Below are positions 1 through 36,165 of a DNA stretch of 36,165 bases, piece by piece. Origin of the DNA: Verrucomicrobiota bacterium. Lineage in GTDB: Bacteria > Auribacterota > JABMQX01 > JAFGEW01. The stretch spans positions 1-36,165 of the forward strand of contig JAFGEW010000020.1 of NCBI GenBank assembly GCA_016931415.1, in the 5' to 3' direction. How positions within the stretch are numbered: the stretch's first letter is position 1; every line of letters begins with the position of its first letter. The position numbers and the translations under genes are program-made. The notes beneath the pieces were generated by a model that had not been told where the DNA came from, did no database searches, and saw only the letters and a list, made by a program, of their open reading frames with translations.

Positions 1-380
1 TCGCCGCCGGTGCCGGCGCGGATCTCGACGATCGTGTTGCGGCTGTCCTCGGGCCGGGGCGGAACCAGGAGCAGCTTGATCTGCTGCTCCAACTGGCCGA
101 GTCTCTGCTCGAGGCCCTCGAGCTCCTGCTCGGCCAGCTCAGCCAGGTCGGGATCCTCGTCCCGGTTGGCGAGGATGGCGCGGTGCTCGTCGACGTCCTT
201 GAGCGTTACCTTGTAGGCTTGGTACGCGCGCGCAAGGCGGCTCAAGGTGGCGTGCTCGCGCGAGAGCCGGGCGAGCTTCGCCGGGTCAGCAGACGTCGTC
301 GGATCGCCGAGCGCCACCTCGAGCGCGCGGAGCTGGTCGGCGACCCCGTCGAGTTTCTGGAACAGCGCCTTCTTTTCCAT
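1..380 (-). CDS. prfA: Peptide chain release factor 1 (N-terminal part)
   Basis: RF1 reads the UAA and UAG stop codons in the ribosomal A site and triggers peptide release. About 126 residues are visible before the window edge. They form the helical N-terminal domain, rich in Glu, Leu and Arg, and run into the signature VEIRAGTGG, which opens the conserved core of the family. RF2 has a different sequence at this point (IQAGSGG), so RF1 is the better call. The GGQ and PxT motifs lie outside the window. The ATG at 378-380 gives MEKKALFQKLD, a normal RF1 start; a GGTGGGG stretch about 10 nt upstream may serve as ribosome binding site. It lies 156 bp downstream of rpmE on the same strand and is probably cotranscribed. 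Partial only because of the window edge. Confidence 0.93.
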   Translation of the reverse strand, partial: MEKKALFQKLDGVADQLRALEVALGDPTTSADPAKLARLSREHATLSRLARAYQAYKVTLKDVDEHRAILANRDEDPDLAELAEQELEGLEQRLGQLEQQIKLLLVPPRPEDSRNTIVEIRAGTGG

Positions 381-419
381 CGGGACAGACCCCACCGTCG
401 GTACAACACACGGGTTCTC

Positions 420-520
420 CCTGCCTCCCAGGCAGGCGTGTGGCGGGAGCAGGCATCCGGTCGCACCCCTGAAACGCGCGGACGCGTCTCGGGACGCGCG
501 CACGCGTCTCGGGACGCGCG
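420..520. repeat. Hairpins and a 20-bp tandem repeat between rpmE and prfA
   Basis: Two 20-bp units lie head to tail at 481-500 and 501-520 and differ at one base. Each unit contains CGCGTC-TCGG-GACGCG, a perfect 6-bp stem with a 4-base loop, so the RNA can form twin hairpins. A separate hairpin CCTGCC-TCCCA-GGCAGG occupies 420-436. There is no gene in this spacer. The hairpins could act as an intercistronic processing or stability element in the rpmE-prfA transcript. No U-run follows them, so an intrinsic terminator is less likely. Confidence 0.55.
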
Positions 521-536
521 GACGCCTGGGGCGCGG

Positions 537-743
537 CTACGACTCCTTGAGCCCGTACTTCTTGCGGAACCGCTCGACGCGGCCCGCGGTATCGACGAAC
601 TTCTGCTTGCCCGTGTAGAACGGGTGACAGGCCGAGCAGATGCCGATGTCGATCTTGGCCACGGTCGAGTGCGTCTTGATCACGTTGCCGCAGGCGCACT
701 TGATCGTCGATTCCACGTACTTGGGATGTATGCCTTCCTTCAT
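537..743 (-). CDS. rpmE: 50S ribosomal protein L31, zinc-binding form
   Basis: L31 is a small protein of the large ribosomal subunit that bridges to the small subunit. The product is 68 residues, the usual length. It begins MKEGIHPKY and carries CxC (Cys16, Cys18) and CxxC (Cys36, Cys39), the four ligands of the zinc-containing form. The blocks CHPFYTGKQ and [11 protein letters not shown] are family hallmarks. A longer open frame runs upstream, but the ATG at 741-743 matches the family start and follows GAGAGGAAG. The gene sits between rho and prfA and has its own promoter and a hairpin leader just upstream. Confidence 0.97.
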
Positions 744-766
744 GGGCTTCCTCTCGTCTCCATATA

Positions 767-790
767 CCCACCCCGGATCCCCAGGGTGGG
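767..790 (-). promoter_or_regulatory. Hairpin in the rpmE leader
   Basis: In the minus-strand transcript CCCACCC pairs perfectly with GGGTGGG (7 bp) around a 10-base loop TGGGGATCCG. It starts a few bases after the predicted transcription start and ends 23 nt before the rpmE ATG, close to the ribosome binding site. L31 leaders that respond to the protein are known in several phyla, so an autoregulatory leader is plausible. The function is inference; only the stem is seen. Confidence 0.45.
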
Positions 791-795
791 GTGCA

Positions 796-824
796 CATAT
801 ACACCGTCCGCAGGCCCGAGTCAA
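796..824 (-). promoter_or_regulatory. Sigma70-type promoter for rpmE
   Basis: Minus strand: -35 TTGACT (824-819), 17-bp spacer, -10 TATATG (801-796). It lies in the 213-bp gap between rho and rpmE and would start transcription about 45 nt before the L31 start codon. Hexamers and spacing are close to consensus, and this AT-rich patch stands out in GC-rich surroundings. The remainder of the gap (825-956) holds no gene that I can see. Confidence 0.65.
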
Positions 825-956
825 GGCCCACAGGCGTCCCGACGCACAACCGGCGCGACCCCTGGCAGGGCCGCAGGGATCGGACCTGACCCGCACCGTC
901 CCGAGCGGCTTCCCGCCCAGGTGCCTGTGGCCGCGCGCGGCGAACTCGAGCCCGGA

Positions 957-2267
957 TCAGACCCGTTCGACGTTCATGGTCATGAGGAACTCGGCGTTGC
1001 TCTTGGTCTTCCTGAGCCGCCCGATGATGAGCTCCATGGCCTCGACCGGGTTCATCGTCTGGAGCGCCTTGCGCAGGAGCCAGACGCGCTCCATCTCGTC
1101 GGGATGGTAGAGGTTCTCCTCGCGCCGCGTGCCGGACTTCTCGAGGTCGATCGAGGGATAGACGCGCTTGTCCACGAGGCGCCGGTCCAGGTTGATCTCC
1201 ATGTTGCCGGTGCCCTTGAACTCCTCGAAGATGACCTCGTCCATGCGGCTGCCGGTGTCGATGAGCGCCGTGGCGATGATCGTGAGCGAGCCGCCTTCCT
1301 CGATGTTGCGCGCCGCGCCGAAGAAGCGCTTCGGCTTGTGCAGGGCGTTCGAGTCGATGCCGCCCGACATGATCTTGCCGCTGTGGGGCATCACAGCGTT
1401 ATAGGCGCGCGCGAGCCGCGTGATCGAGTCGAGCAGGATGACCACGTCCTTCTTGTGCTCGACGAGGCGCTTGGCTTTCTCGATGACCATCTCGGCGACC
1501 TGGATGTGCCGTTCCGGCGGCTCGTCGAATGTCGAGCTGATGACCTCGGCGTTGACCGAGCGCTCGAAGTCCGTCACTTCCTCGGGCCGCTCGTCGATGA
1601 GCAGCACGATGATGATGCACTCCGGGTTGTTGGTCAGGATGCTCTTCGCCGTCTTCTGCAGGAGCACCGTCTTGCCCGTGCGCGGCGCGGCCACGATGAG
1701 GCAGCGCTGTCCCTTGCCGAGGGGGCAGAGCAGGTCCATGACCCGCATCGAGATTTCCTTGGGCTCGGTCTCGAGCGTCAGGCGCTCGTCGGGGAACAGC
1801 GGCGTCAGGTTGTCGAAGAGGATTTTCTCCTTGGCCTTCTGCGGGTCCTCGAGATTGATCGTGTCGACGCGCAGCAGGGCGAAGTAGCGCTCCTTCTCCT
1901 TCGGCGGCCGGATCTGGCCCGAGACCGTGTCGCCCGTCTGCAAGTCGAACTTGCGGATCTGCGACGGCGAGACGTAGATGTCCTCGGGGCACGGCAGGTA
2001 GTTGTAGTTAGGCGACCGCAGGAAGCCGAACCCGTCAGGCAGAATCTCGAGCACGCCCTCGCCGTACATGGCGCCGGTCCTGGCCATATTGGCCTGCAGG
2101 ATCTCGAAGATGAGCTGGTGCTTCTTGAGGTTGCCCATCCCCTTGATGTCGAGCTCGCGGCCGATGGTCTGCAGATCAGTCATGGTCATCTTCTGCAGGT
2201 CGACCAGGTTCATGGTCGGGCCTTTCGGTTCGGCGGCTTCCTCGGCCGTCTTTGCTGTAGGACTCAT
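957..2267 (-). CDS. rho: Transcription termination factor Rho
   Basis: Rho is a hexameric RNA-dependent ATPase and helicase that ends transcription of untranslated RNA. The 436-residue protein has an N-terminal helical domain ([16 protein letters not shown]), a cold-shock-like RNA-binding domain ([22 protein letters not shown]) and a RecA-type ATPase core. The P-loop reads AAPRTGKT, where E. coli has APPKAGKT. Walker B is [16 protein letters not shown], and [11 protein letters not shown] and [11 protein letters not shown] are intact. The ATG at 2265-2267 is preceded by AAGGAGG and overlaps the coaE stop as ATGA, so the two are translationally coupled. This start adds 18 residues to the E. coli N-terminus; an internal ATG at 2213 would give the E. 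coli length but has a weaker ribosome site. Confidence 0.98.
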
Positions 2268-2890
2268 ACTTCCTCCTTACCGGCGTCGGCGCCGGCCTGT
2301 CCTTCCTGCAAGGCCGCCCACAGGTGCGCGACCTGCTTGCGGGTGACCTCGCGGGGTCCGTTATTGTTGATGATGTAATCCGCTTTCTGTTCTTTCTGCT
2401 CGAGCGGCCACTGGTGCGCGAGCCGCGCGCTGAAGTCATCGGCCGTGCCGCCGCGCTTGATGAAGCGCTCGAGCTGCGTGGCGCGCTCGGCGGTGACGAC
2501 GATGATCACGTCGTAGCTCTGCGTCGCGCCGCCCTCGCAGAGCATGGCCACCTCGGCGATGGCCGCCGGGGCGCCTTGGGCTTTCTGCTCGGCGAACCAG
2601 CGGCCGACCCGCGCGCGCACGGCCGGGTAGAGGATGCCCGTGAGCCGGGCGATCTGCTCCCTGGCGCCGAACGCGACACGCGCGAGCTTGGCCCGGTCGA
2701 TCGCGCCGCCCGCATCCGTGACCTCGGTGCCGAAGGTCTCGACGACGCGGCGCCGGACCTCGGGGTCGGCCGCGAGCAGTTCGTGCACGACGGCGTCGGC
2801 GTCGATCACGGGCGCTCCGAGCTCGGCGAACATCGCCGCCACGGTCGACTTGCCCGTGCAGAGCCCACCTGTGAGCCCGACGTGGATCAC
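2264..2890 (-). CDS. coaE: Dephospho-CoA kinase
   Basis: CoaE phosphorylates the 3'-hydroxyl of dephospho-CoA with ATP, the last step of coenzyme A synthesis, in the cytoplasm. The 208-residue product has the P-loop [12 protein letters not shown] at residues 5-16, the substrate-binding [12 protein letters not shown], and the LID-region sequence [17 protein letters not shown]. Length is normal. The start is a GTG at 2888-2890 (VIHVGLTGG), which overlaps the stop codon of the upstream GT-C gene as GTGA. A longer open frame upstream adds 45 residues of shadow sequence and was not used. The far end overlaps the rho start by ATGA. The three genes therefore form a coupled chain. Confidence 0.95.
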
Positions 2891-5121
2891 GGCCGCTCTT
2901 CCTGCGCGACGATCAACCGATAGCGAGTGAGCGCCTCGGCGGCGCGCGTGCTGCCCGGCGTCTCTCTGTCGATCCAAAGGTAGATGCTTGCCAGCAAGGA
3001 CCAGGCATCCGCGCAGCCCGGCCACAGCTCTGTGGCAAACAACACGCCGTCGAGCGCCTGGTCGAGGTCCGCCGCCTCGCCGTCCGTTTTGTAGGCCTCA
3101 AAGAGCGACGCGGCGTATTCGACGTTGAAGAGGGCCTCCTCGATCTCGCCCTCGCTCACGACCTCGAAGATGCGATAGGCGTAGCCGAGAGTGCCTTCGC
3201 CCGGCACGTCGTAGACCCAGCGGAAGTAGCCGCAAACGTCCTTGTTGAGATACATCCACCGCGTGCCGCCCGGCACGTAATTCTCGCCTGCGCCGGCCAC
3301 GTAGCGCGTCGAATAGATCCACGCGGCCCGGCCGTGTTTGTCCATCACATCGGGCCCCCCGAAGAGGCCGGGACTGAACACGAAGTACTTCACCCTGTTG
3401 CGGACGCAGAAGTCGTGGAAAGCTTGCTCCTTCTGGGCGTAGAACGCGTTGAGGAACTTGCGCACCTTCTCGCGCGTGGCCGGGATCTCGAACTTCGGCT
3501 GCAAGACGATCGGCCGGTCGGCGTACCTGTAGATCATCGGCTCGAGCAGAAACCCGGCGAGCACGACGTCGTCCCTGCTCGTGTTCTCCCGGAACCACGC
3601 GACGAGGCGCTCGGTTGCCGCGTAGTCGAACCGGCGGCCATAGATGCGCGCGACCCGCACCGACGGCGACAGCAGCTCGGTGGCTTGCTTGGCCGGGAGC
3701 CCTGTCGTGTTCGGCTGCGAAACGAGCACGGCGAGTGCCGGATCGCCCACGAAGAACAGGGCGAAGACCAACACGGCAAGAACGCGCGGCCACGTCTGCC
3801 GCGAGAGCGTGCCGACCGCGCCGACGCCGATGCCGATGAACGCCGCGACGAAGAAGATCAGGAAGATCTGCATTCTGACAAAGAGCAGGTACAGGACGAA
3901 CCAGCCAAGCAGCATTGTCACCAGCAGGCTGAGCTGGCCGATGCCCGTCTTGCGGCGCCTGGCGATCACGATGAGCACCGCCGCCATGGCGCTCAATACC
4001 AGGACGGCCCGGAAATCTCTCAGGGGCACGCGGCCCACATGCTCCGTCGTGGCCGAGTGCAGCACGGGCGTCCACAGGATGCGGGCGTCGAAGCTGAGTC
4101 TCGACGGGTCGAGTGGCTTGACGTTGAGGTGCCGCAGCTTGGCGAGCAAGAGCTCGCGGAAATGGCCGTACGTCTGGCCCGCCGGCAGCAGCGACGCGGC
4201 CAGGAGCGCGCCCACGACGAGCGCGATCAGGGTGATCTTGGCTACCGGCGCCGGCAGTGTCGCTGCTCGCTCGATCAGCCACCACGCCGCAAGCCCGTAG
4301 CCGAGCAGCATCGTGTACGACAGGAGGAACCGGTGCGCGATCAAGTACGGCACCACCAGCCCGGCGACAAACAGCGCCCCCAACGTCGGCATGAGAAACA
4401 CGAGCTTGGCCGCGTTCCCGCGCCGGACAAGGCAGCTCACGGCGGTGTAGGCGAACACGAGCAGCACGTAGAGCTGCACAAGGTCCCACGCCGCCATGGC
4501 GATGGCGATCACCACGCCCGCCGCGATCGACGGCCCGTGCGCCCCCTTGCGCCACGCGAGGTCGAACAGCCAGAAATGGGCGAAGATCAGGGGCAGCGCG
4601 AAAGTCTCGCTCTCGTACTCGAGGCCCGTCGAGCGTTGCATGGCCGTGTAGGCGACGGCGAGCACCACGCCGGCGACCGTCGCCCCCGTCAGGCTGCGCG
4701 TGTGGCCGCGCACGAGGAAGAACAACGGGATGACGCCGAGCGCGTACCAGGCTGCATCGAACCGGCGCACGAAGTGCTGGAAGCTCATGCCCGTGATGCC
4801 GAGGCCGTTGTACAGCCACGCGGGCAGGAACTCCTTGCCGATCGACAGCTCGCGCCACACATGCAGCCCGTCGGGCACCTGGACCCGCTCGTCCACGCGC
4901 GGGATGTGACCCGTCGTGCGGTACACGTCGGCGTAGTGGAACAGCAGCGCGGCCTCGAGCGTGTACGGCAGCTCGTCCATATCGGACGGCGTCCACGCCT
5001 TCTCGACCGTGGCGCACACCCACCAGCGCACACCGACGGCGAGTGCGTACAACGCCATAACGAGCAGAGGCACGGCGGCCACCTTGAGCACACGACGCAG
5101 AGTGGGGGAGAGGCGACGCAT
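2887..5121 (-). CDS. Large GT-C-like membrane protein, resembles oligosaccharyltransferase STT3
   Basis: A 744-residue protein with about a dozen hydrophobic segments in its first 480 residues and a soluble C-terminal domain. I read it as a GT-C fold glycosyltransferase. Residues 47-49 are DMD in the first extracytoplasmic loop, where GT-C enzymes keep a DxD. GLEYESETFALPL near residue 155 resembles the second acidic motif of STT3/PglB. The C-terminal DDVVLAGFLLEPMIYRYADRP resembles the area after TM13, but a clear WWDYG is absent. Near the end the chain becomes helical (ADLDQALDGVLFATELWPGCADAWSLLASIY), possibly one TPR-like pair. The likely role is transfer of a sugar from a lipid carrier to protein or polymer; substrate unknown. 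The gene starts 8 bp after polA and overlaps coaE by GTGA. No glycan genes lie nearby. Confidence 0.6.
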   Translation of the reverse strand: MRRLSPTLRRVLKVAAVPLLVMALYALAVGVRWWVCATVEKAWTPSDMDELPYTLEAALLFHYADVYRTTGHIPRVDERVQVPDGLHVWRELSIGKEFLPAWLYNGLGITGMSFQHFVRRFDAAWYALGVIPLFFLVRGHTRSLTGATVAGVVLAVAYTAMQRSTGLEYESETFALPLIFAHFWLFDLAWRKGAHGPSIAAGVVIAIAMAAWDLVQLYVLLVFAYTAVSCLVRRGNAAKLVFLMPTLGALFVAGLVVPYLIAHRFLLSYTMLLGYGLAAWWLIERAATLPAPVAKITLIALVVGALLAASLLPAGQTYGHFRELLLAKLRHLNVKPLDPSRLSFDARILWTPVLHSATTEHVGRVPLRDFRAVLVLSAMAAVLIVIARRRKTGIGQLSLLVTMLLGWFVLYLLFVRMQIFLIFFVAAFIGIGVGAVGTLSRQTWPRVLAVLVFALFFVGDPALAVLVSQPNTTGLPAKQATELLSPSVRVARIYGRRFDYAATERLVAWFRENTSRDDVVLAGFLLEPMIYRYADRPIVLQPKFEIPATREKVRKFLNAFYAQKEQAFHDFCVRNRVKYFVFSPGLFGGPDVMDKHGRAAWIYSTRYVAGAGENYVPGGTRWMYLNKDVCGYFRWVYDVPGEGTLGYAYRIFEVVSEGEIEEALFNVEYAASLFEAYKTDGEAADLDQALDGVLFATELWPGCADAWSLLASIYLWIDRETPGSTRAAEALTRYRLIVAQEERP

Positions 5122-5129
5122 TGTCCGGC

Positions 5130-7778
5130 TCAGGCCTCGCCCCAGGTGCGGCCGGTCTTGACGTCGACCTTGAGCGGCACGCTGAGCGTCATGACCGACT
5201 CCATCTCGCCCACGACGAGCGCGCGGGCGGCGTCGGCTTCGTTCTCTGGCATTTCAAAGATCAGCTCGTCATGAATCTGCAGGAGCATGCGCGTCTTGAG
5301 CGCCGCCTCGCTGAGGCGCCGCTCGATGCGGATCATGGCGATCTTGATCAGGTCGGCGGCCGAGCCCTGGATCGGCGTGTTGATGGCGATCCGGCGGCCG
5401 AGCGCGCGCGTCTGGTTGCTCGCGCTCCTGAGTTCCGGCACGGAGCGCCGGCGCTTGCAGATCGTCTCGACGTAGCCGTCTCGTTCGGCCGCGGCGACGG
5501 TGTTGTCCATGTATGCTCGCACGCCCTCGTAGCGTGTCATGTATGCGTCGATGAATGCCTGCGCCTCGCCCACGGGGACGTGGAGGAATTGCGACAGCCC
5601 ATAGGCGCCCTGACCGTAGATGATGCCGAAATTCACCGTCTTGGCCCGGTGGCGCATGTCGGGTGTCACGTCTTCCAGAGCGACCTCGTGGATGTGCGAG
5701 GCCGTCACCGCGTGGATATCTTCGCCCCGGCGGAAGGCCTCGATCATGGCCTCTTCGTGGGCGAGGTGCGCGAAAATCCTGAGTTCGATCTGCGAGTAGT
5801 CCGCCGCCAGCAACAGCCAGCCCGGCTCGCCCGGCACGAACGCGTCGCGGATGCGGCGTCCTTCGTCGGTGCGCACCGGGATATTCTGCAAGTTCGGGCT
5901 CGAGCTCGACAGCCGACCCGTGGCCGCGATCGTCTGGTTGAACGACGTGTGAATGCGGCCCGTCTTCGGATTCACGAGCGCCGGCAGAGCGTCGACGTAT
6001 GTTGACTTCAGCTTCGCCAGTTGCCGGTATTGCAGGAGCGCCTGGGGCAACGGATGAAGCTGCGCGAGCTTCTCGAGCACTTCGACGTCGGTCGAGGGGC
6101 CCGTCTTGGTGCGTTTCTGCACCGGAAGCCCGAGCTTGTCAAACAGGATGACCGAAAGCTGTTTCGGCGAGTTGAGGTTGAACGATTCCTCGGCCTGTTC
6201 ATATATCTCTCGCGCCAGGGCGTCAAGTCTTTTCTGGAACTCGGCCGACATCGCCCCCAGCAGAGCCGTATCGACGGCCACGCCGCGGGCCTCCATTGCC
6301 GCGAGCACCCCGACCAGCGGCATCTCGATCTCGTCGAACAGCTCGAGCAGGGCCGCCTCGCGCAGGTGGGGCTCGAGCAGCCCCTTGAGCCGCAGCGTCG
6401 TGTCGGCGTCCTCGCACGAGTAGCGGGCCACCTCCTCGAGCGGCACGTCGGCCATGCTGCGCTGGTTCTTGCCCGAGCCGATCAGATCCTCGATGGGGAT
6501 TTTCTTGATCCCGAGGTGCTCGATGGCCAGGTCGTCGAGCTTGTAGCGGCCGCGCGCCGGATTGACAAGGTAGGCGGCCACCATCGTATCGAAGGCGACG
6601 CGGCCGAGCTCGATGCCGGCGCCCGCGAGCACCTCCATGTCGTACTTGATGTTCTGGCCCACGAGCCGGCGTGCCGGATCGCTCAGCACAGGGCGCAGGG
6701 CGTCGAGCACCGCTCGCGGCTCGAGCGCCCCATTGAGCGGTACGTAGAAGGCCTGCTTCGGCGCAAACGCCAGACTGATCCCGACCAGCTCGGCGCGAAA
6801 CGCGTCGGTCGAAGTCGTCTCGACGTCAACGGCGAGCTCCTCGACGCCTTCGAGCGCCTTGACGAGCGCGGCAAGCGCCTCCGTGTCGTTCACGAGCCGG
6901 TAGTCCACGTCAGTGGTGTCGGTGCGCTCGACCAGCTCGTCGCGGAGCTGGTGGAACTCGAGCCGGGCATAGAGGCGGCTCAGCCGCTCGGCGTCGGGCG
7001 CCCCCAGCTTGGCCTTGTCGAGGTCGAGCTCGATGGGCACGTCCGTCCTGATCGTCACGAGCTCCTTGGAAAGCCGGGCCAAGTCGGCGCTCGCGCGGAG
7101 GTTCTCCTGGCGCTTCGCGCCCGAGACCTCGCCGGGGTGAGCGAGCACCTCCTCGAGCCCGCCGAACTGCTGGACGAGCGCAGTAGCCGTCTTCTCGCCG
7201 ATGCCGGGCACGCCGGGCACGTTGTCCGAGGTGTCGCCGGCCAGGCCGAGCACATCGGTCACCTTGTCGGGCGGCACACCGAAGCGCTCGACGACCTCGT
7301 CAGGCCCAAGCACGGCGTTGTCCTTGTGGGCGTGGAGCGCGCGGACCTTGTCGCTGACGAGTTGGAGCATGTCCTTGTCGCCGCTGACGATGTAGACCTC
7401 GAAGCCGGCCGCCTCGGCGCGGCGAGCCAGCGTGCCGATCGCGTCGTCGGCCTCATAGCCCTCCACCTCGACGACGGGGATGCCCATCGCCTCGAGCCAC
7501 TCCTTGATCACCGGCATCTGTACGACGAGGTCTTCGGGCATCGGCCTCCGCGTGATCTTGTAGTCGGCGAACCGCTTGCTGCGAAACGTCGGGCCTTTGG
7601 GATCGAAGACGGCCACGAGGCGCTCGGGGGCGAGGTCGGCGATCAGCTTGCGCAGCGTGCGCACGAAGCCGAAGACGGCGTTGGTCGGGAAGCCATCGGC
7701 GTTGGAGAGCCGCTGGATGGCATAGAACGCCCGGTAGGCGTATGAGACACCGTCGAGTAGGAACAGGCGCTCCGCCAT
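5130..7778 (-). CDS. polA: DNA polymerase I
   Basis: PolA fills gaps and removes RNA primers during replication and repair. The 882-residue protein has all three domains. The 5'-3' exonuclease begins MAERLFLLDGVSYAYRAFYA. The 3'-5' exonuclease keeps DVETTSTD (Asp318, Glu320), GQNIKYD and YSCEDAD, so proofreading should be active; many bacterial PolA proteins have lost it. The polymerase has LLLAADYSQIELRI (motif A), RHRAKTVNFGIIYG (motif B) and LLQIHDELIFE (motif C). The ATG at 7776-7778 follows GGAAGGAG with a 12-nt gap and matches the family N-terminus. A frame open to 7853 adds 25 basic residues without a ribosome site and encodes the leader hairpins, so I rejected that start. The GT-C gene follows 8 bp downstream. 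Confidence 0.97.
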   Translation of the reverse strand: MAERLFLLDGVSYAYRAFYAIQRLSNADGFPTNAVFGFVRTLRKLIADLAPERLVAVFDPKGPTFRSKRFADYKITRRPMPEDLVVQMPVIKEWLEAMGIPVVEVEGYEADDAIGTLARRAEAAGFEVYIVSGDKDMLQLVSDKVRALHAHKDNAVLGPDEVVERFGVPPDKVTDVLGLAGDTSDNVPGVPGIGEKTATALVQQFGGLEEVLAHPGEVSGAKRQENLRASADLARLSKELVTIRTDVPIELDLDKAKLGAPDAERLSRLYARLEFHQLRDELVERTDTTDVDYRLVNDTEALAALVKALEGVEELAVDVETTSTDAFRAELVGISLAFAPKQAFYVPLNGALEPRAVLDALRPVLSDPARRLVGQNIKYDMEVLAGAGIELGRVAFDTMVAAYLVNPARGRYKLDDLAIEHLGIKKIPIEDLIGSGKNQRSMADVPLEEVARYSCEDADTTLRLKGLLEPHLREAALLELFDEIEMPLVGVLAAMEARGVAVDTALLGAMSAEFQKRLDALAREIYEQAEESFNLNSPKQLSVILFDKLGLPVQKRTKTGPSTDVEVLEKLAQLHPLPQALLQYRQLAKLKSTYVDALPALVNPKTGRIHTSFNQTIAATGRLSSSSPNLQNIPVRTDEGRRIRDAFVPGEPGWLLLAADYSQIELRIFAHLAHEEAMIEAFRRGEDIHAVTASHIHEVALEDVTPDMRHRAKTVNFGIIYGQGAYGLSQFLHVPVGEAQAFIDAYMTRYEGVRAYMDNTVAAAERDGYVETICKRRRSVPELRSASNQTRALGRRIAINTPIQGSAADLIKIAMIRIERRLSEAALKTRMLLQIHDELIFEMPENEADAARALVVGEMESVMTLSVPLKVDVKTGRTWGEA

Positions 7779-7796
7779 GGCTGGCCGTCGCTCCTT

Positions 7797-7837
7797 CCGA
7801 GCGTGCTGCGCTCGGCGTACCGAGCGTCTGCGCTCGG
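7797..7837 (-). promoter_or_regulatory. Twin hairpins in front of polA
   Basis: The same 7-bp stem occurs twice: CCGAGCG...CGCTCGG at 7797-7815 (5-base loop) and 7820-7837 (4-base loop). The pair ends a few bases before the polA ribosome binding site. Because the arms are identical, the RNA could also fold in an alternative, longer form. Possible roles are transcript stability or control of ribosome access. No strong promoter is visible in the 270-bp gap between polA and the secretin gene. Confidence 0.5.
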
Positions 7838-7981
7838 CGTCATAGGGTTTCATTGGTCGTTGCCGGTATGGAACCCCCGAGTCTCGGCCATGTGTTGCGC
7901 GATTGAAGGCGTGAGCGCGGACAGCTCAACCACGACCGGAGGACTCTGATGGGGCTCGGATCGGGATTCCGGAAATCAAGG

Positions 7982-8017
7982 GGCAGCCGGGCGCCGATTC
8001 GTCGGCGCCCGGCTGCC
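7982..8017 (-). terminator. 16-bp perfect hairpin after the secretin gene
   Basis: A perfect 16-bp inverted repeat (7982-7997 with 8002-8017) closes a 4-base loop (TTCG on the plus strand, CGAA on the transcript). It starts 31 nt after the secretin stop codon, where the long pilM-secretin unit would end. The transcript continues CCTTGATTTCC, so the U-tract is poor. Termination, possibly Rho-assisted, or 3'-end protection is the natural reading. Confidence 0.7.
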
Positions 8018-8048
8018 GGGCTTGCACAGTCAGTCGGAAAGCGGCGTG

Positions 8049-10817
8049 CTACATCAGTTCGTCCGGAACGGAGATCTCTTCCGCCTCGGCTTCCTCACGC
8101 TCTTTCCGGAACTGGTCCAGGTATCTTTTGTGCTGCTCGGTAATCTCGCGCTCCTGGCGCAGGCGCGTGCCGCGCGAGGTAATGAGCTCGGCCGTGACGA
8201 AGATCATCAGGTTCGACTTCTTCTCGAGCTCGTAGGTGGAGCGGAAGAGCCGGCCCACCACGGGGATGCTGCCGAGGAAGGGCACCCGATCCTGCACGAG
8301 CGCGGTGTTGCTCTCGATGATGCCGCCGAGCACGAGCGTCTCGCCGTCGTTGATGTAGACGGTGGTCGTGACGTTCCGCGTCTTGAACACCGGCTGGCGC
8401 GCCGGGTTGATCGGGGTGCCGTAGTCGATCCACTCGAGGAGCTCGCTCACCTCGGGCAGCAGCACGAGCGTGATCACCTCGCCGTTGGCCGACACCGTCG
8501 GCGTCACGTTGAGCCGGATGCCGACCTCGCGGGTTTCAAACGAGCTCGGAGTCACGAAGAACGCCTGGAAGTCCGCGGGCACCTGCCACACGTCGCCGAT
8601 CGTCTCAGTCTCGTACTCGGTCGGGTAGCGGATCTCGTCGACCACCTGGATGAGCGCCTGGTTGCCGCTGATCGTGGTGACGCGCGGCGCGTTGAGCAGC
8701 TCGGTGTACTTGGTCTGCTCCAGGGCATTCCAGATGAACGCGAACTCCGGCTGCGTCAGGATGCCGCTGATGCTGAGCAACGCGCTCGCGCCTGAGGTGT
8801 CCGGGTTGACGCGCAGCATGCCTTCCCCTGGCTGTTGCAGGTTGCCGCCCAGAGCCAGCATCTCGATGCGCTGGCGGCTGGTGAGCGGCAAGGTGCCGAA
8901 GTTGGACTGCGAGTGGCGCGTCCAGCGCAGGGCGTCGGTCATGGCAATCCGGAACGAGTTCTCGAAGTTCCGGTCCATGAGCACGTCGGCAAATCGTGCC
9001 TCGATCTCGACCTGCATGGGCGGCTGATCCCAGATCTTGATCAGCTCGCGGATCATCACCATGTTGGTCGGCGTGTTGCGCACGATGAGCGTCGCCGTCG
9101 GCTGGTGGAACACGATGTCGCTGCCTGGAGGCCAGCTCACGCCACCGGCACGCCGGAGGAACTCCTCGATGCTCTCTGCCTGGCCGGTACCGGCGCCGGC
9201 GCCCGAGTCGGAGAAGCCGGGGCCATACCCGCCACCGCCGCCGCCGCCACCGAAGGTGCCGCCGCCCGTCCCGGTGGCGTCCGCCCCGAACCCGGTCGGT
9301 GCCGACGTGATCGTCGAGGCGCCGAAGCCGCTCGTGGAGAGCCGGAAGATCTCCGTCTCAAAGTCCTCAGGCAAAGCGTAGTCGATCGGGATGATGAGGA
9401 TCGCGTAATCCTCGACCACGTACTTCAGGCTCTTGTACCGCAGCACGTAGCGGAGCACGAACTTGAGCGGCACGTTCTCGAGCTTGATCGTGATCGTGCT
9501 CATCTGCGGGGCCGCGTATGTCGTGGTCATCGACGGCACATCGCCGAACCCGGTGCCCGTGCCAGGGAAGCCGCCGCTTGGGCCAGGGAAACCGCCGCTT
9601 GGACCCGAAGGGAAACCACCACCAGCACTTCCACCGCGGCGAGGATCAGTTGCAGGAGTCAGTGGCTGCATCGAGCCCTGGGGCGCGAATTCCCCTGTTG
9701 GTGTCGTTGTGTCCTCCCCGGGGAAGACTGGGCCGGTGTCCTCCGCGGGCCACTCGGGTCCGATCTCGACTGGGAACCCGGAGGCGGGTGGCGCCGCCGG
9801 CCCCATGCCCGTGCTCGTGCCGAGCACGACGGGATCGATGACGATGTTCACCTTGGCCTCGGCAGCCAGGTAGTTGATGACCTCTCGCAACTCGGCGTCT
9901 TTGAAGTCCACCTTCGGGATGATCGTCTCGAGCTTCTTGAGGATGAGGGCCCGCGCTTCGGACGGTTTGTCCTCGTCGGGGACGATGATGTCGATCGCCT
10001 GAAGGTGCGCGCGACGCGGCCGGACCTGCCACACCTCATCGACCTGGGTGAGCATCTCGCGGCGGATCGGCTCGCGGGCGGCCCGGTTGTAGAGGTACAT
10101 CTGGTAGTTGACCCGCTCGAGCCAGCGCAAGACCTCGACATTGTAGGGGTTGACCTCGCGCGCGTTGAGGAGCATGTCCTTGGCCAGGTCGTAGTCCTTC
10201 TTGCGGAACGCGTCGATCGCCTTGGTCAGCAGCTCGGCGTCGCCCAGCTCGACCATGTCCGGGGTCTCGATGACGATCTTCTCCAGGTCGTCGCCGTCCT
10301 CCTCCTCTTCGGGTTCGGTGCCCTGGAGCTCGACGGCCGTGTCGCGGAAGCTCATCACGTTCTTGACGTCAAGGTCTTCCTGATCGTTGAAGCGGCCCAG
10401 GAAGTCGTCGGCTTGGCGGATGGCCTCCGTGTACCGCTTCGTCCTGAGCAACTCGTAGACATAGGCCTTCTGAGTCGTTTTCAGCTTCGAGAGCGCCTCC
10501 TCGTCGTCGGGCACGAGCTCGAGCGCGCGCTTGAGCTTGCTCACGGCGAGATCGTAGTCGCTCGGCTGTTGCTGTATTGCCGCCTCGGCCTCGAGCTTGG
10601 CGTTCTCGGCCTCCACCTGCGCTTGGAGCGCTTTCTCCGTCTCGAAGTCGGCGGCCACCTCATCGGCAGTCAGGTCCTCCTCCCCCACCATCCCGTCATC
10701 GCCTACAACCGTGAACTCATCGGTCTCACCGAGGTCCTGGCCGTAGGCGGGGATCAGGATGCAGGACAGGGACAAGACGAACGCGAGCACAGCAAGCCAT
10801 CGCAACGTCTTTCCCAT
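8049..10817 (-). CDS. gspD: Secretin with N-terminal helical repeats and a split STN domain (GspD/PilQ family)
   Basis: Outer-membrane secretins form the gated channel of type II secretion and type IV pili. This 922-residue protein starts with a signal peptide (cleavage likely after AYG, residue 26), then helical TPR-like repeats (about 60-280). An STN/N0 domain comes in two pieces: PKVDFKDAELREVINYL (301-317) and ITIKLENVPLKFVLRYVL (442-459), separated by about 110 Gly/Pro/Thr-rich residues. A second Gly-rich stretch (495-545) precedes an N1-like domain (SDIVFHQPTATLIVRNTP). The secretin barrel spans about 690-880 and ends in the signature VPFLGSIPVVGRLFRS (845-860). The tail is charged and coiled. 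The ATG at 10815-10817 follows AAGGAGA. It is the last gene of the pilM unit; a hairpin follows. No lipobox is seen. Confidence 0.93.
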   Translation of the reverse strand: MGKTLRWLAVLAFVLSLSCILIPAYGQDLGETDEFTVVGDDGMVGEEDLTADEVAADFETEKALQAQVEAENAKLEAEAAIQQQPSDYDLAVSKLKRALELVPDDEEALSKLKTTQKAYVYELLRTKRYTEAIRQADDFLGRFNDQEDLDVKNVMSFRDTAVELQGTEPEEEEDGDDLEKIVIETPDMVELGDAELLTKAIDAFRKKDYDLAKDMLLNAREVNPYNVEVLRWLERVNYQMYLYNRAAREPIRREMLTQVDEVWQVRPRRAHLQAIDIIVPDEDKPSEARALILKKLETIIPKVDFKDAELREVINYLAAEAKVNIVIDPVVLGTSTGMGPAAPPASGFPVEIGPEWPAEDTGPVFPGEDTTTPTGEFAPQGSMQPLTPATDPRRGGSAGGGFPSGPSGGFPGPSGGFPGTGTGFGDVPSMTTTYAAPQMSTITIKLENVPLKFVLRYVLRYKSLKYVVEDYAILIIPIDYALPEDFETEIFRLSTSGFGASTITSAPTGFGADATGTGGGTFGGGGGGGGYGPGFSDSGAGAGTGQAESIEEFLRRAGGVSWPPGSDIVFHQPTATLIVRNTPTNMVMIRELIKIWDQPPMQVEIEARFADVLMDRNFENSFRIAMTDALRWTRHSQSNFGTLPLTSRQRIEMLALGGNLQQPGEGMLRVNPDTSGASALLSISGILTQPEFAFIWNALEQTKYTELLNAPRVTTISGNQALIQVVDEIRYPTEYETETIGDVWQVPADFQAFFVTPSSFETREVGIRLNVTPTVSANGEVITLVLLPEVSELLEWIDYGTPINPARQPVFKTRNVTTTVYINDGETLVLGGIIESNTALVQDRVPFLGSIPVVGRLFRSTYELEKKSNLMIFVTAELITSRGTRLRQEREITEQHKRYLDQFRKEREEAEAEEISVPDELM

Positions 10818-10962
10818 AATCGCGTGTTCTCCTTTCGCCCCAGATGTGACAGTATTCCCTCACAAGCTTCTCGTAGACTTCAAATGTACCCTCCAGGTCG
10901 TCGACGCGCAACCCCTTTTTGCCTCAGTTTGCTGCCTCCCGGGGTGGCGGCGCCGGATCCCT

Positions 10963-11832
10963 CTAGAAGCCGGTCTGATCGGTGCCGTCCGCTCCAAGGC
11001 GGCGTGCCCCGACGATCCCGGTGGCCAGACGGAACACCTCCGTGTCCATGTCCTCGTCCGGCTCCCAGCCGATGGGGACGATGAGCACGGCGTATTCCTC
11101 GACCACGTACTTGAGCCCCTTGTAGCGGAGCACGTATCGCAAGACTTCCCTGAGGGGAACATTTGTCAGGTGAATGGTGATAAGGTCCCGGCGCGGCTCG
11201 GTTGGTGCAGCGAATCCAGCGAAGCCGGACGTCTCGTCTACGAACGCCTCGTCCGCAGGCGGCTCGACGCCCGGCTCCTTCCCGTCAGGCCTGCCGGGGA
11301 CCTGCGTCCCGGCAACGAGCGGCGGCCCGGTGGGTGTCGGCCCTGCGGCCGCGAGGACCTGGAGCGCCTCAGCGTGGAAGACGATGTTCACCCCGGCTTC
11401 CTGACCCAGGTACTCGACGACTTCGCGCAGCTCGGCGTCCCTGAAGCTGACCTTGGGGACGCGCGCTTCCAGCTTCTCCTTCATGCGCTCGGTCTCGGTG
11501 ATGCCGAGGACCTTGTCGACCTGTGCCAGGGCGGCCTTTGCCCGAACGTGCCCCGGGTCGAGCTTGAGCACGGCGCGGAGCTTGGCGCGGGCCAGCCCCA
11601 GCTTGCCGGCCGTCTGGGCCTCGAGGCCCTCGACGTACATCGCGCCGGCCAACTGCTTGACGTCGTCGGACGAGACGGCGCTCCGGGCCGGTGCGGCTTC
11701 TTTGGCTGCCGCCTCAGTGTCCGGCGGCGGGTCGGTGGCGGGCGTTGACGCCCAGGTCCCGGCGGCGCAAAGCGCTGCAACCGCCAGGACGGCTGTCAGA
11801 GCGGGTGCGAGGGTGCGGATGGTCGCGCTCAT
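10963..11832 (-). CDS. Secretin N0 (STN)-only protein, truncated paralogue of the neighbouring secretin
   Basis: A 289-residue exported protein that matches the N-terminal half of the secretin downstream but has no pore domain. It has a signal peptide (MSATIRTLAPALTAVLAVAALCAAG, cleavage probably after TWA), a TPR-like segment (about 56-112) and the same split STN: PKVSFRDAELREVVEYL (126-142), a Pro-rich insert (160-215), then ITIHLTNVPLREVLRYVL (218-235). It stops about 30 residues after the STN domain, just where the secretin enters its Gly-rich linker. The stop looks natural: the 145-bp spacer to the secretin shows no continuation of homology, and both genes have their own AAGGAG ribosome sites. 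Possible roles are a periplasmic adaptor or pilotin-like partner of the secretin N-domains. Function unknown; family assignment firm. Confidence 0.85.
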   Translation of the reverse strand: MSATIRTLAPALTAVLAVAALCAAGTWASTPATDPPPDTEAAAKEAAPARSAVSSDDVKQLAGAMYVEGLEAQTAGKLGLARAKLRAVLKLDPGHVRAKAALAQVDKVLGITETERMKEKLEARVPKVSFRDAELREVVEYLGQEAGVNIVFHAEALQVLAAAGPTPTGPPLVAGTQVPGRPDGKEPGVEPPADEAFVDETSGFAGFAAPTEPRRDLITIHLTNVPLREVLRYVLRYKGLKYVVEEYAVLIVPIGWEPDEDMDTEVFRLATGIVGARRLGADGTDQTGF

Positions 11833-11887
11833 GGCTCTTCTCCTTCCCTATACACAGACCCGGCGGTGTATGGCCGGGCCATGCCGA

Positions 11888-12940
11888 CTACTCTGAAAGC
11901 GTGTACGTATTGCCTTCACTGTCTTTGAGTACGACCCGGAAAGGCTTCGCGCCGTCCGGGCCGTCACTGACCGCGTCGTGCACCTCGGCGACCTCGAACC
12001 TCTCGCCGTTGGCCGAGAGGAATTCGCCGATGGTGAGCCCATCGAAGTTCTTGCCGGTATCCCGGCCCTGGGTGACCGTCAGGTCGATGTAGGTCTCATT
12101 TGTGGTAGCCCAGTTATTCTGGACGAGTTGGATCGGCTGCTGGCCAGGGCGCTGGATGGTGAGCACGTAGACGTCGACGAAGTAGGCGGGGATGCCGCCG
12201 CCCGGGTCGACCTTTCTCTGCCTCTTCTGGAGCGGCCAGAGCTTGTAGCCCTTGTAGGAACCGCCCAGCGGAATGATGGTTGTCTCGCTGCCGCGCCCGT
12301 AGTTCATCTGGAGATCCCAAGTGTCAGGGTCGATCACGTTCGCATCGCCGCCGGCCTTGATGATGTAGCCGAAGAAGCGAACCTCGATCTGCTTGCGGTA
12401 GCTCTGCACCAGGCGGAACGGGCTGGGGATCGAGTACTTGTCGGTCGGGTCCGAGCCGCCGAGGTACTCCTTGATGTTGCTGAATCCGTCGCCATCGGGG
12501 TCATCGTTGGCGCCGTAGTCGAGCGTGCTGAAATGGCGCATCTCCCAGTCGTCAGGCAGCCCGTCCTTGTCGAGGTCAGTCTCCGGCATATGTCCGCAGT
12601 TGGGGCAGCGCTTCACCGAGGCTTTGACGATCCAGGCGCACTTGGGGCACACCCTTTCGCCGGCGCGCGCATAGATCTCGTCAGGATCGGAGGCGAACCC
12701 GCCGGTGACGTAGTCCTCGGGGATGCCGCCCAGGACGACCCTGGCGTGGACCTTGTCCACATAGTTGCTCACGTCCGTCTCGGGCGCCTTGTACGGAGGC
12801 AGTGTCAGAGGGCCTCCGGTCTCGGGGGCCTTGCCGTTGAGCAGCGTTACGGCCGCCACCCCAATCAGGACGACAAGGAACAAGCCGAACAACACCTTGT
12901 CGCCGTACTGGATCAGCTTCTTTTTCAGGTCATCCGCCAT
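11888..12940 (-). CDS. Membrane-anchored zinc-knuckle/TSP3 calcium-repeat protein (second of a tandem pair)
   Basis: A 350-residue protein with one transmembrane helix (about 17-35), a likely periplasmic CPKC (98-101) and CPNC (112-115) pair typical of a zinc ribbon, then an Asp-rich TSP type-3/EF-like segment (DLDKDGLPDDWEMRH ... DDPDGDGFSNIKEYLGGSDP, 122-165). The C-terminal beta-rich domain ends in GEFLSANGERFEV and VVLKDSEGNTYTL. Those last phrases recall the PilP/GspC homology-region fold, and the gene lies between pilO and the secretin, where pilP is normally found. I infer that it links the inner-membrane platform to the secretin. It is paralogous to the gene upstream, 6 bp away, and its AAGGTGA ribosome site overlaps that gene's stop. 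No close named family is recognised. Confidence 0.7.
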   Translation of the reverse strand: MADDLKKKLIQYGDKVLFGLFLVVLIGVAAVTLLNGKAPETGGPLTLPPYKAPETDVSNYVDKVHARVVLGGIPEDYVTGGFASDPDEIYARAGERVCPKCAWIVKASVKRCPNCGHMPETDLDKDGLPDDWEMRHFSTLDYGANDDPDGDGFSNIKEYLGGSDPTDKYSIPSPFRLVQSYRKQIEVRFFGYIIKAGGDANVIDPDTWDLQMNYGRGSETTIIPLGGSYKGYKLWPLQKRQRKVDPGGGIPAYFVDVYVLTIQRPGQQPIQLVQNNWATTNETYIDLTVTQGRDTGKNFDGLTIGEFLSANGERFEVAEVHDAVSDGPDGAKPFRVVLKDSEGNTYTLSE

Positions 12941-12946
12941 GTGCCG

Positions 12947-13933
12947 TCACCTTGGTCGCTCTTCGGGTCTCAGTTCCAGGTTGTACTTCTCGCCGCGATC
13001 GCCAGTCAAGCGCGCGCCATGAGGGGAGACCTCGTTCACAAGGTACGAGTGCTCACCGATTCGAATGGTCTCGCCCGCATAGGCGCGCTTCCTCGATCCC
13101 GTGCCGTCGACGGAGAGAAAGACACCGTAGCTCTCCGGCTCGCGCACGGGCTCGTGGCGCGGCAATTTCAACTCGGCCCCATCCGGTCGCTTGAGGACGA
13201 GTGTGTATTCAGTCTGGGCAACGTGTCTGTTGGCAACGCGTTTGAGGACCACGCGCTCGTCGAGCCGCTCGATCGTGTAGCCGCGGAACGTCTGGCCGAT
13301 ATCGAGGATCTCGGTGGCCCGATCGTTGCCCCAATTGATCTGGATGGCCGTGGCGCCGCTGCGCCGCGTGGCGAAGCCGCGGAACAGGGCGTCGACGAAT
13401 TCCTGGTCGACGGCGACGAGCCGGACAGGCCCCGGGATCGACTGGGGGTCGTCCGGGTCCGAGCCACCGCGGTACTCCTCGATGTTGGTGAACCGGTCGC
13501 CGTCGTAGTCCAGGTCGGCATCGGCCACGTCCGGGTTGGTCGCCCTGTAACGCTGCTCCCACTCGTCGGTCATGCCGTCGCGGTCGCGGTCGTGCTGGTC
13601 AATGCCGCAGACGGGGCAGTAGCGCATCGAGTCGGGCATGATGCAGGTGCAGGTGGGGCCGATGCAGGAGTGCTCGCCGGGCCGGGGCAGGTACTCGTCG
13701 GGGTCGGTGGCGAGGTCGACGGCGATGCTCGGCAGCTTGTGGTCGCCCAGGTTGGGGAACGCGATGCCCGCGGTGCGGAAGTCGCCGTGGGGCTCGCGGG
13801 GCCCTTCCCGGGACGGGGTACTGCTGGTCCAGAACCAGACGACCGCCAAGGCACACACCAGCATTGCAGCGCCGAAGGCCACCTTATCGGCGTGCCACAG
13901 CAGGCGGTGTGTTTTCAGCGGCCGCATCGTCAT
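12947..13933 (-). CDS. Membrane-anchored cysteine-cluster/TSP3 calcium-repeat protein (first of a tandem pair)
   Basis: A 328-residue paralogue of the next gene with the same layout: a TM helix (about 18-36), a cysteine cluster (Cys90, 95, 97, 106, 109; last pair CPVC), a calcium-type segment DRDRDGMTDEWEQRY ... DLDYDGDRFTNIEEYRGGSDPDD (115-162), and a beta-rich C-terminal domain ending with GETIRIGEHSYLVNEVSP and GEKYNLEL. The odd fifth cysteine makes the metal site less canonical than in its partner. The ATG at 13931-13933 was chosen because CAGGAAC precedes it and it places the TM helix near the N-terminus; a frame open to 14044 only adds arginine-rich shadow sequence from within pilO. The role as a PilP-like connector is inferred from position and the shared C-terminal domain. 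Confidence 0.68.
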   Translation of the reverse strand: MTMRPLKTHRLLWHADKVAFGAAMLVCALAVVWFWTSSTPSREGPREPHGDFRTAGIAFPNLGDHKLPSIAVDLATDPDEYLPRPGEHSCIGPTCTCIMPDSMRYCPVCGIDQHDRDRDGMTDEWEQRYRATNPDVADADLDYDGDRFTNIEEYRGGSDPDDPQSIPGPVRLVAVDQEFVDALFRGFATRRSGATAIQINWGNDRATEILDIGQTFRGYTIERLDERVVLKRVANRHVAQTEYTLVLKRPDGAELKLPRHEPVREPESYGVFLSVDGTGSRKRAYAGETIRIGEHSYLVNEVSPHGARLTGDRGEKYNLELRPEERPR

Positions 13934-13976
13934 CTCGCGTTCCTGCAGGCCTCGTTCCGCGCGGTGCTCACCCGTG

Positions 13977-15101
13977 TCACTGCGTCGCGGCCGTCCGGGC
14001 GGCCGTTCCAGTCTTCTTTTCTTCCTCGACGGGCAGCTTGCCACGGATGCCCTCGCCGAAGTCCACCATCGAGATCGTCATCGTGACGTTCAGGATGTTG
14101 TACAGCGGCTCGCGGGCGTCTTTGTGTTGCACTGTCGCCCTCGCCGGGCCGCCACCGGTTGTCGTGGCGCCACTGGGTGTCGTGGCGCCGGGATTCCTGC
14201 GCCTTCTGGGATCCGTGTTCGGGGGGGCCATCGAACCCGAGCCGCCGAGTTGGTGGCTCGAATCGGGGATCGGCCGGCCGCCGTGCATGATGGTCGTCGT
14301 CGTGGTGGTGCCCGTCGTGGTGGTCGCCGGAGTGCCGGCGGCCGCGAGGCGGGCCATCTTGAGATCATCGGCCTCGTACGAGATCTGCTCGATCACCAGG
14401 TAGTTGCGCGGCAGCTCGTACCGGTCGCTCTTCTCATTCTTGTCGCCCTTGAGGACGACCGGTGTCCTGGAGGGATTGACCAGGTCGGCCTGGAACTTGG
14501 CGAGCTGGGGGTACTTGCACGTGAAGCTCACGTTGAGAAGGTACTTATTGTAGAGCTTGCCGCCCTTCTCCGGGCCGATCCAATTGATGGCGTTGACCGA
14601 TTGGACCTTGTTCTGGATCAGCAGCAGAATGATGTCGCGCATGATCGACTTCTGCTTGAGCATGTCGAAGGTCACCTCGGTGGGCGGCACGCTGGTCTGC
14701 AGCTCGGGGAAGCCCATGAGCGGCACGTTAGCATCGAGCACCACGCCGCTCTCGATGGCGAACAGGGTGATGCGGCGCCTCAGCTCCTGGAGGTTGCCCA
14801 GGAAGATGCCCGGGGTGCGGTCTTCCTCATAGACGCCCGCATCCCACCACGTGCACATCAACTCCTTGAGCTTGTCGTAGGCCTGTTCGGTATCGGCGAG
14901 CTCCTTCTTGGCGTACTCGAGGTGCTCGGCGTTCGGGTTCATCTTCCTGAGGTTGTCGAGCTCCTCTTCCGCCTGCGCGTCGTCCTGCTTGACCTTGTTC
15001 CAGCCCGAGTAGCCGCGCTGCACGAAGACGGCGACCACGACGAAAACCACGCCGATGGCGGCCACGCCGATCACGAATGGAAGGTTTCGTCTCAGATTCA
15101 T
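13977..15101 (-). CDS. pilO: PilO-like inner-membrane assembly protein
   Basis: A 374-residue bitopic protein: a short cytoplasmic start, a TM helix at about 9-27, then a coiled coil (AQAEEELDNLRKMNP ... KKELADTEQAYDKLKEL, 42-82) and an alpha/beta periplasmic domain. This is the PilO layout, enlarged. A Thr/Gly/Pro-rich low-complexity insert (about 257-325, including a run of threonines) interrupts the C-terminal domain before ILNVTMTISMVDFGEG. PilO pairs with PilN and holds the PilM ring below the secretin. The gene follows the pilM-pilN fusion by 17 bp, which supports the call. A similarly enlarged PilO-like protein occurs in the Akkermansia pilus-type locus (Amuc_1100); resemblance is by layout and context, not alignment. 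The stop falls 43 bp before the next gene's start. Confidence 0.75.
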   Translation of the reverse strand: MNLRRNLPFVIGVAAIGVVFVVVAVFVQRGYSGWNKVKQDDAQAEEELDNLRKMNPNAEHLEYAKKELADTEQAYDKLKELMCTWWDAGVYEEDRTPGIFLGNLQELRRRITLFAIESGVVLDANVPLMGFPELQTSVPPTEVTFDMLKQKSIMRDIILLLIQNKVQSVNAINWIGPEKGGKLYNKYLLNVSFTCKYPQLAKFQADLVNPSRTPVVLKGDKNEKSDRYELPRNYLVIEQISYEADDLKMARLAAAGTPATTTTGTTTTTTIMHGGRPIPDSSHQLGGSGSMAPPNTDPRRRRNPGATTPSGATTTGGGPARATVQHKDAREPLYNILNVTMTISMVDFGEGIRGKLPVEEEKKTGTAARTAATQ

Positions 15102-15118
15102 TGTCTCGCCTCCATGGC

Positions 15119-16969
15119 TTAGAACTCGAACGGAACCTCGACGTCGGCCGTCAACGTAAACTTGGCCAGCGGCTCGCCGAGCACCTTAAACGGGTCGTCA
15201 ATCGGCTCCTGGCTCACGAGCGTCACGTTGCCGAAGAGCTTCTTTGTTTTTGCAGGATCCTTTGGGTCGGGCACCTCGATGCTCTCGAGCTCCTGCTTGA
15301 GCTTCTCGATCTCCCTGGCGCGCGCGCTCTCGGAGGTGGCGCCCTGTTGCGTGAGCTTGAGGTAGCCGGTCAGGGAGAGGCTGGTCTTGCCCTTGCCCTT
15401 TGGGCTGGACGAGGCCGTCGAGCTCGGGACTCTCGCCGACGAACGCATGCGGGCGCTTGGCGGACCGTAGGAGCCGGGGGGCTGGTGGCCCATCGAGCCC
15501 ATGCTGTCCGAGGGCATGCTGGAGACGACCGTCGCGCGGGTATTCGAGCCTCGCGTCGGGGCCTGCATGCCTTCGATCTGGATGCGCGTGAACCAGGCGT
15601 TGCGCGGCTTCTTGTCCTTGATGATCTCGATGAAATCGACCCAGTAGAGACGCGCCGCCTGCATCTTCTCGATTTCTTTGACCTGTGCCTCGATGGTCGT
15701 CTTCTTGCTCTCGTGTTGTTTGATCTGGTTGGCCGTCTGGCTCCACTTTTCGAGCACTTCCTGCTTGCCGGTCAGCTCGTTCTCCAGGGCCTGGGTGTTG
15801 CTCCTGGCGTTGAGGCCGAGCATCGCCATGGCGCCGACGAGGCAGGCGGCCGCGCCGACGATGAACACCTTCTTCTTCGACAGCTCGCGCTGGTAGACGA
15901 TGGCCTTCGGCAGCAGGTTGGTGTGCAGCATGCCCTGGCCCGCCGCGCGCAAGCCGAGCCCGACCACGTCGCCGAGCAGCCGGCCCTGGGCGCGGACCGC
16001 CTCCTTGTCGACGCGCGGGCCGACTTTCACCCGCGCCACGGACGAGAGCGGAGCCACGTCGACGTTGAGTTTCTCGGCCAGGAACGTTTCGATGTTCTTG
16101 ATCGAGGAGCCGCCGCCCGAGAGCAGCACGCGCTGCACGGGGGTGCCCTGCGACTGGGAGCGGTAGTAGCCGATCGAGCGCCGGATCTCGGCGAGCAGCC
16201 GGTTGAGCACCTTGGCCGCCGCCTCGCCGGCCCGGCTGAGCCGCTCGTCGCCCAGCGTGGCGCCGACCTGGATCAGCCGCTTGAGCTTGTCGGCCTCTTC
16301 CGGGGTCGTGTCGAGTTCCTGGGCGATCGCCTGGCTGATGTTCTCGCCGCCGATCGGGATGGCGCGCGACCACAGGTTGATGCCCTCGGCGATGATCAGG
16401 TTGGTCGTGCGCGCGCCCAGGTCCACGAGCGCCGTCGAAGTCTCGAACGGCCCCTCGTTGTAGACCATCGCGTTGTAGAGCGACAGCGACGAGACGTCGA
16501 CGGTCTCGACCTCGATGTGCTGGGCGCGGATCGCCTCGACCAGGCCGGAGACGACCTCGGTCTTCATCGCCACGAGCACGATGTCGATCTCCTCGGCCGA
16601 GCGGTCGCCGATGACCTGGTGGTCCCACTCGACCTCCTCGATCGGGAAGGGCACCTGCTGTTGGGCCTCGTAGCGCACGATCTGGGCGATCTTGCTCTCA
16701 TCGACCGCCGGCAGCTTGACGAAGCGCACGAAGACCGACTGGCCCGAGAGCGAGACGTGGATGGACTTGGGCCGCAGCTTGCGCTCCTCGAGCGTGAAGC
16801 GGATCGTTTGGGCGATCGTGCTGTTGCGCTCCTCGATCGAGGTGTCCGGCGGGATGCCCAGATTGACGACCGCGAAGTCATCAAGCTGCAGCGAGCCGTT
16901 GTCGGCCGCAAACACGGCCATCTTCAGCGCGTCCGAGCCGATGTCGAAGCAGACGAGTGACTTGCTCAT
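15119..16969 (-). CDS. pilM: PilM-PilN fusion protein
   Basis: A 616-residue protein joining two pilus-assembly parts that are usually separate. Residues 1-350 are PilM, an actin-like ATP-binding protein: FDIGSDALKMAVF (phosphate 1), KLPAVDE, VRYEAQQQVPFPIEEVEWD, LVDLGARTTNLII (phosphate 2) and VLLSGGGSSI. NLLP at 351-354 is the motif where free PilN proteins begin and contact PilM. A TM helix (about 367-386), a coiled coil (395-440) and a ferredoxin-like periplasmic part with a Ser/Gly/Pro-rich insert (470-527) follow. The fusion fixes a 1:1 PilM:PilN ratio across the membrane and recalls GspL. It is the first gene of its unit, with a long leader upstream; the ATG at 16967-16969 follows GAGGAACC. 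Confidence 0.88.
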   Translation of the reverse strand: MSKSLVCFDIGSDALKMAVFAADNGSLQLDDFAVVNLGIPPDTSIEERNSTIAQTIRFTLEERKLRPKSIHVSLSGQSVFVRFVKLPAVDESKIAQIVRYEAQQQVPFPIEEVEWDHQVIGDRSAEEIDIVLVAMKTEVVSGLVEAIRAQHIEVETVDVSSLSLYNAMVYNEGPFETSTALVDLGARTTNLIIAEGINLWSRAIPIGGENISQAIAQELDTTPEEADKLKRLIQVGATLGDERLSRAGEAAAKVLNRLLAEIRRSIGYYRSQSQGTPVQRVLLSGGGSSIKNIETFLAEKLNVDVAPLSSVARVKVGPRVDKEAVRAQGRLLGDVVGLGLRAAGQGMLHTNLLPKAIVYQRELSKKKVFIVGAAACLVGAMAMLGLNARSNTQALENELTGKQEVLEKWSQTANQIKQHESKKTTIEAQVKEIEKMQAARLYWVDFIEIIKDKKPRNAWFTRIQIEGMQAPTRGSNTRATVVSSMPSDSMGSMGHQPPGSYGPPSARMRSSARVPSSTASSSPKGKGKTSLSLTGYLKLTQQGATSESARAREIEKLKQELESIEVPDPKDPAKTKKLFGNVTLVSQEPIDDPFKVLGEPLAKFTLTADVEVPFEF

Positions 16970-17407
16970 GGTTCCTCAACTGTGCGGGGTTGACTCTGTC
17001 CGTGCGAGATCATGGCAGGGTACGGGCATAGCGACGCTCCTGGGACACACCACATCGTTGCCGCGCTTTCGGTACGCAGAGCGCCGATGCATGGTGCTGC
17101 GGGATTAGACCACTGAGCGGGGTGGGTTCGGCCGTTCCCGCGCTGGATAGCGCGTCTCATCGGTTCCGTGCCTCGCCTTGTCCGTCTCGGATAATGATAT
17201 GACGGATATGTATAAAGACGTGGCAGGCGGTTCAGGACACAGAACCTTGCCTCTCCTCAGCTTTCCGCCGCAACTCGCGGACCACCTGGGATCCTTCGCC
17301 TGCGGCTCGGACCGCAGCCCTTCGGCCGCGACCTTGGCCGCAGCTCCTCCTGCGGCCTTGCCGCAGTTGGAACCGCGGCACCTGCCCCCTCCAGAGTCAG
17401 GCACTAG
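16970..17407 (-). other. Long untranslated leader of the pilM unit
   Basis: About 430 bases without a convincing gene separate the predicted transcription start from pilM. The proximal part (17265-17400) is very GC-rich and contains many alternating CTGCGG/CCGCAG blocks that can pair in several ways. It is followed by an AT-rich patch (17190-17215, minus strand reads TTTATACATATCC and ATATCATTATCC) that could be a second promoter or a ribonuclease-sensitive linker. A small hairpin CGCGC-TATCCA-GCGCG lies near 17145-17160. A 99-codon frame across 17105-17404 has no ribosome site and no recognisable protein pattern. Part of this may be a dispersed repeat. Confidence 0.4.
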
Positions 17408-17436
17408 TATGTAGCACTGCCCCCAGAACGTGTCAA
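17408..17436 (-). promoter_or_regulatory. Sigma70-type promoter for the pilM-secretin unit
   Basis: Minus strand: perfect -35 TTGACA (17436-17431), 17-bp spacer, -10 TACATA (17413-17408). It lies in the 747-bp gap between gspK and pilM, downstream of the gspK hairpin, and points at pilM. The -10 is moderate. The rest of the gap up to the hairpin (17437-17635) shows no gene. Confidence 0.55.
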
Positions 17437-17635
17437 TCCAAAAAAGTGAGAGGGTAGCGGGGTGGGGTCGCTAACACGCGCGTCCACAGGCAGATGGACC
17501 GCCGTGCAATTTATGCAAGGCCCGGCCGGCTGCTTGGAACGTCGCGGAAGAACAACGAGACGGCCGGAGTATCGCCATTCGGATTGCGGCGTCGTGAGTT
17601 GTCGAAGACGTGGGTTCGGCGGAGGGCAGATGCAG

Positions 17636-17667
17636 CCGGCCCCTTGGAGAATGCTCCAAGGGGCCGG
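17636..17667 (-). terminator. 14-bp perfect hairpin after gspK
   Basis: CCGGCCCCTTGGAG pairs perfectly with CTCCAAGGGGCCGG around the 4-base loop AATG (plus-strand view). It lies 50-80 nt beyond the gspK stop codon and marks the likely end of the gspF-gspK unit. No U-run follows on the transcript, so termination may depend on Rho or the hairpin may protect the 3' end. Confidence 0.7.
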
Positions 17668-17716
17668 TATTGGGTATACGCCAAGCCCTCCTCGAGGGCG
17701 TTGGACGCTTCCTGGG

Positions 17717-20146
17717 CTATTCGGCCGTGAGCCACCGCATGGACTTGATGCGGATCTGGGCGGCGCCCGTGGTGGGGTTGATGATGCGCTGGACGCTGGC
17801 CTGGAGCCACCGCTCGCCGCGCTTGTCCACCTCGCCCTGGCGGCCCAGCGCCTGGGCGCGCACGGTGACGCGGAACATGTTCGAGCGCACGGTGACCAGC
17901 CCGGCGATGTCGGAGAGCACTTTCTCGCGTTCCCAAGTCGTGGCGCCCGTGCTCATGGGCAGGAACTCGCCAAGCTCGCCGATGCTTTCTATGACGCGAC
18001 CCATCATCCCTGAACTCGGGTGGGTGGCGTTGTACAGGGCGTTGGCGTCAATGCCCCTGCTGTTCGCGGTGTCCTCGAGGCCGCTCAACACTTCCTCAGG
18101 CGCCGTGTTCACGTTGATCAGGCCGACACGGTCCGCGCCGTTCCTGGCTGCGGTGAAGGCATCGTACACACTGAGCCACGTCGCCTGCGTGTGGGCACTC
18201 TCCCAGGTACCACTGAGATCGTCGCCCGTCAGGTTGATGGTCGCCCACGGCTGGCCGATGTGGACTCTGCCCAAGAGGCCAACGGCGCCGAGCTTCCCAT
18301 CATAGATGGCAAACAGGTCCGGGAGGAGCCCGTTGGCATCTTTGTCGCCGGAGTCGCCGGGCTTGCACACCGAGTTCCTGCCGCCGGTGTTCCCGTCGCC
18401 GGCCTCTGTCCAGATGGGGAGGCGTGGATCATCCTTCTGGGCCGTCGCGGGGCCCTCCCCCGAGTCAATGCTGCTGTCGGTCACCTCGATCGTGCTGCCG
18501 TCAGTCGTCGTGATCGTGATCGTCTTGCTGCCATCGAGGTGCAGGTTCCTGTATTCCTGGCACTTGCCGAGCGGCCGCTCGCTGATGTTTGCGAGGTAGT
18601 ACGTTGTGACGGCTCCTGTATCCGGATCGGTGTAATTGTACCAACCGCTCGTATCGCCGATGACATAGTATCCTTCCTGGCCTATCTGATCGCCGGTGCG
18701 TGCGGGCACCTTGACGTCGAACGAGACCGGAAGGTACTCCCCGTTGTGGCCTTGCTGGTGGATGTGGACCGTCACCGTGAGCTCCGTGTCGTACGGGTTG
18801 ATCAGCTCGATGAACTCGCCGTGGTCATGGATCTGGTAGCTCATGTAGTTGTACAACTCGGGCGAGGTCTCGACTTCGTTGAGGTAGGCGGTCTTCTCGA
18901 GGCCGTGCTTGCCCCCGAGCGCGGTCGGCTCGCTGTCCTCGTCGATCTGGTCGGCGATGTTGGCGGCGATCTGGGCAAGAAGGGCGTCGCCATCTGCGTC
19001 CTTGGCCACGGGAAGCCTGTCGGCCTGTCGAAGGACGTCAAGTTCGTCGAAGATCTGTTGCACGGTCGCCTCATTGAGCGAGAGCTTCGTTCGCCACTCG
19101 GTGTAATCGTTGTCCGGCTCGACCGGATAAACGGCCTGTGTGTGCGAATTGACCGTGAGGTAGGCGAGCAGCTTGTTGTACTTCTCGAGCTTAGCGGGGT
19201 CTGTGCCATCGCCTCTGTATGCGCGGATGGCGTCGGCGAGCAGGATGGTCGAGAGGTCGCTGAAGACAAGGTCGTCGCCCTTGATGCTGAGCGGGTCGTA
19301 CTCGTCGGGCTCATCAAGGCCGTCGCCGTCTTCGTCAACAGTGCCGTCGAGGTCGTCGTCGCAGTACGGGAAGCCGAGGGGGCCGTCGTTGTCGTCGTCC
19401 ACGCCGGCCGCGCCGGGCTTGTTGTCGGGGCCGTGGCGCAGGTCGATGATCTGCGCGGCCTCGGTGTCGCCGAGCGAGCTGTTGATCTTGTTCAGGCAGA
19501 CGTTGAAGAGGAACTCGGCGGGGCTCAGGCCATCCATCAGGATATAGTTCGTGCTGCCGGCGACGTTGACGTTCACCTTGCCGCACTCGTCCTCAACGAT
19601 GACGGCGAAGCGGCCGATCAGGCGGTTGCCGTCGTGGATGGGGATCCAGCGCGCGTCGTAGCTCTGGGCGCCGCTACCGGTGCCGAACAGAGGCGAGAGG
19701 TCCACCTCGTTCGGGTTGCCGCTGAGGAGCAGGTCGTCATTGTTCGCGTAGCCTCGCCCCGAGTCCCTGGCCCGCGGGCCCCAGATGTCGTAGTTGGTGT
19801 CGTAGGCCAGGGCGAGGCCGTTGGCCGCATCGTCTCTGTCGCGTGCGAGCAGTTCCATGGCCCAGTTGAGGCCGCTTTCGGCGATGGCCTCGGCCGAGCG
19901 GGCGTAGCGGGCGTTGTCGGCGCCCTCGCGTTCGAGCGACTGGCTCGAGTAGAACGACACGGCGAGGATGGCCATGAGGACGAGGACGGCGAGCGCCATG
20001 AGGAGCGCCACGCCGCGCTCATTGGCCGAAAAACAGGGGCAGTCACCCCTTTTTGGGCGCGGGCCGTTCTGCTTGCTCTGGCGTTGGCTGGGCAAACAGG
20101 CGCCTGTCCCTCTTTTCCTCCCAGCGGTTGAGGTTGTGTGCTTCAT
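17717..20146 (-). CDS. gspK: Oversized minor pseudopilin GspK
   Basis: GspK caps the tip of the type II pseudopilus. The 809-residue product is about two and a half times the usual length. It has a prepilin site NERG^VALLMALAVLVLMAILAV (cleavage after Gly45); position +5 is not Glu, as normal for GspK. The leader is 45 residues, far longer than usual, and contains sequence from a palindromic repeat. GRFAVIVEDECGKVNVN (178-194), LSLNEATVQQIF and GLINVNTAPEEVL are typical GspK pieces. An Asp-rich stretch (250-284, DDDNDG ... DEDGDGLDEPDEYDP) looks calcium-binding. A large central insertion includes a beta-rich domain (EFIELINPYDTELTV). The ATG at 20144-20146 is the only plausible start: a frame open to 20347 lacks a ribosome site, and no start codon in frame lies between the repeat and the cleavage site. 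Last gene of the unit. Confidence 0.88.
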   Translation of the reverse strand: MKHTTSTAGRKRGTGACLPSQRQSKQNGPRPKRGDCPCFSANERGVALLMALAVLVLMAILAVSFYSSQSLEREGADNARYARSAEAIAESGLNWAMELLARDRDDAANGLALAYDTNYDIWGPRARDSGRGYANNDDLLLSGNPNEVDLSPLFGTGSGAQSYDARWIPIHDGNRLIGRFAVIVEDECGKVNVNVAGSTNYILMDGLSPAEFLFNVCLNKINSSLGDTEAAQIIDLRHGPDNKPGAAGVDDDNDGPLGFPYCDDDLDGTVDEDGDGLDEPDEYDPLSIKGDDLVFSDLSTILLADAIRAYRGDGTDPAKLEKYNKLLAYLTVNSHTQAVYPVEPDNDYTEWRTKLSLNEATVQQIFDELDVLRQADRLPVAKDADGDALLAQIAANIADQIDEDSEPTALGGKHGLEKTAYLNEVETSPELYNYMSYQIHDHGEFIELINPYDTELTVTVHIHQQGHNGEYLPVSFDVKVPARTGDQIGQEGYYVIGDTSGWYNYTDPDTGAVTTYYLANISERPLGKCQEYRNLHLDGSKTITITTTDGSTIEVTDSSIDSGEGPATAQKDDPRLPIWTEAGDGNTGGRNSVCKPGDSGDKDANGLLPDLFAIYDGKLGAVGLLGRVHIGQPWATINLTGDDLSGTWESAHTQATWLSVYDAFTAARNGADRVGLINVNTAPEEVLSGLEDTANSRGIDANALYNATHPSSGMMGRVIESIGELGEFLPMSTGATTWEREKVLSDIAGLVTVRSNMFRVTVRAQALGRQGEVDKRGERWLQASVQRIINPTTGAAQIRIKSMRWLTAE
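20031..20107. repeat. REP-like palindromic pair inside the gspK leader codons
   Basis: Two short palindromes lie 45 bp apart within gspK. At 20035-20050, AGGGG-CAGTCA-CCCCT is flanked by A-runs and T-runs that extend the stem past one bulged C. At 20096-20107, ACAGGCGCCTGT is a perfect 12-bp palindrome next to GGGAC. GGGAC/GTCCC palindromes of this kind are typical of REP elements mobilised by RAYT transposases. The element is translated as part of the prepilin leader. Its repeat nature is inference, since other genomic copies cannot be seen. Confidence 0.4.
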
Positions 20147-20362
20147 CACGTGCGAGCCTTTCTCATCCGGTTGCCTGTTGGTTTTGCGCTCTATGGGCCG
20201 GATGATGTGTGCCGCTTCGGCCCGACGGGCCTCCACCGGCACTTCTATAATCCGAGTTATGATTGCGTTTTCGGAACGTTCTCCTTCCCCGTGTTCCCCG
20301 TGGCGGGTTCTCGCTCTTTCTCGAGCCACGGGCCACGCAGGGGGCACGAGGGCTCTCTTCTC

Positions 20363-21109
20363 TCAGTTCGCGTTGTTCAGGCGCACGACGGTTGTGAACG
20401 CCTTGTCCTTGTTGTTCTTCTTGGTGACCGGGTCGAGCTTGGGGTCGGTCGGATCGGCCACGACGAGTGTGATGCGCACGGCCTGCGGCAGTACATTCGT
20501 GGGTGTCCACGTAGTAGTGCTCCACTCCTTCTTGTCGCCGTCCCAATACTCGAACGTGAGCGAGCGTACCAGGACGCCGAGTTGCTTGCTGTTGTTGGCG
20601 TCGTTGATGTCGGTGGGGTAGAGGGCTGCCCAGTCGGGGTGCGCATCGGTCAGGCAGTAGCGCATCAGGAGATCGGGTGTCTCATCATCGCCGTCTACAT
20701 CGTCGAGCCAGTAGCCGATAACGGCCAGATCCTGCTTGGAGGCCAAGGCATCGCGCATACCGGTGGGCGCGACGAAGAATACCTTGTCCGGGTCATCGCC
20801 CCAGAATCCAGCGAGCCCAGGGACGCCCGCGATCGACAGGGGCACCAGGCGCGCCTGGCGCAGTTCGTTGGCCATCAGGCCGAGGGCCTCGCGGGCGGCG
20901 ATGTACTGGCGCGTGTGGGCGATGGTCTTCGAGTACATGTCGCTCGACTGGCGGAACATGGTGAAGATCGCCGCGCCCATGATGGTCAGGATCGTCATCG
21001 CCACGAGCACCTCGAGCAGCGTGAATCCTGCTCCGCGCCTCGCGCCACGCAGGACGCGTTCGCGGCGCCGGGCCGCTGGGTTCGTTCCTGTGTCTGCTCT
21101 CTGTCGCAT
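20363..21109 (-). CDS. gspJ: Minor pseudopilin GspJ
   Basis: GspJ joins GspI and GspK in the tip complex of the pseudopilus. The 248-residue product has a 28-residue, arginine-rich leader and the prepilin site GAG^FTLLEVLVAMTILTIMGAAIF with Glu at +5. The region around 75-100 (REALGLMANELRQARLVPLSIAG) is typical of GspJ. The ATG at 21107-21109 was chosen over an in-frame GTG three bases upstream because GGAG lies 8 nt before it. It sits between gspI and gspK in the usual order H-I-J-K. The 216-bp spacer to gspK carries a small GGCCC/GGGCC hairpin at 20219-20231 and no gene. Confidence 0.85.
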   Translation of the reverse strand: MRQRADTGTNPAARRRERVLRGARRGAGFTLLEVLVAMTILTIMGAAIFTMFRQSSDMYSKTIAHTRQYIAAREALGLMANELRQARLVPLSIAGVPGLAGFWGDDPDKVFFVAPTGMRDALASKQDLAVIGYWLDDVDGDDETPDLLMRYCLTDAHPDWAALYPTDINDANNSKQLGVLVRSLTFEYWDGDKKEWSTTTWTPTNVLPQAVRITLVVADPTDPKLDPVTKKNNKDKAFTTVVRLNNAN

Positions 21110-21129
21110 CACTTCATCTCCATCCGTTA

Positions 21130-21158
21130 GCCGGCTGTCGCCGGCCGTTCGTCGGCCG
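21130..21158. repeat. Overlapping GC hairpins in the gspI-gspJ spacer
   Basis: Two stems share bases and exclude each other: GCCGGC-TGTC-GCCGGC (21130-21145) and CGGCCG-TTCGT-CGGCCG (21142-21158). Each arm is itself palindromic, so both strands can fold. The 61-bp spacer has no room for a gene. A transcript-processing or REP-like origin is possible. Confidence 0.4.
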
Positions 21159-21173
21159 CAAGGCGCACGTGCC

Positions 21174-21866
21174 CTAGGGCCGTATGAACGTGACGAATGT
21201 CATCGTGTTCTGCCTGGCGCGCTGGTCCTCGGTGGTCGCGCGCGGCCAGCGGACGGTGACAGTCACCTGCATGAGGCTCTCGCCGCCGCTCGGCAGGTCA
21301 AAGGCGTTGTTGGGCATGACGCTGCCGCCGGACGTAACGGTGAGGACCTTGTCGAACTTGAGCGTCACCTCGTAGCGCGAGTACATGTCCGTGTCCGTCA
21401 AGCTGCCCGAGCTCTGCTTGACAATCTTCTCGCCGGTGCCGTAGGCGTCGCCGTCGGGGGGATTGACGGTCGCGTCGAAGGTGTGGGACGTGCCCCCGTG
21501 TGTGTAGTTGTCCCAGTCGAGCGTCGTGAGAGCCGCCGCCGTCGTACTGCCGGGCGTGATCTCGCCCTGGCGGAGGCGGACCTGTTCGATAACGTACTCG
21601 CCGAGGATGGCGCCGGTGGTGTAGTTGGCGGCCTGCTCGCTCTGCTTGAGTCCCGTGGGGAACAGGGCGAGGATGCCGACGATGCCGATGCCCATGATGC
21701 CGAGGGCGGCGACGACCTCGATGAGCGTCAGGCCACGCTTGCCCAAGGGTCTCTTCGGAGCGATCCGGCGTGGAGCACGGGCCTCCTGCCCATGGTCACC
21801 GGTTCGCTCAGCGAAGCAGGGGCTGGAGTCCCGCGCTCTCCTGTCTGTTGTCTGTATGCTTATCAT
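21174..21866 (-). CDS. gspI: Minor pseudopilin GspI (PilV-like)
   Basis: A 230-residue prepilin with the cleavage site GKRG^LTLIEVVAALGIMGIGIVGILALFP: Leu at +1 in place of Phe or Met, and Glu at +5. The following GLKQSEQAANYTTGAILGEYVIEQVR matches the GspI/PilV helix that leads into a small beta domain. The leader is 45 residues, and its codons include a CATGGGC-AGGAG-GCCCGTG hairpin. The start ATG at 21864-21866 follows AAGGGAGA. GspI starts tip-complex assembly with GspJ and GspK. Position between gspH and gspJ fits. The 230-residue length exceeds the usual 120-130, mainly from the leader and loops in the C-terminal domain. Confidence 0.82.
   Translation of the reverse strand: MISIQTTDRRARDSSPCFAERTGDHGQEARAPRRIAPKRPLGKRGLTLIEVVAALGIMGIGIVGILALFPTGLKQSEQAANYTTGAILGEYVIEQVRLRQGEITPGSTTAAALTTLDWDNYTHGGTSHTFDATVNPPDGDAYGTGEKIVKQSSGSLTDTDMYSRYEVTLKFDKVLTVTSGGSVMPNNAFDLPSGGESLMQVTVTVRWPRATTEDQRARQNTMTFVTFIRP
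21776..21794. repeat. Short palindrome in the gspI leader codons
   Basis: On the minus strand CATGGGC pairs with GCCCGTG (7 bp with one G-T pair) around AGGAG. The surrounding phrase (GGGCAGGAGGCCCGTGCTCC) resembles dispersed palindromes I associate with planctomycete-like genomes. That link is from memory and unverified. Confidence 0.3.
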
Positions 21867-21890
21867 GGCTTCTCCCTTTCGAGATGCCTG

Positions 21891-22469
21891 CTAGTTGTCC
21901 TTGACCTGCGAGTGGCCTGTGAGCGGCACGACGGAGATCTCTTGTTCCTTGCCGCTGTCGGTATCGTGGATCTTGAAAGTCAGCAGGCCTCCGCCGAACG
22001 CCTCGGCCCGGCCCGTCGGCTTGAAGTCGAGTCCGTTGCTGGGCGGCAGGTCGCCCGGAATGGTCTCGCTGTTGCCGAACTCGATGCCTTGCGGAAGGTC
22101 AACGGGCTGGCGCACCTTCTCCACCGGGCCTGTTGAGGGCCTGTAGTAGATGTAGATCTGGTCCGGCGTGCCGACATTGGGGAGGAACCAGACGCCATAG
22201 ACGCCTTGTCGCGTCATGGCGAGTTCGCGGGCGCCGGCGAGGTGCTGCTGGATGACGCGGGCGGCGGTCCTGAGGCGCACGCTGCGGCCGAAGGCGTTGA
22301 AGCCGAGGATGGCGACGGTCAACAGGATGCCGACCACGGCGATGACGGCGAGCATCTCGACAAGCGTAAACGCCCTCCGGCTGCTCGAGCCGAGAAACAG
22401 CGGGCGGCGTCGAGACGGCACGATGCCCGGGGCTCGCGGGCGCGTTGTCTGTGTGCGTGTGTTCATCAT
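21891..22469 (-). CDS. gspH: Minor pseudopilin GspH
   Basis: A 192-residue prepilin. The cleavage site is SSRRA^FTLVEMLAVIAVVGILLTVAI, with Ala instead of Gly at -1, which prepilin peptidases tolerate but use less often. Glu is at +5. The mature part (AARVIQQHLAGARELAMTRQGVYGVWFLP) is the classic GspH/FimT helix and first strand. The 33-residue leader is long. The ATG at 22467-22469 follows CAGGGTGCC; a second ATG three bases on is equally possible, and a TTG at 22481 directly after the gspG stop is less likely. GspH links the tip complex to the major pseudopilin. It starts 12 bp after the GspG-like gene. Confidence 0.85.
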   Translation of the reverse strand: MMNTRTQTTRPRAPGIVPSRRRPLFLGSSSRRAFTLVEMLAVIAVVGILLTVAILGFNAFGRSVRLRTAARVIQQHLAGARELAMTRQGVYGVWFLPNVGTPDQIYIYYRPSTGPVEKVRQPVDLPQGIEFGNSETIPGDLPPSNGLDFKPTGRAEAFGGGLLTFKIHDTDSGKEQEISVVPLTGHSQVKDN

Positions 22470-22481
22470 GGCACCCTGCAA

Positions 22482-23132
22482 CTACCAGTTGCCGATGTTG
22501 TCGCGGTTATTAGCTGCGTTCTTGTATGCCGTGCGCTTGAGTTCGTAGGTGCTCTGCGACTGGAAGGCCCTCATATCCTCACTGCCGTCCTCGTCTGGCC
22601 CCAAGGACCAGATGTCCCAGCGGTCAATGTTGAAGATCGGCTTGTCGGTCCCCCCGTCCGCGTCCTTGAACTGGAAGTAGATCGGGTTCCCCCACATGTC
22701 CAGCATGGCGTTCTTGTAGCTCTCGGTCTCGTCAGTGTTCTTGCAGTCGCCGAGCATCTTGGGGTCGGGCTCGATGTAGGGACCGCCTCCCCAAAGTGGG
22801 TTGCTACGCACGGCGTTGGCTCCCGTGTCGTCCGGGTCGCCGTTGTCCTTGAGGCCCGTGAGCCAGAGACGGATCCACTCCTTGTCATTGGTCGTTTCGC
22901 CGGCGGTCAGAGAATCGTACGGCGGATGACCGAAGTCGCTCTTGAACATGGTCAGCGCCGCGTCGATCTGGCCGACGAAGCTCCTGGTGTTGACGATCTT
23001 GGCGCGTTGCTGGCTCGACGTGACGGCCCCGAAGATGAGGCCGGCCAGGATGCCGATGACGGCGATGACGACGAGGAGCTCGACGAGCGTGAAGCCCGCG
23101 GGCGCCGTGCGATGTCGCGTGTTGTGTTTCAT
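22482..23132 (-). CDS. gspG: GspG-like (major) pseudopilin
   Basis: A 216-residue prepilin with a 13-residue leader, APAG^FTLVELLVVIAVIGILAGLIFGAV and Glu at +5. GspG traits follow: QIDAALTMFKSDFGHPP in the helix, DMWGNPIYFQF, and a C-terminal DIWSLGPDEDG ... NRDNIGNW, the calcium-binding loop and end of GspG. It is longer than the usual 140 residues because of a loop around 75-150. The start ATG follows GAGGAGAGGACTC. Of the two adjacent GspG-like genes this has the shortest, most typical leader, so it may be the major subunit; that is inference. It follows the first GspG-like gene by 15 bp. Confidence 0.88.
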   Translation of the reverse strand: MKHNTRHRTAPAGFTLVELLVVIAVIGILAGLIFGAVTSSQQRAKIVNTRSFVGQIDAALTMFKSDFGHPPYDSLTAGETTNDKEWIRLWLTGLKDNGDPDDTGANAVRSNPLWGGGPYIEPDPKMLGDCKNTDETESYKNAMLDMWGNPIYFQFKDADGGTDKPIFNIDRWDIWSLGPDEDGSEDMRAFQSQSTYELKRTAYKNAANNRDNIGNW

Positions 23133-23147
23133 GAGTCCTCTCCTCGA

Positions 23148-23933
23148 TCACTGGATCGTGAAGTTGCCGATATTGTCGCGATTGACGTATTTGCCGCCCG
23201 ACGATGTTGCGTCCCGGTCGTTATAGGGATTGACCACAAAGCGGTCCGGTCCCCGCGAGATGAGGTCGTAAGTCTCCGTGTTGACCAGGGGTTGGGCACC
23301 GTCGTGGCCGCTGGCGTTGTACTGGATGGGCACGCCCCAGGGGTCAACGATCTCGGGGAACATGTCGTCGCGAGTGGCCGGGTCGTTGTTCTCTTTGAGA
23401 TCGTTCGTATTCAGAAAGACGACGCCGGTGCGTCTCAGCTCCTTCTGGCTGAAGTTGACATAGGCGCTCTTCTGCTCCATGTCGGCGAGGTCCGTGTTCT
23501 CGGCGTCCTCGTAGACGCCGGCCAGGAAGTACCACAGGATCTCGGCGCCCGTGTTGAGGTTGGCGAAGGAACCGTAGCTGGAGCTGTCCGGCATGGGGAA
23601 CCAGTGGTCCGGGGGATCCCCAGTGCCGCTGTCAATGGAGTCCCAGCCGGCTGTGGGGATGCGGTGGGGCGGATACTTGCCATAGTCGGTGTGGAAGGCG
23701 TCGATGCCGGTCTGGAGTTTGAGGAAGAGCGCCTTGGTTGCGGTGACCGTCGCCTTGCGGTTGGCGTAGACGAGGCCGCCGATGACGGCGGCTGCCAGGA
23801 TGGCGATGATGGTCATGACGGCGATCATCTCGACGAGGGTGAATCCTGCTCTTCGCCGGGTCGTGCGGTGCCGATGTGGGCGGCTTGGGGCCATGGCAGA
23901 GCCATAGCCCTTGTCTGGGAAGGCTGCGTTCAT
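23148..23933 (-). CDS. Second GspG-like pseudopilin
   Basis: A 261-residue prepilin: leader of 30 residues (or 17 if the ATG at 23894 is used), RRRAG^FTLVEMIAVMTIIAILAAAVIGGL and Glu at +5. LKLQTGIDAFHTDYGKYPP, IVDPWGVPIQYNAS, YDLISRGPDRF and the end NRDNIGNFTIQ mirror GspG, so it and the next gene are paralogues. Unlike the other copy it has a longer middle loop (ILWYFLAGVYEDAEN ... GVVFLNTNDL). The ATG at 23931-23933 follows AAGGACGG. Either copy may be the main fibre subunit; two GspG-type genes suggest two fibres or a mixed one. It is the first pseudopilin gene after gspF. Confidence 0.85.
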   Translation of the reverse strand: MNAAFPDKGYGSAMAPSRPHRHRTTRRRAGFTLVEMIAVMTIIAILAAAVIGGLVYANRKATVTATKALFLKLQTGIDAFHTDYGKYPPHRIPTAGWDSIDSGTGDPPDHWFPMPDSSSYGSFANLNTGAEILWYFLAGVYEDAENTDLADMEQKSAYVNFSQKELRRTGVVFLNTNDLKENNDPATRDDMFPEIVDPWGVPIQYNASGHDGAQPLVNTETYDLISRGPDRFVVNPYNDRDATSSGGKYVNRDNIGNFTIQ

Positions 23934-23961
23934 CTCTTCCGTCCTTTTTTGGCCCCGCCGC

Positions 23962-23982
23962 CGCCGCGGTTCCGCCGCGGCG
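23962..23982 (-). promoter_or_regulatory. 8-bp hairpin between gspF and the first pseudopilin gene
   Basis: CGCCGCGG pairs perfectly with CCGCGGCG around TTCCG in the 75-bp spacer. It sits upstream of an A-run and the ribosome site of the pseudopilin gene. Such hairpins often mark a processing point that lets pseudopilin mRNA outlast the gspF part. No U-tract, so not a typical terminator. Confidence 0.35.
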
Positions 23983-24008
23983 CATTGCCCGGCGCGGCAC
24001 AGTTGCCC

Positions 24009-25271
24009 TTAGCTCTCGCTCATGCCCTGGATCAGCGTGATCAGCGGCAGGAACAGCGCGATGACGATGGTCCCGACGATGACGGCCAGGCCGACGATCA
24101 GGATCGGCTCGATGATCGACGTGATGCCGGCGACCGCGTTGTCTACGTCGTTGTCGTAGACGTCGGCGATCTTCATGAGCATCTCTGGCAGTTTGCCGGT
24201 TTCCTCGCCCACCTCGATCATGGAGATCACCATGGGGAGGAAGACCTTCGTTTCGCGCAGCGGCCCCGCGATCGACTCGCCTTCTCGGATCGAGTCGTGC
24301 ACGTTGCCGACTGCCTTGCTGATCACCTCGTTGCCGCTGGTCTCACGGACGATGTTGAGCGCCTGCAAGATTGGGACACCTGAGGTGATGAGCGTGCCAA
24401 GCGTCCGGCTGAAGCGCGCGACGGCGCCTTTTCGGGCCAGGATGCCGAAGACCGGAAGGTTGAGCTTGGCGGTGTCCAGGGCCATCTTTCCCTGCTCAGT
24501 GGATTTGATGATACGGAAGAGAATGTAGATGCCGATGATCGCGGCGATGAAGATATACCACTGATTCACGAAGGCACTGCTGACATTGATAAGCATGAGC
24601 GTCAGTGCCGGAAGCTTCTGGTCAAAATCGAGGAAGATCTTGGAGAACTTCGGCACGACGAATGTCATCAGGAACACAAGCACGCCGACCGCGACGGTCA
24701 TGACGACCACCGGGTAGATCATGGCGGACTTGACTTTGCTCTTGAGTTTCTGGCTCTTCTCGACGAACTCGGCGAGGCGGTTGAGCACGATCTCGAGCAC
24801 ACCGCCCGCTTCACCCGCCCTGACCATGTTGACGAAGAGCTTGTTGAAGATCTTGGGGTAGTTGGCGAGCGCTTCGCTGAACGTGCTGCCGCTCTCGACG
24901 GCGACGGACATGCCGATCAGCGCGTCGCGCAGCGGGCCGGGCTTCTGCTGCTGTTCGAGCACGCGCAGCGACTTGAGCAGCGGCAGTCCGGCGTCGATGA
25001 GTACGGCGAGCTGGCGGGTGAAGATCGACAGCACCTTGCTGTTGACCTTCTGGGGCGTGAGGAACTTGAGCTCGAGATTGAGGCCGCCCTTCTTCTCGCC
25101 CTTGGCGGCCGCCGCGCCGCGGGCCGCACGCTCCATCTCCTGCACCACATGGGTAGGGAAGTAGCCCAGGTCGCGAATCTGCTGAATGGCGGCGACCTGG
25201 TTGTCCGCACTGACCACGCCGTTGACCTCGACGCCCTTGTCGGTCATCGCGTTGTACTTGAAGCGGCCCAT
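24009..25271 (-). CDS. gspF: Inner-membrane platform protein GspF/PilC
   Basis: GspF/PilC is the polytopic base on which the pilus or pseudopilus is assembled and which the ATPases turn. The 420-residue protein has two repeated T2SSF domains. The first has FTRQLAVLIDAGLPLLKSLRVLEQQQ and ends ...VNMVRAGEAGGVLEIVLNRLA. The second has FSRTLGTLITSGVPILQALNIV and ends ...ISMIEVGEETGKLPEMLMKIA. Three hydrophobic helices are seen, including VVVMTVAVGVLVFLMTFVV and the C-terminal IVGLAVIVGTIVIALFLPLI. Length is normal. The ATG at 25269-25271 follows a perfect AAGGAG with a 6-nt gap; ten upstream residues of open frame were rejected. It is the first gene of the pseudopilin unit. Confidence 0.95.
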   Translation of the reverse strand: MGRFKYNAMTDKGVEVNGVVSADNQVAAIQQIRDLGYFPTHVVQEMERAARGAAAAKGEKKGGLNLELKFLTPQKVNSKVLSIFTRQLAVLIDAGLPLLKSLRVLEQQQKPGPLRDALIGMSVAVESGSTFSEALANYPKIFNKLFVNMVRAGEAGGVLEIVLNRLAEFVEKSQKLKSKVKSAMIYPVVVMTVAVGVLVFLMTFVVPKFSKIFLDFDQKLPALTLMLINVSSAFVNQWYIFIAAIIGIYILFRIIKSTEQGKMALDTAKLNLPVFGILARKGAVARFSRTLGTLITSGVPILQALNIVRETSGNEVISKAVGNVHDSIREGESIAGPLRETKVFLPMVISMIEVGEETGKLPEMLMKIADVYDNDVDNAVAGITSIIEPILIVGLAVIVGTIVIALFLPLITLIQGMSES

Positions 25272-25413
25272 CGTGATCTCCTTCAGGTCACTCCTGCCCA
25301 TGAGGCCGCCGGCTGGACGGCCGTCGCGCTGCTAGCCTATAGCAGACAGGCTCCTGGAATGCACGCACAAACCCGGCCGTGTTCTGGTTGGATCTACACT
25401 CACGACCGCCACG

Positions 25414-25493
25414 CGCAACCAGCTTCCGCTATGGGTTATGTACTAAGACGTTGATCTGTGCTGGGTTGCGATGGCGTTCCTCGATTGGCCATC
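25414..25493 (-). promoter_or_regulatory. Two-hairpin leader upstream of gspF
   Basis: In the minus-strand transcript GATGGC...GCCATC (25493-25488 with 25475-25470) forms a 6-bp stem with a 12-base loop. Immediately after, CGCAACCCAGC (25470-25460) pairs with GCTGGTTGCG (25423-25414) with one bulged C, enclosing 36 bases. The RNA then runs 142 nt to the gspF start. No known riboswitch motif was recognised; I specifically could not match the cyclic-di-GMP class I core. The 294-bp gap has no gene. Confidence 0.4.
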
Positions 25494-25509
25494 ATGATCT
25501 CTCAGCACT

Positions 25510-25538
25510 TATTTAGCACCGGTCCCCAGGGGCGTCAA
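25510..25538 (-). promoter_or_regulatory. Sigma70-type promoter for the gspF-gspK unit
   Basis: Minus strand: -35 TTGACG (25538-25533), spacer of exactly 17, -10 TAAATA (25515-25510). It lies 28 bp after the upstream ATPase stop codon and would give a leader of about 230 nt. The spacer contains CCCCTGGGG, a 9-bp near-palindrome that could be an operator. Confidence 0.6.
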
Positions 25539-25565
25539 GAGGCAAAAGATTCCGTCTGCACGGGG

Positions 25566-27269
25566 TCAGGTTTCCCTGGAGACTTCCTCGATGGTGGTTT
25601 CGCCGTCGTAGATTTTGAGGATGCCTTCTTCGCGAAGCGTGCGCATGCCCTGCTCGCGCGCCTTTTGCCGGATGACGACCGTTGGCGCGTTCCGGATGAT
25701 GAGCTCGCGGATCGGGTCGGTAACCTGGAGCAGCTCGAAGATGCCGGTGCGGCCCAGATAGCCGGTGTCGTTGCAGTCGGGGCAGCCGCGGCCGTAGAAG
25801 AGCTCCTTGCCTTCGGTATCCTCGAGGGTGAGGCCGAGCTGGTTCAGGGCGAATTCGGTCGGCTTGAACGGCGTCTTGCAGCGCGGGCAGACGGTTCGGA
25901 TCAGGCGTTGGGCCAGGATCGCCTCGAGGGTCGAGGTGATCAGGAACGGCTCGACGCCGATATCGACGAGTCGGGTGATGGTGCCGGCCGCGTCGTTGGT
26001 GTGGAGGGTGCTCAGCACGAGGTGGCCGGTGAGCGAGGCCTGAATGGCGAGCGCGGCGGTCTCGACGTCGCGGATCTCGCCGACCATGATGCGGTCGGGA
26101 TCCTGGCGCAGGATCGAGCGCAGGCAGCGGGCGAAGGTCAGGCCGATGCGCGCGTTGATGGGGACCTGGACGACGCCTTCGAGGTCGTACTCGACGGGGT
26201 CCTCGGTGGTGATGAGCTTGTCCTCGACCCGGTTGATCGTGCGCAGGAACGAGTAGAGGGAGGTGGTCTTGCCCGAGCCGGTGGGGCCGGTGACGATGAT
26301 GATGCCGTTGGGCTTCTGGATGAGCTCCTTCATCGTTTCGAGGGTGTCTTCGCGCATGCCGATCGCCTCGATGTCGAGCTGGACGTTGGAGCGGTCGAGC
26401 ACGCGGAGCACGACGCTCTCGCCGAAGGCGGTCGGCAGGGAGGAGACACGCAGGTCGACCTGGCGGCCGAGCACGTTGATCTGGATGCGGCCGTCCTGGG
26501 GGAGCCGGCGCTCGGAGATGTTGAGGTTGGCCAGCACCTTGATGCGGCAGGTGAGCGCGAGCGCCAGGTGCTTGGGCGGCGGCATCATCTCGTAGAGCAC
26601 GCCGTCGACGCGGTAGCGGATCTTGAACTCGTTCTCGAAGGGCTCGAAGTGGATGTCGCTCGCGCGGTCCTTGATGGCCTGGATGAGCACGAGGTTGAGG
26701 AGCTTGACCACGGGGGCTTCGGTGGCGAGCTCGCGCAGGCTGATGACGTCGTCGGCGACGTGCTCCTCGTCGACCTCGGTGATGGGGATGCCGGACTCGA
26801 TTTCCTTGAGGAGGTCCTCGACGCTCCCGCCGGCGTCGCCGTAGTGGCGCGTGATGGCGTCCTCGATGTCCTCCTTATCGGCGATGGCGCCGCGGACGTG
26901 CTTGTCGAGCATGAAGTGGAGGTCGTCAAGGATGGTGGGGTTGAGCGGGTCCGACAGCGCCACGATGATGGTGCCGTTCTCCTCGGCCACGGGAATGATG
27001 CCGTAGGCGCGGGCGATGGCGGGCTCGACGGTCTTGATCACGTCGTCGGGGATCTCGAGGCCCTTGAGGTCAACGACCTCCATGCCGAGGTTGTCGGCGA
27101 TGACATTGAGGAGGTCGCGCTCGCCGATGAAGCCGAAATCGACGAGGATATGGCCGAGCATCTTGCCGGTGCGCTCGCGTTCTTCGACGGCCTCCTTGAG
27201 CTGGGCGCTGGTGACGATGCCGAGCTCGACGAGCAGCGTGCCGAGGAACTCCTGGTCGTAGACGGTCAT
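25566..27269 (-). CDS. gspE: Assembly ATPase GspE/PilB (second copy)
   Basis: This cytoplasmic hexameric ATPase drives fibre assembly through GspF. The 567-residue protein has an N-terminal MshEN-type domain (LGTLLVELGIVTSAQL ... VALSDPLNPTILDDL), which in some relatives binds c-di-GMP. The ATPase core has Walker [10 protein letters not shown], the Asp box ITTEDPVEYDLEGV, Walker B IMVGEIRD and the His box LTGHLVLSTLHTNDA. CPRC and CPDC, 40-odd residues apart, form the zinc site typical of PilB/GspE. It differs clearly from the other PilB here, especially in the N-terminal domain and the zinc loop. The ATG at 27267-27269 follows AAGGAACAACGACC. Being last in the pilB-pilT unit but next to gspF, it may be the GspE of the pseudopilus; which ATPase serves which fibre cannot be told from sequence. 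Confidence 0.93.
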   Translation of the reverse strand: MTVYDQEFLGTLLVELGIVTSAQLKEAVEERERTGKMLGHILVDFGFIGERDLLNVIADNLGMEVVDLKGLEIPDDVIKTVEPAIARAYGIIPVAEENGTIIVALSDPLNPTILDDLHFMLDKHVRGAIADKEDIEDAITRHYGDAGGSVEDLLKEIESGIPITEVDEEHVADDVISLRELATEAPVVKLLNLVLIQAIKDRASDIHFEPFENEFKIRYRVDGVLYEMMPPPKHLALALTCRIKVLANLNISERRLPQDGRIQINVLGRQVDLRVSSLPTAFGESVVLRVLDRSNVQLDIEAIGMREDTLETMKELIQKPNGIIIVTGPTGSGKTTSLYSFLRTINRVEDKLITTEDPVEYDLEGVVQVPINARIGLTFARCLRSILRQDPDRIMVGEIRDVETAALAIQASLTGHLVLSTLHTNDAAGTITRLVDIGVEPFLITSTLEAILAQRLIRTVCPRCKTPFKPTEFALNQLGLTLEDTEGKELFYGRGCPDCNDTGYLGRTGIFELLQVTDPIRELIIRNAPTVVIRQKAREQGMRTLREEGILKIYDGETTIEEVSRET

Positions 27270-27297
27270 GGTCGTTGTTCCTTGTGCCCCGCGGGCG

Positions 27298-28362
27298 CTA
27301 GGCCGACTGGAGCTTGAGCTTGGTAATGACCGATTCGGGGTCTTGTGACTTGGTCAACAGGTCGCCGTACGAGATCAGGCCGGAGCGGTACAGCTCGAGC
27401 AGGTGCGCGTCGAGCGTCTTCATGCCGTACTTGGCGCCGGTCTGGATGTCCGAGGTGATGCGGTACGTCTTGTTCTCGCGGATCAGGTTCTGAATCGACG
27501 GGGTGGCCACCATGATCTCGAAGGCGGCCACGCGGCCCTTGCCCGAGGCCTTCACGAGCAGGATCTGCGAGATGACCGCCACGATCGAGCTCGAGAGCTG
27601 CGTGCGGATCTGCTCCTGCTGACTGGTGGGGAACGCGTCGACAATACGGTCCACGGTGCGGGCCGAGCCGGTGGTGTGCAACGTGGCGAAGACGAGGTGG
27701 CCGGTTTCCGCCGCGGTGATGGCGGCCTCCATCGTCTCGAGGTCGCGCATTTCGCCCACGAGCATCACATCGGGATCCTGGCGCAGGCCGCGCTTGAGCG
27801 CCTCGGCGAAGGACGGCACGTCGACGCCGAGCTCGCGCTGGGTGACGATGCTGTTCTGGTGGTTGTGGTAGTACTCGATCGGGTCCTCGATCGTGATGAT
27901 GTGGACGTCGCGCTCGCTGTTGATGATGTTGATCATCGTCGCCAGCGTGGTCGTCTTGCCCGAGCCGGTCGGGCCGGTGACGAGGATGAGGCCGCGCGGC
28001 TTGAACAGGAGGTCCTTGACGCCGGGCGGCAGGCCGATCTGCTCCCAGGACAGCAGCTTGGACGGAATGAGGCGCAGGGCCATGCCGTAGAAGCCCTTCT
28101 GCTTGAAGACGCTGACGCGGAAACGCGCGAGGTCGCCGAAGGCGAAGCCGAAGTCGGTGCCGCCGTGCTCGCGCACGCGCTGGATGTGCTCCTCGCTCGT
28201 GATGCTGCGCATGAACCGCTCGGTGTCCTCGGGGTTGAGCGGGTTGGCGTCGAGCATGACGAGGCGGCCGTCGAGCCGGATGCAAGGCGGCTTGCCGACC
28301 GAGAAGTGGAGGTCGGAGGCGTTCTCATCGACCACGATCTGGAGCAGTTCGTTCATTTCCAT
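27298..28362 (-). CDS. pilT: Twitching-motility retraction ATPase PilT
   Basis: PilT disassembles type IV pili and powers retraction. The 354-residue protein starts [26 protein letters not shown], the PilT N-terminal domain. It has Walker [13 protein letters not shown], Asp box [11 protein letters not shown], Walker [10 protein letters not shown], His box [26 protein letters not shown] and the C-terminal SIQNLIREN, the counterpart of the AIRNLIRE motif needed for retraction. No zinc cysteines, as expected for PilT and unlike the two PilB copies. Its presence argues that at least part of this machine makes a true retractable pilus, not only a type II pseudopilus. It lies between the two assembly ATPases with short spacers (84 and 28 bp). 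The ATG at 28360-28362 follows GAAGGAAG. Confidence 0.96.
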
Positions 28363-28446
28363 GGGTCGTGTCTTCCTTCTTTGTGCGGCGCCGGCCGAGA
28401 GGCGGACCAGCCTGCCACCCGGTCGTATCCGCCCTCAGGGACGGGT

Positions 28447-30171
28447 CTAGTCAATATCCTTGGCGGTGACGCGCATGACCTCTTCGAGTGTAGTGGTGCC
28501 GGCGAGGACCTTCAGCATGCCGTCCTCGCGCAGCGTCTTCATGCCCGTCTGGCGGGCGAGCTTTCGGACCTCGGTGCTCGACACGCGTTCGTAGACGAGC
28601 TTCTGGATGTCTTCGCCGACCGTCATGAGCTCGTAGATGCCGATTCGGCCGCGGTAGCCGGTGCCGTTGCAGGCGCGGCAGCCCGCGCCCTTGTAGAGGC
28701 TGGCGCCTTCGAGTTTCTCGAGCGACAGGCCGGTCGCCTCGAGCTCCCACGTTGTCGGCGTATATGGTTCGCGGCACTCCGGGCAGATGCGGCGCACGAG
28801 GCGCTGGGCCATGACCGACTGGAGCGAGGAGGCGACGAGGAACGGCTTGACGCCCATGTCGACGAGGCGCGTGATCGCGGTCGGCGCGTCATTGGTGTGG
28901 AGCGTCGAGAAGACCAGGTGGCCGGTGAGCGAGGCCTCGATGGCGATCTCGGCGGTCTCGTGGTCGCGGATTTCGCCGACCATGATGACGTTGGGCGCCT
29001 GGCGCAGCATGGAGCGCAGCACGCGCGCGAACGTCATTTCGATGTCCTCGTTGACCTGGACCTGGTTGATGCCGCTGAGCATGTACTCGACGGGGTCTTC
29101 AACCGTGATGATCTTGCGGTCGGGCCGGTTGATGAAGTTGAGACAGGCGTAGAGCGTCGTCGTCTTGCCCGAGCCGGTCGGCCCGGTGATGAGGAGCACG
29201 CCGTTGGGGAGCTGGATGAGGCGCTCGTAGACGCGCTGGTCCTCGCTCGAGAAGCCGAGCTCGGGCAGGCCGAGCAGGAGGCTTTGTTTGTCGAGGAGGC
29301 GGAGCACGATCGATTCACCGTGCTGGGACGGAAGCGCCGAGACGCGCAGGTCAAGGTCGCGGCCGAGCACGTTGATCATGATACGGCCGTCCTGGGGGAG
29401 ACGCTTCTCGGCGATGTCCATCTTGGACATGATCTTGATGCGCTGGAGCACCGAAGCCTGGAGCCGGCGCGGCGGGCCCTGGATTTCGTGGAGCACGCCG
29501 TCGATGCGGAACCGGATGCGGAAGCGCCGGCCGAGCGGCTCGAGGTGGATGTCCGACGCGCGATGGCGGACGGCTTCGAGGATGAGGAGGCTGACCAGCT
29601 TGATGACGGGGGCCTCTTCGGCGGCGGCCACTTCGGCGCCGGCCGCCTCCTCGTTGGCCGACATCGTGGAGCCGTCGTCCTGGTAGAAGCGGATGTCGCC
29701 GGCGCTGATTTCCTCGAGCATGCGGCTGACCTGTTCTTCTTCGATGCCGTAGTAGCGCTCGATGGCGCGGGAGATCTCCTCCTCGTCGGCCACGACAGGC
29801 TCGACGTTGGCCTTGAGCACATGGCGCAGGTTGTCGAGCATGTTCAGGTTCATCGGGTCGGCCACGGCGACGACGACCGTGTTGTCGTGCATGTCGACGG
29901 GGATGACGCGATAGCGGCGCGCCTCGTTATGGGGGACGGTCTTGAGCACGTTGCGCTGGATTTCGACCGAGGCGAGGTCGATATACTCGTAGCCGAGGTG
30001 CTCGGCGATCGTTTTGGCCACCGTGCTGCCGTCAATGAGCTTGAGCTCGCGCAGCGCGTGCAGAAGCGAGATGCGCTTCTGAGCGGCGACCTGGCGCGCC
30101 TTCTCTACCTGATCCTTGGTGATGATGTTCTCATCGAGAAGGATTTCGACCGCGTAGTCGCCATTGCTCAT
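28447..30171 (-). CDS. pilB: Pilus assembly ATPase PilB (first copy)
   Basis: A 574-residue PilB/GspE-type ATPase. The N-terminal MshEN-type domain (VEILLDENIITKDQVEKA ... VVAVADPMNLNMLDNL) is followed by an acidic/Ala linker (MSANEEAAGAEVAAAEEA), then the ATPase core: Walker [13 protein letters not shown], Asp box ITVEDPVEYMLSGI, Walker B IMVGEIRD, His box LTGHLVFSTLHTNDAPTAITRLVDMGV. The zinc site is CPEC...CRAC; the second pair differs from the CPDC of the other copy. It is the first gene after a near-consensus promoter. Its ATG at 30169-30171 follows AAGGTGATCCGGC. Adjacent pilT suggests a role in pilus extension. Confidence 0.95.
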   Translation of the reverse strand: MSNGDYAVEILLDENIITKDQVEKARQVAAQKRISLLHALRELKLIDGSTVAKTIAEHLGYEYIDLASVEIQRNVLKTVPHNEARRYRVIPVDMHDNTVVVAVADPMNLNMLDNLRHVLKANVEPVVADEEEISRAIERYYGIEEEQVSRMLEEISAGDIRFYQDDGSTMSANEEAAGAEVAAAEEAPVIKLVSLLILEAVRHRASDIHLEPLGRRFRIRFRIDGVLHEIQGPPRRLQASVLQRIKIMSKMDIAEKRLPQDGRIMINVLGRDLDLRVSALPSQHGESIVLRLLDKQSLLLGLPELGFSSEDQRVYERLIQLPNGVLLITGPTGSGKTTTLYACLNFINRPDRKIITVEDPVEYMLSGINQVQVNEDIEMTFARVLRSMLRQAPNVIMVGEIRDHETAEIAIEASLTGHLVFSTLHTNDAPTAITRLVDMGVKPFLVASSLQSVMAQRLVRRICPECREPYTPTTWELEATGLSLEKLEGASLYKGAGCRACNGTGYRGRIGIYELMTVGEDIQKLVYERVSSTEVRKLARQTGMKTLREDGMLKVLAGTTTLEEVMRVTAKDID

Positions 30172-30202
30172 GCCGGATCACCTTTTCCTGGGAGATCGGG
30201 AA

Positions 30203-30248
30203 GCCGGCAAGCATACCTGCCGGCGCCAACCGGCGGGCCTCCCGCCGG
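30203..30248 (-). promoter_or_regulatory. Two hairpins in the pilB leader
   Basis: In the leader of about 120 nt, CCGGCGGG-AGG-CCCGCCGG (30248-30230) forms a perfect 8-bp stem with a 3-base loop. After 5 nt, GCCGGCA...TGCCGGC (30224-30203) forms a 7-bp stem that can extend by a G-U and a G-C pair. The pair ends about 30 nt before the start codon, just upstream of the ribosome site. Confidence 0.45.
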
Positions 30249-30298
30249 ACGTTGCAGAAGATGTCGGACGTTCGTGTGCCGTTGGGTCCAGACCGTCA

Positions 30299-30327
30299 TA
30301 TATAGTGCGGGTTCCCTAGCCTGTCAA
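30299..30327 (-). promoter_or_regulatory. Near-consensus sigma70 promoter for pilB-pilT-gspE
   Basis: Minus strand: -35 TTGACA (30327-30322), spacer of exactly 17, -10 TATATA (30304-30299). The -35 hexamer is built from the last codons of the upstream deoxyhypusine-synthase-like gene (Val-Leu-Thr-Gly-stop). It is one of the best promoter matches in the window. Confidence 0.75.
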
Positions 30328-31302
30328 TACTTCCCCGGCCCCATTCGGCCGGGACGTCTGTTTCTTGAGGTGCTCGAGGATGGCCGCGGTCACCAACGGG
30401 AGCATGATCTCGTGGTGGCCGGTGAAGTCGTAGCCAGTGCCCCCGACCTGGACGGGGCGCGCGACCACGTTTGTGCCAGGCCGGTAGTGGCGGAGCATGT
30501 CGAAGTTGGCCGTTGTGAAGTTCCGCACCGGGCTGCCCAGGTTGCGCGCGACCGTGAGCGCCTTGAGGAAGACCTCCGGGAGCACGACGGCGCTTCCGAT
30601 GTTCATGTAGACGCCGCCGTCGCCCAGCTCGGCCACGAGCGCGGCGAGGAGCTCGAAGTCCTTGAGGCTCGTCTCGCCGAGCGCGGCGCCGTCGGCCTTC
30701 GGGTGCTGGTGAATGGTGTCGGTGCCGATGGCGATGTGGACGGTGACCGGCACGTCGAGCTCGATGCCGGCGGCGAGCAGGCTCACGTCGCGGTGCGGCA
30801 GGTCGGCCTTGAGGATCGCCTCGCCCAGCGCGCGCCCGGCGCCGAGGCCCTGCGCGGCGCCATCGACGAGGGCCTCGTTCATGAGCCGGCCGGTCTCCTC
30901 GACCATGCCGAAGGTGCCGTTCTCGAGCGTGGCGGCCACGTCCTCGCTCGTCTGGCCGATGAGCGCCAGCTCGACATCGTGGATGGCGGTCGAGCCGTTC
31001 ATGACCAGCCCGGTGACGATGCGGCGGCGCATCAGCTCGATGAGGTAAGGCGAACAACCGCATTTGACGACGTGGCCGCCGATGGCGGCGAGCACGGGCT
31101 TCCGTTTGGCGTGCGCGCTCATGACGGCCTCGATGAAGCCGCGCAGGGCCTGGGCGCCGAGCACGCCAGGCATCGCCTCGATGAGACCGAGCACGGAGTT
31201 GTCCCTGGGCAGGCGGCCCAAGTGGCCAAGCTGCACCTTGTGCGTGCGTTCGCGGATCGGGTAGGTGCGCAGCAAGCTGCGGTCGATGCGTTCGTGGGCC
31301 AT
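30316..31302 (-). CDS. Deoxyhypusine-synthase-like conserved protein
   Basis: A 328-residue cytoplasmic protein. The central blocks GHVVKCGCSPYLIELMRRR, TGLVMNGSTAIHDVELALIG, TSEDVAATLENGTFGMVEETG and VTVHIAIGTDTIHQHPKADG recall a conserved bacterial family related to deoxyhypusine synthase, an NAD-dependent Rossmann-like enzyme that moves aminobutyl groups from spermidine. The catalytic-lysine signature of true deoxyhypusine synthase (E-A-V-S-W-G-K) is not seen, and bacteria lack the eIF5A substrate, so the real reaction is unknown. The C-terminal YMNIGSAVVLPEVFLKAL and NFDMLRHYRPGTNVVARPV look family-specific. The ATG at 31300-31302 overlaps the stop of the macro-domain gene (TGATG), so translation is coupled. 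The end of the gene contains the -35 box of the pilB promoter. Confidence 0.65.
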   Translation of the reverse strand: MAHERIDRSLLRTYPIRERTHKVQLGHLGRLPRDNSVLGLIEAMPGVLGAQALRGFIEAVMSAHAKRKPVLAAIGGHVVKCGCSPYLIELMRRRIVTGLVMNGSTAIHDVELALIGQTSEDVAATLENGTFGMVEETGRLMNEALVDGAAQGLGAGRALGEAILKADLPHRDVSLLAAGIELDVPVTVHIAIGTDTIHQHPKADGAALGETSLKDFELLAALVAELGDGGVYMNIGSAVVLPEVFLKALTVARNLGSPVRNFTTANFDMLRHYRPGTNVVARPVQVGGTGYDFTGHHEIMLPLVTAAILEHLKKQTSRPNGAGEVLTG

Positions 31303-31856
31303 CAGTTCTTCCCCGGGGTGTGTCTGCCGAGTTCCGCTTCGAAGACGGCGCAGTCGGCCCGCGTGTAGAGGCAGAAGACGATGCGCTGGAGGGCGATGTG
31401 TTCCGGCCCCGTCCGGCCTTCCAGGTAGTCCAGCGCGGTCGCGAGCATGACGGTTGCACAGCGCTCGATGGGATAGCCGAAGGTGCCTGTGCTGATCGCG
31501 GGGAACGCGATGGACTTCAGGCCGTACTGGTCGGCGAGCTTGAGCGAGTTGAGCGTGGCGCGGGCGAGCAGTTCGTCTTCCGGCGTATCGACTCCCATGC
31601 GCGGGCCGACGGCATGGATAACGTGACGCGCCTTGAGGTTGCCGCCGGTGGTGATGGCGGCCTCGCCGACGCGGATCGGGCCGTGAGCATCACACTCGGC
31701 CTGGATCGCAGGGCCGCCCTTGCGGCGGATGGCGCCGGCGACGCCGCCGCCGAGCTGAAGCTGGGCATTGGCGGCGTTGACGATCGCGTCGGTATCGAGC
31801 TCGGTAATATCGCCCTGGACGAGCTCGAGGGTCGAGCGGCCGACGTGCAACTGCAT
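31302..31856 (-). CDS. Macro-domain protein (ADP-ribose or O-acetyl-ADP-ribose hydrolase type)
   Basis: A 184-residue single macro domain that binds ADP-ribose and probably removes it, or its acetyl ester, from products of NAD metabolism. Key pieces: LVQGDITELDTDAIVNAANAQLQLGGGVAGAIRRKGG (residues 13-49), with the ligand-binding Asp of GDIT, the Asn of NAANAQL and the glycine loop, and AFPAISTGTFGYPIERC, the second binding loop. This matches the MacroD/YmdB-like class. The start ATG at 31854-31856 follows AGGAGG with 4 bases between. It is coupled to the deoxyhypusine-synthase-like gene, which suggests linked NAD-related chemistry. The 160-bp gap upstream is shared with a divergent plus-strand gene; no clear promoter was identified. 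Confidence 0.9.
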   Translation of the reverse strand: MQLHVGRSTLELVQGDITELDTDAIVNAANAQLQLGGGVAGAIRRKGGPAIQAECDAHGPIRVGEAAITTGGNLKARHVIHAVGPRMGVDTPEDELLARATLNSLKLADQYGLKSIAFPAISTGTFGYPIERCATVMLATALDYLEGRTGPEHIALQRIVFCLYTRADCAVFEAELGRHTPGKN

Positions 31857-32016
31857 GGTGCCTCCTCGCTACGGAGCGCCTCCGGGTAAGCGCCCTCGGC
31901 GGCGCATTATGTGCGCTTCGGCCAGCTCGGGCAACAAACTTCCGCCTGGAGGTCGCGTTGAACGGTGGTGGACTCTGACCGGGCCATCCATGGAAAGCTT
32001 CAAGGAGGCGTGTGCG

Positions 32017-32862
32017 ATGCGGTGGGCAATCGGCTTCGTTGTTGTTGTGTTCTGTGTTGTGTGTGAAGCGGGCTTCGCCGGTGAGCCTCCTCGAGGCGGG
32101 GGGCCGGAGGCGGGTGGGGTGCCCGAGGCCGCTGCACGACCGGGCGTGGACCTTGGCAAGCTTGACATGGCCGCGCTGATGGAGATGGTCCGCGCCGAGT
32201 TCGATGAGATAGAGGGGCTCAGGGCCGGGATGGAGACGACCCTGGAGGAGATCGAGGCGATCAACGGCGAGGTGGCCGAGCTGCGCGCCAAACGCCTTGA
32301 GCAGCGTCTGGACGAGATCGCCGGCCGCAGCCCCGAGTTGGAGGAGGCGATCCAGAAGCTGCGCGCGGCGCGGACGCATCTGGACACGCTGCGCGCCGAT
32401 CTGCAGCAGGCGCGCGAGTCGCAACAGGAGCTCTTCGACGGGCTCGAGCTCGGGCGCGAAGAGAAGAACGCGCTCCGGACGCTGCTCTCGTCGGAGACTC
32501 AGCCGCTCGGACCGCCCGAACAGCCGCGCGACGGCGGGCCACAGGCCCCCCGGGGCGGCCCGCAGAACGTCGGGGACCGCGGCGGCGCCACTCGCGGAGG
32601 CGATCAATCCGACTTGGCGCAGCGCATGCGCCAGCAAAACGAGCGGCGCCACGGGGAACACCAACGCCGGCTCGAGGCGCTCGCGCAGCAGGACCCCGAA
32701 CTCCACGCGTTGCTCGCGAAGAAGGCCGGTCTGATCGACGCGCTTGCCGGGCCGCGCGTCGAGCTGGCCGAGCATGTCCAAGCGGCCCAGCGCGTGATTC
32801 AGGAACTGAACCGGCGGTTCGTCGAGTTCTTCCGGCTCATCGAGGCCGGCAGCGAGCTCTGA
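32017..32862 (+). CDS. Exported coiled-coil protein of unknown function
   Basis: A 281-residue protein on the plus strand. The signal peptide is MRWAIGFVVVVFCVVCEAGFAG, with cleavage near residues 21-23. A Gly/Pro stretch follows, then a long Glu/Arg/Leu coiled coil (about 55-155: EIEGLRAGMETTLEEIEAI ... ARTHLDTLRADLQQARESQQEL), a Gly/Pro/Arg linker (155-190) and a second helix-rich part (RMRQQNERRHGEHQRRLEAL ... VQAAQRVIQELNRRFVEFF). The ATG at 32017-32019 follows AAGGAGG with 8 bases between; a frame open from 31768 has no such site. No family recognised. Periplasmic scaffold or envelope stress protein are guesses. Transcribed away from the macro gene. Confidence 0.72.
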   Translation: MRWAIGFVVVVFCVVCEAGFAGEPPRGGGPEAGGVPEAAARPGVDLGKLDMAALMEMVRAEFDEIEGLRAGMETTLEEIEAINGEVAELRAKRLEQRLDEIAGRSPELEEAIQKLRAARTHLDTLRADLQQARESQQELFDGLELGREEKNALRTLLSSETQPLGPPEQPRDGGPQAPRGGPQNVGDRGGATRGGDQSDLAQRMRQQNERRHGEHQRRLEALAQQDPELHALLAKKAGLIDALAGPRVELAEHVQAAQRVIQELNRRFVEFFRLIEAGSEL

Positions 32863-32905
32863 GTGCGGCCGGCTTCGCGACCGTGATACTCCTCTGAGAA
32901 AACGG

Positions 32906-32935
32906 TTGACACGAGGCCGAACGCACGCCTAGCAT
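32906..32935 (+). promoter_or_regulatory. Sigma70-type promoter for the small membrane protein
   Basis: Plus strand: -35 TTGACA (32906-32911), 18-bp spacer, -10 TAGCAT (32930-32935), in the 122-bp gap after the coiled-coil gene. Transcription would start about 43 nt before the start codon of the next gene. Confidence 0.6.
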
Positions 32936-32984
32936 GCGCCAGACTCGACCCATGTGGTGAATGTGACGAGAGGAGTCGTGCACA

Positions 32985-33209
32985 ATGGTCGTAATGCTGT
33001 TCGGGCTCATTTGCTTGATCGGTGGGATCGTACTCGTACTACCGCAGGTCTGGGGACACCTAACGTGGGCCGTCATTCGTGGCTCGATACCGGTGATCCT
33101 GATTCTGATCGGTCTGGCCGCGGCAGCGGTCGGGATCAGCTCGATCCGTGACAAGGCGGCCGCCGGTGCGGCGGACGAGCCGAAGCCTACGCCGCCCGAG
33201 AAGAAATAG
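32985..33209 (+). CDS. Small two-helix membrane protein
   Basis: A 74-residue protein with two hydrophobic helices, MVVMLFGLICLIGGIVLVLP (1-20) and VIRGSIPVILILIGLAAAAVG (30-50). A charged, Pro-rich soluble tail (KPTPPEKK) ends the chain. The ATG at 32985-32987 follows AGGAG with 9 bases between, its own promoter lies upstream and a terminator hairpin downstream, so the gene looks real. No function recognised; small two-helix proteins often serve as membrane assembly or stress partners. Confidence 0.7.
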   Translation: MVVMLFGLICLIGGIVLVLPQVWGHLTWAVIRGSIPVILILIGLAAAAVGISSIRDKAAAGAADEPKPTPPEKK

Positions 33210-33323
33210 TCACGTTCCAGCCAACGGCCCACGTTGTCGCAGCATTGTACTCGCCGTGACGGCTTGGGTCGCCAGACGCTGATCGCACCGTCCCCTCATT
33301 GGGGCGTGCTCGATAAGCCATTT

Positions 33324-33360
33324 GCCCGCGCGGACGCATTGCCCGTGCGGGCCTCTTTCT
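33324..33360. terminator. Terminator between convergent genes
   Basis: A 10-bp stem (33324-33333 with 33343-33352, one G-U pair) with a 9-base loop, followed by CTCTTTCT on the plus strand. It lies 114 nt beyond the small membrane protein gene and 31 nt beyond the convergent sulfatase stop, so it may act for both. The plus-strand tail is the more U-rich. Confidence 0.6.
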
Positions 33361-33383
33361 GTCCGGTCGAGGCAAGGCCGGGC

Positions 33384-34883
33384 TCACGCGTGGGCGGTTT
33401 TGGCCGGGTACAGGTCGTCGGCCCGGATCGTCTGGCGCAGGAGCTCGGCGAGCAGCTCGCGCTTGATGTCGGGATGTTTTGGGTCGTCCCACAGGTTGTG
33501 CAGCTCGTCCGGGTCGTTTCGCAGGTCGAAGAGCATGCCCGAGTTGCTGTTGGCCAAGAAAGTGATGGCCCACTCCTTCGTGCGGAGCTGGCGGAGCCGG
33601 TCGCCGATGTACGCCTCGTCGAACTCGATGTAGACCGCGTCGCGCGCGGCGCTACGCTTGCCGCCGAGCACGTCCGCGTACGAAACGCCCTGCACGCCGG
33701 CGGGGCACTCGACGCCGCACAGCTCGAGCAGCGTCGGCATGAGGTCCACGGTCGAGATGGGCGCGTCGGTTGCGCCCTGCTTGGCCAGGCCTTTCGGCAG
33801 GCGCCAAACGGTCGGCACGCGTGTGAGACAGCGGAACAGGAACGGGCCTTTCTTGCCGAGCCAGTGGTCGCCCATCATGTCGGCGTGGTCGCTGAGGAAG
33901 ACGATGATCGTGTTGTCGAGCAGGCCCTGCTCGTCGAGTGCGGCGACAATGCGGCCGACGTTGGCGTCCACCATCGAGATCATGCCGTAGGTGTGGGCCT
34001 TCATCTCGCGCAGGTGGTCGTCGGTCACCGTGCGCATGTCCCATTCGAGACCCGAGGTGGGCTGGCGTCCCTCGTAGCAGCGGCGGAAGTAGGGGGGCAG
34101 CTCGTCGAGCTCGCCTTCGCGGCGCGCCGGGGCGAACGTGATCGCCCGCGGGTCGTACATGTCGCACCACGGCCGGGGCGCGGCGAACGGATGGTGCGGG
34201 TCGGGGAACGAGCACCAGATGAAGAACGGCCGTCCGGCGTCGCGCGCCTTGATGTAGTCGATCGTCCGGTCGGCGATGGCCGTGTTGTAGTGCAGCTCGG
34301 CGGGGATCGCGAGCTTCCACGACTCGGGCGCGCCGCTCGGCGGCACGAGGGCCTCGGCTTCCGAGTACTTGACGTGGAGCGCGGGGTCAATGCGGTCCAG
34401 GTCGCGCTTGTAGTGGCCGAAGGTGTAGTACACGTGGCCGCCGACGAAGTAGACGTGCTCGAGGCCGTGGTAGGGCAGCGGCAGCTCGCCGCCCTCGGCC
34501 CAGAACTCGTGGCTCTCGACCAGCTCGTGCGGCCGGAGGCCCTGCTCCTTCTTCCCTCCGAAAGGCGAGAGGTGGATCTTGCCGAACGACGCGGTCTGGT
34601 AGCCGGCGCGGCGCAGCACCTCGGGCAGCACGCGGTCGTTGGGCTGGAGGGGGATGCCGTTCTCGCGCACGCCGTTTGCCTTCGGGTAGCGGCCCGTGAA
34701 CATGCAGGCGCGGTTCGGCATGCAGACCACGTTGGCCACGAACGACTCCGTGAAGACCACGCCCTCGCGCGCGAGGCGGTCAATGTTGGGCGTCTGCACG
34801 TCGGGGTTTCCCATGCAGGCGAGGTGGTCGGCCCGCTGCTGGTCGGTGACGAAGCAGAGGATGTTGGGCCGGGATGGCGGCAT
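33384..34883 (-). CDS. Type I sulfatase (arylsulfatase family)
   Basis: Sulfatases remove sulfate esters from sugars, steroids or other substrates. The 499-residue protein starts PNILCFVTDQQRADHLACMG, with the metal-binding Asp near residue 12. It has VCMPNRACMFTGRYP: the Cys of C-x-P-x-R is the residue oxidised to formylglycine. ASFGKIHLSPFGG has the conserved Lys and His, and VFLSDHADMMGDH supplies the Asp-His metal ligands. All catalytic residues seem present. DQQRAD places it in the group with DQQR rather than DDxR, as in choline-sulfatase-like enzymes; the substrate is not predictable. No signal peptide is seen at the chosen ATG (34881-34883, after GAGGAACGCC), so a cytoplasmic enzyme is likely. 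Formylglycine-generating enzyme is not in this window. Confidence 0.92.
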   Translation of the reverse strand: MPPSRPNILCFVTDQQRADHLACMGNPDVQTPNIDRLAREGVVFTESFVANVVCMPNRACMFTGRYPKANGVRENGIPLQPNDRVLPEVLRRAGYQTASFGKIHLSPFGGKKEQGLRPHELVESHEFWAEGGELPLPYHGLEHVYFVGGHVYYTFGHYKRDLDRIDPALHVKYSEAEALVPPSGAPESWKLAIPAELHYNTAIADRTIDYIKARDAGRPFFIWCSFPDPHHPFAAPRPWCDMYDPRAITFAPARREGELDELPPYFRRCYEGRQPTSGLEWDMRTVTDDHLREMKAHTYGMISMVDANVGRIVAALDEQGLLDNTIIVFLSDHADMMGDHWLGKKGPFLFRCLTRVPTVWRLPKGLAKQGATDAPISTVDLMPTLLELCGVECPAGVQGVSYADVLGGKRSAARDAVYIEFDEAYIGDRLRQLRTKEWAITFLANSNSGMLFDLRNDPDELHNLWDDPKHPDIKRELLAELLRQTIRADDLYPAKTAHA

Positions 34884-34944
34884 GGCGTTCCTCGTTTTTG
34901 CCCATGTCGGGAGAGCATGCTGCCCCGCCGAAACGCATGTGGAC

Positions 34945-34973
34945 ACAATACCCAGGTCCGACCCTCAGGCCAA
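34945..34973 (-). promoter_or_regulatory. Possible promoter for the sulfatase gene
   Basis: Minus strand: -35 TTGGCC (34973-34968), 17-bp spacer, -10 TATTGT (34950-34945). Each hexamer matches consensus at four positions and the spacing is ideal. It lies in the 111-bp gap between the PEP-CTERM gene and the sulfatase. Confidence 0.4.
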
Positions 34974-34994
34974 GACCGATCTACGAGGCGGAGA

Positions 34995-35897
34995 TCACCG
35001 ACGGCGCGCGCGCCGCCACAGCACCCCCGCGACAAGCGCAAGCCCAAGCACACTGATCGTGGACGGCTCAGGGATGGTTACGAGGCCGGTCCAGAGGTCT
35101 GACTGCCCCAGATCGCCGAGCACAGTGGCCTCGTAGGTCTGCAGATCAAATCGGAACAATCGGCCATCCGTGTTCACGCCGTAGAGATCTTCTCCGCAGC
35201 GCGTCAGTCCTTCGATGTACCCGTCGATGAGGCTATCCGGATACGAGTGCAGGGCAGTGAGGCCGCCTGTCACGGGATCGATTCGGTACAGGGTGCTGTC
35301 GGGGGCTCCGCTGATGGACGAGGGCCGGAGGAACGAGAGGAGAGCCCCGTGCCCATCGGTGCAGAGGTTGAAGGGGATTCCTAGCGAGTCCGTGTCACCC
35401 AACACGGGCCCGATCTGTGTGACAGCCTGGGCGGCAGTTCCGGGGCTGTCGATCCGCAGCAGCACGTTCCCTTCTGCATATCCAATGTAACTGATCGCGT
35501 AGAGGCAGTCGTCCATGAGGGCGATCCCCCCGAGCCAATGGTAGCCGTCATCGTCTCCCATGCCCGCATTCGATGAGGAGACGTAATCGAGCCCGCCTGC
35601 GCCGCCGGAAAACACGCCGATCGTGTTCTGATACCACCATGCGGGCGAGGTCGAGAGTGTGCCGCTCACGTACAGGATCGAGCTCGACATGTCATAGCTG
35701 GCATCGATGAGGTAGTTCCATCCAGGCGGGTAGGCGCCTGGACTCGTGCTGAAGGGGTACGGATCAATGAGCAGACCGAGGCTCTGCTCGTCCCACACTG
35801 GGCCTTCATTGAATGCCCACAACGAGGGCTCGGAAGCGTAGGCAAGTGTGGACAGCAGGAATGCGCACGCGTAGAGAGTGAAGGCTAAGGCTTTCAT
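34995..35897 (-). CDS. PEP-CTERM sorted exported protein
   Basis: A 300-residue secreted protein: signal peptide MKALAFTLYACAFLLSTLAYA (cleaved before SEP), a beta-rich body with repeated strand-and-turn patterns (GTLSTSPAWWYQNTIGVF, YAISYIGYAEGNVLLRID, TLYRIDPVTGGLTALHSY, DLYGVNTDGRLFRFDL) that look like propeller blades, and the C-terminal IPEPSTISVLGLALVAGVLWRRARRR. The PEP motif, hydrophobic helix and Arg cluster form a PEP-CTERM signal, cut by an exosortase in bacteria that make exopolysaccharide. Function of the body unknown. The ATG at 35895-35897 follows AAGGGGA. No exosortase lies in this window. Confidence 0.88.
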   Translation of the reverse strand: MKALAFTLYACAFLLSTLAYASEPSLWAFNEGPVWDEQSLGLLIDPYPFSTSPGAYPPGWNYLIDASYDMSSSILYVSGTLSTSPAWWYQNTIGVFSGGAGGLDYVSSSNAGMGDDDGYHWLGGIALMDDCLYAISYIGYAEGNVLLRIDSPGTAAQAVTQIGPVLGDTDSLGIPFNLCTDGHGALLSFLRPSSISGAPDSTLYRIDPVTGGLTALHSYPDSLIDGYIEGLTRCGEDLYGVNTDGRLFRFDLQTYEATVLGDLGQSDLWTGLVTIPEPSTISVLGLALVAGVLWRRARRR

Positions 35898-35944
35898 CGC
35901 AGTCCCCTTCCCTTGACCGCCTAGATGGATACCCCGCAGGTTGC

Positions 35945-35971
35945 AGTATCAAATGTGCAAGCGGTTGTCAA
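35945..35971 (-). promoter_or_regulatory. Promoter for the PEP-CTERM gene
   Basis: Minus strand: perfect -35 TTGACA (35971-35966) and -10 GATACT (35950-35945), spacer 15. The spacer is shorter than ideal; the weaker TACTGC at spacing 17 is an alternative. Start of transcription about 40 nt before the start codon. The stretch 35972-36080 up to the tRNA shows nothing else. Confidence 0.5.
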
Positions 35972-36080
35972 GACCCCAACACCTGCTTTTCGCCCCGATC
36001 ACGTGAGGCGGCGGGCATCGGTGAGACGGTCTGTACGTTCTGCCGGTGAGGCGAGGGTCGGAGGGAGTGGGAACCGAAGT

Positions 36081-36164
36081 GGTGGGGAGAGAAGGATTCG
36101 AACCTTCGTAGGCATAGCCAGCAGATTTACAGTCTGCCCCCTTTGGCCACTCGGGTATCTCCCC
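36081..36164 (-). tRNA. tRNA-Tyr (GTA)
   Basis: The 84-nt minus-strand sequence folds as a class II tRNA. The acceptor stem is GGGGAGA/TCTCCCC with discriminator A and an encoded CCA (36083-36081). The anticodon loop CTGTAAA has anticodon GTA (36130-36128), followed by the long variable arm expected for bacterial tRNA-Tyr. The T loop is TTCGAAT. Only the 5' flank is cut by the window edge; the gene itself is complete. Confidence 0.97.
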
Positions 36165-36165
36165 A

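Follow-up and report, generated by a model that had tools for sequence, protein, structure and literature searches.

The operon in our window, by which we mean the whole stretch of 36,165 nucleotides that was analysed, raises the question of what two paralogous membrane-anchored proteins do between a pilO-like gene and a secretin gene, in the slot of PilP or GspC. The relevant features are as follows.

8049..10817, minus strand: outer-membrane secretin of the Amuc_1098 type (NF042912, E=8.5e-96; Pfam Secretin, E=1.4e-38).
10963..11832, minus strand: secreted protein with TPR-like and secretin N0/STN segments (NF042912 positions 249-374, E=8e-15), hereafter the N0-only protein.
11888..12940, minus strand: P0001, Amuc_1099-like connector copy B, 350 aa, with a TM helix (~2-35), a zinc ribbon, EF/TSP3 loops (~122-158), beta domain 1 (~172-275) and beta domain 2 (~277-350).
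12947..13933, minus strand: P0002, Amuc_1099-like connector copy A, 328 aa, with the layout of P0001.
13977..15101, minus strand: PilO-like protein, a weak match to the Amuc_1100 family (NF038287, E=3e-8).
15119..16969, minus strand: PilM-PilN fusion of the Amuc_1101 family (NF045709, E=1.9e-119; Pfam PilM_2, E=5e-41).
17717..30171, minus strand: remaining operon, with a GspK-like protein/Verru_Chthon cassette A, five pilin-like proteins, PilC, PilB/GspE, PilT and a second PilB.

The operon contains PilT and therefore points to a retractable pilus rather than to pure secretion. The gene polA comes after the secretin gene, and matches to Verru_Chthon cassette families A-D occur among the GspK-like protein and the five pilin-like ones. 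Of the two PilB ATPases, one (25566-27269) carries an N-terminal c-di-GMP-binding domain of the MshE type (NF053729, E=2.9e-15). The N0-only protein is probably the remnant of a second secretin, because relatives have two full-length tandem secretins at the same place (loci L041 and L049-L054). Elsewhere in the window genome, on contig 109 (~1759-4065), there are short secretin-like proteins, apparently fragments, outside any pilus operon that we saw. Regarding the other end of the locus, genome G001, of the same class, has between its PilM and GspK genes an ORF for a secreted protein of 224 aa (contig 179, 11457-12131) that may match Amuc_1102; no counterpart ORF was seen in the window.

A previous sequence-only reading of this DNA had described two paralogues with one layout between pilO and the secretin, and both ORFs are indeed real, lie on the minus strand and share 30% identity over 302 aligned positions (E=3e-34). 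The layout it had given (TM helix, cysteine knuckles, an Asp-rich TSP3/EF segment and a C-terminal beta region) was seen in both proteins. Each starts with a basic N-terminus followed by a single TM helix, so that, by the positive-inside rule, the remainder would be periplasmic; no lipobox was found in P0001 or P0002, which have the N-terminal TM helix instead. The zinc-ribbon motif of P0001 is CPKC-x10-CPNC and matches Pfam UPF0547/Zn_ribbon_3 (E ~1e-5), while TSP3_bac matches with E=3e-4, both under the gathering score. Its Asp-rich stretch consists of two canonical 12-residue EF-type loops, DLDKDGLPDDWE and DPDGDGFSNIKE, both with the DxDxDGxxxxxE pattern of bacterial TSP3/EF-loop calcium proteins. 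In P0002, where TSP3 loops are also present, the first knuckle is altered (CIGPTCTC) and accompanied by CPVC. The AlphaFold2 model of P0001 reaches a mean pLDDT of 85.9, and most of each beta domain exceeds 92.

Amuc_1099 comes from the Akkermansia operon that makes Amuc_1100, tied to mucin use. The model of this family (NCBIfam NF042425) matches both copies weakly, with E-values of 2e-7 and 1e-9 and 30.8 and 38.2 bits. These scores are under the curated cut-off of 50 bits, so the window copies are not equivalogs by NCBI's rule. The same model matches 55 of the 70 aligned members of the family, with a best E-value of 6e-68. The neighbouring genes match the Amuc_1098, Amuc_1100 and Amuc_1101 models, and the position between the Amuc_1100 (PilO-like) and Amuc_1098 (secretin) genes is found in the window and kept in relatives. 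From these matches and this position, P0001 and P0002 are divergent members of the Amuc_1099 family. The earlier statement that no described system holds such proteins is not supported, since this operon belongs to the Amuc_1098-1102 type and the family of the connector, Amuc_1099, already has a name. A literature search joining TSP3, zinc ribbon and pili found nothing. The Akkermansia locus was already known (PMC5332112), and Amuc_1099 was still listed as uncharacterised in 2026 (PMC13174399).

How general the arrangement is was read from a locus scan anchored on PilM, and hence without bias toward the connector itself. The scan gave 80 named loci, nearly all from Verrucomicrobiota, Kiritimatiellota and Lentisphaerota, plus Auribacterota/UBP3. 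A connector lies between PilO and the secretin in 74/74 named loci whose contig extends far enough; in the six others the contig ends at most ~1.35 kb from the PilM match. Within the same phylum, each pilus locus that we read has one connector between PilO and the secretin or secretins, often with polA after. Homologues overwhelmingly adjoin pilMNO and secretin genes, in keeping with the place that the sequence-only reading had given to the pair. Orphan family copies also occur away from pilus loci. Genome G007, for instance, carries a second, orphan protein with the TM-ribbon-TSP3-beta layout (contig 6, 7839-8900) and no pilMNO/secretin locus near it. In four genomes (G003, G011, G019 and G026; e.g. 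L022, 1138-2742) the connectors reach 534-535 aa, with a long helical insert in beta domain 1 whose repeated motifs resemble helix-hairpin-helix (GspK/ComEA-like). The median secretin length is 1033 aa in loci with long connectors and 877 aa in those with short ones, a difference confounded by phylogeny and from which we therefore conclude nothing.

The next question is whether the beta domains are related to the homology region (HR) of GspC, a fold of two sheets formed from six successive strands that can be superimposed on PilP (PMC3169554). The predicted strand order of both beta domains is compatible with this fold. Our first HR profile, made from five GspC sequences, was weak, and it was enlarged with five same-phylum GspC sequences plus E. 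coli HofP to a total of 11 GspC/HofP sequences. With hhalign, this profile aligned to beta domain 1 with a score of 23 and a probability of 20%, colinear over most of the HR, and to beta domain 2, also colinearly, with a score of up to 23 and a probability of 19%. When the profile was scanned over the family alignment, the peaks fell on exactly both beta domains (up to 23 and 16). Among 40 secretin and 24 PilM control windows, which are few and not all-beta, the maximum score was 9.1. We relied on these windows from real proteins because some column-shuffled nulls gave aberrant scores of ~128.

A short motif of the (R/L)xF-P type (RDPFSP, RNVF/RNVFTP, RNIF, LFNP, LFVP) was found immediately ahead of the inserts or of the beta region in many relatives, and a similar one stands before the HR in E. 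coli HofP (RDPFKP) and in same-phylum GspC (RNIF). A clear version, common as it is in relatives, is absent from both window copies, which have lost it.

The HR relationship was not borne out by Foldseek. Against the PDB with two confident AlphaFold2 models (pLDDT 85.9 and 87.5), it returned nothing significant and no PilP or GspC among the listed matches, and a sequence profile against the PDB did not find PilP/GspC. Among the 25 commonest Pfam families listed, PilP (PF04351) has no match in the family, and a genome search for it was likewise negative, though its positive control gave no signal either; T2SSC (PF11356) has none in the family or in the window genome, and its matches elsewhere in the phylum are on other contigs, not in connector loci. 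The best weak Foldseek matches were tandem KOW/Tudor barrels, with E=0.009 and above. One could argue from these matches, and from the missing PilP/GspC hits, that the beta domains are another small barrel (KOW/Tudor/SH3-like) without PilP/GspC ancestry, in an accessory protein peculiar to PVC bacteria, for example a pilus anchor that binds peptidoglycan or glycans. We consider this unlikely: the barrel matches are not significant, on both domains the HR profile scores higher than in every control window, place and topology are those of PilP/GspC, and the locus is without any other PilP candidate. The likeness to PilP/GspC that had been noticed at the ends of the beta domains is upheld in part, as the HR profile scores best on the two beta domains but with a probability of ~20% and no significant structural match. 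Homology of both beta domains to the HR is suggested, not proven.

Regarding the metal modules, the sequence-only reading had proposed a metal-gated coupling, in which zinc and calcium binding in the periplasmic linker would switch the link between inner membrane and secretin. The ligands of both modules are kept in the window copies, and 18 of the 70 aligned members combine a four-Cys ribbon with TSP3. However, both modules are absent from 26 members at the same locus, another 25 carry TSP3 but not the ribbon pattern, and one has the ribbon only, counts that rest on motif patterns, so that a stricter or looser pattern moves a few members. The nearest relative, G001, has a single connector with a ribbon and without TSP3. 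Large proteins with TSP3 repeats abound in the same genome (46 matches; one ORF, on contig 325, has 2274 aa). What is constant in the family is a core made of the TM helix, a linker and two small beta domains, often with the (R/L)xF-P motif. As ribbon and TSP3 are gained and lost independently among orthologues at the same locus, they cannot be the conserved mechanism; a shared gate could not be optional. A gate of this kind is therefore very improbable, a conserved role as metal switch is unlikely, and we found no support for metal regulation within the window lineage. With the core constant and the modules optional, the latter are best read as insertions in the connector linker, where the ribbon and the EF/TSP3 loops, presumably metal-bound, would most likely stiffen or lengthen the linker, or add contact surface. 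The family illustrates a connector gaining and losing zinc and calcium modules in its linker.

The pair itself was the other feature to be placed in context. The window genome holds four family copies, the tandem pair and two on contig 40. In the beta-domain tree these four cluster with the one G001 copy in a single clade (97/98), within which P0001 groups with the two contig 40 copies (99/98); P0002 is fast-evolving, with a branch of 2.02, and its position is unsure because this branch is so long. The connector is nearly always single in PVC loci, and the tandem pair is a local, lineage-specific duplication rather than a general arrangement.

On contig 40 (10349-12601, minus strand) a lipoprotein-like ORF of 750 aa fuses PilN-like (E=3e-7), PilO-like (E=9e-34) and Amuc_1099-like (E=2e-57) segments. 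It adjoins a lipoprotein-like 215-aa protein made of the beta domains alone (12780-13427, minus strand), and no secretin was found near this orphan cassette. PilO-PilP fusions exist as well (PMC3169554), and the joining of the three segments in one ORF supports the view that PilN, PilO and the connector are physical partners.

The duplicated copies might have changed role and work as a hetero-pair, with the secretin and the N0-only protein as its two partners. The duplication is confined to the window lineage, P0002 evolves fast, and the N0-only protein is an additional partner within the same operon. G001, however, has an N0-only protein and a single connector, so the pair is not needed for that protein, and we regard a division of labour of this kind as a rather doubtful explanation.

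Taking these results together, we propose that the Amuc_1099 family replaces PilP/GspC in the type IV pilus-like systems of PVC bacteria, linking PilNO to the N0 domain of the secretin, and we give this reading a probability of about 0.68. In its favour are the PilP/GspC slot and topology, the conserved position, the family matches, the motif in many relatives, the PilN-PilO-connector fusion and the fact that the best match of the HR profile in the protein is the beta domains; against it are the hhalign probability of at most ~20%, the lack of a PilP/GspC entry among the listed Foldseek matches, the missing Pfam PilP and T2SSC matches, a TM helix where PilP has a lipid anchor, the orphan copies and the clear motif missing from both window copies. 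Both PilP and GspC attach to the N0 domain of the secretin through pairing at strand edges, and PilN/PilO are further binding partners of PilP (PMC3441751, PMC3169554); it is simplest to suppose that Amuc_1099 proteins act likewise. The single TM helix would fix the connector to the inner membrane next to PilN and PilO, followed by the linker with its (R/L)xF-P type motif. The two tandem HR-like beta domains would then contact N0 of the secretin, and in this operon possibly that of the separate N0-only protein as well, with the ribbon and both EF/TSP3 loops as optional linker inserts. Because the gene is duplicated in tandem in this lineage, the two copies may share one ring side by side or divide the partners (secretin and N0-only protein) between them. 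A bolder version, which we put forward as speculative and improbable as a whole, is that Amuc_1099-type proteins are the long-missing PVC PilP/GspC, built of two tandem HR domains, and here form a metal-braced hetero-oligomeric pair that addresses the secretin and an N0 ring. Our analysis suggests a job, that of PilP/GspC, for a family that had been named but never assigned; the Amuc_1099 family and its locus were already known. If this role is assigned, the PVC pilus machine would be complete, and no PilP was recognised there by the models used here.

By comparing the connector with known systems, its nearest counterpart is the Amuc_1098-1102 (MUL2) locus of Akkermansia muciniphila, which it resembles in sequence and in its place between Amuc_1100 and Amuc_1098 type genes; it differs in that the window copies are below the family cut-off and the gene is duplicated in tandem. 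PilP is a lipoprotein. With PilP of type IVa pili the connector shares the pilM-N-O-P-Q order, a periplasmic linker and, in many relatives, a motif of the (R/L)xF-P type before a small beta domain. It differs from PilP in its TM anchor in place of a lipid, its two beta domains, its metal modules and the missing match to Pfam PilP; the contig 40 copies, unlike those in the window, start with lipoprotein-like signals. With GspC of type II secretion it has in common the N-terminal TM helix, the RNIF-type motif of same-phylum GspC and, probably, the HR-like domain pattern, whereas it has no PDZ domain, carries two HR-like units, and belongs to loci that the T2SSC model does not match.
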